Part shown: positions 1 to 64,000 of the stretch, piece by piece
Layout of the letters: every line of letters begins with the position of its first letter
Numbering within the stretch: position 1 is the stretch's first letter
NCBI GenBank assembly: GCA_964036045.1
Contig: OZ038382.1
Coordinates: 74,944,687 to 75,008,686 of the forward strand
Direction of reading: 5' to 3'
DNA from: Eutreptiella sp. 'Long Island Sound 2002'
Lineage: Eukaryota > Euglenozoa > Euglenophyceae > Eutreptiales > Eutreptiaceae
Length of the DNA: 64,000 bases
The notes under the pieces: generated by a model
What the model was told of the DNA's origin: nothing
Databases searched by the model: none
Seen by the model: only the letters and a program-made list of their open reading frames with translations
Position numbers and translations under genes: made by a program

Positions 1-89
1 TACCGGCACAGTTTGGAGATGTGCAAAGTGGTCAACATCTCAGGCGGTGGCACGGCCCAACGAGGGAATAGAGAAGCTCAGGGATTTCG

Positions 90-560
90 CGAATGCGTGT
101 GATGGTAGAGCACAATGGACCGCATACGGAATGGCGGTGCTATCGTTCACCAGCCTGCTGCGGGTGGGCGAGGTAGCCCCCATCAGGTGAGGAGGGTTCA
201 ACAGCCGGGGACTAGGGTTCCACACCGTCAAGTGTGACCCAAACTTGGTCAACCGGAAGATGGGGAGCTACGGCAGGTCGTGGTTGCGATGGTTGGACCT
301 TGAGGTGTCCACGTCGCGGTCCCCATGGCGCACTTCTGCCCTCAAGGGTCCGCCTACCTCCAAATGGTCATGGCATCCGCCCTCAACGGCTACGCGAGTG
401 CCCACGCGTGATGGCACCCGTGGAGCTTGGGTGGGTCGGCGGCCTTACGTTTGTTGGGGTTACCGGTCCGATGGCTCGCCTGGTGGGGTCGCTCTATGTC
501 TGAGTTGGTGGCGGCCCACTACGGCGACGTCCCGGACGACTTCGTCTCAAGGAGGGAGTC
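90..560 (+). pseudogene. decayed tyrosine recombinase (phage-integrase fold) fragment
   Basis: Frame-shifted remnants of a tyrosine recombinase catalytic domain. About 100-189 reads LSFTSLLRVGEVAP, the typical box I helix with its conserved arginine in the LLRVGE pattern; the next codon is a stop. A second frame picks up at about 235-300. Near 366 is HGIRP, which fits the HxxR motif. From about 440 another frame reads LLGLPVRWLAWWGRSMSE followed by VAAHYGD, the usual spacing from the box II tryptophan/histidine position to the nucleophile tyrosine. Three frames are needed, so the copy is dead. Such enzymes occur in Crypton, DIRS-like and viral-type elements; the fragment is too short to choose. 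It is cut by the window start, and no termini are visible. Confidence 0.6.
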
Positions 561-599
561 AGACATTTTCATATCAGAAGAGAATAGGGGTGGGATGTA

Positions 600-1224
600 C
601 AAGTATGTGGAACAAGACCATACTCCAAAAATTGCTTGCTGTGATGCAGAAGCAAGAACACAATTTGTAAGTGTGTTGTGAAGTTGTCTGGACAGGGTAT
701 GTATGGGGGAAATATATCAAGAGCGTTATGTAGAACACGTCTTTGTCAAAAAAACACCGAAACAACCCCCCAAGACGCATTTGTACAAAGAAGCGTTATG
801 CAGAATGCTTTTTGTGGAAAAAGGGATATGCAATACTATTTTTAATGTGTGTGAACACAAAGAAAATGAACTGCCTACCTCGGACAACGACTAGACATTG
901 ATGTGCATCATGTTGTGCAAGAGGAACGGAGAAGGAGTGAAATTACGTTTCTTGTGGACAATATGAATGTAGTAACAAAAGAATCCGCCTCTAGGATATT
1001 GAAAGTGTGCGGAAAAAAAAAGCTGATATAAAACCAATCTTTTACCCCAAATTCTGATACAATGCGAACTATGTCCAGGGGGTTTTCTGGTCACCCAGGC
1101 GGTATGCGAAAAGGGCTGCCGAAGAAAAGCCACCTTGTGTACAACGAATATTCGGCATCCCTCTTACCGCGGACCAAGTATCACCGGTGACACAAGTTAC
1201 TACGAACGGGTGTAACCGACTTAC
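600..1224. other. AT-rich spacer, no gene seen
   Basis: Stretch between the two decayed mobile-element genes. It contains short A-rich and T-rich runs and only small open frames without recognisable motifs. Confidence 0.5.
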
Positions 1225-2170
1225 TTGAAGACGGCGACTCCGCTTGGAGTGCGGCGTAGGTTTTCGGCGGGGCCGTGTGGGGGGAATAAGCAAGCGTCCC
1301 CCACACTGGCGGGCGATGCCTTGGGCTACAGTGGTGCATTGCCCGTAACCCGCGTGCCACCGGTATGCAACTATACGTCCTTGTGGACGGCACCGGGGGT
1401 TACATGGTGGACGTGTACCTCTACACCGGGCGTTGGGGCAAGGTGCGGCGGCGGCATTTGTGTGTGGGGAAGTTCGATGCCAAGCGCATCGTCAGCCCGC
1501 GGACAAGACTCACACCACCGTCCGCTGCGTTTGTGTCCGCTAGCTTCTTCGGGGGCCATGCCATGGCACAAGAACTCGTGCGTTGTGATCATCCTTGCTT
1601 CAGGCTCATCAAGGTGCCCGCTTCGAGCAAGCAAAGTGCCTCACGCAAGAGGGGAATTCTGTCCGGACAATTGTGGACGGCAGCTATGAGGTGCGCGTCT
1701 ACAAGAATCCAAAGGTGGACCACAAGCCCCCTAAAATCATTTTCTTTGTGACCAATGGTTGGAATGGGGACGATGCGCCACCCAAGGACCGGAGGGGGAA
1801 CAACCTCATTGCCTTGTTGCCCAAGTACCGGGAGGTCTCCCATGCCGTTGACGGGGCACACCAAATGGCGCCACAAATGCATCAAGTGGGGCGCCAAATG
1901 ACACGGGCCCACACCGTCTGCCTTCATGTTGCGTTACGTGGCCGGGAATGCCTTTTGCCGCATGCAAGGCTTTGGGATTTGTGAATCAGAAGACCACCAT
2001 GTGGGAGTTCCAATGAGACATCCTCAAGCGGCGGCAGTTCGGGGAACCCGAGGTCGATGTGCCGTGGCCTCGCCAGGACGGCGAGATTCACGCGCTCATG
2101 CTCCTTCCCCACCGCTGGAGCTGCACACACTGCGGTGGCGGACACATTCGGCCCATCTCAGGACCTAGAT
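1225..2170 (+). pseudogene. decayed piggyBac-like transposase
   Basis: Several frames together resemble a DDE_Tnp_1_7 (piggyBac) transposase. Around 1365-1430 the reading LYVLVDGTGGYMVDVYLYTG matches the conserved block in which an aspartate precedes a G-Y segment and a strand ending Y-x-G. Around 1668-1740 DGSYEVRVYKNPK fits the later strand pair. Around 1819-1875 LPKYREVSHAVDGAHQM matches the block with the third catalytic aspartate (VD..xQM). About 2090-2165 reads W-S-C-T-H-C-G-G-G-H, which fits the cysteine-rich C-terminal finger of this family. At least two frame changes and stops separate the pieces. The first catalytic aspartate was not found. No TTAA-flanked termini were identified. 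The assignment rests on motif reading by eye. Confidence 0.6.
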
Positions 2171-5100
2171 GCTCAAAAGTTTCATCTACTTATTGTGCTC
2201 CTATTCAGTAGCTACTTCTGAATTAGGTTGCTTGGCCAAGCCGGCCAAGCCATATCCCGTGTGTGGCCCTACCTACATGCGCCAGATTCCCCACTAAGTC
2301 CATTTCACCGAAAAGAGTGCACATCAAGTGCTTATTTCATACTACTTAGGCAGAATGCTGTCCATTTGCATCTACATTCGTTTATACACAATTGAAGTTT
2401 TGTGTTTCAGCCAGAACTATCTTTTTGCAGCCCCTCTGTGCTACACATGTTTTGATTTGGAAGGAGAAGGCATCCTAACTTTGATCCTGCTGTTCTGGTG
2501 CCATTCCTGCTTGACAATTTTGACTATTTTGAAAAGCAGTGAGAGTTTGTTCAACCAAAAGCATTGGGGAAATCAGCAAGGATTTCAACATCACTAATTG
2601 GCAAACCAGAATATCTTTGTAAAGTAGCAAGCCGGTGGTAGGTGGTGTTACAATGTTCACATTCTTTTACGACATGCTTCAATAAAGGCGATCATAACGG
2701 CCCGCTGCATGACATTTCTACCTTTTTACATTCTTGGCACAAATGTGTGGAACTTGTTAGATGTCTCCAACCCAATGCTCACGTGAAATTAAACGCTAGA
2801 TTCCAGATTGACTTCAACTTTTGCACCAACCCTTGCATTACATTTCTAGCTTCAGACAATCTTGCAATTAGCGCCATCAACGTTTCAACGGTTTTCAAAC
2901 ATAGGGAGAGGAACACCGGCACGCATTGTGACCGAAATACCGAATGGTACAGATGCCACCATTTCAAAGAGATATACTCCATATCCATACCCACATCCAG
3001 TTGAATCGTGTGCAAACATGGAACAAAGAAAACTAGCAATTACAAAATCGAATCGCAACACATGGTTAGTTGTAAACAATGGGTAGGGGCTCATGATCAT
3101 GAGTGTGACAAGATCATGAATAACAATATCAAGTGGTGAGATCAAATGCATACGAATGGAGTAGGCATCGGTGTCAAGGCTAGTGCAATCATTTCTGTTC
3201 CCACATGGCACCAATGTTCAAAGAGATGTGATCTATTTGGAAAGTGTAGTGAAGCGGTACCCAGGACCTCATTACCCTCAGGTATAAGGTCGGATCATCA
3301 CCCCTCCCGTGAAACCAAGTGCTTTGTGGAGTCGCGGCATAACTAGCAGCCTGCGGGCGCAACCAACTATTCCCAGGTGCGGAATCAATCATGAATCCAA
3401 ATCCTCATCGATTCCTGTATTTAAATCCGTGCATCTCGCATTCCTCTGCGAGATGATCGTCTTTTACTATTGCTTGTCGCTGTCGCCGTGATCCCGCCGC
3501 CACGATCATTTGACAGTTCCGAGGACTTGATGTATCAGATTATGGCTCATTAAGACGCAAAATCGGATACACTATTTCAAGGCGGTCATTTTGGTGCGCC
3601 AAGCCCCGAGATCTGTGAAGGTTGGGATTTTTACCTCCGTCCGGATCTCGACGTTGCCATTGCTCGCGAATCGCACTGAGTTGAGTGGACTTCAAGATCT
3701 CTATCATATCACCCTTGATGTCCTCTTTACGATTGTGCTTGCGTTTGTGGGAATTGGGAATGATTTAAGGGAGGTAGGGCAATATAAGTGAATTTGGTTT
3801 GCTGAATGAGGGGCAGTTGGTACCAAGCGTCAACCGAAGGGTGCCAATGCGTGCAATGGGCACCCCAAGCGACACATGACGATATTTTCAATAGAAAACA
3901 TTGGCGCCATTTTGGTTGGGCAATCTCCATGGCCCAAATATGCCCATATAACCATACATAGCCACTATATGTGCCATATTGGACAAGTATGCACTCCAAT
4001 AAGCCATATTTCGTCCATATGTGCATATACTCGGTCTCTTGAGCACTCGTAGGCTTCTGGAACGCATGGTCGCCACAATTGGGTGCATATTATGCCATCC
4101 ATGTTGACTCCAAAGCCTTCGGCCCGCGATACATATTTTTGCCATAATTATGTATTTTGCCAATATCACAATTCGGGCATCTTCACATATATTGTGATGT
4201 TCGCTTGTGGTGTGTTGGTTTTGGAATCGAAGCAAGGACCAGTATGTGACCCATGGGTACTTCCCTTTTTGCACCATTGGCCGTCCAAACTCTATGAGTT
4301 TGGACATCCTACCGCAGTAGGGGATGACTACATGAATTTTTCCATTTCGTGTGCTCACTTGAAAAATTCATTCCCAGGAGCCGCGACGTCCAATGGATCC
4401 AAAACCAAGATATGTATAGCATATTGGTCCCTACTTAGCCGCCTCACGAATTTTTCTCCGCCTTCGGCGACGCGATGTTTGCCCTCAATTTGAGATTCGG
4501 CGAAAATCACCTGCCCCCGTATTTGGGCCCATAATTGCCCATATATGGGGAGTTGGAGCCGGCCAAGGTAGATATGGGAAGTGGAGGACATATATGCATA
4601 TGTGTTAGAAGCGCAAGGTGGGGTTTGCAATAGGTCCCTAGTTATACTATTGGGGATACCCAAGGTTTGGGGACATTTTTGTGTGTTTTTGCATGCAAGT
4701 GCAGTTGTGAGGTGGGATATGCGCGGCGTCTGACATGCCTATGCACATTGTGAGCTTTGGGCCCACCCATGACGGCAAGTAGGTCATGGGCAACACCGGG
4801 CTGCGATGAGACGGACTTAGGGCCGGAGACTGTGCCATCCGTAACCATGGGACTAGTGCGAACCTTGGTCGGACAACCCCGTACGTTTGATACCCAACTG
4901 TGATGAGGCGGCCCCATCCCCCTATACCCACACTCACAAACAAACATGTACACCATGGTACATGTCCGAAGCAGTTTGTTTCGCGCCCTCCGCGTCTTGT
5001 GTCACCGGCTCTCAACATGTCCCTACGGCCAACCCTAGATGGCTTCATACGTCGTGCGCGTCGCACGTTGTGCGTGTTGTAGAACGTTTTATTTACTTTG

Positions 5101-5884
5101 CTCCAGACAGGAAGGACATTTTTCGTGTCTCCGGCTACAAATGGCGGCTTTGTAGACAAAGGAGTATAGAGAATCCTCCTTGTATTTACTCAAGCCAGCC
5201 GTAACGACTGCCAGCTTGCAAAAGGAACAAACCAACCGGGCTAGCCTTGTAGGGCGTAAAGCAGTATTCCACTGGGTTAACCCATTGTTCCGAGTGGTTT
5301 TGTGTAGCTCACTTGAAGAAGTCAAAGATGTCCATCAGTCTCCACGGGTAATAAAATGGTCCCAGAACCCAAAGAATTCGGTGTGGCTTGGGTCTTCTAA
5401 AACACCATATCCGTGGTGTCACTTGAATACTCCGTCCCATTTGAAGAAGAGGGTGAAATAGACCCCACTTAGTGCGACGGGACTCTAACTGTCAACCGCC
5501 TACAAAGAAAAGAGTGTGGGAGTTTTCCATACAGCGCCGGCAGGAAGAGTGATCCTCACCTCAAATTGTGGGTGAGAGCACCGTGCCGCCCCCAAGGCCA
5601 AGTATCGGAGGCTCCCCCTACGTCTGCTTGCCCTCCCTCTAACGATACCATCACCCTAAACCCAATCCTTACGTTTGCAGTGAACTGGTTCGGCCATGTT
5701 GGCCATGTCGACTATGCCGAGCAAGATCCCGCAAATTTGATTCATGGTTGCTTTTTCCACGGCATTGCTCTCCATTTTGGACTCCAACAATAACGCTAGG
5801 CCTTTGACCATGTGTGAGCCGATGATCATAGCTTGAGGGGTTAGTAGTGAAAACCTCGTGATCGACGAACAATAACTCTAACCT
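2171..5884. other. low-copy AT-rich region without recognisable genes
   Basis: No open frame here shows a family motif, splice structure or codon pattern I can defend. The longest (minus strand about 4647-5159, 170 codons; minus strand about 3888-4358) look like chance frames; the latter lies in low-complexity CATAT-rich sequence at 3940-4030. A minus-strand frame at 2779-3039 is hydrophobic and could be a coding relic, but I do not recognise it. Confidence 0.4.
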
Positions 5885-8800
5885 AGTTTGGGGTTAGAGC
5901 TGGGGCTACGGTCCGGGTCGGGGTTACGGCTTGGGTCACCGAGCTGGTGGAACCAATCTCGGTTTTACAAGCCTCTTTAGTGTATAGGGTGGACCTAACA
6001 GGTTTGGCAAGCAAGCAAGCAAGCAAGAAGCAAGCAAGAAGCAAGCACACACACACGAAATGTCCAAAGTTACATTTTTTTTGTGGTTCCTCGGATTCGC
6101 ACAAATATTTGGTGGAGGTTGCCTATGGGTGTGAGGGACAACCACACAAACTATGAGTCAAAAACGGAACCGTGGCGGCCGGGAACGGGATTCGCAAGTG
6201 CTAGACCTCCAATTCAAAATGTGCATTTTTTGGCCCAAATCAGCCCTTGTTAATTAGCCCAAACCTGCCCTACAATGTGCCGAAAGCAGCCAAACGAAGG
6301 GAATTAGTGGCTACGTGGCTACATAGACTGCCCCGTCCTGAAGGGCCCTCTAGGGCCCTCTAGCTCCACAATAGGTCCACGAACCGCCCCGAAAAGGCCC
6401 CCAAAAACCCCAGAATTTTCTGTACCTTGACCGCCGACAGCCCCAAACCAGAAGTAATCCATATCTTGGGGCCGAACTGGTGCGGGAAGGAACATAGTCT
6501 AGGACACTTCAACGACAATTGAAATAAGTATATGGGAATATATATACAGGAATATGGATGAAACCGGCTCAAAATGGGGTCAAGATCAAATGTATTCATC
6601 CGTTTGGGCGCCAGAACAGCACTAGGATCAATTGATCCGGTTTCGAGCCACTGGTGGTCCCAACTTGGCCCATTTCCAAGGCCCTTGAGAGGGACCAAAA
6701 TTACTCAACATGGGCTCAAAATGGGACCATTCAACTTGTTTGTACAAATAGTCCAAATAGTCCAAAAACATCTTTGGAGAAAAACATTTTTGATCCATTT
6801 TTGAGTGATTTTTGGTTGCAAAACAACCCATTTTCAAGGCAGTTTGTTACTCTATAGTGGCCAAAATGCCTTTCAAGGGCCTCAACCAGGGCTCATTTCA
6901 CTTGGTTAGGCACCCCAAATGGTCTAGGATCATTTTTCAAAAACCACATTTTTGATCTAGTTTTGACCCATTTTTTGGTCGCAAAATTACCCATTTTCAA
7001 GGCGTCTTGAGATTTCGGAGGGGCCATAATGCTTTGCAAGGGGCTCATTAAGGGGTCCTTTCACTTGTTTAGGCACCCCAAACAATCTAGGATCTTTGTT
7101 GGAAAAACACACTTCTGACCCTTTTTTTACCCATTGTCTGTCCCAAAGCAGCCCATTTTCAAAGCATTTTGTGATTTTAGGAGGGCCAAAACGGGCCACC
7201 AGTTCAAAATGTACCAAAGACACTTGTTTTGGCATTCAATGTGGTCCAGGATCATTTTTGAAACACGTCATCTTATTTGCACACGGTGGTCCTTGCTGAC
7301 CCATTTTGGCATCCACCTCTTTGGGCTCCCTGTTGCAGTTTGCCGCAGCCCAATGCGCCTAAGTACGGGGTTGTAGGCGTCGGTTAAGGCGATTTTGAGG
7401 GATGCAAACCACCAAAAGTGGGTGGTCACGGGTGGATTGGGTGCAATCAAAATCGCCCTTTGAGCCCCATCGCCCAACATATGGTCTGTTCACCGAGTGG
7501 CAGGAAGTGGTCTTCGTTTTATAACCCTCTTTAGTATCTACGGTGGTCCTAACAGGTTTGGCAAGCAAGTAGCAAGCCGCAAGCAGCAAGCAACAACCAA
7601 GAAGCAAGCAGCAAGCACACGCGAAATGGGGGAAAGTCCGAGCTGCGTCACGGTGTTTTAGATCGGGGCAAAATTTGGGTGGATGCTACCTATGGGTGTG
7701 AAGGACACAAAGTATGAGCCAAAACCTCAACTGTGGCGGCCGGGAACGGGCATCGCAAGTGCCGGACCTCCATTTCAAAATATGCAATTTAGTGTCAAAA
7801 TCAGCCTTTTTTTTGGCCCAAAGCTGCCCTAGACCCTGCTATAAACGGCCAAATGAAAGGAAATAGTAGCTACTCTACATACGCAGCTCAACTTCCCCAT
7901 GCCAAAGGGCCCTCCAGGACCCTCTGACTCCACAATATGTCCCGAACCGCCCCCAAAAGGCCTCCCCCAAAAGCACCAAAATTTGTGCACCTTTGCCACC
8001 GACAGCCCCAAACCAAATACGGGATCGAACATTGGGACCGAGCTGGTGGGGGAAGGAACACGGTCTAGGAGACTTCAACAACAAATGAGGTACACACCAG
8101 AAAGTGGACAAGAGCGGCTCAAAAGGGGCTCAAAATGAGCTGCATTCATCCGTTTGGGCACCACAACTGGACTCGGATCATGTTTGAAAAACCATCGTTT
8201 TCACCCGTTTTTGAGCCTTTGTAGACCCAATTTGGTGCATGTTCAAGGTCCTTTCGGCCTTGAGTGGGGCCAAACTTGCTCAACATGGGCTCAAAATGGG
8301 CTCAAAATGGGCTCCTTCAAATTTTTGGCGCACCCCCAATAAGCCAAAGGTATTTTTGGAAAAACACATCATTTTTGACGTATTTTTCATCCCAAAACAG
8401 CCTATTTTCAAAGCATGTTGTGATTCTCGGAGTGGTCGAAATGGCTTGCAATGGGCTCAAAAGGTTTCATTTCACTTGTTTGTGCACCCCAAATGGTCTG
8501 GGATCATTTTTGCAAAAACACATTTTTGACCCATTTTTGACCCCTTTTTTGTCCCAAAACAGCCCATGTTCAAGGCATTTTGGGACTCCAGGAGGGCCTT
8601 TTGCACTCGGCAGACCTTTTGGACCCATTTGGGCACCCACCTCTTTGGGCTACCTCTTGTAGCTTGCCGCAGACCACTAGGCCCAGGTACGGAGGTCTAG
8701 CCGTCGGTGAGGGCAATTTTGAGGGGTGGAAACCACCACAAGTGGGTGGTTGCGGGTGGATTAGGTCGAAATCACGTTTTGAGCCACGTAGCCAAAGATA

Positions 8801-11800
8801 TGGTCTTTTTTTGGTTTTGGGCCGTCGGAGGCCAATGTGCACAACTTCTGGTGCTTTTGGGGCCCTTTTTGGGGCTTTTTGGGGGCGGTTTGTGGACGTA
8901 TTATGGAGTTAGAGGGCCCTAGAGGGCTCTTCGCCACGGGAAGTCTAGCTGCATGTGTAGAGTAGCCACTCTTTTCCTTCATTTGGCCGTTTTCAGCAGG
9001 TTCTAGGGCGGTTTTGGGCAAAAATAAAGGCTGATTTTGGCCCTAACTTGCAGATTTCGAAATGGATGTCCGGCACTTGCGACGCCCGTTCCCGGCCGGC
9101 ACCGTGGATTTTGTGGCTCATACTTTGTGTGGTTGTCCCTCACACCGATAGGTAGCATCCACCAAAATCTTGACTGAATTCCCAGCACCACGCCAGAGCT
9201 GTGATTTTCCCACAGTTCGGCGTGCTTGCTGCTTGCTGCTTGCTTGCCAAACGTGTTAGGTCAACCCTAGACACTAAAGAGGGTTATAGAACCAAGACTG
9301 GTTCGACTAGCTCGGTGAACAAACCATATCTTGGGACGAAGCTCGTGGGGGAAGGACTATTGTCTAGCAGGCTTCAACGACAAATGCGGTACCCACTTGA
9401 ATGTGGATGAGAGTGACTCAAAAGAGGCTGAAAATGAGCGGTATTCATCTGTTTGGGCACCACAACTTGACTACAATCATTTTTGGAAAACCATGCTTTT
9501 GGGCCCTTTTTTGAGCCATTTGTGGTCCCAATTTGGCCCATTTTCAAGGCCATTTCGGCCGTGAGAGGGGCCAAACTTGCTCAACATGGGCTCACAATGG
9601 GCCCATTCCACTTGTTTGTGCACCCCAAATAGTCCAACCATCTTTGGAAAAACACATTTTTGCCCCAGTTTTGACCGATTTTTGGTCTCAAAACAACCAA
9701 TTTTCAAGGCATTTTGTCCCATTTTTGACCGACTTTTGGTCTCAAAACAACCAATTTCCAAGGCATTTTGTGGCTTTGCGGGGGCCAAAATGCTTGGCAA
9801 GGGGCTCAAAAAGGGCTCATTTCACTTCTTTAGGCACCCCAAACGATCTAGGATCTTTGTTGGAAAAACACATTTTGACCCTTTTTTGACCCATTTTCTA
9901 TCCCAAAACAGCCCATTTTCAAGGCATTTTGGGACTTTAGGAGGGCCAAAACAGGCCACCACGAGTTCAAACCGGAGCACGAGGACTTGTTTTGGCATTC
10001 CATGTGGTCCACGATCATTTTTGAAACAAGTCATCTTTTTGCACAGGATCACCCTTGCTGACCCATTTTGGCACCCACCTCTTTGGGCTACCTCTTGCAG
10101 CTTGCCGCGGACCACTGGGCCTAAGTACGGGGGTGTAGGCGTCGGTTAGAAGTACCTTTGAGGGGTGCAAACCACCAAAAGTGGATGGTTGCGTGTGGAA
10201 TGGGGGCAATCGAAATTGTGCTTCGAGCCCTGTAGCCCAAGATATGGTTTGTTCATTGAGCTGGTGGGACTAGTCTTGGTTTTGTAACCCTCTTTAGTGT
10301 TTAGAGTAGACGTGACAGGTTTTACCAGCAAGTAGCAAGCAGCAAGCACGCACGAAATGGGCAAAAATCACAGCTCCGTCGCGGTGCTTCGGATTCGGCC
10401 AAATATTAGGTGGATGCTACCTATGGGTGTGAGGGACACGACGGCGGCCAGGAACGGGCGTCGCAAGTGCCGGACCTCCATTTCGAAATCTCAAATTTAG
10501 GGCCAAAATCACCCTTGTTTTGCCCAAAACTGGCCTAGACCTGCCGAAAACGGCCAAATTAAGGAAAATAGTGGCTACTCTACACATGCAGCTGGACTTT
10601 CCCGGGCCAAAGGGCCCTCTATTGCCCTCTAACTGCACAGTATGTCTGTGAACCGCCCCCAAAAGGCCCCCGAAAGCACCAGAATTTGTGCATCTTGACC
10701 GCTGATAGCCCCAAACCAAAACCAGGATTGAATATTGGGACCGAGCTGGTGGGGGAAGGAACATTGTCTAGGTGATTTGAACGACAACTGTGGTATACGG
10801 TGGAAAGTGGATGAGAGTGGATCAAAAGGGGCTCAAAATGAGCGGTATTCATCCGTTTGGGCACCACAACTCGATTAGGATCATGTTTGGACAACCATGG
10901 TTTTGACCCATCTTTGACCCATTTGTGATCCCAAATTGGTGCATTTTCAAGGCCCTTTTGGGCTGGAGAGGGGCCAAACTTGCTCAACATGGGCTCAAAA
11001 TGGGCTCATTCCGCTTATTTGTGCACCCCAAATAGTCCAAAAGTATGTTGCGAAAAACACATTTTTGATCCGTTTATGACTGATTTTTCGTCCCAAAATA
11101 GCACATTTTCAAGGCATTTTGTGACTGCAGAGTGGCCAAAATGGCTTGCAATGGGCTCAAACAGGGCTCGTTTCGCTTGTTTAGGCACCCCAAATGGTCC
11201 AGGATCATCCCTGGAAAAACACACTTTTGACCCATTTTTGACCCATTTTTTGTCCCAAAACAGCCCATTTTCCAGACATTTTGTCACTTTGGAGGGGCCA
11301 TAATGCCTTGCAAGGCGCTGAAAATGGGCTGATTTCACTTGCTTAAGCACCACAAATGGCCTAGTATGATTTTTGGAAAGATACATTTTTGACCCATTTT
11401 TCACCCATTTTTGTCCCAAAACAGCCCTTTTTCAAGGCATTTTGGGGGTTTAGAACGTGCCAAAAACGCTTGTTTTGGCATTTCTTGTGGTCTAGGATCA
11501 TTTTTGAAAACAGCCATTTTTTTTGCTTCCCCTGGACCTTGTTGACCCATTTGGGCACCCACCTCTTTGGGCTACCTCCCGCAGCTTGCTGCAGCCCACT
11601 TGGCCTATGTACGGGGGTCTAGGCGTTGGCCAGAGCAATTTTGAGGGGTGGAAACCACCAAAAGTGGGTGGTTGCGGGTGAATTAGATGCACGAGGAAGT
11701 CTAGCTGCATGTGTAGAGTAGCCACTATTTTCCTTCATTTGGCCATTTTTCAGCAAGTTCTATCGCGGTTTTGGGCAAATTAAGGCTGATTTTGGCCCCA

Positions 11801-12707
11801 ACTTGCAGATTTCGAATTGGAGGTGCGGCACTTGTGACACCCGTTCCCGGCCGCCACCGTTGAGTTTGTGGCTCATAATTTGTGTGGTTGTCCCTCGCAC
11901 CCGTAGGTAGCATCCACCAAAATTTTTTTCGAATCCCAAGTACCACGACGGAGATGTGATTTCCCCCATTTCGCGCGTGCTTGCTACTTGCTTGCTTGCT
12001 GCTTGCTTGCTGCGTGCTTGGCAAACTTGTTAGGTCCACCCTAGACACGAAATAGGGTTATAAAACGAAGACTTGTGCGCGTTTTGAGCTTGTGGTGGCC
12101 CCTTTTGGCCCTCCTAAAATGCAAAAAATGCCTTCAAAATGGGCTGTTTTGGGACAGAAAATGGGTCAAAAATGGGTCAGGAATGTGTGTTTCCAAAAAT
12201 AAGCGTAGACCATTTGGGGTGCCTAAACAACTGAAATGAGCCCTTTTTGAGCCCATTACAAGCCATTTTGGCTCCTCCAAAGTCACAAATGCCTTCAAAA
12301 TGGATTGTTTTGCGACCAAAAATGAGTCAAAAATGGGTCAAAAATGTGGTTTTCCAAAAATGCCGCTCGACGATTTGTGGTGCACAAACAACTGAAATGA
12401 GCCCTTTTTGAGCCCATTGCAAGCCATTTGGCAACTCCGGACTCACAAGATGCCTTGAAAATGGGCCTTTTTGGGACACAAAATCAGTCAAAATGGATAA
12501 ATAACGTGTTGTTTTTTTTCAAAAATAAGCCTAGACACCAAAGTCACAAAATCCCTTGAAAATGGGTTGTTTTGCGACCAAAAATGGGTCAAAAGAGGGT
12601 CAAAAATGTGTTTTTCCACCAAAGATCCTAGACCATTTGGGGTGCCTAAACAAATGCAATACGGCTTTTGTTGAGCCCCTTGCAAGCCATTTTGGCCCCC
12701 GCAAAGT
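5885..12707. repeat. satellite family A, left block
   Basis: Long array of diverged repeats. The basic subrepeat is about 162 bp: the CACCCCAAATGGTC core recurs at 6911 and 7073, and at 11024, 11187 and 11349. Subrepeats are organised into larger modules containing GCAAGCAAGCAGCAAGC-type stretches (about 6004, 7563, 9228, 10330, 11982), a block near TGCATGTGTAGAGTAGCCAC, and a telomere-like GGTTAGGG stretch at the left edge. Modules occur in both orientations. The many open frames are repeat translations (recurring motifs such as FSKHFV or KMGQKC), not genes. Confidence 0.85.
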
Positions 12708-12907
12708 NNNNNNNNNNNNNNNNNNNNNNNNNNNNNNNNNNNNNNNNNNNNNNNNNNNNNNNNNNNNNNNNNNNNNNNNNNNNNNNNNNNNNNNNNNNNN
12801 NNNNNNNNNNNNNNNNNNNNNNNNNNNNNNNNNNNNNNNNNNNNNNNNNNNNNNNNNNNNNNNNNNNNNNNNNNNNNNNNNNNNNNNNNNNNNNNNNNNN
12901 NNNNNNN
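12708..12907. other. assembly gap (200 N)
   Basis: Exactly 200 unresolved bases inside satellite family A. The round number suggests a scaffolding placeholder, so the true length is unknown. The sequence to the right (12908-13035) is an inverted copy of about 9480-9605, so misassembly here is plausible. Confidence 0.99.
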
Positions 12908-15743
12908 GGGCCCATTTTGAGCCCATGTTGAGCAAGTTTGGCCCCTCTCACGGCCGAAATGGCCTTGAAAATGGGCCAAATTGGGACCACAAATGGCTCA
13001 AAAAAGGGCCCAAAAGCATGGTTTTCCAAAAATGATTGTAGTCAAGTTGTGGTGCCCAAACGGATGAATACTGCTCATTTTGAGCCCCTTTTCATCCGCT
13101 CTCATCCACTTTCCAGTGCGTACCTCATTTGTCGTGGAAGTCTCCGAGACCATGTTCCTTCCCCCACCAGCTCGGTCCCAATATTCAATCATGGTTTTGG
13201 TTTGGGGTTGTCGGCGGCCACGGTGAACAAATTCTGGTGCTTTCATGGGTCTTTTGGGGGCGGTTCGCGGAGCTATTGTGGAGTTAGAGGGCCCTTGAGG
13301 GCCCTTTGGCACGGGGAAGTCTAGCTGCATGTGTAGATTAGCCACCATTTCCCTTCATTTGGCTGTTTTCCGCACGTTCTAGGGCGGTTTTGGGCAAAAA
13401 TAAAGGCTGATTTTGGCCCTTAATTGCAGATTTCGAAATGGATGTCCGGCACTTGCGACGCCCGTTCTCAGCCGCCACCGTGACCCATAGGTAGCATCCA
13501 CCAAAAATTTGGCCGAATCCGAAGCACCACGACGGTGATGTGATTTTTCCTCATTTGGCGCGCGCTTGCTTGCTGCTTGCTGCTTTTTGCTTGCTCCTTG
13601 CTTGCTTGGCGAACCTGTTACCTCCACCCTAGACACTAAAGAGGGTTATAAAACCAAGATTGGTTCCACCACCTTGGTGAGTTGACCATATCTTTGGCTA
13701 CGTGGCTCAAAATGCGATTTTGAGCGCACCTAATCCATCCGCAACCACCCACTTTTGGTGGTTTGCACCCCTCAAAATTGCCCTAACCGACGCCTAGACC
13801 CCCGTACCTAGGGCCAGTGGTCTGCCGCAAGCCGCAAGAGGTAGCCCAAAGAGGTGCGTGCCAAAATGGGTCAACTAGGTCCGCCGAGTGCAAAAAAGAT
13901 TGCTTTTTTTCAAAAATGATCCTGGACCACATGGAATGCCAAAACTAATGTTGTTGGCGCGTTTTAAGCTTGTGGTGACCCGTTTTGGCCCTCCTGTGGT
14001 CCCAAAATGCCTTGAAAATGGGCTGTTTTGGGACAAAAAAAAGGGTCAAAAATGGGTCAAAAATGTGTTTTTCCAAAAATGATACTAGGCCATTTGTGGT
14101 GCCTAAACAAGTGAAATGAGCCACTTTTGAGCTCATTGCAAGCCATTTTAGCCCCCCAAAGTCTCAAAATGCATTGAAAACGGGTTATTTTGCGACCAAA
14201 AATCGGTCAAAAAATGGGTCAAAAATATGTTTTCCCAAAAGTCATCCTAGACCATTTGGGATGCACAAATAAGTGTAATGAGCTCATTTTGTGCCCATTT
14301 TGAGCAATTGTGGCCCCTCTCAAGGCCTAAAGGGCCTTGAAAACTGGCCAATTCGGGACCACAAATGGCTCAAAAACGGGTCAAAACCATGGGTTTCCGA
14401 AACCGATCCGAGTATAGCCGTGGTGCCCAAATGGATGAATACAGCTCATTTTGAGCCCCTATTGGGCCGCTTTCATCCACTCCCCATTGCGTACCTCATT
14501 TGATGTCTCCTAGATGATGTTCCTTGCCCTACTAGCTCGGTCCCAATATTCACTCCTGGTTAGGGTTCGGGTTATGGAGCTGGTCGAACCAGTCTTGGTT
14601 TTATAACCCTCTTTAGTGTCTAGGGTGGACCTAACACGTTTACTAAGCAAGCAGGCAGCAGCAAGCAAGCAGCAAGCAAGCAGCAAGCACGCGCGAAATG
14701 GGGAAAATCACATCTCCGTCGTGGTGCTTGGGATTGGGACAAAATTTTGGTGGATGCTGCCTATGGGTGTGAGGGACAACCACACACAGTATGAGCCACA
14801 AACTCGACGGTCTCGGCCGGGAACGGGTGTCGCAAGTGCCGGACCTCCATTTCGCAATCTGCAAGTTAGGGCCAAAATCAGCCTTTTTTCCCCCCAAAAC
14901 CGCCCTAGAACCTGCTGAAACTAGCCAAACATAGGGAAGTATTGGCTACTCTACACATGCAGCTATACTTCTCCGTGCCAAAGGGCCCTCTAGGGCGTTC
15001 TAATTCCACAATATGTCCACCAAAGGTCCCCAAAAGCCCCAGAATTTGTGCACCTTGGCCGCCGACAGCCCCAAACCAAAAACAGACTATATCTTTGGCT
15101 ACGTGGCTCAAAACGTGATTTCGAGCACACCGAATCCACCCGCAACCACCCACTTTTGGTGGTTTCCACCCCTGAAAATTGCCCTGACCGACGCCTAGAC
15201 CCCCTAGGTGGGCTGCGACAAGGTGCCCAAAGAGGTGGGTGCCAACATGGGTCAACAAGGTCCACCGGGTCCAAAAAAAATTAGTTTTTTCAAAAATGAT
15301 CTTGGACCATTTGGGGTGCCTAAACAAGTGCAATGAGCCCCTTTTGAGCCCATTGCAAGCCATTTTGGCCCCTCCGGACTCACAAGATGCCTTTAAAATG
15401 GGCTTTTTTGTGACCAAAAATCAGTTAAAAATGTCTTTTTCCAAAGATACTTTTGGATTATTTGGGTTGCACAAGCAAGTTGAATGGTCCCATTTTGAGT
15501 CCATGTTGAGCAATTTTGGCCCCACTCAAGGCCGAAAGGGCCTTGAAAATGGGCCAAATTGGGACCACAAATGGCTGAAAAATGGGTCAAAACCATGGTT
15601 TTCCAAAAATGATCCTAGTCCAGTTCTGGACCCCAAACGGATGAATGCAGCTCATTTTGAGCCCCTTTTAAGCCGCTCTCATCCACTTTCCAGTGCGTAC
15701 CTCATTTGTCGTTGAAGTCTCCTAGACCATGTTCCTTCCCCCA
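12908..15743. repeat. satellite family A, right block
   Basis: Continuation of family A after the gap, with the same 162-bp subrepeats and GCAAGCAAGC stretches (about 13565 in one orientation, 14645 in the other). It ends at about 15743, where the sequence CCAGCTCGGTCCCAATATTC passes into the telomere-like inverted arm. Confidence 0.85.
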
Positions 15744-16015
15744 CCAGCTCGGTCCCAATATTCAATCCTGGTTACAGTCAGGGGTAGGGGTAGTGGTAGG
15801 TGTAGGGTTAGGACTAGGCTGAGGGTCGGGTTCGGCGTTAGGGTCAAGGTTGGGTTTATGGATATTCTTGGGGTGCAAAGTGGACAAAAATTTCTTTTGG
15901 GCAGCTTTGGTGCCCATGGAGCGTTGGGTGCCTCCAGCGACTATGGACTCCCAAGGGCGGCACCTTTGGCATCTGACTGTTGGCTGGAGGCCCCCTAGGG
16001 GGGGGGGGGGGGGTA
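15744..16015 (+). repeat. left arm of a telomere-like inverted repeat
   Basis: Begins with CCAGCTCGGTCCC, continues through degenerate GTTAGGG/GGGTAGG stretches (15775-15850), then GGGGTGCAAAGTGGACAAAAA (15868-15888) and a GC-rich segment ending in a run of 17 G (15997-16013). The reverse complement of 18370-18635 follows the same order with the same landmark strings, so the two form an imperfect inverted repeat of about 270 bp enclosing 2.4 kb. Confidence 0.75.
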
Positions 16016-16101
16016 GTTGGCGTCCTGGCGCGCCCGGAAACCCGCTCTTCCTGCTGCATGCAATGCACTCACAGTTACTCTTCGATGCGCCGTCATGAAA
16101 C

Positions 16102-16406
16102 ATGAGTAAGGGTGTGCTACAGGACACGCTAGTCCGAGTCAGCGATGACAGCAAGGCCCTGCGGAGCTCCTTGGCGGAGCTCCTGGGCATCCAATCCCAG
16201 GTCGCACTTGGGGCGTGGAAGACACATCCATCGGAAAGTTGGTCGACACTTGTGCAGAAGTACGTCACCGTCACGTCGCAGCTCGGGCGACTGAACACAG
16301 ACTTGGATCAGGTCCTGGCACACCACGTGCTGGTTCCCACCGAAAGCCTTCCTTTTGTGGACCGCCAGGTTGTGCCGACCCCTTTACCGGACCTGTTGGC
16401 CACCAG
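16102..16406 (+). CDS. MED8: MED8-like Mediator subunit, N-terminal exon (partial)
   Basis: Codes for about 101 residues from ATG 16102 to a donor CAG|GTGTGC at 16406/16407 (phase 2). MED8 is a head-module subunit of Mediator, the nuclear complex linking activators to RNA polymerase II. Visible support: an N-terminal helical stretch, then W-S-T-L-V-Q-K-Y-V-T-V-T-S-Q-L-G-R-L-N, which fits the MED8 core helix (W, then S/A-L-L-x-x-Q-L-x-x-L-N). After this come HVLVPTES and VVPTPLPDLLATR, which fit the MED8 segment ending in V-V-P-x-x-L-R-T-K. A candidate C-terminal exon lies at 61566-62486 on the same strand. The exon sits just inside the left telomere-like arm. It could belong to the intact gene with a giant intron, or be a captured or duplicated fragment. 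No promoter is recognisable. The identification is by motif only. Confidence 0.6.
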
Positions 16407-17140
16407 GTGTGCCTTTGTTGCAGCACCTGTCATTGCACCCGCTGTGTGTACGGGGCATTTCCACAGGGGCTTCTGGACCGCACCCCGTTCAAACCATCGC
16501 ACACCGTCATGACCTGAGACTGCCCCCCATCCTCGCCTTTGCTCTGGTGCGGCCCTATCTATGCATGGCAAGAGGGCTGGGCGGGAGCACGGTTCACCAG
16601 ACTGCCACTGGCGGTGGCGGTGCGCCTGCGGCGTTGGGGCCGTGGTTGTGGTCGTGGTGCCCCGGTGGCAGGGGTCCTGCTGTGGCTGGGGTTGCTGCTG
16701 TTGGTGCTTTTGGGGGGCTTTGCGGGGGAGGGGCCTGCCAAGGCGCTCCGGGTATCCGTTGCGGGTGCCCACACCGTCTGGCAGCTGTCTTTGGTGCAGG
16801 ATGCAAGATGGCATGTTTGAGAGCCGGTCAAAGTGGGGGGATGGGCTCCCAATCTTCTGTGGACAAGCAGTCCACGGAGACCGGCGGTCAAGGGCGTGGT
16901 GCCCAAAGAAGGCCGTGCGGACGCGCGACCCACGGGCGTTCAGGGGTCGGTGCCCCATCGCAGTGGAATGCACCGAAAATCACACACTACGCAGCAGTTG
17001 GTTCAGCACAGTGTTGTGTTGAGCCGAAACCAGCACGGCCTAGGGGCTACCCACCGCCTTTTTGGAACGATCTGAATGAGGTGTCAGGCCCCCACTGCCT
17101 TCCCAATTGAGCGACCCTGGCTGACCACACGGGTGCCCTG

Positions 17141-17734
17141 TTGTTCGAGAGTTGCTTGGCATCCGTTTTGAACGTCATGTTTGAGGTGGAGCAAGCAAAG
17201 ACCGCCGCTGCAGTCGACTTCAAGACAGAGTCAAATCCCTGGGCAAAGCGGTCCCCATCCCAGGGCCACTTCGATTGCAGTGCACATTCGGTGGTGCTGT
17301 ACCACAGCGCGAGAGATCGTGCACAGCAATGTCCATGTCCATGTTTGATGCCACGTGTGCTAGGCAACATGAGCCCGGGAAATTTGGACTCCAGTGGCAC
17401 AGCCCGTGGGCGGCCTCTGGGCCTCGAACGCAGCTTGACCGCCCCTCCCTTGCCCCCCCCCTCCCTCCTTACGATGCCCTTCGGCCCCCGGCCAGTGTTG
17501 GGGGCTGCATCCGCTTGCTGCGTGGTGGCCCCTGCGGTCCCTGGCCTCAGGGTGTCCAAGGCCGCCTCGGATTCGGAGAAGAAGGCCCTCAGTGAATCGG
17601 AAGCGGAGTATGTGGAGGATGGGGGGCCGGAAGACGCTGTCGATAGCACCAACACTGACAGCACTGGGCCAGCGGTTGGGGCAAAGCGGGCTCGGCAAGT
17701 GGAGCAGAAGGTGATGTGCTGGGCAGCGTCATGA
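17141..17734 (+). CDS. open frame of unknown function, possible exon(s)
   Basis: GC-rich frame of about 197 codons between the MED8-like exon and the right inverted arm. The start of the frame reads VEQAKTAAAVDF, and the end carries an acidic/serine segment (SDSEKKALSESEAEY) followed by basic residues, which looks like a nuclear protein tail. The middle is proline/arginine-rich and probably intronic. It could hold a middle exon of the MED8-like gene, but no convincing acceptor/donor pair with the right phase was found. Treat it as unproven. Confidence 0.25.
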   Translation: MFESCLASVLNVMFEVEQAKTAAAVDFKTESNPWAKRSPSQGHFDCSAHSVVLYHSARDRAQQCPCPCLMPRVLGNMSPGNLDSSGTARGRPLGLERSLTAPPLPPPSLLTMPFGPRPVLGAASACCVVAPAVPGLRVSKAASDSEKKALSESEAEYVEDGGPEDAVDSTNTDSTGPAVGAKRARQVEQKVMCWAAS

Positions 17735-18369
17735 GGGCAGGCCTGGGCCCAGCTGTGAAGGAGGACTGAGGCACGTGTGAAAATGACGAGAATTTGCAGG
17801 GGGGCTGGGGAACAGACGGCAAAGCCTAGGTAACATGGCAGGCCTGCGGCGCTGGCAGTGCCACTGCTTTAGGATGGGGTCGCCCTTAATCGGGAGGGGG
17901 GGGGTTACTGGAGTGTGGTTGGCTGGGTCGTTCAGTCCGGAGGTTGGTTTGCCCCTGTCCCCCACCCCCACCCCCAAAAACAATTGGCAAAATGCCGGAG
18001 TATGCTGCGCACCACTGATGGGTAGCACTTGATGAGCACCCTGCAAACTCCACGGTCTTGGGAGAGACGTTGTGTGGTGCGTGCCATCGCCAGCGTGGGA
18101 GGGACGACATGGGGCACACATGTGAGTACCGGGACAACTACCCCACTCTCACCGAGTAACCAATGATTTCCCCAGGGCTTAGGGGTAGCCAAGTGGGCTC
18201 CCCACATCTCACATTTTTTCGAACCTGCCCTCTTCACCTCCAACCCAGTGGGTGGACAACCAACCCACTCGTCCACGAATGGAGGATTCCCTCCTCAAAA
18301 GGGGAACATTTGAACATTTATGCGCACTGGGAAGTACCACCGGCATACTCATTCATCCTTGATGGCACA

Positions 18370-18635
18370 CCACGGGACGACTCCGCGGGTCCTAGGATGC
18401 CTCCCCCCCCCCCCTACCAAGAGTTGGTTGTCAAAGGTGTCTGCCTTAGGGGTCCGACGCTTCACAGGCATCAAAGGCACCCAAAGGTAATTTTTGTCCA
18501 CTTTGCACCCCAACACCATCCTGAAACCCAATCCTGACCCTAACGCCCGCCTAGTCCGGACCCCACCCCGACCCCTAGCCCTAACCCTAACCCTAATCAG
18601 GACTAAATGTGGGGACCGTGCTGGTGGGAAAGTGG
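18370..18635 (-). repeat. right arm of the telomere-like inverted repeat, with CCCTAA stretch
   Basis: Inverted counterpart of 15744-16015. It contains a run of 10 C, then TTTTTGTCCACTTTGCACCCC (18494-18514), then CCCTAACG and CCCTAACCCTAACCCTAATC (18577-18597), and ends near GGGACCGTGCTGG. It is one of the cleanest telomere-like stretches in the window (about three tandem CCCTAA). Confidence 0.75.
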
Positions 18636-19019
18636 GGCACACATGCTATAACCAAAAGAACAAGGAAGTTGGTGCACGGTATACAGTCTGAGTGTGGTTT
18701 TACTTGCATGGTAGTGAAATGCACAATCATTGGAAGTTGGAGACTTTGGGGTTCAGAGTTGGATTGTGGTGAAGTGGAAAGGCACACCGAATACTATGGA
18801 TACTCAGAATTTGGAATGTGACAAAAAATTGGTGGTAATCAATGAGATCCCGGTGAAGTGAAAGCCAAGTACCAGAATCTTGCTCAACAAAAATGGACAA
18901 GACAATAGACACGCAATCCCTACTTCCACATTGTGCCATGAAAAAGGGGCGAAATCATTTGTGTAACCCACAGATCACTACCTCTGGCCCGATGCTAGCA
19001 TGAAAAAGATTCAACGTTG
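18636..19019. other. short low-copy spacer
   Basis: Non-satellite sequence between the right inverted arm and satellite family B. No gene or motif recognised. Confidence 0.4.
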
Positions 19020-21239
19020 TGGCTTTGTTTTGACCCATTTTGGAGCCACTTGGGTTGTTAAATGGCCCATTGTTAAGGCTCTTTAATACTTGAGAGGTGC
19101 CAAAATGACTCCAAATGGGCACCAAATGGGCTCATTTCACTTGTTTGTGCACCCCAAATGGTCCAAGATGATCTTTGGGAAAACACATTTTTGACCCATT
19201 TTTGACTCTTTTTTTGTCCCAACACAGCCCATTACCAAGGCATTTTATGTTTTCCAAGGGGCCGAAATGGCTTACAATGGGCTCAAAAGAGGCTAGTTTC
19301 ACCTTTATGGGCACCCCACATGGTGTGCGATCATTTTTGGGAAAACACATCTTTGACCCATGTTTGACCAGTTTTTAGCCCCAAAACAACCTGTTTTCAA
19401 GGCATTGTAGGATTTCGTGAGGGCCAAAACGGGCCACCACAGGCACAAAACATGCCAAAATTACTTGTTTTGGCATCCCACGTGGTCTAGGATCACTTTT
19501 GAACAAAGTCAGTTTTTTTTTGGCACACAGTCGACCTTGTTGACCGCTTTTGGCATTCACCTCTATGCGCTTTATCTTGCAGCTTATTGTAGCTATGGGG
19601 CCCAAGTACGGGGTCTAGGTGTCTGTTTGAGCAATTCTATAGGATGGAAACCACAAGAAGTGGTGTGGTTGCGGTGGACTAGGTACCCTCGAAATCGTGT
19701 TTTGATCCACGTAGCCCAAGAGATGGGTTGTTTCCTGTCGACGGCCAATGTACACAAATTCTGGAACCTCTAGGGGTCATTTGGGGGCATTTCTTGGGCA
19801 TTTCGTGGAATTAGAGGGCCATGGAGGGCTCTTTGACCTAGGGAAGTCAGGCCGCATGTGGAGTGTAGCCACCATTTGCCTTTGCTTGGCCGTTTTCAAG
19901 AGTGTTTAGCGCGGTATTCAGCCTAAGAAGCGGCTTTTTGGCCCTTCATTGCAGTTGGTGAAATGAAGTTCTCCCATCTGCGACCACCGTTCCTGGCCAC
20001 CATTGAGTGTCCAGCTCATATTTTGTGTCCCCCCCCCAACAAAAACCGCCGTTGAAAGTGGATTTGAGCGGGTGAAAATGAGCTCAAAATGAGCACTATT
20101 CATCCGTTTGGACACCCCAAGTGGACTAGGATCATTTTTGGAAAAGAAGTTTTTGACCCACTTTTGAAATACTTGTGGTCCCAAAATGGCTCTTTAGAAC
20201 TTGAAAGGGGCCAAAATCGCTCAAAATGGGCTCCAAATGAGCTCATGTCACTTGTTTGTGCACCCCATATGGTCCAAGATTATGTTTGGGAAACACATTT
20301 TTGACCCATTTTGGACCTTTTTTCTGTCCCAAAACAGCCCATTGCCAAGGCATTTTATGACTCTACAGTCGCTTACAATGGGCTCAAAAGAGGCTACTTT
20401 CACCTTTATGGGCACCCCACATGGTGTGGGATCATTTTTGGTAAAAAACATTTTTGACCCATGTTTGACCATTTTTTGGCCCCAAAACAACCCATTTGCA
20501 GGGCGGTTAGGGATTTGAACAAAGCCACCATTTTTTGGTACCCATTCAACGTTGTTGACCGCTTTTGGCCCCAACCTGTTTGGGCTGTATCTTGCACCTT
20601 ACTGTAGCCCGTTGGGCTCAAGTGCGGGGCCTAGCCGTTTGTTTGAGAAATTGTAGAGCATGGAAACCACAAGAAGTGGGTGGTTGCGGTCCACTAGATG
20701 CCGTCAAAATCGTGTTTTGAGCCACGTAGCCCAAGATATGGCTTGTTCTCTCTTTGAAGCTGTCAACGGCCTTTTTGCACCAATTTCGGGGCCTCTAGGG
20801 GTCATTTCGGGGTGTTTCTTGGGCATTTTGTTGAGCTAGAGGGCCATGGAGGGCTCTTCAACCCAGGGAAGTCAAGTCGCATGTGGAGTGTAGCCGTCAT
20901 TTGCCTTCGCTTGGCTGTTTTCAACGGTGTTTAGGGCGGTAATCGGCCAAAGAAGTTGTTTTTGCATTGCAGTGCATTGCAGTTTTTGAAACGCAAGTCC
21001 GCCACTTGCGACCCCCGTTCCGGGCCGCCACCATTGAGTTTGTGGTTCATATTGTGTGTTATTGTCCTTCACACCCATAGGTATCATCCACCAAAATTTC
21101 AATCAAATCCAAAGCACCACGATAGAGCTGCAATTTTTGCCCGTTGGGCGCGTGGCATACGTTGCTCGCTTGCTGCTTTCTGCCGAGTCTGATAGGTTCA
21201 CCCTAGACACTCAAAAGGGTTATGAAATGCAGACTGCTT

Positions 21240-21410
21240 CCACCAGGGGGTGCCATAAGGACACTCACCCTTTCTTTTCTTTTTTTACTATGGCATCCAC
21301 TCTGTGATGCTGCGAAGACACCACATCGTGAGGTACCTTAGTTGGTAGTTGTATTAAACTCTATAACCAAGGGTCCCGGGTTCAGTTCCCAGTGTGTGCA
21401 ATCTTTTTCG
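21240..21410 (+). mobile_element. tRNA-derived SINE-like element, copy 1
   Basis: Contains a pol III-type A-box-like TACCTTAGTTGG (21334-21345) and B-box-like GGGTTCAGTTCC (21378-21389) with tRNA-like spacing of about 33 bp between boxes. Upstream is a conserved leader, AGGGGGTGCCATAAGGAC then a pyrimidine tract and ACTATGGCATCCACTCT, shared with the second copy. The cloverleaf stems are imperfect, so this is a tRNA pseudogene or SINE head rather than a working tRNA. Confidence 0.5.
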
Positions 21411-21520
21411 CTTCGCCTTTTTGGTCTTTCGTATGTCTGCATGTTACCCCAAGGACTGTGTTTGGGTTCTTTTTCTTTTGGCAGTTTTATGTGCGCATGT
21501 TACTCCCAGCGCTTACCCTC

Positions 21521-21595
21521 CAACTCCCATCGGTTACCCACCAACCGCCATCGGTTGCCCACCAACCGCCATCGGTGAACCACCAACCGCCATTG
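21521..21595 (+). repeat. 20-bp minisatellite
   Basis: About 3.5 tandem copies of a unit CCAACCGCCATCGGTT plus GCCCA/ACCCA variants, directly downstream of the first tRNA-like element. Confidence 0.8.
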
Positions 21596-22730
21596 TAGGG
21601 CGTATTGGACACCCTGAGTTTTTCTTTCATTATGGCACCCCGTGGCTTCCACCAGCTCGGTTACTCTAGCTATAGCCCTAACGAGGTGTGAGTATTGCGA
21701 CCGAGCTAGTTAGGAAAGGAACATCAGCTATGTGTGTTCAAGGCCACAAAGAAATATTCACTCCACTTCCCCACTCCGAAACCGCCGTTAAAAGTGGATT
21801 TGAGCGGGTCAAAATAGGCTCAAAATGAGCTCTATTCATCCGGTTGGACAACCCGAATGGACTAGGATCATTTTTGGCAAAAAGAAGTTTTTGACCCACT
21901 GTTGAGCCACTTGTGGTACCAAAATGGCCCATTTTCCAGGCTTTTTGGGACTTGAGAGGAGCCAAAATCGCTCAAGATGGGCTCCAGTTGGGCTCATTTT
22001 ACTTGTTTATGCACCCCATATGGTCCAAAATTATTTTTGGGAAACACATGTTGTCCCAAAAGAGCCCATTGGCAACTCATTTTATTGTTCTAGCGGGCCA
22101 AAATGGCTTACAATGGCCGCAAAATAGGCTAATTTCACTTTGTTGGGCACCCCAAATGGAATGGGATCATTTTTGCGAAAACACATTTTTGACCCATTTT
22201 TGAAAGTGTTTTTGTTCCAAAACAACTCATTTCCAGGGCATTTTTGTGGGTTTGCCGAGGGCCAAAACGGCCCACCACAGGCTCAAAACGTGCCAAAATT
22301 GCTTTCTTTGGCATCCCACGTTGTCTAGAATCATTTTTGAACAAAGTCATTATGTTTTTGGCACACGGTCGACCATGTTGACTGCCTTTGGCATTCACCA
22401 ATTTGGGCTTTATCTTGCAGCTTATTGTACCCCGTTGGGCCCAAGTACGGGGACTAGCCGTGTGTTTTGGCAATTCTACTGGATGGAACCCACAAGAAGT
22501 GGGTGGTTCCGGTGAGCTAGGTACCCTCACAATCGTGTTTTGACCCACGTAGCCAAAGATATGGCCGGTTCTTGGGTTAAAGTTGTAAACGGCCAACGTG
22601 CACAAATTTTTTTGCGTCTCGTGGTCCGTTCGGCGCGTTTCTTGGGCATCTCATGGAGTTAGAGGGCCATGGAGTGCTCTTGGACCCACGGAAGCCAAGC
22701 TGCATGTGGACAGGGGCGGGAGAATCGAGG

Positions 22731-22785
22731 TCCGCAATTTTTCGCAATTTTCCGCAATTTTCCGCAATTTTCCCGCATTTTTTCT
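22731..22785 (+). repeat. 10-bp minisatellite, copy 1
   Basis: Four to five tandem units of CCGCAATTTT ending in CCCGCATTTTTT. The same motif recurs at 23070-23115 on the other side of the second tRNA-like element. Confidence 0.85.
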
Positions 22786-22859
22786 CATCTCCCGATTTTC
22801 TGACTGCCTCCCCACGCTGGTGCAGAACAATGAGACTCCATGTTGTACTTGACGCTTCA

Positions 22860-23020
22860 AGACAGGGGGTGCCATAAGGACGCCCACCCCCCCCCCTTTT
22901 TTTACTATGGCATCCACTCTCTGATGTTTCAAAGTCGTCAAATCCTGACATAGCTTAGTTGGTAGTAGTACTAGGTTCTGATTCTAAAGGTCCTGGGTTC
23001 ACACCCTGTTGTGCACAATA
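22860..23020 (+). mobile_element. tRNA-derived SINE-like element, copy 2
   Basis: Shares the leader AGGGGGTGCCATAAGGAC, a pyrimidine tract and ACTATGGCATCCACTCT with copy 1. Then A-box-like TAGCTTAGTTGG (22951-22962) and B-box-like GGGTTCACACC (22995-23005). The A-box and T-arm region fit a tRNA better than the anticodon arm does. It sits between two CCGCAATTTT minisatellites. Confidence 0.5.
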
Positions 23021-23069
23021 TTGTTGCAGCTTGAGGGTTCAGGAGGCCCGCTTACAACGTTGCTGTTTT

Positions 23070-23115
23070 CCCGCAATTTTCCGCAATTTTCCGCAATTTT
23101 CCCGCATTTTTTCCC
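23070..23115 (+). repeat. 10-bp minisatellite, copy 2
   Basis: Three to four tandem CCGCAATTTT units ending CCCGCATTTTTT, identical in structure to 22731-22785 and in the same orientation. The pair brackets the second SINE-like element as long direct flanks. Confidence 0.85.
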
Positions 23116-23169
23116 CAATTTTTTTTATTTGGATTCGACCCCTCCCCCCCACACCTTAATCCCCCCCCC

Positions 23170-26100
23170 CCTTGATGTGGAGTGTAGCCACCATTTACCT
23201 TTGTCTGACCGTTTTGAACAGGTTGTAGTGCGGTTTTAGGCCAAGCAGGCTGTTTTTTTGGCCCTGCATTGCAGCCTTTGCAACGGCGGTCCGCCACTAG
23301 CGACCCCCGTTCCTCGCCGGCACCATTGAGTATCCGGCTCATATTTTGTGTTATCGTTCTTCACAACCAGCCATGGCCAGAATTTCAGTCAAATCTGAAG
23401 CACCACGATGGAATTACAACCCTTGCCCATTGCGCGCGTGGCTTGTGTTGCTTGCTTCTTGCTTGCTGCCCAGTCTTAAAGGTTCACCCCAGGCACTGAA
23501 TAGGGTTGTAAAATCAAGACGGCTTCCACCAGCTCGCTTACTCAAGCATAGCCCGAACCAAGTTTGACTATTGCGACCGAGCTCGTCGGGAAAGGAACAT
23601 CAGCTATGTGTGTCCCAGGCAACGAAGATAAATTCACTCCACTTCCCCCTTCTGAAACCGCTGTTGAACGTGGATGCGGGTCAAAATAGGCTCAAAACGA
23701 GCTCCATTCATCCGATTGGACACCTCGCTTGAGTAGGATCATTTTTGGCAAAACAAGTTTTTGACCCACTGTTGACCCACTTGTGGTACCAAAATGGCCC
23801 ATTTCCAGGCTCTTTAGGACTTGAGAGGGGCGAAAATCCCTCAAGATGCGCTCCAGTGGGGCTCATTTCACTTGTTTGTGCACCCCATATGGTCCAAAGT
23901 TACTTTTGGGAAACACATTTTTCCCCAAAACAGCCCATTGGCAACTCATTTTATGGTTACCGCGGGCCAAAATGGCTTACAATGGCCTGAAAATAGGCTA
24001 CTTTAACGTGTCTGGGCGCCCCCAATGGAGTGGGATCATTTGTACGAAACCACATTTTTGACTCATATTTGACAATTTTTTTGTTCCAAAACAATTCAGT
24101 TCCACGGCATTTTTATTGGTTTGCCTCGGGCCAAAACGGCCCAACACAGGCTCAAAACGTACCAAAATTACTTCTTTTGGCATCCCGTGTGGTCTATGCT
24201 TCTTTTTTTGTAACAAAGTCATTATTTTTTGGCACCCAGCTGACCATGTTGACTGCTTTTGGCATTCACCACTTTGGGCTTTATCTTGCAGCCTATTGTA
24301 GGGTCTAAGCGTCTATTTGGGCAATTGTGAGGATGCAAACCACAAGAAGTGGGTGGTTGCGGTGGACTAGGTACCCTCACAATCGTGTTTTCCGCCACAT
24401 AGCCCAAGATATGGCTTGTTGTTGGTTTAAAGTTGTAAATGGCCAAGGTACACAAATTTTTGGGCCTTTAGGGGTCATTTGGGGGTGTTTCTTGGGCATC
24501 TAGTGAAGTTAGAGGGTCATGGAGGGCTCTTTGAACCAGGGAAGTCAAGCTGCATGTCGAGTGCAGGCACCATGTGCCTGCATTTGGCCTAGTTCAACAA
24601 GTTGTAGTGCGGTTTTGGGCCAAATAGGCGGTTTTAGGGGCCTGCATTTCGCAAGCAACACAAAGCACACGCGCAGTGGGCAACAATTGCAACTCCATTG
24701 TGCTGCTTCCGATTTGACAGAAATTTTTGGCGGATGATACCTATGGGTGTGCACAACAACACCACAAAAGAAGGAGTCAAATACTTAATGGTGGCGGCAA
24801 GGAACGGGGGTCGCAAGTGGTGGACCCCGGTTTCAAAAGCTTTGCTGTGTTCTCCCCAGTTTGATGCGTTCACCATAAACTCTCGATAGGGGTATAAAAT
24901 CAAGACTGCTTCCACCAGCTTGGTTACTCCAGCCATAGCCGTAATCAGGTGTGAGGATTGCAACCGAGCTAGTGAGGATAGGAACATGACCTTTGTGTGT
25001 TCAAGGTCACGAAGGAAGATTCACTCCACTTCCCCACTCCGAAACCGCCTTTGAACGTGGATTTGAGCGGGTCAAAATAGGCTCAAAATGAGCTCTATTC
25101 ATCCGGTTGGACACCCCGAATTGAGTAGGATCATTTTTTGCAAAAGAAGTTCCTGACCCACTGTTGAGCCACTTGTGGTCCCAAAATGGCCCATTTCCAT
25201 GGCTCTTTAGGATTTGAGAGGGGCCAAAATTGCTCAAAAAGGGGCTCCAGTTGGGCTCATTTCACTTGTTTGTGCACCCCATATGGTCCAAAGTTATTTT
25301 TGGGAAACACATTTTGTCCCAAAAGAGCCCATTGGCAACTCATTTTATGGTTATAGCAGGCCAAAATGGCTTACAAGGGCCTTAAAATAGGCTACTTTAA
25401 CGTGTCTGGGCACCCCAAATGGACTGGGATCATTTTTGCGAAACCACATTTTTGACTCATTTTTGACAATTCTTTTGTTCCAAAACAATTCATTTCCACA
25501 GCATTTTTGAGGGTTTGCCGAGGGCCAAAACAGCCCAACACAGGCTCAAAACGTACCGAAATTACTTCTTTTGGCATCCCACATGGTCTATGCTCCTTTT
25601 TTGTAACAAAGTGATTGTTTTTTGGCACCCAGCTGACCATGTTGACTGCTTTTGGCATTCACCACTTTGGGCTTTATCTTGCAGCTTATTGTAGCCCGTT
25701 GAGCCCAAGTATACGGTCTAAGGGCCTATTTGGGCAATTGTGGACGATGGAAACCACAAGAAGTGGGTGGTTGCGGTGGACTAGGTACCCTCACAATTGT
25801 GTTTTGAGCCACTTAGCCCAAGATATGGGTTGTTCTTGGTTCAAAGTTGTAAACGGCCAAGGTGCACAAATTTTTGGGCCTCTAGGGGTCCTTTTGGGGT
25901 ATTTCTTGGGCATCTCATGGAGTTAGAGGGCCATGGAGGGCTCTTTGAACCAGGGAAGTCAAGTTGCATGTCAAGTGCAGCCACCATGTGCCTGTGTTTG
26001 GCCTTTTTGAACAAGTTGTAGTGCGGTTTTGAGCCAAATAGCCGGTTTTAGGGGACTGCATTGCGCAAGCAACACAAGCCACACGCGCAATGGGCAACAA

Positions 26101-28035
26101 TTGCAACTCCATTGTGGTGCTTCCGACTTGACGGAATTTTTGGTGGATGATACCTATGGGTGTGCAGAACTCCATCACAAAAAAAGGAGCCAAATACTCA
26201 ATGGTGGCGGCAAGGAACGGGGCACGCAAGTGGTGGGCCTCGGTTTCAAAAGGTTTGCTGCTTTCTCCGCAGTCTAATATGTTCGTCATAAACACTCAAT
26301 AGGGGTATACAATCCAAACTCCAGCCATAGCCGTAACAAGGTGTGAGTTTTGCGACCGAGCCATTGAGGATAGGAACATGACCGTTGTGTGTTCAAGGCC
26401 ACAAAGCAAGATTCACTCCACTTCCCCACTCCGAAACCGCCATTGAACGTGGATTTGAGCTGGTCAAAATAGGCACAAAATGAGCTCTATTCATCCGGTT
26501 GGACACCCCGAATGGACTAGGATCATTTTTGGAAAAGAAGTTTTTGACCCACTTTTGAACCATTTGTGGTACCAAAATGGCCTAATTTCCAGGCTCTTTA
26601 GGACTTTAGAGGGGCGAAAATCCCTCAAGATGCGCTCTAGTGGGGCTCATTTCACTTGTCTGCGCAGCCCATATGGTCCAAAGTTACTTTTGGGAAACAC
26701 ATTTTTTCCCAAAAACAGCCCATTGGCAACTCATTTTATAGCGTGCCAAAATGGCTTACAAGGGCCTCAAAATAGGCTACTTTAACGTGTCTGGGCGCCC
26801 CAAATGGAGTGGGATCATTTTTACGAAACCACATTTTTGACCCATTTTTGACATTTTTTTGTTCCAAAACAACTCAGTTCCACGGCATTTTTTTTTGGTT
26901 AGCCTCGGGCCAAAACGGCCCAACATAGGCTCAAATCGTACCGAAATTACTTCTTTTGGCATCCCATGTGGTCCATGTTCTTTTTTTTGTAACAAAGTCA
27001 TTATTTTTTGGCACCCAGTTGACCATGTTGACTGCTTTTGGCATTCACCACTTTGGGCTTTATCTTGCAGCTTATTGTAGCCCGTTGAGCCCAAGTATAG
27101 GGTCTAAGCGTCTATTTGGGCAATTACAAGGATGCAAACCACAAGAAGTGGGTGGTTGCGGTGGACTAGGTACTCTCACAATCGTGTTTTGAGCCACGTA
27201 GCCGAAGGTATGGCTTGTTGTTGGTTTAAAGTTGTAAACGGCCAAGGTGCACAAATTTTTGGGCGTTTAGGGGTCATTTGGAGGTGTTTCTTGGGCATCT
27301 AGTGAAGTTAGAGGGCCATGGAGGGCTCTTTGAACCAGGGAAGTCAAGCTGCATGTCGAGTGCAGGTACCATGTGCCTGCATTTGGCCTAGTTCAACAAG
27401 TTGTAGTGCGGTTTTGGGCCAAATAGGCGGTTTTAGGGGCCTGCATTTCGCAAGCAACACAAAGCACACGCGCAGTGGGCAACAATTGCAACTCCCTTGT
27501 GCTGCTTCCGATTTGACAGAATTTTTTTGTGGATGATACGTATGGGTATGCAGAACAACACCACAAAAAAAGGAGTCAAATACTCAATGGTGGCGGCAAG
27601 GAACGGGGGTCGGAAGTGGTGGACCTCGGTTTCAAAAGCTTTGCTACTTTCTCCCCAGTATGACACGTTCATCATAAACACTCAATAGGGGTATAAAATC
27701 CAGACTGCTTCCACCAGCTTGGCTACTCCAGCCATAGTTAGACACGCCAAATGGACGAGCATCATTTTTCGAAAAGAAGTTTTTGACCCAGCGTTGAGCC
27801 ACTTATGGTACCAAAATGGCCCATTTCCGAGGGTCTTTAGAACTTGACAGGGGCCAAAATCGCTCAAGATGGGCTCCGGTGGGGCTCATTTCACTTGTTT
27901 GTGCACCCCTTGTGGCCCAAATTTTTCTTTGGAAACACATTTTGGTCCCAAAACAGCCCATTGGCAACTCATTTTATTGTTATAGCGGGCCAAAATGGCT
28001 TACAATGGCCTCAAAATAGGCTAATTTCTCTTGTC
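23170..28035 (+). repeat. satellite family B, second block (1.4-kb units)
   Basis: Regular higher-order units. The anchor GAGGGCCATGGAGGGCTCTT or a close variant lies at about 24512, 25927 and 27310, giving spacings of about 1415 and 1383 bp. Within the units at about 24640, 26050 and 27430 a block of about 220 bp is inverted relative to other family B units. Translated frames are repeat noise. Confidence 0.9.
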
Positions 28036-28832
28036 TTGGCGGTGCCAAATTTAGATACCCCGCCGTGTCCGTGGCGCACCAGTACCCCGGTCACCGGTAC
28101 AAAGGACCCCTATACTACTCACTCCACACGGTGCGTCTACTGGCGGCGCAACGCCACCCGGCCCTCGGGACGCATCTCCCGGAGAACCACGGAGACCTAG
28201 CATTATTTGCGCCACAGGGCATGGCTACCGAACCACCCCGAGGTGCTGGCCGCCAATACCAAGCCTGGGATTTGGTTTCACGACCCGCCGGCGCGGGCCT
28301 ACCGCTGTGGCACTGTCGTTGCGGTGGATGCTAGAGGCACGGCGGCGGACATGGCCAAGGCGGGGTTCGCTCAGTTGGGGTCAGGGCGTACCAAGCCCAC
28401 GTCGCCTCCGGGGTAGGCACCTCTGAGGAAAGGGAGGCCAATGGTCCTCCTATCCTATGTCCGCCAACTAGCAGCGGAGACCAGGGTATGCTGGCTAGTA
28501 CCAGACTCGGAAGCGGTAGTAGGGGCCCTCCTCACCTACCAGCAGGGAGGTCAATGTGGTGATGGCATTTACCATTTGTATGCTACAATGTGCGCGGGCA
28601 GCCGTGTGGTGACCACCTCGGCGATCAAGGTGATTAAGACGCCGTCGCACTGGATGGGGGTCCTCAATATCCGGTCGGATGCACTGACGCACGATCCTCC
28701 TGATGTGGACGTGACCTGGCTCCTATGCCGCGCCCTCCCGTTTTTCTGGCCCCGGTGGCCTACCATGACCAGTGCCACGTCTCCCCTACGGCGCTTCATG
28801 ACTAGCTTCAAGAGCAAAGCCTCAATTCCGGC
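28036..28832. pseudogene. GC-rich foreign segment in satellite, copy 1 (unrecognised coding relic?)
   Basis: About 0.8 kb of sequence unlike the surrounding satellite in base composition, with codon-like character in the plus strand that switches frame at about 28207 and 28441 (for example VLAANTKPGIW and LLTYQQGG). A near-identical copy lies at 33025-33825. The left flank is satellite B in plus orientation and the right flank is satellite in minus orientation, so it is not a simple insertion. I do not recognise a family. Confidence 0.4.
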
Positions 28833-31800
28833 ACGTTTCGGGCCAAATTTCTTGTGGTTTCCAACCTGTAGAATTGCCCAAGCAGACGCCCGGACCCCGA
28901 ACTTGGCCCAACGGGCTGCAATAAGTTGCAAGATGAAATCCAAAGAGGTGAATGCCAATGGCGGTCAGCAAGGTCGATTGGGTGCCAAAAAATAATGACT
29001 TTGTTAATAAAATGATTCTAGACCACGTAGGATGCCAAAAGAAGTAATTTTCGCACATTTTGACCCAGTGGTGCCCCGTTTTGGCCCTTGGTAAACCCTC
29101 AAAAACGCAGTGGAAATGAGATGTTTTGGGGCAAAAAAAAGTCAAAAATGGGTCGAAAATAGGTTTTCGCAAAAATGATCGCACAACATTCAGTTGCCAA
29201 GGCAAGTGAAAGTAGCCTATTTGGAGGCCATTCTAAGCCATTTTGGCCTGCTACAATCATAAAATGAGTTGCCAATGGGCTGTTTTGGGACAAAACGTGG
29301 TTCCCAAAAGTAGTTTTGGCCCATACGGGGTGCACAAACAAGCGAACTGAGCCCAATTGGATGCCCATTTTGAACGATTTTGGCCCCCATCAAGTCCTAG
29401 AGATCCTTGAAAATGGGCCATTTTGGGACCACAAGTGGCTCAACAGTGGGTCAAAAACTTCTTTTCCCATAAATGCACCTAGTTGTTTTCGAATGTTCAA
29501 CCGGATGAATAGAGCCAAATTTGAGCCTATTTTGACCCGCTCAAATCGGTTTTCAACGGTGGCGGCAAGGAACGGGGGTCGCAAGTGGTGGACACCCGTT
29601 TCAAAAGCTTTGTGGCGTTCTCCCCAGTTTGATGCGTTCACCATAAACTCTCGATAGGGGTATAAAATCAAGACTGCTTCCACCAGCTTGGTTACTCCGG
29701 CCATAGCCGTAATCAGGTGTGAGTATTGCGACCGAGGTAGTGAGGATAGGAACATGACCTTTGTGTGTTCAAGGCCACGAAGAAAGATTCACTCCACTTC
29801 CCCACTCCGAAACCGCCATTGAACGTGGATTTGAGCGGGTCAAAATAGGCTCAAAATGAGCTCTATTCATCCGGTTGGACACCCCGAATTGAGTAGGATC
29901 ATTTTTGGCAAAAGAAGTGTTTGACCCAGTGTTCAGTTCTGTTGAGCCACTTGTGGTACCAAAATGGCCCATTTTCATGGCTCTTTAGGATTCGAGAGGG
30001 GCCAAAATTGCTCAAAAAGGGGCTCAAATTGGGCTCAGTTCGCTTGTTTGTGCACCCCGTATGGTCCAAAGTTATTTTTGGGAAACACATTTTGTCTCAA
30101 AAGAGCCCATTGGCAACTCATTTTATGGTTATAGCAGGCCAAAATGGATTACAAGGGCCTTAAAATAGGCTACCTTAACGTGTCTGGGCACCCCAAATGG
30201 ATTGGGATCATTTTTGCGAAACCACATTTTTGACTCATTTTTGACAATTTTTTTCTTCCAAACCAATTCATTTCCACGGCATTTTTGAGGGTTTGCCGAG
30301 GGCCAAAACAGCCCAACACAGGCTCAAAACGTACCAAAATTACTTCTTTTGGCATCCCACATGGTGTATGTTCCTTTTTTGTAACAAAGTGATTGTTTTT
30401 TGGCGGCCAGTGGACCATGTTGATTGCTTTAGGCATTCACCACTTTGGGCTTTTATGTTGCAGCTTATTGTAGCCCGTCGAGCCCAAGTATACGGTCGAA
30501 GCGTCTATTTGGGCAATTGTGGACGATTGAAACCACAAGAAGTGGGTGGTTGCGGTGGACTAGGTACACTCACAATCGTGTTTTGAGCCACTTAGCCCAA
30601 GATATGGGTTGTTCTTGGTTTAAAGTTGTAAACGGCCAAGGTGCACAAATTTTTGGGCCTGTAGGGGTCATTTGGGGGTATTTCTTGGGCATCTCATGGA
30701 GTTAGAGGGCCATGGAGGGCTCTTTGAACCAAGGAAGTCAAGTTGCATGTGGAGTGCAGCCACCATGTGCCTGTGTTTGGCCTTTTTGAACAAGTTGTAG
30801 TGCGGTTCGAGCCAAATAGGCGGTTTTAGGGGCCTGCATTTCGCAAGCAACACAAGCCACACGCGCAATGGGCAACAATTGCAACTCCATTGTGGTGCTT
30901 CCGATTTGACGGAATTTTTGGTGGATGATATGTATGGGTGTGCAGAACTCCATCACAAAAAAAGGAGCCAAATACTCAATGGTGGCGGCAAGGAACGGGG
31001 GTCGCAAGTGGTGGGCCTCGGTTTCAAAAGCTTTGCTGCTTTCTCCGCAGTCCGATGCGTTCATCATAAGCACTCAATAGGGGTATACAATCCAGACTGC
31101 TTCCACCAGCTTGGCTACTCTAGCCATAGCCTTAACGAGGTGTGAGTTTTGCGACCGAGGTAGTGAGGATAGGAACATGACCTTTGTGTGTTCAAGGCCA
31201 CAAAGAAAGATTCACCCCACTTCCCCACTCCGAAACCGCCTTTGAACGTGGATTTGAGCTGGTCAAAATAGGCTCCAAATGAGCTCTATTCATCCGGTTG
31301 GACACCCCGAATGGACTAGGATCATTCTTGGAAAACAAGTTTTTGACCCACTCTTGAGCCACTTGTGGTACCAAAATGGCGCATTTTCCAGGCTCTTTAG
31401 GACTTGAGAGGGGCGAAAATCCCTCAAGACGCGCTCTAGTGGGGCTCATTTCACTTGTTTGTGCACCCCATATGGTCCAAAGTTACTTTTGGGAAACACA
31501 TTTTGTCCCAAAACAGCCCATTGGCATATCATTTTATGGTTATAGCGGGCCAAAATGGCTTACAATGGCCTCAAAATAGGCTACTTTAACGTGTCTGGGC
31601 GCCCCAAATGGAGTGGGATCATTTCTGCGAAACCACATTTTTGACTCATTTTTGACATTTTTTTGTTCCAAAACAACTCAGTTCCACGGCATTTTTATTG
31701 GTTTGCCTCGGGCCAAAACGGCCCAACATAGGCTCAAAACGTACCAAAATTACTTCTTTTGGCATCCCACATGGTCTATGCTCCTTTTTTTGTAACAAAG

Positions 31801-33024
31801 TCATTTTTTTTTGGCACCCAGTTGACCATGTTGACTGCTTTCGGCATTCACCACTTTGGGCTTTATCTTGCCGCTTATTGTAGCGCGTTGAGCCCAAGTA
31901 TAGGGTCTAAGCGTCTATTTGGGCAATCCTGAGGATGCAAACCACAAGAAGTGGGTGGTTGCGGTGGACTAGGTACCCTCACAATCGTGTTTTGAGCCAC
32001 GTAGCCCAAGATATGGCTTGTTGTTGGTTTAAAGTTGTAAACGGCCAAGGTGCACTTTTTTTTTGGGCGTTTAGGGGTCATTTGGGGGTGTTTCTTGGGC
32101 ATCTAGTGAAGTTAGAGGGCCATGGAGGGCTCTTTCAACCAGGGAAGTCAAGCTGCATGTCGAGTGCAGGCACCATGTGCCTGCATTTGGCCTCTTTCAA
32201 CAAGTTGTAGTGCGGTTTTGGGCCAAATAGGCGGTTTTAGGGGGCTGCATTTCGCAAGCAACACAAAGCACACGCGCAGTGGGCAACAATTGCAACTCCA
32301 TTGTGGTGCTTCCGATTTGACAGAATTTTGGGGGATGATACCTTTGGGTGTGCAGAACAACACCACAAACAAAGGAGGCAAATACTCAATGGTGGCGGCA
32401 AGGAACGGGGGTCGGAAGTGGTGGACCTCGGTTTCAAAAGCTTTGCTGCTTTCTTCCCAGTGTGACACGTTCATCATAAACACTCAATAGGGGTATAAAA
32501 TCCAGACTGCTTCCACCAGCTTGGCTACTCCAGCCATAGCCGCAACGAGGTGTGAGTATTGCGACCGAACTATTGAGGATAGGAACATGACCTCTGTGTG
32601 TTCAAGGCCACGAAGAAAGATTCACTCCACTTCCCCCCTCCGAAACCGCCGTTGAACGTTGATTTGAGCCTGTCAAAATAGGCTCAAAATGAGCTCTATT
32701 CATCCGGTTGGACACCCCGAATTGAGTAGGATCATTTTTGGCAAAAGAAATGGTCGAGCATAATTTTTCGAAAAGAAGTTTTTGACCTAGCGTTGAGCCA
32801 CTTGTGGTACCAAAATGGCCCATTTCCGAGGGTCTTTAGAACTTGACAGGGGCCAAAATCGCTCAAGATGGGCTCTAGTTGGTTGTTTGTGCACCCCATG
32901 TGGTCCAAATTGTTTTTGGGAAACACATTTTTGTCCCAAAACAGCCCATTGGCAACTCATTTTATGGTTATAGCGGGCCAAAATGGCTTACAATGGCCTC
33001 AAAATTGGCTAATTTCTCTTGTCT
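28833..33024. repeat. satellite family B, third block
   Basis: From 28833 to about 29560 the subrepeats run in reverse orientation; after that plus-orientation units return, with anchors at about 30708 and 32118 (spacing about 1410 bp). The inverted internal block is again present at about 30830 and 32240. Confidence 0.85.
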
Positions 33025-33825
33025 TGGCGGTGCCAAATTTAGATACCCCGCCGTGTCCGTGGCGCACCGGTACCCCGGTCACCGGTACAAAGGACCCCTA
33101 TACTACTCACTCCACACGGTGCGTCTACTGGCGGCGCAACGCCACCCGGCCCTCGGGACGCATCTCCCGGAGCACGACGGAGACCTAGCATTATTTGCGC
33201 CACAGGGCCTGGCTACCGGACCACCCCGAGGTGCTGGCCGCCAATACCAAACCTGGGATTTGGTCCCACGACCCGCCGGCGCGGGCCTACCGCTGTGGCA
33301 CTGTCGTTGCGGTGGATGCTAGAGGCACGGCGGCGGACATGGCCATGGCGGGGGTCGCTCAGTGGGGGTCAGGGCGTACCAAGCCCACGTCGCCTCCGGG
33401 GTGGGCACCTCTGAGGAAAGGGAGGCCAATGGTCCTCCTATCCTATGTCCGCCAACTAGCAGCGGAGACCAGGGTATGCTAGCTAGTACCAGACTCGGAA
33501 GCGGTAGTAGGGGCCCTCCTCACCTACCAGCAGGGAGGTCAATGTGGTGACGGCATTTACCATTTGTATGCTACAATGTGCGCGGGCAGCCGTGTGGTGA
33601 CCACCTCGGCGATCAAGGTGATTAAGACGCCGTCGCACTGGATGGGGGTCCTCAATATCCGGTCGGATGCACTGACGCACGATCCGGTCGATGTGGACGT
33701 GACCTGGCTCCTATGCCGCGCCCTCCCGTTTTTCTGGCCCCGGTGGCCTACCATGACCAGTGCCACGTCTCCCCTACGGCGCTTCATGACTAGCTTCAAG
33801 AGCAAAGCCTCAATTCCGGCACGTT
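33025..33825. pseudogene. GC-rich foreign segment in satellite, copy 2
   Basis: Near-identical to 28036-28832 at an offset of about 4988 bp. The similarity continues into the satellite on both sides (about 27750-29555 against 32745-34550), so the segment was copied as part of a duplication of about 1.8 kb. It has an in-frame stop at about 33481 (TAG) where copy 1 reads TGG. Confidence 0.45.
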
Positions 33826-34710
33826 TCGGGCCAAATTTCTTGTGGTTTCCAACCTGTAGAATTGCCCAAGCAGACGCCCGGACCCCGAACTTGGCCCAAC
33901 GGACTGCAATATGTTGCAAGATGAAGCCCAAAGAGGTGAATGCCAATGGCGGTCAACAAGGTCGATTGGGTGCCAAAAAATAATGACTTTGTTAAAAATT
34001 CATTCTAGATCACATAGGATGCCAAAAGAAGTAATTTTTCGCACATTTTGACCCAGTGGTGCCCCGTTTTGGCCCTTGGCAAATCCTCGAAAATGCAGTG
34101 GAAATGAAATGTTTTGGGGCAAAAAAAAGGTCAAAAATGGGTCGAAAATAGGTTTTCGCAAAAATGATCCCACTCCATTTGGGGCGCCCAGACACGTAAA
34201 AGTAGCCTATTTGGAGGCCATTCTAAGCCATTTTGGCCTGCTAGAATCATAAAATGAGTTGCCAATGGGCTGTTTCGGGACAAAATGTGGTTCCCAAAAA
34301 TAGTTTTGGCCCATACGGGGTGCACAAATAAGCGAAATGAGCCCAATTGGAATGCCCATTTTGAACGATCTTGGCCCCCATCAAGTCCTAGAGATCCTTG
34401 AAAATGGGCCATTTTGGGACCACAAGTGGCTCAACGCTGGGTCAAAAACTTCTTTTCCCATAAATGCACCCAGTTGTTTTCGAATGTTCAACCGGATGAA
34501 TAGAGCCAAATTTGAGCCCATTTTCACCCGGTCAAATCGATTTTGAACGGCGGTTTTGGAGGGGAGAAGTGGAGTGAATTTTTCTTCGTTGCCTTGAACA
34601 CACGTAGGCGATGTTCCTTTCCTCACTAGCTCGGTCGCAATACTCGCACGTGGTTAGGGCTATGCTTCAGTAAGCAAGCTGGTGGAAGTAGTGTTGATTT
34701 ATAACCGGAG
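33826..34710 (-). repeat. satellite family B, reverse-oriented end block
   Basis: Reverse-oriented subrepeats ending in GAGCTAGTGAGG-type sequence (as reverse complement) and a TTAGGGCTATG stretch, after which the repeat stops. Confidence 0.8.
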
Positions 34711-37700
34711 TTGGTAAATGCCACCATTCAGGCAGGTGGAGGGCCAACTACGCGTCGGGAGGATTTCTCCCTCTAGGCTTGTTCGACAAGGACTACCAGT
34801 GCCACATGTGGGCGCACCGCATGGACACCGTCGCAATTATCACTAACCATGGCACATAGGTTGTCCTCGTGTGGCACGGTACTAGACAACACGTGCCTCA
34901 TGTATGGAAAGCAGCAGGAGACGGCGCCCCACCTACGGGTCTCGTTGGCCCACTCCCAGGAGAGACCGCCGGCCCAAGAGAGACATGCGGCATGGCTTGA
35001 CCGTTGTGTGGGGCACCTGGCTGCGCGTGTGCGGGCCCAGGTGTGGGAGCCGGTAGTTTTGGAGCAGTGGGTGACTACATTGCAGACCCGCTCCATGAAG
35101 TAGGCCCACATGGACTGCTCCTAGCCCCATATGTTGGGAAGGGAGTTCTTGCGCCACGTCATCAAGGAGTCCATCCAGGTCTGGTACACCCACACCAAGG
35201 CACGCACCACGGTTTTGAAGGGGCTGGCGGGTTTTCGCTTCCTCGGGGGGGTCTATAGCGCCCTCTGCCCGGACCCCCCCCCAAAGGGGCTCAATTGATG
35301 GAACCCCCAAAATACCCAAAAACCGACCCCGTGGATGTCCGTGGTTCCAATGGTGGTGGTACTTGCGTTTAAGGACACAAGCCCCCCAGTTAATTCCGGC
35401 TACTTGTATGTAACGCCCCACCATGGTCCCCCATTAGAAATGCATGAGCTAGTGAGACCTAGAATCACCAGCAGAGTCACAGTCAGAGTCAGTGACAGTA
35501 CACCCTCCACAGTTGGGGGACGGGGGGGCACCACGGAGTCTCCGAAGTGACCGCAAAAAAACTCTTCGTTTGGCTGTTTGCGAAACGCAAATTACCAGAT
35601 CGAACATCCCACACAACCTACGCAAGATCTGAAAATTTTTATGGCTCACAATGACGAAGCTAAAAAAAAGTGTCGTGGATTTCAGACAGTATTGACGGGT
35701 CTACAGCATGTGAACCTCCAACCGTTGTTTGGAACGTCATACGCCATCTCTGTGGCTGTCGACCGGTTGGTGGTGTCTTTTGCCTCTTTGCCGTTATAGC
35801 CCGGCGCCGCACGGTCAAAAGAGCGGACGCCCCGGGGGACTCATTCTTTCCAATGTTAAGGAGGTGGCGCTGGGAATTATGCTGTGAGCTCCATGACCAT
35901 CCCTTTGCAAGAGCGTCCAGGATTTCAAAACGCGGCCGCCACGGTTAGGTGGAGGGCCGGTCATCGTCACTCTGCGCGACGTTGGTCGCCATGGGAGCCT
36001 TCAGGTGCGTTGGGCGCGCGGAGCGTCCTCATGCACGTGCCCACATGTAATGTGACACCACATGCGGAAATGCAGGAGGCCGAGAGGAGGCCCGGTGCCG
36101 GGGTCGGCCCTGTGCAAGCTATGTCCGGTGCAGCTATGAGCAGCGTGCGTGCAGTTGCGGGCGGCGTACGGTTGCGCTTGCAGATATTAGGGCCACAGTG
36201 CATCATGTTGTATGTTGTTCACTCTGTTGGTCCCCCAACGGGAGAGTTTCGGCAACATGCGGCTTCGGGAATTTAAATGGGGAGATCATAATTTGGGTCC
36301 GACAGAAACTCACACACAAGGGCACCAAAGGTAGCATCAATAAGATGGAGCAATGCTGTGTTAGCATTACAAATGGTCGCCTGATAGCACGTGTATGCCA
36401 CTGTGCACCAGTGTTGCTCAGCTGTTATAGTGATGACTTGGTGACCACCTGTGAGGCCATGAAGGGCAGCGCTGACTCGTGCTGCGGCTGCGTACGGCTG
36501 CTTGTCACACGTTGTGCGGTTGTGTTGTGATAAGGTGCACGCACGCTAGGCGCTATGCAGTTGTACTACCCTGTTTCCCCTCACACAATTTCCTAGTCGA
36601 TGGCAATCTGCAGGGCTGTGTGTGTCGTGCGCGGTGTGCGCGACTGTGTTCACAGAGGGCTGAAGAGTAGCAAGAGGGAGGCCTAGCGTCTCCCCACCAG
36701 GCCATCGTTGTTAGCACAAGAGCTCCCGCGGAAATCCCTCTTTCACCGCTTGCTGCTGCAGGTGTAGCTCCTGCAACACCAACGCCATCGAGCTGTTCGG
36801 GCCCGGCCGTGCCTTGGCGTGCCGGGTTTTCACTTCGGCGCGGGGGGGGGGGCGGGGGGACGGGTGCCAATCGAGCCCCCAAAAATTGGCCGGGGGCTCG
36901 GAAATGGGCTCGATTGAGAGGCATCATTCTCACTGATGAAAAGGCTAAGATGCATGGGGGCATGGCGCCAACACCGCCCCCCTTTTTTTAGTGTATGCTT
37001 CCTTTTCATGAAACCATAAGTGCTTTGGAGCGCCAAATCATCAAGACGAGGCGCCATACAAATGTCGTTTGTTGCGAAGTGCTTTTCAGCGGAAGATTAG
37101 CCCGACGAGCCGCCATACAAATGTCGTTGGTTGCGAAGTGAAGATCCTAAGGAATCCATGGGCGAGAAAAATGAACATGGGGATGAGGGCATTGTTTGTG
37201 TTCACTGCCTCAATGGTGATGCATCTGATGGGAATGACATTTTCATTTGTGAGGGTGCACCACAGATGGTTGGCACCAAATTTTCCTGACACCTCCTCTT
37301 TAGGACATTCCTTCGGGTTTCTGGTTGTGTCTTGAGTTTATCTCTGCACAGGTTGGGCCCCGTAGCCGCGTGGCTGATCCTAACTATGCACCATTGACGG
37401 CTACATCCTCGAGCTTGAGCTCTGGTAGCTCCACCTCTGCCTCCGCGTCCGACTCCAACGTCAACTCTAACTCCAGCTTCGCGTACATTTCCAATCATTT
37501 GCCCACCTGCTTCTGCGCTTCATTCCAGGCCAGCCTCGCTGTGTCTTCGTTTGTGTGTGTGTGTGTGTCTGTGGGCGCAGGCATTTTGTTGTGTTGCGTG
37601 GTCTGCCGAAGGCCCTGTTACTAAAGGGCAAAGGCCGGGATGCTTGCATCGTGGGTTGCACCCGCTCTGCCCAGGGCAGCCCATGCTCTGTTCGAACACC

Positions 37701-39340
37701 ATGAAAGGTCCGATTACGGTGAAATAGCGTCACAGCTGCATGAGCAAATCCACAAGCTGCCGTAGCACTTTTTTCAACCTCAACACCCCCGAAACCAAAA
37801 CTTCCGCCGACTTTTGTCTCCCAGATTGTCACCACCCACATTGATCAGCTTCCCGTGCGCTCCTAGTTATACAAACCCAAGTATCCGACCTTTTCTCCTA
37901 CCGCTGGTGCTGCAGCAGGACTCCTGAGCGGGGAAGACATTTTTGTGGACACATGGGAGGGGGATTTGATAAAACTTAGTGCAAGAGGAGATAAAACTCA
38001 GTAAGATGTGGTAAAACTTTACACAAAATAAATTAAACTGATTGACATTTTATTTTCAAAAAACTATGTTTACTAAGTGTGACTTGGTTTCTACTAAGTT
38101 TCACCCGTGGGTGCCCTTTTCCGGCCCGTAGGGCAAATGCAAGGGCACCAGAAGCATCGAAAATGTTTGCCCACTTCTTCCACTACCGTGGTGGCATAGC
38201 TTCTTGCTAGGGAATCAAATGCACAACAACCAACTCCTCCTAGTTTGCCCCAAGAATGTGTGGCCGGTCACACAGGAGGTAAAACTTAAGGTACAGGTAT
38301 TCGCAAGTAGGGGCAATCAACGACAAGTGGAGCACACAATGGCAATTGCCCGAATTATATACTTCCGCCACAATCAGGGGTGGTGCAAAAGACATATCAA
38401 CGGACGACGCTTCCAAAGTGCAGTCTACGCACGATCTAACTAACTGGCGTCGGGACTATGGAATAGGGCATTAGGCATTCCACAATAAGTCACGGACAAC
38501 CAACGCCACACCCATTTTGTTGCAATCCGCATTGAGACCGGTTTGGAGAGCCCAACAGTAATACACCACAATTTGAGCACAATCTGTGACATAGTTCTCA
38601 GTAGTGAGGTCCCTAAAACGGGGCACCCCACACTCAAATAGTTGCGGCGAGGGATCCAGAAACTATGACATGTACATACTGCCTCCAATCGTTTCCAAGC
38701 AGTGCTCCTGCCTCTGACAAGGATGGGCAATATGAGCCTTGTTTATCGCTGAGCGGTTTGCACACATCGGCCAAAATGTGTTCCCCACCAGGGCACCAAA
38801 TATGAAATATTGGGTGATCACTACATGGTTAGCGACAACGATTCCGGACGGAATGGAAGGGGCTGGTACGGGGTTCGTTGGGGTAGTTGACGCCTCAAAT
38901 ACACGGGCGCCGCTTCCATCCAAATTCCTAGAGTGGTTTGGGTGCAAGATGGTTTCCGCTTGGACCTCATTCTCCCACTTTTGTAGCGCCTATCTCACCT
39001 CATTGCCATCCTTGAGCATCCGGCTAGGCACTCCACTCCAACAAAGCAGTGAATGCACCGATTACAGTAGCACCACAAATATACCGCCCTATTGCATGGA
39101 CGGGACGTAAAATGTGGTGGGTACGCCCGCATTGAATGCATGCTTGCGGGCCAACTGACGCTTCACGTCTTCGGCCAGAGAAATAGGCTCCCCATCACAA
39201 CTACCGTCACTAGAGCAGTCATCCTCAACAGCGCTTTTGGCCTTTTGTGCCCACCTTTTCTTTGGAAGGGCCTTCTTGCGACTTCGGTTCACGCACATGC
39301 GGCGGCTCAACGCCGTGGACGACTGGCCGCTTGACACCGA
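34711..39340. other. mixed low-copy region, no confident gene
   Basis: GC-rich segments (34.7-35.3 kb and 35.8-36.9 kb) alternate with AT-rich ones (37.9-38.1 kb). There is a GT microsatellite at about 37551-37570, a G-run at about 36841-36852, and a short duplicated string GCCATACAAATGTCG (37050 and 37110). Several frames of 80-160 codons are present but none shows a family motif. The plus-strand frame at 34849-35103 and the minus-strand frames at 38440-39448 have the most protein-like composition. Confidence 0.4.
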
Positions 39341-39448
39341 CGGACCTAAAGGGTCGGACACCAATGTACGGGCATAGGTACATAACGCGTGCTGCCTGGG
39401 GGCCCCCAACACCTCGCACCGGGTGACAAAACCTGAGGTGGCCCACAA
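38440..39448 (-). pseudogene. possible decayed coding region, unknown family
   Basis: Three consecutive minus-strand frames give protein-like sequence: a basic then acidic segment (RKKALPKKRWAQKAK, then DDCSSDGSCDGEPISL) at about 39305-39160, a middle part near 38940-38700, and a third near 38660-38450. Stops separate them and I see no clear introns. It could be a relic of a transposase or host gene; I do not recognise it. Confidence 0.25.
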
Positions 39449-41109
39449 GTGGGCCGGGAGCTACATAACCCATGCTTGAGGGTCCCCAATGCTTCATATC
39501 GTGGGACCAAATCAGTAGTGGCCGATAAGTGGGCTAGGTGGCTACATAACCCCTGCCGCCTAGGGGGTCTTGATGCTTCAAAGAGGGGGGTCAAAATCCC
39601 ACATGGGCCACAAGAGGGCCGGGTGGCTACATACGTCCCAAAGCGTTGGGATCCCCCAAACAAGACGGGTGACATAGTCACCCGGCCCAATTGAGCGCCA
39701 CCTCTGACATTCTCCCCCGCTCACAGGCAATGTGGACCCCCCCGGTGGCATGCGTCATGTGGCCAATTACCCCACTTGTGGGCCACGTCTGAATTTGCCC
39801 CCGCTTGGAAGCGTTGGGGACTCCCGAGGCAGCAAGAGTTTTTGAGCAACCGAACAACTTCTGATTTTGTCCGCCGCGCTAAAGAATTTTCGACCCCCGG
39901 TCCGCAAGGGTTATGTAGCCACCCGCCCACTTGTGGGGCACCTCTACTTTTGCCCCCCAACCCTCGCCGCGTTGGGGATTCCCAATGCTTCAGGTCGGGG
40001 AACAAAATTAGAGGTGGCCCAAAAGTGGGCCGGCTGGCTACATAATCCCCAACGGCTAGCGGGGTCCCCATTGCTTCAGAGCGAGGGTCCAATTGACACG
40101 TGGCCCACAAGTGGGTCGGGTGGCTACATAACCCCTGCTGCGCGGGTGCTCCCCAACACTTCACGGCGAGTAACAAAATTGGAGGTGGCACACAAGTGGG
40201 CCGGGTGGCTACATAGTCCGTGCCGCCTAGGGGTTTCCGAACGCTTCCGTGCGGCTGACAAAATCAGAGGTGGCCCACAAATGGGACGTCCGGCAATATA
40301 ACGCCTGTCGCTAGGAGGAACCCAATGCTTTGGGGGGGGGGGGGGGCAAGTTCGGGAACGGCCCAAAAGTGGGCTGGGCGGCTGCATTATGCGAATGCTT
40401 GTTTCGGGGTCCCCAACCCTCCATAACGAGGGACAAAATGAGAAAGCGCCCACAAGTGGGTGGCGTGGCGAAATAACGCCTACCGCCTCGGGGGCTCCCA
40501 AGCGCTTAAGAGCAGGGGACAAATTCACAGGTGGCCCACAAGTGGGCCGGGTAGGTACACAAGCCCTGCCGCCCAGGAGGTCCCCAACGCTTCAAAGCGG
40601 GGTCAAGTTCAAAGGCGGCCCATAAGTGGGCCGGGTGGCTACATAATCCCTGCAAACTAGAGGGGTCCAACACGATTCAGAGCAGGGGGAAAAACCGGAG
40701 GTGGTTCACAAGTGAGCCGGGTTGTTGCAGAACCCCTGCCACCTGGGGGGCTCCCCAACGCTTAAGAGCGGGGGACAAACTCAGAGGTGGCCGACACAAG
40801 TGAGCCGGGTGGCTACATACCTCCTACCGCCTAGGAGGTCCCCAATTTTGGAGAGTGGGGGACCGAATCACAAGTGGCCCACAATTGGGGCGGTTCGGCT
40901 ACATAACCGCTACCACATGGTGGGGTCCCCAACGCTTTAGACTAGGGGACAATGTCAAAGGTAGCCCACAAGTCGGCCAGGTGGCAACATAAACCCTGTA
41001 TCATGGGGGATCCCCACCGCTTCAGAGCGGGGAACAAATTCTGAAGTGGCGCACACAATGGAGCCGGGTGGCTACATTACCCCTACTGCCTCGGGGGTCT
41101 TCAATGCTT
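39341..41109 (+). repeat. 86-bp tandem satellite, left part
   Basis: About 20 diverged units with period of roughly 82-93 bp, for example the GGGTGGCTACATA landmark at about 40118, 40200, 40630 and 40808. Each unit holds CCCCAACGCTTCAGAGCGGG, ACAAA and GTGGCCCACAAGTGGGCCGG-like sequence, the last being a short imperfect palindrome. A run of 17 G lies at about 40333. The array is split by the transposon at 41110 and resumes at 54133. Confidence 0.9.
41105..41109. other. target-site duplication of outer element (left)
   Basis: TGCTT immediately before the outer element's first base C; the same TGCTT follows its last base at 54133-54137. The pre-insertion site is the AATGCTTCAGAG part of an 86-bp satellite unit. 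Confidence 0.85.
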
Positions 41110-41315
41110 CTTAGGCGTCACAAGTTGCCCACCCTCTAGGATCCCGTATACGCGCGATGTGACAATATTCTACATTTCTACTTTGAGTATGCTATTTGAC
41201 ATATGTGACCAAAGTTCTTGGCAGAGCTGTGTGACACCCGTTGAAATACGTGTTGATGTGTTAGCCCTGTGTATCCCCATCTTCTAGTGTGTTGTATTTG
41301 ACGTTTTTCCAGAAG

Positions 41316-41616
41316 CTGGCCGAAAATGAGGCCAGCTTTTGGGTAACATTGCAAACAACTATGTGTATATGCAGTTTTCGACCCTTCTGGCCGAAATTTC
41401 GGCCAGCTTTTTGGTTTCCTAGTTAATAGGCATAGTTTTTTTCATTTTTCTTAGGTCTGGCCGAAATTTCGGCCAGCTTTTTGGTCTGTTCACTATTCAA
41501 GCACTTACATTCCGGTTCTCGGTACTTCTGCCCGAAATTTCGGCCAGCTTTTCCTATTTTTGAACATTTAAGCAATTATTTCCCCTTCGAACACACCTGG
41601 CCGAAATTATGGCCAG
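41316..41616 (+). promoter_or_regulatory. left subterminal palindrome cluster, outer copy (5 sites)
   Basis: Five copies of the 20-bp palindrome CTGGCCGAAATTTCGGCCAG start at 41316, 41387, 41457, 41528 and 41597: spacings 71, 70, 71 and 69. The second and third are perfect; the first (AAATGAG centre), fourth (CTGC start) and fifth (ATTAT centre) are mutated. Several are followed by CTTTTTGGT. They are probable binding sites for an element-encoded protein. Confidence 0.85.
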
Positions 41617-41944
41617 CTTGCAATTGTCGTTGTTCATGAGTATTACACCTTACACTCCTACATAACTGTTTTCTTGTCTTAGCATGAATGTCTTCTGCTA
41701 TTACTGTCAATGTTGTACATGCTGCAGTCACTGGTGCTTTTGCTACTACAGCTAAAGGGTTGTTGCGAAATGCATTACGTGGTGGGATTCTGCAAAAGCT
41801 TTTGCAAATCTGCCTCATGTTGCGGAAGAATCGCAGGAGCCGGCACTCCTTGACACAGTTGAAGGCTGCCGCCACTGAGAAGAAGCCCCCACGATGGTAC
41901 ATGACATTTTTGTCACAGTTCCATGCCCTATGCTGCCTGCTGCG

Positions 41945-41949
41945 TCGTA
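41945..41949. other. target-site duplication of inner element (left)
   Basis: TCGTA before the inner element's first base; repeated at 48476-48480. The matching uninterrupted site in the inner copy reads GCGCCGTATGGCC at 42777-42789, so the insertion landed within the first gene of the outer copy. Confidence 0.85.
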
Positions 41950-42154
41950 CTTAGGCGTCACAAGTTGCCCACCCTCTATGTCCCCGTATACGCGCGATTT
42001 GACAATATTCTACATTTCTACTTTGAGTATGTTATTTGACGTATGTGACCAAAGTTGTTGGCAGAGCTGTGTGACACCCGTTGAAATACGTGTTGATGTG
42101 TTAGCCTTGTGTATCCCCGTCTTCTAGTGTGTTGTATTTGACGTTTTTCTGAAG

Positions 42155-42454
42155 CTGGCCGAAATTTCGGCAGGTTTTGGGTAACATTGCAAACAACTAT
42201 GTGTATATGCAGTTTTTGACCCTTCTGGCCGAAATTTCGGCCAGCTTTTTGGTTTCTTGGTGAATAGGCATGATTATTTTCATTTTTCTTAGGGCTGGCC
42301 GAAATTTCGGCCAGCTTTTTGGTCTGTTCACTATTCAAGCACTTATATTCTGGTTTTTGGGTGGGCTTGCCGAAATTTCGGCCAGCTTTTCCTATTTTTG
42401 AACATGTAAGCAATTATTTCCCCTTTGAACACACCTGGCCGAAATTTCGGCCAG
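42155..42454 (+). promoter_or_regulatory. left subterminal palindrome cluster, inner copy (5 sites)
   Basis: Palindromes start at 42155 (one C missing), 42225 (perfect), 42295 (perfect), 42366 (one mismatch) and 42435 (perfect): spacings 70, 70, 71 and 69. The sequence between them differs from interval to interval, so only the palindrome and a short CTTTTTGG flank are conserved. The cluster lies between the TIR and the first gene, where a promoter or transposase-binding region would be. Confidence 0.9.
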
Positions 42455-42522
42455 CTTGCAATTGTCGTTGTTCATGAGTATTACACCATACACTACATAA
42501 CTGTTTTCTTGTCTCAGCATTA

Positions 42523-44685
42523 ATGTCTCTTGCTATTACTGTCAATGTTGTACATGCTGCAGTTACTGGTGCTTTTGCTACTACAGCCAAAGGGCTGTTG
42601 CGAAATGCATTACGTGGTGGGACTCTGCAAAAGCTTTTGCAATTCTGCCTCTTGTTGCGGAAGAATCGCAGGAGCCGGCACTCCCTGACACAGTTGAAGG
42701 CCGCCGCCACTGAGAAGAAGCCCCCACGATGGTACATGACATTTTTGTCACAGTTCCATGCCCTATACTGCCTGCTGCGCCGTATGGCCCTCCCATACTC
42801 TAACTGTGGGTCTGGTTACAACTGGGGTATTATGTCCTGCCGCCAACGCCGTAAGGTAGGAGTCCTTGGTCAGTGTAACACTAAGCAGGAGTCCATTCAC
42901 CATCGTGCTGGACTAGCAGCACACAACTTGTGGAACACCATGCACCGTAGGCAAGTTTGTATATGGTTTGATAACCTGAGGCGTTACAGGTCGGGAGCTG
43001 ATCCCCATTCACCCGACTTAACCCTAAACTGTACAGCTGTTGCTGTTTTGCACACTACTGCCCTACCTGCATACCGGGGTCTGCCGGAGCTGGCCGAAAT
43101 TGAGGCCAGGGTACCAAAGGTTGCTGATGACATCTTTCGCTCACATAGAGCATTGTTTGATCGTATTGATGTTGCCAACCAAGGTATTCAGAGAGTTTGG
43201 GTTCGTGCCCCTTTGGATATTGCCAGAAAAGATGTTCGTTCCCTCAACTGGAGACCCTTTTTCCTGTCTGAGCTCCGCTCCGGCACACACAAAGAGCTTT
43301 TGCAACTCGTGGTTGATTTGTCATGTGTGGAACACCGCACCAGACACTGTGTTCCGCTGCTTGTGGACATGAAAATACACTTTGCCCTACTTAAGCTGTG
43401 TTATGGTGCTGCTTATGTTCCCTGGAATGTACCACAATTACTGTTGGGTTTTCTGTTGGTGTACGGAGTATGGCATAGCTATAAGTATTGCGTTCAATTG
43501 ATCTACGGGGTGTTCCTGCCGTTCATTAAGTTTTTGGAGCAGGGGAACAGCCTTCAGGTTGGGTCTATCCTCCCTCGCAAGGTCAAGGTCATCCATATGG
43601 AGAAGACGTCGCTTGGACTCATGCTAGCCACATCGTCCAATAGAGGCAGACTAGATGAGCGCGTCACTTCCCTGCTCAATAGCCAGCGGAATTTGACACC
43701 CATTCAGCGCAAGGGTTTGCGTATGTTATTAGCCCTTAAGGCTTTGCTGTACACATACTGTCCAGCTGCTTTCAGCATTGGGACTTTGGTTCGTGAGTGC
43801 AACTGGCAGGGACGGGGGGCAGGTTCCGGTATTGTAGCTAAGCAGGCACTTGAGATGTCCCTACTGCTCATGCTGAACATCCTAAAGCCTGAGGAACAGT
43901 TAACCACGGCGTATGTGAAAACCACCGCTGTTGCTCTTTTGTTTTGGAGCCAGTGGCATTCCGCCTCCCTAGGGTGTATCCACTCTGAGGAGCTGGGTGA
44001 GGCACTTCTGAGTCGGTTCTCAGCCCACTGTCGCCGCAACACTGCCTGTACTAGTGTCCAACAGTCGTCTGATTTATTTCTGACACTTCCCCCTGTCCAA
44101 CCCGGAGAGAAAGTTTTGCGTGGTGTGCTGACAGAGAGATCCGTGGCAATGTTCTCTGCCAATCTTAAACAATTCATCTTGACAGCCCATACACAGAGCC
44201 TGCCCATTTGTGTTCCCGTTCCGGACTATAAAGTTGAGGTGAGAAGACTGGATGCAGTTGAGGATTTGACGTTCCCCGGTACCATGTCTAGGACACGAAT
44301 CACCACAGACCGTTTAAAAGTGGTTCTGTTGCATGCAATGCAAAATCTGGTTGCGCGTACCAGGGTTCCTGAGGGTGTTGAGGATTTTTTACAGACAAAT
44401 GCACCTGCCCGCACTGCTGCCGAGCAAGGGGTGTTGCGTACTGCACATGCTTCTATTCGCGCTGCCAACCGTGCACCGCCTGCTGCTCCTGCTGCTGCTC
44501 CTGGTGGAATTGCCTTGCCCCCAAAGCCACCCCCGAAGCCCCGAGCCAGAGGCCCCCCAGTACCCCCCCCGGACCCCCCCCGCCCAGTACCCCCCCCCGC
44601 CCTTGATTCCATTGCTGTCGACTCTTGTGATAGTGACCAGGATATTGATCGTGATCAGACAGCGTTGCCTCCTTTGAAGCCCTAG
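42523..44685 (+). CDS. 720-aa element protein, candidate transposase (unknown family)
   Basis: Single open frame from ATG 42523 to TAG 44685. I do not recognise a named family with certainty. Visible features: a basic N-terminal segment (LRKNRRSRHS); VCIWFDNLRRY with D150; a palindrome-derived LAEIEAR at 190-196; CVPLLVDMKIHFALLKLCYG with D282; then GVWHSYKYCV and an aromatic FLPFIKFL; and a proline-rich tail (from about 650) with an acidic end SDQDIDRD. Two aspartates in hydrophobic strands about 130 residues apart would suit an RNase H-like DDE transposase, but the third acidic residue is not identified. Just upstream is TTTTCTTGTCTCAG|CATT, a good splice acceptor, so a short 5-prime exon is possible. 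The homologue in the outer element is broken by three stops. Confidence 0.8.
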   Translation: MSLAITVNVVHAAVTGAFATTAKGLLRNALRGGTLQKLLQFCLLLRKNRRSRHSLTQLKAAATEKKPPRWYMTFLSQFHALYCLLRRMALPYSNCGSGYNWGIMSCRQRRKVGVLGQCNTKQESIHHRAGLAAHNLWNTMHRRQVCIWFDNLRRYRSGADPHSPDLTLNCTAVAVLHTTALPAYRGLPELAEIEARVPKVADDIFRSHRALFDRIDVANQGIQRVWVRAPLDIARKDVRSLNWRPFFLSELRSGTHKELLQLVVDLSCVEHRTRHCVPLLVDMKIHFALLKLCYGAAYVPWNVPQLLLGFLLVYGVWHSYKYCVQLIYGVFLPFIKFLEQGNSLQVGSILPRKVKVIHMEKTSLGLMLATSSNRGRLDERVTSLLNSQRNLTPIQRKGLRMLLALKALLYTYCPAAFSIGTLVRECNWQGRGAGSGIVAKQALEMSLLLMLNILKPEEQLTTAYVKTTAVALLFWSQWHSASLGCIHSEELGEALLSRFSAHCRRNTACTSVQQSSDLFLTLPPVQPGEKVLRGVLTERSVAMFSANLKQFILTAHTQSLPICVPVPDYKVEVRRLDAVEDLTFPGTMSRTRITTDRLKVVLLHAMQNLVARTRVPEGVEDFLQTNAPARTAAEQGVLRTAHASIRAANRAPPAAPAAAPGGIALPPKPPPKPRARGPPVPPPDPPRPVPPPALDSIAVDSCDSDQDIDRDQTALPPLKP
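43090..43109 (+). repeat. diverged exonic copy of the palindrome
   Basis: CTGGCCGAAATTGAGGCCAG, two bases off the consensus, read in frame as LAEIEA within the 720-aa protein. The same variant is in the outer copy at 48786-48805. It is the only copy found inside a coding exon. Confidence 0.8.
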
Positions 44686-44821
44686 ATGAGGCGGAACACA
44701 TCGGTGTGGATACTCAGGATTGGGACTGATTTCTGTTTGCAGCTGTGTTTGTCACTGTGGTATGGGTTCTGCCACGCATTGCCAGTGATTTTGGTGTGTC
44801 TTTTTGCTGTTTCATGTTTTT

Positions 44822-44980
44822 CTGGCCGAAATTTCGGCCAGACTTGTTGTTTTGTCATATGGCTACCCCCGGTACACAAATGACTTAAGGTTCTGGCCGA
44901 AATTTCGGCCAGCCTCTCAGAATGGTATTTGTACACAGTGGTTTGACATGCAGAGCAGTGCTGGCCGAAATTTCGGCCAG
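44822..44980 (+). promoter_or_regulatory. central palindrome cluster, inner copy (3 sites)
   Basis: Perfect palindromes at 44822, 44893 and 44961 (spacings 71 and 68), between the stop of the first gene and the start of the second. This is a likely promoter or control region of the second gene. Confidence 0.9.
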
Positions 44981-45099
44981 GTTATCCGAATTTCCTGTCA
45001 GGCAGTCCGTTTTGGTCCTTTTTTGGTTGATCTGTGCTTGTTATTTGCTATCTGGGAACTCTCCCCTTCATGAAATGTTGCCTTGTAGCCCTTTATTTT

Positions 45100-47687
45100 A
45101 TGACTGAGCCTGGAGGGGTATCGCAGGACATGGCTGTTTCGTCAGATGGTGAGCCTGCAGCAGACAATGGGCAATCTCAAGTGCAATCCCAGTCTCAAGA
45201 GGACCAGGCGAGCACAGAGGGACTTCAAAAGAAGCCTAAGACCGCACCAAAGAAAATTTCATCATCCTCCATCAAGTTATCGGACTGGGTTACGTCAACG
45301 ACGAAAATAAAGGTTCGGTGGGATCAGATTATTATCGACCACGACCGAAAATTTGGGCAGGTCCGTAGGATTTCGGATGATCGCGTGCAACGCCGCCACG
45401 ACGATCTGAAGGCAGCCCCGCCTGTGGATTACATCCAGGATCTTCTTTTTTATAAAGTCACTCGTATGTGTGTTGTGGTATTCTTCTCGATAGTACCGTT
45501 TTCGCGTCTGAATTTTTGACCCTGCTGTTACGAATATTCCTGTTGCACAGCCACTCGCTGGGTTCTGTTCGGGGGTCAGCATGTTTACACTGCTGCCCAA
45601 AAACACAAGACCGAATTTGAGATGAAAAATATGGAGACTCCGGATTGGACCCTGGTATTTGGTGGTTATGAAGTCAAACAGGACTGCCCCCTGCGGACTA
45701 GGCGCCGGCTTGCAGGCTTACATCAAATCCAGACCACTGCTGGCTCAGCATCCACCACATCGGAGCGAATGTCCCTACTCCTGGATAGGCTTGAGGATGA
45801 GGATGCCAATGAGTACACCCTGTACCATCACATTACTGTTATGCTTGAAGAGTGTGGTGTTACTGCCGAGGAAGGCACTGTGGTGTGTTTCATTTATTAA
45901 TTCGGTTTTGTCGATCGACCTGGCCGAAATTTCGGCCAGCTTCTGTGTTCCACATGTTCTCCTGTGCAGAGTGCTGTTGCCAAACGGTGGGGTGGCGTTG
46001 GGCGTTTGGTGAAATTTGTGGGTCTTCCTTCAGTAGACGCCATGGCAGCCATGGAAAAGCGTGGATTACATCCCGCACTGGGTACGTTCAAGGAAGTGGA
46101 AGGCATCACGCCTGACGGACTTCGCGAGATCGTAGGTTACATGGATGGGACAAAAAGTACTCTACCTGGTCTCAAAAAAATTGTAAAAGATGTTAAAAAG
46201 GCCCAGATGTGGTCCTGGCACATTCTTCATCCCGAGGCGGCTACCAATGGGCTTGTGAACAACACCAGAGGTATGTTTTGGTCAAACAGGGGTTTGTATT
46301 CGAATAAATCGACCGACCTGGCCGAAATTTCGGCCACCTTGTGTGTCGTTCAATTAATGCACAATAGGAGCCCACCCTGTGCTACCACCTGTCTGCAGCT
46401 ACACTTGGTACTATCGAGATGGCCAAAAGGCAGTGCGCTATTGCATCACACCTGAAGGTAGCCTATGGCAGCTGGACCTGGACTGAAGAAAACCCCTGGC
46501 CCCCGTGGTCAGCAGTAATTAAGGCCCCCCTTTGGAAGGAACCCAAATATGAGGGGTTGCGGGGATTGTTGCAGAAGCCTGTTGCTAAGCCTGTTTGTGA
46601 AAAATCTGATACTGGTCTGGTCAGTATCCAGTGTGCTAGGGAGTCCCTCGTTGAGTCAAGCACAGGCAAACTAATTGCAGAGTCAGGCCGTGTGGAACTG
46701 ATGGCAATGCGTTGTGGAGTCCCTGTTCCCAGTATCATTAGTTCACTGCCCTTTGCTGCTTGTGTCATTGAGGTGCCCCGCCTCTATACAGCTGGTTTGC
46801 ATAACCTGGTTGCGCAGTTGCTTTTGTCCGGTGTGCCTGTGTTCATTGCGGGTGAGTCTGCTGATGTGAAAGCCACTGTTGCTGCTTTGAAGGCCACTGT
46901 GGCTGAGGATATGTATCAGTGTGATGTTGCAATTTACAATTTGTCAAGCAAGACCCCGCTGTACACTTCCACTTCCCATCTGGTTTCCATTTGTTCTGCC
47001 ACTGCCTTTGATAACAGGCTTCCCCGTTACGTGGCTTTTACTGAAGGACCCATGTCGTCTGTGATGCCTGTTGAAATATTCTCATTTCTTTTGAGCCTGG
47101 TTCCGGTCCCAGAACGGGCAGGCAACTGGTTTTTGCTGGGGACTCTGTCTGTGTATTTTGCAAGCATGATGTCTACCAGGTTTTCCAAGGACTGTAATGT
47201 TGTGTGTGCCCTTTTGGGTGAGGAGACTGTTGTGCCCGATGACTTTGTTCAGCTCATCAGAGCAGGTATCACCAACGCCGACACGTGCCCCCCCAAGTCA
47301 TGGGAGGATGTGTACCACGACTTGGGGGCAGGTTTTCCTGTGGATTGTTCTGGGGTTAGGTATGTAGATGAGGATCCCGAGGAGCAAGATGGGGAGGCAG
47401 AGTCGCAACCAGAGACACAGACTCCAAAGAAGAAACCCAAAGCTGCCCCTGCCCCCTCACCCAGTGGCACGCAGTGCGCTCAGGCCACCCCAGCTTCCTC
47501 CTCAGGCACTGTTGCCCCTAATGGCAAAGGTACGAATACTTTTGTGAATCATTTTTCACCATCCCAGGGTGGAAACACACAGTCACAGAACTCTGCCACT
47601 GCCAAGTCTGGTGCTGCAGCCCCTGCCAAGCAGCCTGCTAACACACGTGCTAAGAAGCCCCGTGCATCTGGTCTGCGCAAGCGCTAA
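45100..47687 (+). CDS. 761-aa ParB/DGQHR-like and methyltransferase-like fusion, 4 exons
   Basis: Inferred exons are 45100-45463, 45551-45882, 45970-46270 and 46399-47687. Donors are GTATGT (exons 1 and 3) and GTGTGT; acceptors are CACAG, TGCAG and TGCAG. Phases join cleanly (2286 nt). N-terminus: Q/S-rich linker and basic patch, then KVRWDQIIID (from about 71) and WVLFGGQHVYTAAQ (125-138), a pattern like ParB or DGQHR domains (V/I-x-G-G-Q-H-x-x-x-A). Residues about 245-300 look helical and may be HTH-like. The C-terminal half has ACVIEVPRLY (about 453-462), where a DPPY-type motif would be, and NWFLLGTLSVYF (575-586), where a FxGxG motif would be. If so, it is a permuted methyltransferase fold lacking catalytic residues. 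A basic tail follows (KKPRASGLRKR), a likely nuclear signal. Introns 2 and 3 each carry one palindrome. The exon 2 end could be three bases earlier. Confidence 0.7.
45920..45939 (+). repeat. palindrome in intron 2
   Basis: Perfect CTGGCCGAAATTTCGGCCAG between the donor of exon 2 and its acceptor at 45969/45970. Conserved in the outer copy at 51614-51633. Confidence 0.9.
46318..46337 (+). repeat. palindrome in intron 3
   Basis: One mismatch (last base C). Conserved in the outer copy at 52012-52031, where it is perfect. Confidence 0.9.
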
Positions 47688-47726
47688 TGCCAGTCCTGCT
47701 GCTTATATTGCCTGTCAGCATGAATT

Positions 47727-48049
47727 CTGGCCGAAATTTCGGCCAGCATGCAGTCCTCAGCCTCTTCAGCCTCTTATTATTGTGTTTCCCCATAGGCACT
47801 GCAAACGTCTGCTTTGATTCGTCAGGTGGCAAGTATTTGCTTGTAATTGAGTATATTCTGTTGCACACCCTGTTCAAATCTCTCTGCTCCTGTGTTCCTT
47901 GCTCACGTCTACTGTCTTAGGTACCCATTTCAGTGATCACATTCGGAGTTTCGATGGACCTGGCCGAAATTTCGGCCAGCTTAGGCCTGTCTGTCAAATA
48001 GGACCATGTGTTTGGACTTTTTCGAAGAGCTGGCCGAAATTTCGGCCAG
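47727..48049 (+). promoter_or_regulatory. right subterminal palindromes, inner copy (3 sites)
   Basis: Perfect palindromes at 47727, 47960 and 48030, all downstream of the second gene. The last two are 70 bp apart, matching the left-end period. Confidence 0.9.
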
Positions 48050-48475
48050 GTTGGTTAAAATAGGAAATACAAGTACATGCTTTGGGATAGTTTTTTGTGT
48101 GCTTCAATGAAAGGTGTGTTTGGGGTTCCCTCATCTGTGGTGTATAGGGGGGTTCTGTGATCAACCTCGAACAAAGGGGAGAGAAAAATAGGCAGCCCCC
48201 CCCCCCCACACACACACTGGAATGCAGTGGTCTAAATGTAAAACAACACTATATTTTGGTGATTGAATGTCTTTATTTTGAAAATCTGTGTGTTTCCAGA
48301 AATGCAAATAATGGCATATATTTGAAATACACACCTTGTTTTTGCATGTTGCCACCAGGGGGGTTTGGGTACCCAAAAAATAACACCCCTTTTCACATAC
48401 TTTCCCCCTCATTACAACATGGACTTCCGTGGGCCATAGCGCCAGGTGGGGGGTGGGCAACTTGTGACGCCTAAG

Positions 48476-48480
48476 TCGTA
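48476..48480. other. target-site duplication of inner element (right)
   Basis: TCGTA, directly repeating 41945-41949; the outer element's first gene resumes here. Confidence 0.85.
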
Positions 48481-50526
48481 TGGCCCTCCCATACTCTAAC
48501 TGTGGGTCTGGTTACAACTGGGGTATTATGTCCTGCCGCCAACGCCGTAAGGTAGGAGTCCTTGGTCAGTGTAACACTAAGCAGGAGTCCATTCACCATC
48601 GTGCTGGACTAGCAGCACACAACTTGTGGAACACCATGCACCGTAGGCAAGTTTGTATATGGTTTGATAAACTGTGGCGTTACAGGTCGGGAGCTGATCC
48701 CCATTCACCCGACTGAACCCTAAACTGTACAGCTGTTGCTGTTTTGCACACTACTGCCCTACCTGCATACCGGGGTCTGCCGGAGCTGGCCGAAATTGAG
48801 GCCAGGGTACCAAAGGTTGCAGATGACATCTTTCGCTCACATAGAGCTTTGTTTGATCGTATTGATGTTGTCAACCAAGGTATTCAGAGAGTTTGGGTTC
48901 GTGCTCCTTTAGATATTGCCAGAAAAAATGTTTGTTCCCTCAATTGGAGACCCTTTTTGGTGTCTGAGCTCTGCTCCGGCACACACGAAGAGCTTTTGCA
49001 ACTCGTGGTTGATTTGTCATGTGTGGAACACCGCACCGGACACTGTGTTCCGCTGCTTGTGGACATGAAAATACACTTTGCCCTACTTAAGCTGTGTTAT
49101 GGTGCTGCTTATGTTGCGTGGAATGTACCACAATTACTGTTGGGTTTTCTGTTGGTGTACGGAGTATGGCATAGCTATAAGTAATGCGCTGAATTGATCT
49201 ACAGGGTGTTCCCGCCTTTCATTATGTTTTTGGAGCCGGGGAATAGCCTTCAGGTTGGGTCTAACCTCCCTCTCAAGGTCAAGGTCATCCATATGGAGAA
49301 GACGTTGCTTGGACTCATGCTAGCCACATCGTCCAATAGAGGCAGACTAGATGAGCGCGTCACTACCCTGCTCAATGGCCAGCGGAATTTGACACGCATT
49401 CAGCGCAAGGGTTTGCGTATGTTATTAGCCCTTAAGGCTTTGCTGTACACATACTATCCAGCTGCTTTGAGCAATGGGACTTTTGTTCGTGAGTGCAATT
49501 GGGAGGGCCGGGGGGCAGGTTCCGGTATTGTAGCTAAGCAGGCACTTGAGATGTCCCTACTGCTCATGCTGAACATCCTAAAGCCCGAGGAGTAGTTAGC
49601 CACGCAGTGTGTGAAAACCACCGCTGTTGCTCTTTTGTTTTGGAGTCAGTGGCATTCCGCCTCTCTAGGGTGTATCCACTGTGAGGAGCTGGGTGACGCA
49701 CTTCTGAGTCGGTTCTCAGCCCACTGTCGCCGCAACACTGCCTGTACCAGTGCCCAACAGCCGTTTGATTTATTTCTGACACTCCCCCCTGTCCAACCGG
49801 GAGAGAATGTTTCGCGTGGTGTGCTGGCTGAGAGATCCGTGGCAATGTTCTATGCCAATCTTCAAGAATTCATCTTGACAGCCCATACACAGAGCCTGCC
49901 CATATGTGTTTGCGTTCCGGACTATAAAGTTGAGGTGAGAAGACTGGATGCAGTTGAGGATTTGACGTTCCCCGGTACCATGTCTAGGACACGAATCACC
50001 ACAGACCGTTTAAAAGTGGTTCTGTTGCATGCAATGCAAAATCTGGTTGCGCGTACCAGTGTTCCTGAGGGTGTTGAGGATTTTTTACAGACAAATGCAC
50101 CCGCTCGCACTGCTGCCCAGCAAGGGGTGTTGCGTACTGCACATGCTTCTATCCGCGCTGCCAACCGTGCACCGCCTGCTGCTCCTGCTGCTGCTCCTGG
50201 TGGAATTGCCTTGCCCCCAAAGCCACCCCCAAAGCCCCGAGCCAGAGCCCCCCCAGTACCCCCCCCAGCCCCCCCCCCCCCCCCGCCCAGTGCCCCCCCC
50301 CCGCCCCTGATGATTCCATTGCCATCGACTCTTGTGATAGTGACCGGGATATTGCTTGTGATGCAGACACCGTTGCCTCCTTTGAAGCGCTAGTGTTCTG
50401 CCTCATCGGTGTGGATACCCAGGAGTGGGACTGATTTCTGTTTGCAGCTGTGTTTGTCACTGTGGTATGGGTTCTGCCACGCATTGCCAGTGATTTTGGT
50501 GTGTCTATTTGCTGTTTCATTTTTTT

Positions 50527-50676
50527 GTGGCCGAAATTGTTGTTGTTTGGTCATATGGCTACCCCCGGTACACAAATGACATAAGGTTATGGCCGAAATT
50601 TCGGCCAGCCTCTCAGAATAGTATTTCTACACAGTGGTTTGACATGCAGAGCAGTGCTGGCCGAAATTTCGGCCAG
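50527..50676 (+). promoter_or_regulatory. central palindrome cluster, outer copy
   Basis: Counterpart of 44822-44980. The first site is reduced to a half (GTGGCCGAAATTGTTG, about 50527), the second at 50589 has one mismatch, and the third at 50657 is perfect; the last two are 68 bp apart. Confidence 0.85.
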
Positions 50677-51613
50677 GTTATCCGATTTTCCTGTCAGGCA
50701 GTCCGTTTTGGTCCTTTTTTGGTTTATCTGTGCCTGCTATTTGCTATTTGGGAACTCTCCCCTTCATGAAATGTTGCCGTGTGGCATTTTATTTGATGCC
50801 TTAGCCTGGAGAGGTATCACAGGACGTGGCTATTTCGCCAGATGGTGACCCTGCAGCAGACAATGGGCAATCTCAAGTGCAATCCCAGTCTCAAGAGGAC
50901 CAGGCGAGCACCGAGGGTCTTCAAAAGAAGCCTAAAGCCGCACCAAAGAAAAAATCAACATCTTCCATCAAAACATTCGACTGGGTTACGTCAACGGCGA
51001 AAATAAAGGTTCGGTGGGATCAGATTATTATCGACCACGACCGAAAGTTTGGGCACGTCCGTAGGATATCCGATGATCGCGTGCAACGCCGCTACGACGA
51101 TCTGAAGGCAGCCCCGCCTGTGGATTACTTCCAGGATCTTCTTTTTTATAAAGTCACTCGTATGTGTTGTGGTATTCTTCTCGATAGTACCGTTTTCGTG
51201 TCTGACTTTTCGATCCTGCTGTTTCGAATATTGCTGTTGCACAGCCACTCGCTGGGTTCTGTTGGGGGGTCAGCATGTTTACACTGCTGCCCAAAAACAC
51301 AAGACCGAATTTGAGATGAAATATATGGAGACTCCGGATTGGACCCTGGTATTTGGTGGTTATGAAGTCAAACAGGACTGCCCCCTGCGGACTAGGCGCC
51401 GGCTTGCAGGCTTACATCAAATCCAGACCACTGCTGGCTCGGCATCCACCACATCGGAGCGAATGTCCCTACTCCTGGATAGACTTGAGGATGAGGATGC
51501 CAATGAGTACACCCTGTACCATCACATTACTGTTCTGCTTGAAGAGTGTGGTGTTACTGCCGAGGAAGGCACTGTGGTGTGTTTCGTTTATTAATTGGGT
51601 TTTGTCGATCAAC

Positions 51614-51633
51614 CTGGCCGAAATTTCGGCCAG
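51614..51633 (+). repeat. palindrome in former intron 2, outer copy
   Basis: Perfect 20-bp palindrome at the position homologous to 45920-45939. Confidence 0.9.
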
Positions 51634-52011
51634 CTTCTGTGTTCCACATGTTCTCATGTGCAGAGTGCTGTTGTCAAACGGTGGGGTGGCGTTGGGCGTT
51701 TGGTGAAATTTGTGGGTCTTGCTGTAGTAGACGCCATGGCAGCCATGGAGAAGCTTGGATTACATCCCGCACTGGGTACGTTCAAGGAAGTGGAAGGCAT
51801 CACGCCTGACCGACTTCGCGACATCGTAGGTTACATGGATGGGACAAAAAGTACTCTACCTGGTCTCAAAGAAATTATAAAAGATGTTAAAAAGGCCCAG
51901 ATGTGGGCCTGGCACATTCTTCATCCCGAGGCGGTTACCAATGGGCTTGTCAACAACACCAGAGGTATGTTTTGGTCAAACAGGGGCTTGTAGTCGAATA
52001 AATCGACCGAC

Positions 52012-52031
52012 CTGGCCGAAATTTCGGCCAG
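52012..52031 (+). repeat. palindrome in former intron 3, outer copy
   Basis: Perfect 20-bp palindrome at the position homologous to 46318-46337. Confidence 0.9.
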
Positions 52032-53382
52032 CTTGTGTGTCGTTCAATTAATGCACAATAGGAGCCCACCTCGTGACACCACCTGTCTGCAGCTACACTT
52101 GGTACTATCGAGATGGCCAAAAGGCAGTGCGCTATTGCATCACACCTGAAGGTAGCCTATGGCAGCTGGACCTTGACTGAAGAAAATTCCTGGCCACCGT
52201 GGTCAGCAGTAATTAAGGCCCCCCTTTGGAAGGAACCCAAATATGAGGGGTTGCGGGGATTGTTGCAGAAGCCTGTTGCTAAGCCTGTGTGCTAGGGACT
52301 CCCTCGTTGAGTCAAGCACAGGCAAACTCATTGCAGAGTCAGGCCGTGTGGAACTGATGGCAATGCGTTGTGGAGTCCCTGTTCCCAGTATCATTAGTTC
52401 ACTGCCCTTTGCTGCTTGTCTCATTGAGGTGCCCCGCCTCTATACAGCTGGTTTGCATAACCTGGTTGCGCAGTTGCTTTTGTCCGGTGTGCCTGTGTTC
52501 ATTGCGGGTGAGTCTGCTGATGTGAAAGCCACTGTTGCTGCTTTGAAGGCCACTGTGGCTGAGGATATGTATAAGTGTGATGTTGCAATTTACAATTTGT
52601 CAAGCAAGACCCCGCTGTACACTTCCACTTCCCATCTGGTTTCCATTTGTTGTGCCACCGCCTTTGATAACAGGCTGCCCCGTTACGTGGCTTTTACTGA
52701 AGGACCCATGTCGTCTGTGATGCCTGTTGCGATATTCTCATTTCTTTTGAGCCTGGTTCCGGTCCCAGAACGGGCAGGCAACTGGTTTTTGCTGGGGACT
52801 CTGTCTGTGTATTTTTCAAGCATGCTGTCTACCAGGTTTTCCAAGGACTGTAAAGTTGTGTGTGCCCTTTTGGGTGAAGAGACTGGTGTGCCTGATGAGT
52901 TTGTTCAGTCCATCAGAGCGGCTATCACCAACGCCGACGCGTGCCCCCCCAAGTCATGGGAGGATGTGTACCACGACTTGGGGGCAGGTTTTCCTGTGGA
53001 TTGTTCTGGGGTTAGGTATGTCGATGAGGATCCTGAGGAGCAAGATGGGGAGGCAGAGTCGCAACCAGAGACACACACTCCAAAGAAGAAACCCAAAGCT
53101 GCCCCTGCCCCCTCACCTAGTGGCACGCAGTGCGCTCAGGCCACCCCGGCTTCCTCCTCAGGCACTGTGGCCCCTACTGGCAGAGGTATGAATACTTTTG
53201 TGACTCATTTTTCACCATCCCAGGGTGGAGACACACAGTCACAGAACTCTGCCACTGCCAAGTCTGGTGCTGCAGCCCCTGCCAAGCCTCCTGCTAACAC
53301 AGGTGCTAAGAAGCCCCGTGCATCTGGTCTGCGGAAGCGCTAATGCCAGTCCTACTGCTTATATTTCGTATCAATATGAAGT

Positions 53383-53706
53383 CTGGCCGAAATTTCGGCC
53401 AGCATGCAGTCCTCAGCCTCTTCAGCCTCTTATTATTGTGTTTCCCCATAGGCACTGCAAAAGTATGGTTCGATTCGTCAGTTGGCACGTATTTGCTTTT
53501 AATTGAGTATATTATGTTGCACACCCTGTTCAAATGTCACTGCTCCTGTGTTCCTTGCTCATGTCTACTGTCATAGGTACCCATTTCAGTGATCATGTTC
53601 GGAGTTTCGATGGACCTGGCCGAAATTTCGGCCACCTTAGGCCTGTCTGCCAAATAGGACCATGTGTTTGGACATTTTTCGAAGAGCTGGCCGAAATTTC
53701 AGCCAG
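53383..53706 (+). promoter_or_regulatory. right subterminal palindromes, outer copy (3 sites)
   Basis: Sites at 53383 (perfect), 53616 (last base changed) and 53687 (one internal change); the last two are 71 bp apart, as in the inner copy. Confidence 0.88.
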
Positions 53707-54132
53707 GTTGGTTAAAATAGGAAATACAAGTAAGTACATGCTTTGGGATAGTTTTCTTTGTGCTTCAATGAAAGGTATGTTTGGGGTTCCCTCATCTGTG
53801 GTGTATAGGGCGGTTCTGTGATCAAGCTCGAACAAAGGGGAGAGAAAAATAGGCAGCCCCCCCCCCCCCCGCACTGGAATGCAGTGGTCTAAATGTAAAA
53901 CAACACTATATTTTGGTGATTGAATATCTTTATTTTGAAAATCTGTCTGTTTCCAGAAGTGCAAATAATGGCATATATTTGAAATACACACCTTGTTTTT
54001 GCATATTGCCACTAGGGGGGTTTGGATACCCAAAAAATAACACCCCTTTTCACATACTTTTCCCCTCACTACAACATGGACTTCCGTGGGCCATAGCGCC
54101 AGGTGGGGGGTGGGCAACTTGTGACGCCTAAG

Positions 54133-54265
54133 TGCTTCAGAGCCCACAAGTGGGCCGGGTAGCTACATCCCCCCCGCCGCCCGGGGGGTCCCCAATGCTT
54201 CAGAGCAAGGGACAAAATCAGAGGTGACCCATAAGTGGGCCGGGTAGCTACATCACCCCTTCCGC
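54133..54265 (+). repeat. 86-bp satellite, right remnant, with TSD
   Basis: Begins with the TSD TGCTT (54133-54137) and continues the satellite unit interrupted at 41109 (CAGAGCCCACAAGTGGGCCGG), giving one to two more units before satellite family B starts at GGGCACGCCAAATGG. Confidence 0.85.
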
Positions 54266-57200
54266 CTGGAGGGCACGCCAAATGGTGTGGATGATTTTTG
54301 GGAGAACACATTTTTGACCCATTTTTGTAATTTTTTTTTTGGTCCCAAAACAACTCATTTCCACGGCATTTTTCAGGAAGTTCCGACGGCGAGAATGGCC
54401 CATCACAGGCTCAAAACGTGCCAAAATTACTTGTTTTGGCATCCCACGTGGTCAAGGATCATTTTTAAACAAAGTCATTATGTTTTGGCACCTAGTCAAC
54501 CTTGTTGACCGCTTTTGGCATTCACCTCTTTGGGCTTTACCATGGAACTTGTTGTAGCTTGTTCGGCCCACGTGCGCTGTCTAGGCGTCCCAAGGCTTTG
54601 CCGTGCAGCTTATTGAGCCCTTTCGGCGCAAGTACGGGGTCTGGGCCATAGGGTGAGAAAATGCAAACTGCTTCCACCAGCTCGGTTACTCTAGCCATAG
54701 CCCTACGCAGGTGTAAACACTGTGACCGAGGTAGTGAGAAAAGGAACATCATCTATGCGTGTTCAAGGCCACGAAGAAAGATTCACTCCACTTCCGCCCT
54801 CCGAAACCGCCGGTGAAAGTGGATTTGAGCAGGTCAAAATAGACTCAAAATGAGCTCTATTCATCCGGCTGGACACGCCAAATGGAGTAGGATCGTTTTT
54901 CCAAAATAAGATTTTGACCCACTGTTGAGCCACTTGTGGTCCCAAAATGGTCCATTTTCAAGGCTCTTTAGGGCTTGAGACGGGCCAAAATCGCTCAAAA
55001 TGGGCTCCCATCTGGCTCATTTCACTTGTTTGTGCACCGGGTATGGTGCAAAATTAATTTTTCGGAAACACCCCTCACCCTCACAATCGTGTGTTGAGCC
55101 AGGTAGCCCACGATATGGCTTGGTCCTGGTTTAAAGCTGCCACCGGCCAATGCGCACAAAAATTTTCCGCGTGTAGGGGTTATTTGGGCGCGTTTCTCGG
55201 GCATCTCGTGGAGTTAGAGGGCTATGGAGGGCTCTTTGACCCAAGGAAGTCAAGCTACATGTGGAGTGTTGCCACCATTTGCCGTTGTCTGGCCGTTTTG
55301 AACAGGTTCTTGTGCGGTTTAAGGCCAAGTAGGCTCTTTTTTGGCCCCGCATTGCTGTTTTTCAAACAAACGTCCGCCAGCCACCATTGAGTTTGTGGCT
55401 CATATTTTGTGTTATTGTTCTTCACACCCATAGGTATCATCCACCAAAATTTTCGTCAAATCCGAAGCACCACGATAAAGTTGCAACTCTTGCCCATTGC
55501 GCGCGTGGTTTCTATTGCTTGCTTTGAGCTTTCTACGAAGTCTGAATGGTTCACGCTAGACACTCAATAGGGTTGTCAAATCACGACTGCTTCCACCAGC
55601 TTAGTTACTCCAGCCATAGCCCCGACCAAGTGTGCGTATTGCGACCGAGCTAGTGAGGATAGAAACATCACCTATGTGTGTTTATGGCCACAAAGAAAGA
55701 TTCACACCACTTCCCCCCTCCGAAACCGCCGTTGAAAGTGGATTTGAGCGGGTCAACAGAGGCTCAAAATGAGCTCTATTCATCTGGTTGGACACGCCAA
55801 ATGGACTAGGATCATTTTTCCAAAAGAAGTCTTTGACCCACTGTTCAGCCACTTGTGGTCCCCAATTGGCCCATTTTCAAGCGTCTTTAGGGCGTGAGAC
55901 GGGCCAAAATCGCTCAAAATGGGCTCCACTTGGGCTCCTTTCTCTTGTTTGTGCACCGGGTATGGTGCAAAATTAATTTTTGGGAAACACATTTTGTCTC
56001 AAAGCAGCCCATTGGCAACTCATTTTATGGTTATAGCGGGCCAAAATGGCTTACAATGGCCTCAAAATAGGCTTCTTTCACTTGTTTGGGCACTCCAAAT
56101 GGTGTGGGATCATATTGGGGAAAACACATTTTTGACTCATTGTTGGACATTTTTATTGGTCCAAAACAACTCATATCCACGGCATTTTTGAGGATTTGCT
56201 GAGGGCCAAGACGGCAAAACGTGCCAACATTACTTGTTTTGGCATCCCATGTGGTCTAGGATCATTTTTGACCGAAATCATTATGGTTTGGCACCCAATT
56301 GTCCTTGTTGACCGCTTTTGGCATTCCCGAAGAGGCTTTATCTTGCAGCTTATTGTACCCCGTTGGGCCCAAGTACGGGTTCTAGGTGTCTGTTTGGGCA
56401 ATTCTATAGGATGGAAACCACAAGAAATGTGTGGTTGCGGTGGACTAGGTACCCTCACAATCGTGTTTTGAGCCACGTAGCCCAAGATATGGCTTGTTCT
56501 TGGTTTAAAGCTATCAAGGGCCAATCTGCACAAAATTTTTTGCCCTCTCGGGGTCATTTGGGCGCATTTCTCGGGCAATCTCGTGGAGTTGGAGGGCTAT
56601 GGAGGGCTCTTTGACCCAAGAGAGTCAAGCTGCATGTGGAGTGTAGCCACCATTTGCCTTTGTTTGGCCGTTTTGTGCGCGCGGCATGTGTTGCTTCCTT
56701 GTTGCTTTCTGCCCAGTCAAGACTGCTTCCACCAGCTCCGTTACTCTAGCCATAGCCCTACGCAGGTGTGAGTATTGCAACCGAGCTAGCGGCAAAAGCA
56801 ACATCAGCTATTTGTGTTCAAGGCAATGAAGAAAGATTCACTCCACTTCCCCCCTTCCGAAACTGCCGTTGAAAGTGGATTTGAGCGGGTTAAAATAGGC
56901 TCAAAATGAGATGTATTCATCCGGTTGGACACGCCGAATGGACTAGGATCATTCTTGGAAAAAAGAACTTTTTGACCCACTGTTGAGCCACTTGTGGTCC
57001 CAAAATGGCCCCTTTTTAAGGCTCTTTAGCACTTGAGACGGGCCAAAATCGCTCAAGATGGGCTCCAATGGGGCTGATTTCACTTGTTTGTGCACCCCAT
57101 ATGGTGCAAAATTATTTTTGGTAAACACATTTTGTCCCAAAACTGCCCATTGGCAACTCATTTTATGGTTATGGCGGGCCAAATGGCTTACAATGGCCAC

Positions 57201-60200
57201 AAAATAGGCTAATTTCATTTTTCTGGGCACCCCAAATGGCGTGGGATCATATTGGGAAAACCCATTTTTAACCCAATTTTGACAATTTTTTTGTTCCAAA
57301 ACAACTCATTTCCACGGCATTTTTGAGGGTTTGCCGAGGGCCAAAACGGCCCTCAACATGCTCAAAAGCACGGCTCAAAACGTGCCAAAATTACTTGTTT
57401 TGGAATCCCACGTGGTCTAGGATCAATTTTGACCAAAGTCATTATTTTTTGGCAGCAAGTTGACCTTGTTGACCGCTTTTGGCATTCACCTCTTTGGGCT
57501 TTATCTTGCAACTTATTGTAGGCCGTTGGGCCCCAATAACGGGTCTAAGGGCCTATTTGGGCAATTATAGAGGACGGAAACCACAAGAAGTGGGTGGTTG
57601 CGGTGGATTAGGTACCCTCACAATCGTGTTTTGAGCCACGTAGCCCAAGATATGGCTTGTTCTCTCTTTGAAGCTGTCAACGGCCAATGTGCACAATTTT
57701 TTTGCCCTCTAGGGGTCATTTGGAGGTGTTTCTTGGGCATCTAGTGAAGGTACAGGGCCATGGAGGGCTCTTTGACCCAGGGAAGTCAAGCTGCATGTGG
57801 AGTATCGCCACCATTGGCCTTCGTTTGCCCGCATTGAACATGTTCTAGTGCGCTTTTGAGCCAAACAGGCTGTTTTTTGGCTCTGCATTGCAATTTTTGA
57901 AATGGAGGTCCGCCACTTGCGACCCCTGTTCCTGGCCGCCACCATTGAGTCTCTCGCTCATATGATGTGTAATTGTTCTTCGCACCCATAGGTATCATCC
58001 ACCTAAATTTCACTCAAATCTGAAGCACCAGGATGGAGTTGCAATTCTTGCCCATTGCGCGCGTGGCTTGTGTTGCTTGCTTGCCGTATTCTTCCCTTTC
58101 TGATAGGTCAACCCCACACACTCAATAGTGTTATAAAACGCAGACTGCTTCCAGCAGCTCCCACGTGGTCAAGGATCATTTTTGAACAAAGTCATAATGT
58201 TTTGGCACCAAGTTGACGTTGTTGACCGCGTTTGGCAATCACCTGTTTGGGCTTTATCTTGCAGCTTATTGTAGCCCGTTGGGCCCAAGTACGGGTTCTA
58301 GGTGTGGTCTAGGGTGGGTGGTTGCGGTGGACTAGGCACCTTCACAATCATGTTTTGAGCCACACAGCCCAAGATATCGCTTGTTCTTGGTTTAAAGCTG
58401 TCAACGGCCAATGTGCACAAATTTTTGGGCCGCTAGGGGTAATTTGGGCACGTTTCTTGGGCATCTCGTGGAGTTAGAAGGCCATGGAGGGCTCTTTGAC
58501 CCAGGGAATTCAGGCTACATGTGGATTGTACCCACCATTTGCCTTCATTTGACCGCATTGAACATGTTCTAGTGCCGTTTTGGGCCAAAGATGCTGTTTT
58601 CGGGCCTTGCATTGCAGCTTTTGAAACGAAGGTCCGCCACTTGCGACCCTCGTTCGTGGCCGCCACCATTGAGTCTCTTGCTCACATTTTGTGTTATTGT
58701 TCTTCACACCCATAGGTATTATCCACCAAAATTTCAGTCAAATCCAAAGCACCACGATGGAGTTGCAATTTTTGCCCATTGCGTGCGTGGCATGTGTTGC
58801 TTGCTCGCTGCTTTCTGCGCAGTCTGATAGGTTCATCCTAGACACTCAATAGGGTTCTCAAATCAAGACTGCTTCCACTAGCTTAGTTACTCTAGCCATA
58901 GCCCTAACCAGGTGTGAGTATTGCGACCGAGCTGGTGGGGGAAGGAACAATTAGCTATGTGTGTTCAAGGCCATGAAGAAAGATTCACCCCACTTCCCCC
59001 CTCCGAAACCGCCGTTGAAAGTGGATTTGAGCAGGTCAAAAGAGGCTCAAAATGAGCTCTATTCATCCGGTTGGGCGCCCCAAATTGACTAGGATCATTT
59101 TTGGCAAAAGAAGTCTTTGACCCACTGTTGACCCACTTGTGGTCCCAAAATGGCCCATTTTCCAGCCTTTTTAGGATCTCAGAGGGGCCAAAATCGCTCA
59201 AAATTGGCTCCAGTTGGGCTCATTTCACTTGTTTGTGCACCCCATATGGTCCAAAGTTATTTTTGGGAAACACATTTTGTCCCAAAAGAGCCCATTGGCA
59301 ACTCATTTTATGGTTATAGCGGGCCAAAATGGCTTACAATGGCCTCAAAATAGGCTTCTTTCACTTGTTTGGGCACCCCAAATGGTGTGGAGTGGATCAT
59401 TCTTGCGAAACCACATTTTGACTCATTTTTGACAATTTTTTTTGTTCCAAACCAACTCAATTCCATAGCATTTTCGAGGATTTGCCGAGGGCCAAAACGG
59501 CCCACCACATGCGCGAAACGTGCCAAAATTACTTGTTTTGGCATCCCACGTGGTCTAGAATCATTTTTGAACGAAATCATCTTTTTTTGGCACCCAGTCA
59601 TCCTTGTTGACCGCTTTTGGCATTCACCTCTTTGGGCTTTATCTTGCAGCTTATTGTACCCCGTTGGGCCCAAGTACGGGTTCTAGGTGTCTGTTTGGGC
59701 AATTCTATAGGATGGAAACCACAAGAAGTGTGTGGTTGTGGTGGACTAGGTACCCTCACAATCATGTTTTGAGCCACGTAGCCCAAAATATGGCTTGTTC
59801 TTGGTTTAAAGCTGTCAACAGCCAACGTGCACAAATTTTTTGGCCGCTAGGGGTTATATGGGCACGTTTCTTGGGCACCTCGTGGAGTTAGAGGGCTATG
59901 GAGGGCTCTTTGACCCAGGTAATTCAAGCTGCATGTGGAGTGTAGCCACCATTTGCCTTTGTTTGGCCGTTTTGAACAGGTTTTGGGCCAAATAGGTTGT
60001 TTTTTGGCCCAAGAAAAAGGGTGTTCTTTGGTTTTTTGGCATTGCAGTTTTTGAAACGGAGGTCTGCCACTTGCGACCCCCGTTCCTAGCCGCCACCATT
60101 GAGTCTCTTGCTCATATTTGTGTTATTGTTCTTCACACCCATAGGTATCATCCACCAAACTTTCAGTCAAATCCAAAGCACCATGATGGAGTTGCACTTT

Positions 60201-60430
60201 TTGCCCATTGCGCACCTAGCTTGTCTTGCTTGCTTGCTGTTTTCTGCCCAGTCTAATAGGTTCAGCCTAGACACTCAATAGTGTTAGACAATCAAGACTG
60301 CTTCCACCAGCTTGCTTACTTGAGCCATAGCCCTAACCAGGTGTGAGTATTGCGACCGAGCTAGTGAGGATAGGAACATCAGCTTTGTGTGTTGAAGGCC
60401 ATGAAGAAAGATTCACTCCACTTTCCCCCT
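54266..60430 (+). repeat. satellite family B, last block
   Basis: Plus-oriented units. The anchor GAGGG(C/T)(C/T)ATGGAGGGCTCTT lies at about 55216, 56595, 57749, 58480 and 59887; spacings of 1379 and 1407 bp are full units, while 1154 and 731 bp are shortened units. The internal block is in the ordinary orientation here. It ends abruptly at about 60430 inside a minus-strand exon-like frame. Confidence 0.88.
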
Positions 60431-60590
60431 CGATCATAGATTTGGTCAAGAGCCTGTATCAACCACCATCCCTCATGCTCTCCCCCCATATCTCGTTGTT
60501 CACGATATGCTCCTTCTAGCAGTGCATGCCTGCACACACTCAGCATCTCCGGTCTTTCGCTCTCGGCAATCAACATGAACAGGGGCTCCA
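60430..60590 (-). CDS. exon-like minus-strand sequence, truncated by satellite
   Basis: The frame reads LIAESERPEMLSVCRHALL, then EGAYREQRDMGGEHEGWW and LIQALDQIYDR, which has the amphipathic, charged pattern of a real protein rather than repeat noise. At about 60430 it passes without a stop into satellite B sequence (GGKWSESFFMAFN is satellite translation), so the exon or its donor was lost or the satellite was joined here. I do not recognise the family. Confidence 0.4.
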
Positions 60591-61074
60591 AACAGGTTGA
60601 ACAGAGGCACAAAACCAGGAGGGGGGGGTGGGGTTTGGGGGTGTCCTGGGTGCCCCGACATTTCATGGAGGTGTTGGGGCGAGGGCAACTCTGTTCAGGC
60701 GGCCCGGGAGCAGTCCTTTTGTTGCTGCTCCACAGTGCCACAGCGCAGAGCTCCACTACAGCCCCCGCAGCCCCACAGCACCCCGCCGCACATTTACGCA
60801 GCCCCACATCCCGAACTCCATTTTGTTGCCGGTGCGCAAAGGCAGTGGTGCCCCCAAACGCGGGCGTTGCGGTCGCCAAAGCGGAGAGGAGACGGTCACT
60901 GTCAGTTGAGCCTTTTTCCCACTCCCCCGTCCGAGGCCACGGCCCACGAACATTCTCAAAAGCCGCGCCGGATGTCGAGGGAGGGGCACTTGGGGGTGGG
61001 GTGGGGGGGGCTCCCAGGGACACAGGCAGTGAGGCTCTGACTGCATACCGTCCCTCTGCGCACGAAGTTCAAGA

Positions 61075-61231
61075 CCAATACGCAGCAACGGCACCCAAAC
61101 ACTCCCGTCCGCTGCGGCTCCTTCAGCAGCTCCTGCATCACAACAAATGAGGCAGAGGTGACCACTTTGACACACTTTCCGTTGGTGAGGGCTCGGAAGA
61201 GCAGAAACTTTCCATCAAAAACATCATCCAC
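61075..61231 (-). CDS. exon-like minus-strand sequence, unknown protein
   Basis: Minus-strand frame reading DDVFDGKFLLFRALTNGK, then CVKVVTSASFVVMQELLKEPQ, protein-like with alternating hydrophobic strands. It could be an upstream exon of the same minus-strand gene as 60430-60590; phases and splice sites were not resolved. No family recognised. Confidence 0.35.
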
Positions 61232-61565
61232 TTGACATGCCCTTCAAAATGAGCAGCGCATCGTCATCGTTATGGCGGGATCGTTTTGAGGGAATTGTGT
61301 TGGAATGCCCTGCCACCCCCACCACAACAACACCTCTTCGCTTGCACTGGGAAGGAGGAGGCTGTGAGGCTGTGAGGCTGCTGTTTGGAAAATTCCGCAC
61401 GGCATCCAGTGCTCCCCTTTGTTGCGAAGGGGCGCCGCAGGCTGAGCCTCGGTGGCGAGAATGTCGCCACTTTTCTGAATGCCTAGAATTCCCACATGAC
61501 GATCCCCCCCCCCCCCCATTTGCATGTGTTTGACTGCGCTGCTTCTGTCGCGGGTCTGTCCACAG

Positions 61566-62486
61566 GTCAAAGAGTTCAACGACGTGTGCCAGACCGCCAA
61601 GGCCCTGTTCGATGCAAAAGTGGAGGAGCTGGGCCTGAGTCGCAAGAAGAAACGTGTCAGGCGTCAGACCGTCGACGCGGACCCCGAAGGGGCGCCGGAT
61701 GCGGCCCCAGTGTTCAGCCTCCCAGCGGCCCTGGAGGCGCCGCCCCCGAACGACAAGCTGCTAAGAGAGGGGCTGAAGACCGGGGCGCTGTTCCGAGTGG
61801 GCCCCATGGCCCCCGGCCCTTCCACGGCCCCCGCCACCGCCGCCCCCCCCGCCGCCGGTGCTCCCCAGCCCCAGCCCCGGTCACCGACCGCCCCCGCCTC
61901 GTACCAGCCCCTCCCGGCAGCTGCTGCCCACTCCGTCTGCACGAACTTGGGCATGGCCCCCAACGCCGTGGCCGCCGCTCTGAGCACCCCAACGCCCTCC
62001 ACAACCGCCGCTGCGATGCAGCCTCATCAACTGCGCCCGCCGAGCCCCCAACCCCACGGCCAGGGCCTGCCCTACGCTCTGCCGGTGCCCGTGTCCCGCG
62101 CCCCCCCGGCCACGCTCCCGATGCACAAACCCCCGCCCTCTGCCCCGGCGGTTGGCAACCGCGCCCGGGCCCGCCCCAAGCCGAACGCTTCGCAGCCGAT
62201 GGGTATGGCGATGCCGATGATGCCGGGGGTGCCTGGGGGCCTGCAGGCGTTACCCGGATCGGGGGTCGGCGGCGTGGACACCTACGCACAGATGCAGCAG
62301 CAGAAGCAGATACTGACACCGCAGATGTTGCCGCAGCAGATGCAGGCCCATGCACTTGGCATTGGGGTGCCTTTCGGACTGCCGGGGGGCTTGACTGCGC
62401 AGCAGCCTGCGGGGCAGCTGCGGGGCCAGCCGTACCCCAACCCCAACCCGAGTCCTAACCCCAACCCCAACGCCCCGTTCACGTAG
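61566..62486 (+). CDS. MED8: MED8-like C-terminal exon (partial)
   Basis: Starts after a strong acceptor (CTGTCCACAG|GTCAAAGAG, 61565/61566) in phase 0 and is open for 306 codons to TAG 62484-62486. It begins VKEFNDVCQTAKALFDAKVEE, which fits the MED8 helix following the conserved core (x-N-x-x-C then a helix). NDKLLREGLKTGALFRVGP fits the next conserved segment. The rest is low-complexity P/A/Q-rich with M-Q-Q-Q stretches and a terminal P-N-P-N-P-S-P-N repeat, as is common in MED8 tails. High GC and strong C/G third-position bias. It lies 45 kb downstream of the N-terminal MED8-like exon on the same strand. Shadow frames on both strands are equally long because of the base bias. Confidence 0.5.
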   Translation, partial: VKEFNDVCQTAKALFDAKVEELGLSRKKKRVRRQTVDADPEGAPDAAPVFSLPAALEAPPPNDKLLREGLKTGALFRVGPMAPGPSTAPATAAPPAAGAPQPQPRSPTAPASYQPLPAAAAHSVCTNLGMAPNAVAAALSTPTPSTTAAAMQPHQLRPPSPQPHGQGLPYALPVPVSRAPPATLPMHKPPPSAPAVGNRARARPKPNASQPMGMAMPMMPGVPGGLQALPGSGVGGVDTYAQMQQQKQILTPQMLPQQMQAHALGIGVPFGLPGGLTAQQPAGQLRGQPYPNPNPSPNPNPNAPFT

Positions 62487-64000
62487 CGGCGAATGCTGAG
62501 CCGGGCGGGGCAGGGCAGGGCGGGGCAGGGCAGGACCTGGAGAGTCTCTAAGGGGGCATTACCGACCGGTATCCATTGGTGGCTAGGGACATGCCTTGAG
62601 TTCACACCACTGTGTCTTTTACAACAACAACTGTTGCTTGGCCATGGCACAGGAGGGGGCAGCTGGGTCTGGTCGTTGTATACGAAGCCCCCCCCCCCCC
62701 CTCCCCCCCCCCCCCTCAGGTTTTGAAAGATAGCGGTCCCGTTGGTGTGAGAGGGGCGCAGCCATAGTTGGCTCAAGTGGACCATAGAGAACACCTCCCG
62801 TCCTGCCCCTCAATTTTCCTGAATGGGTTTGCAACGTTTGTGGAGACCTCAAGACCCTCCATTTTGATGTTGGGCCCGGGGGCATTCTCATCAGCGTCCA
62901 CTCAGAAGCACCCGCACCGTTTGCTACACCATCACCTCTTTTTTCTGTGGCAGTCTTTTCCCACCGAGTTCTGTCCTCTGTGGACCCCCCTGCGGCCCTC
63001 TCTGGGCGACTGGGCCTCTGACGTGCCTCATGTCCCCCTCGCCTCTCAAATGACCGGCCCTCAGAACTTGGCTCATTACGGTCAGACGCCTTGTCGTCGG
63101 ATGTCACATCGGGGGGGGGGGGGGGGGCGGACGGGCGGTGGGTAGTGGCGCTCCCTGACTTGACCTGACCTGACGTGACCTCTTTACCATCGTGTGACCC
63201 CATCTTATTGGACTGGGCCGTTGTGGACACTCTGTCTATGCACCGCCGGGGGCCGGGCCTGATAGTGGGACAGTAGAAGGCTGCGCTACGGACCTTCGGA
63301 GGTTGTGTGAAAGAAGACGGGCGTGACATCACGCTGTTGTAGACTTGCTGCTCTGCTCCAGGGGCTCACACTCGGTGAGAGAACAGCACGCGCTTCGAAC
63401 TGCCTATCACTGCAGCCTCTATGGCAACCTCGGCTGCTGTGGAAAGCAGATGCTTGAGACAACCTGTGTACCGCGGTGGCACAAAGTGGCAGCACAGCAA
63501 AAGGCAACGATGACAGATCATCAGTGACATGTCATGGGCGCCTTTCCGGAAAAAAGCAGACACTTAGAAGGCGACCTGCCCCCCCTCCCCAGACATTGTA
63601 CATCAGCCTATTCTGGGAATCTGCGCCACAAAGATGTGCCACATGGCTTTGTCCCCTCTCCAGTACTGCTGTCGCACCTCATGTGGCCCAGTTGATGCTG
63701 TTCCGGGCAGTTTTGCACTCCCATTTCAAAACAAAAACACACCAGTATATGTTATCTGCTTTTCGTCCCCCCAAAACGAAGTTCTCCTCTTCTGTCAGCG
63801 CAAAGCTTACAGCTCGAGAACGAAATACATGTAAGCAAAAAGGATCACACAGGCAAAGCCCATATCTACCCACTCGCCGGCACAAATAACATTCTTGTTA
63901 GTACACCGAGTACACATGCCTGATAGTGCGTGTGAACAGGGCCTTGGACCTTAAGATCCTGGGGTCACCACGGCCTTCTGGAACCCGTTTCCTGGGACAC
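62487..64000. other. 3-prime flank, no further gene recognised
   Basis: Directly after the stop is a G-rich tandem (GGGGCAGGGCA, 62507-62533) that may form a G-quadruplex in the 3-prime UTR. Other features are C/G homopolymers at about 62690-62714 and 63109-63126, and a short run of TGACC repeats at about 63156-63181. Remaining frames show no motif. Confidence 0.45.

Follow-up and report, generated by a model that had tools for sequence, protein, structure and literature searches.

Phased arrays of a 20-bp palindrome in a DNA transposon of Eutreptiella suggest family-specific protein-binding sites

Introduction

To our knowledge, few sequence-specific factors are known that let transposons escape host silencing (VANC and TnpA). 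In En/Spm (CACTA) elements, which have CACTA ends and a 3-bp duplication, TnpA binds a repeated 12-bp motif near the ends only, and also affects methylation. Clustered perfect dyads, suited to a spreading dimeric protein, are found in ParB-parS and other partition arrays. Transib elements combine a 5-bp target duplication with CACWATG ends and a RAG1-like transposase, and the target duplication of VANDAL elements is about 9 bp. According to work on VANC, which belongs to the Mutator-like VANDAL elements of Arabidopsis, an element-specific short motif is gathered in intronic, intergenic and terminal parts, related families use different motifs, and the element-encoded VANC, which is not a transposase, acts in trans (PMC5735166). 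The motifs are described there as 8-9-bp non-palindromic words that lie densely in one orientation, often in tandem repeats (PMC5735166). A search of the literature on elements and arrays like those described below found, among the papers listed, the VANC work and no report of such arrays, which does not imply their absence from print.

Results

The window analysed is a 64,000-nucleotide stretch of the Eutreptiella sp. 'Long Island Sound 2002' assembly (contig OZ038382.1, positions 74,944,687 to 75,008,686). Its region 41316-53706 consists of two nested copies of one 6.5-kb DNA transposon (Table 1). The transposon has CTTAGGC ends and a 5-bp target duplication; in 18 complete copies the duplications are identical in 16 and differ by one base in two. 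With TIRs, a target duplication of fixed length and mobile derivatives that lack intact genes, it has the general features of a cut-and-paste DNA transposon. No RNA families were found within the window.

The palindrome CTGGCCGAAATTTCGGCCAG has 27 matches in the window (up to three mismatches), and none in shuffled sequence. All 27 lie within 41316-53706, in agreement with an earlier sequence-only reading that had placed the motif solely inside the transposon. Across the genome (2.28 Gb) there are 6168 exact copies and none of a reversed control pattern. Among the 50 places listed of these 6168, the motif is not equally frequent outside the element: the 50 all sit in six TIR-bounded elements, one of them covered by two stretches (L037 and L038) on either side of its middle. 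In a prokaryotic collection (257 Gb) the palindrome was found in 11 stretches, with one copy per stretch, and the viral contigs searched gave no match.

A full transposon copy carries 14 sites, the number proposed from the sequence, and 13 of them are non-coding, including two in ORF2 introns. The coding site, in ORF1, is an imperfect copy of the palindrome; at 50528 in the outer copy a half-site alone remains. The proposed spacings were reproduced exactly (inner left array 70, 70, 71 and 69 bp; outer left array 71, 70, 71 and 69; centre 71 and 68; right pair 70 and 71). The 70-bp phasing, however, is less general than had been proposed, as only seven of the 13 neighbour distances in a full copy are of about this length (68-71 bp), although none of 200,000 random placements reaches that number. 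Random spacing and number were likewise not seen in other copies, among 20 stretches examined. The earlier description of the spacers as unrelated is nearly right, but z exceeds 3 for seven of the 182 spacer pairs; short flanks are thus common to some sites, which duplication may have spread.

Table 1. Positions of the transposon copies, their genes and the palindromic sites in the window.
Feature	Positions	Strand	Details
Outer transposon copy	41110..54132	+	interrupted after 41949 by the inner copy; TIR at each end
Outer-copy target duplication	41105-41109 and 54133-54137		TGCTT
Inner transposon copy	41950..48475	+	6526 bp; TIR CTTAGGCGTCACAAGTTGCCCACC at both ends
Inner-copy target duplication	41945-41949 and 48476-48480		TCGTA
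Outer left array	41316..41616		five sites: 41316, 41387, 41457, 41528, 41597
Inner left array, upstream of ORF1	42155..42454		five sites: 42155, 42225, 42295, 42366, 42435
ORF1	42523..44685	+	720 aa; candidate transposase (putative role)
Imperfect coding site in ORF1 (LAEIEA)	43090..43109		outer-copy counterpart at 48786
Central array between ORF1 and ORF2	44822..44980		sites 44822, 44893, 44961
ORF2	45100..47687	+	about 761 aa; candidate DNA-binding protein with basic tail (putative role)
ORF2 exons	45100-45463, 45551-45882, 45970-46270, 46399-47687		gene model; three GT-AG introns, open frame
ORF2 intron 2 site	45920..45939
ORF2 intron 3 site	46318..46337
3' sites	47727..48049		47727 (about 40 bp past ORF2 stop), 47960, 48030
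Other outer-copy sites	48786..53706		48786, 50589, 50657, 51614, 52012, 53383, 53616, 53687

A 3.9-kb derivative, L036, has no intact genes (its longest listed stop-to-stop frame has 188 codons) and carries 31 sites (up to four mismatches). It has the TIR of the autonomous element (one mismatch) and its own target duplication, TACTA. Elsewhere there is another copy, similar in length (3927 bp as measured from its ends) and with TGTGG on both sides, and a 501-bp piece of L036 is present in at least 40 copies at 98-100% identity (40 of 668 candidates scored). Between L036 and the autonomous element L043, 36 of 579 site positions differ (6%), as against 715 of 2994 in the spacers (24%); for the three mutually non-redundant stretches alone the differences are 11 of 180 and 348 of 1558, respectively. 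The sites are kept, while the spacers diverge. Against this, site conservation in young first-family copies does not significantly exceed that of other non-coding DNA (45 changes versus 61 expected, p 0.15), and three copies with normal target duplications are without a whole array, lacking the left array (L048 and L066) or the three 3' sites (L039). The L048 junction occurs once in the genome, and thus there is no sign that L048 moved without its left array.

In a second family, with an ORF1 46% identical to that of the first, an array occupies the corresponding location; its spacing is 69 bp and its site is altered. In the second-family upstream stretches, all 10 distances below 100 bp are 69 bp, in six of eight stretches. 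At position 5, 22 of the 25 upstream sites have G instead of C. The partner, position 16, is split between C (12 sites) and T (12 sites), with G in one, and only 10 of the 25 are changed on both halves. The deduced symmetric form, CTGGGCGAAATTTCGCCCAG, has 127 exact copies in the genome and the control variant CTGGTCGAAATTTCGACCAG has none. None of the 25 upstream sites is exact to CTGGGCGAAATTTCGCCCAG, and the only perfect palindrome noticed among them, in L072, is a third form, CTGGGGGAAATTTCCCCCAG. Second-family ORF1 matches are listed at 39 places on contigs C1-C4, and 23 of 50 listed copies of CTGGGCGAAATTTCGCCCAG have one of these at a distance of less than 6 kb, compared with a mean of 0.03 and a largest value of 1 in 2000 random trials; the first-family control (0 of 12) says little here, as its 12 positions are all in places with no listed second-family ORF1. 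Little except the sites can be aligned between the two families (three of eight stretches). In decayed second-family copies, sites and spacers differ almost alike (22% and 25%).

ORF1 gave no family match in Pfam or PDB sequences and no match in viral contigs. Most of its relatives retain D282 and, by eye, the acids of the motifs WFDN and RECNW; for a DDE/RNase H fold there are these conserved acids only and no profile match, and the AlphaFold model (pLDDT 43) is too poor for a fold search. For ORF2, spliced and in parts, no match passed the cut-off in Pfam, NCBIfam, PHROGs or PDB, where the best one (E 0.61) is not ParB. No phage match was found for the final exon of ORF2, and the AlphaFold model of that exon (pLDDT 39) is unusable. 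A stretch of ORF2, RWVLFGGQHVYTAAQKHK, looks ParB-like by eye; a ParB domain was dropped as an assignment, as no profile search supports it. As ORF1 matches nothing, and ORF2 nothing that passes the cut-off, in the databases searched, the transposon may belong to an undescribed DNA transposon group.

Discussion

As described for VANDAL elements, one motif is arrayed in the non-coding parts of the element, introns included, and related families carry different motifs. Unlike the VANC motifs, the site is a dyad of 20 bp that recurs at a set phase, and unlike VANDAL, the element has a 5-bp target duplication and an ORF1 with no Pfam transposase match. A short motif repeated near the element ends is shared with the TnpA sites of En/Spm, with binding by an element protein putative in the present case, but the CACTA ends and 3-bp duplication are not seen. 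The likeness to parS that had been drawn from the sequence holds for form, as a clustered dyad resembling a centromere-like site; it does not extend to the proteins, in neither of which a ParB domain was detected, and the arrays here belong to a eukaryotic transposon integrated in the genome, not to a replicon. Transib has the same length of target duplication, but the TIR here does not start with CACWATG, and ORF1 is without a Pfam or PDB sequence match.

The 20-mers point to protein-binding sites, because they are kept in L036 relative to the spacers, because the second-family site is changed at a kept phase, and because the alignment between families is almost the sites alone. These comparisons give good support to the earlier view of the arrayed dyad as a probable target of a dimeric DNA-binding protein. 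We see about an even chance that the 20-mers serve as operators for a dimeric protein, encoded by the element and most likely the ORF2 product, that coats or licenses the element. With no detectable domain in ORF2 and an unusable model of its last exon, ORF1 could equally be the binder. The ORF2 product, as the likeliest candidate, would bind the 20-mers as a dimer, and arrays at either end, in the intergenic region and within introns would allow it to load along the whole element, and in trans onto copies without intact genes. The phase of about 70 bp would hold neighbouring dimers at a fixed distance, allowing cooperative contacts, and the resulting nucleoprotein coat may keep the DNA accessible for transcription and transposition (anti-silencing or licensing). 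The best reading is that the element protein would work in the manner of VANC anti-silencing, a likeness by analogy with no kinship claimed. The altered site suggests that each element family may bring its own DNA-marking protein.

Some of the same evidence would be expected if the arrays were transposase-binding sites only, at which ORF1, with or without ORF2, pairs the ends and builds the transposition complex, like TnpA on En/Spm. The left end has five sites close by and the right end three, the mobile derivative that lacks intact genes keeps and multiplies them, and L048 gives no sign of having moved without its left array; however, six of the 14 sites are internal, as far as about 3 kb from an end and with two of them in introns, and would be unneeded for end recognition, and L036 also retains central-type sites. 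We regard this explanation as possible, at clearly less than even chances. It is unlikely that the arrays are promoter operators for ORF1 and ORF2 transcription, read by an element or host factor. The left array ends about 68 bp ahead of the ORF1 start and the three-site central array about 120 bp ahead of the ORF2 start, as such operators might, but the intron and 3' sites and the multiplication in a mobile element that lacks intact genes are left unexplained, and if the factor came purely from the host, the second family in this genome would not be expected to differ in its site. If a tandem repeat of roughly 70-bp units had once existed, its passive remnants might show the residual similarity seen in a few spacer pairs. 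Such remnants, and likewise RNA hairpins, are disfavoured and very improbable, as site divergence between L036 and L043 is nearly fourfold below spacer divergence, and the common site variants (GAGG or TCTCCC; inverted in L036) alter one half with no compensating change.

Under the operator reading, a long, fixed-phase dyad with thousands of genomic copies serves as the cis-code; it has multiplied within mobile derivatives that lack intact genes and takes an altered form in a sister family sharing the genome, so that protein-site co-evolution and the role of phasing become directly testable. More tentatively, the elements may form an undescribed transposon group with a centromere-like 'address', in which each family would have a private 20-bp dyad, set at a 69-71-bp phase along the whole element, and a matching dimer that spreads over the DNA and marks it as active, so that families and their gene-poor derivatives would be licensed separately. 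In this scheme the sites of the two families would differ by a single base in each half.

Distribution and layout of the palindrome

The palindrome CTGGCCGAAATTTCGGCCAG has 27 matches in the window at up to three mismatches, every one inside 41316-53706, and 0 in the shuffled window sequence. The sequence-only reading had confined the motif to the transposon within the window, as holds for all 27, and its start-to-start spacings were reproduced exactly. The genome as a whole (2,280,300,865 bases) contains 6168 exact copies, against 0 of the reversed control; the 50 places listed of these 6168 fall into six elements, all with the terminal inverted repeat (TIR) CTTAGGCGTCACAAGTTGCCCACC, one element being seen as the fetched stretches L037 and L038 with its middle left out. 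The 20-mer is also found in 11 stretches of prokaryotic contigs, once in each, and in none of the viral contigs.

The full autonomous copy L043 has 14 sites, at 206, 277, 347, 418, 487, 1145, 2883, 2954, 3022, 3981, 4379, 5788, 6021 and 6091. Thirteen are non-coding, and the one inside ORF1, the candidate transposase gene, is imperfect in its 3' half. Seven of the 13 neighbour distances are 68-71 bp, against at most four in any of 200,000 trials of random placement in the non-coding part; the remaining distances (233, 398, 658, 959, 1409 and 1738) include values that do not fit a multiple of 70. The inner-copy sites at 45920, 46318 and 47960 have a common extended left flank, about TCGATCGAC preceding the palindrome, and CTT directly follows many sites, hinting that the site may have spread by duplication or that the recognition sequence may be longer.

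Structure of the element

Self-comparison and end sequences identify two nested copies, the inner within the outer.

Coordinates of element copies and other repeats in the window
Feature	Position	Description
Inner copy	41950-48475	TIR CTTAGGCGTCACAAGTTGCCCACC, 5-bp target duplication TCGTA
Outer copy	41110-54132	TIR CTTAGGCGTCACAAGTTGCCCACC, 5-bp target duplication TGCTT
Large dispersed repeat family	19000-34700, 54270-60430	~1 kb and longer, ~80-95% identical, partly tandem
Example of this family	24787-27737 vs 29555-32539	93.6% identity
Degenerate repeats	39380-41110, 54133-54300	~200-300 bp; insertion target of outer element
Separate dispersed repeat family	5900-15800	Direct and inverted copies, ~75-92% identity

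Both ends are present in 18 elements from 20 fetched stretches (L035-L054, two being halves of one element); the 5-bp target duplication is identical in 16, with one of five bases off in the other two. Genome-wide, the two strands carry 452 and 451 exact copies of the TIR. Alignments of 4 kb or more to the inner copy exist for 16 stretches; divergence from it is 1-2% in 13 of these and 2.2-2.4% in three, a sample biased to young copies since 13 of the 20 fetched stretches were chosen among the best matches; the outer copy is 4-6% diverged from the inner. Its ends, target duplications and derivatives mark the element as a cut-and-paste-type DNA transposon, whose candidate transposase ORF1 may have a DDE fold.

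For ORF1 (720 aa), the protein collection contains 25 relatives, which comprise a close cluster, a further group (P0016-P0023) at 41-49% identity and the remote P0024 and P0025 at 28-30%. ORF1 has no Pfam or PDB match, and among its relatives P0024 alone has a Pfam hit, below the cut-off. The gene model of ORF2, a candidate DNA-binding protein, has four exons with the frame open through three GT-AG introns (87, 87 and 128 nt), introns 2 and 3 each holding one palindrome; profile searches found no family for ORF2 above the cut-off. Structure models of both proteins were of too low quality for use.

A second family with a changed site

At least 77 genome matches to P0016-type ORF1 are listed (73 of 7859 candidates scored), and as 68 of these 77 hold stop codons, this second family is evidently older than the first. 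Eight stretches upstream of ORF1 (two longer, L069 and L070, and six short, L071-L076), in the position corresponding to the left array, carry 25 sites with up to five mismatches to CTGGGCGAAATTTCGCCCAG, the symmetric form deduced from these sites and exact in none of them. The left half-site is mostly CTGGGCGAAA. Position 5 is G in 22 sites and A in three; at its partner, position 16, C and T are found in 12 sites each and G in one; both positions are changed in ten of the 25. One site in L072, CTGGGGGAAATTTCCCCCAG, is perfectly palindromic and represents a third form. All ten distances below 100 bp are 69 (in six of the eight stretches), and the rest are 111-153.

CTGGGCGAAATTTCGCCCAG has 127 genome copies, another one-step symmetric variant 0. 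Among its 50 listed places, 23 are no more than 6 kb away from any of the 39 P0016-type ORF1 matches listed for contigs C1-C4 (random mean 0.03, maximum 1 in 2000 trials), and three pairs are 70 bp apart. None of 12 first-family sites is near such an ORF1, which carries little weight, no such ORF1 being listed in the regions of those 12. The second-family ends seem to begin CTTAGGC too (exact in one of two stretches). Three of the eight stretches were compared with the first family; beyond the sites and some adjoining bases, little was alignable apart from C-runs, 45 bp surrounding one site and a weak match of 91 bp reaching from site to site. Within the old second family, decay is almost equal (sites 22%, spacers 25% diverged).

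Derivatives and conservation of the sites

The 3923-bp relative L036 shares the TIR apart from one mismatch, is flanked by a target duplication of its own, TACTA, and has no stop-to-stop frame above 188 codons among the frames listed. Allowing up to four mismatches, it carries 31 sites, many of them within duplicated and inverted blocks, and 23 of 30 neighbour distances are 62-78 bp. Compared with L043, 36 of 579 site positions and 715 of 2994 spacer positions are changed, with 1 and 78 indel columns, respectively; several L036 stretches are mutual copies, so that the p-value of this comparison is too small. In non-repeating stretches only (element positions 1-487, 1525-2233 and 3364-3923), the differences are 11/180 in sites and 348/1558 in spacers. 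A 501-bp piece of L036 has at least 40 genome copies at 98-100% (40 of 668 candidates scored); ends were checked for one of the other 39, on C4, which is 3927 bp by its ends and flanked on both sides by TGTGG. An element lacking intact genes and with multiplied sites has thus moved recently; its sites must be cis-acting, and proteins must act in trans.

In each of three further small derivatives (L066-L068) the 5-bp duplications are identical; when up to five mismatches are allowed, their site counts are 3, 6 and 8. In young first-family copies, conservation of the sites does not significantly exceed that of other non-coding DNA (45 changes vs 61 expected, p 0.15), as expected under decay after insertion, yet giving no support for selection on the sites. 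The left array is absent from L048 and L066 and the three 3' sites from L039, all with good target duplications; the array-less junction of L048 is unique in the genome, which for L048 fits deletion after insertion.

Possible roles of the arrays

The arrays are best explained by an element-encoded protein binding as a dimer, given the dyad form, phasing kept despite replaced spacers, the changed site of the sister family and the occurrence of the sites in mobile derivatives lacking intact genes. The sequence-only reading of the arrayed dyads as sites of a dimeric DNA-binding protein is strengthened to this extent. The ORF2 product would be the favoured binder, since ORF2 is the second gene, does not resemble a transposase and encodes a basic tail.

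Recognition of the element ends alone, through these sites, is a strong rival. Six of the 14 sites are internal, however, and two of these lie in introns. VANC21, an anti-silencing protein of Arabidopsis VANDAL transposons, sits in just such places in VANDAL21 (in introns, intergenic and terminal non-coding regions; PMC5735166). On this ground, coating and licensing (anti-silencing) of the element would be favoured over pure end recognition, and both may be true. The system may work like those of VANC or of the En/Spm (CACTA) protein TnpA, the comparison being one of function and not a claim of membership: the element has a 5-bp duplication, CTTAGGC ends and no match to a known transposase profile.

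Other insertions in element copies

At L042:1470-1490 a copy is apparently inserted exactly at the end of another element's end, its left flank CCGCCTAAGT being TIR-end-like. A 3.5-kb insertion within another element copy (L037:2784-6264) is bounded by inverted ends of its own, GGATG.AGCG.TCTAGGGCGTGG, and contains GC-rich arrays built from GCGATAAC words, among them the perfect palindrome TATCGCGCGATA (four exact copies inside, one in the flank), and is possibly a second kind of palindrome-array element. The left array is also the place of an insertion of 0.55 kb (L038:2307-2857), which contains repeated ATCCGCGTT and GCTTCTGG words.
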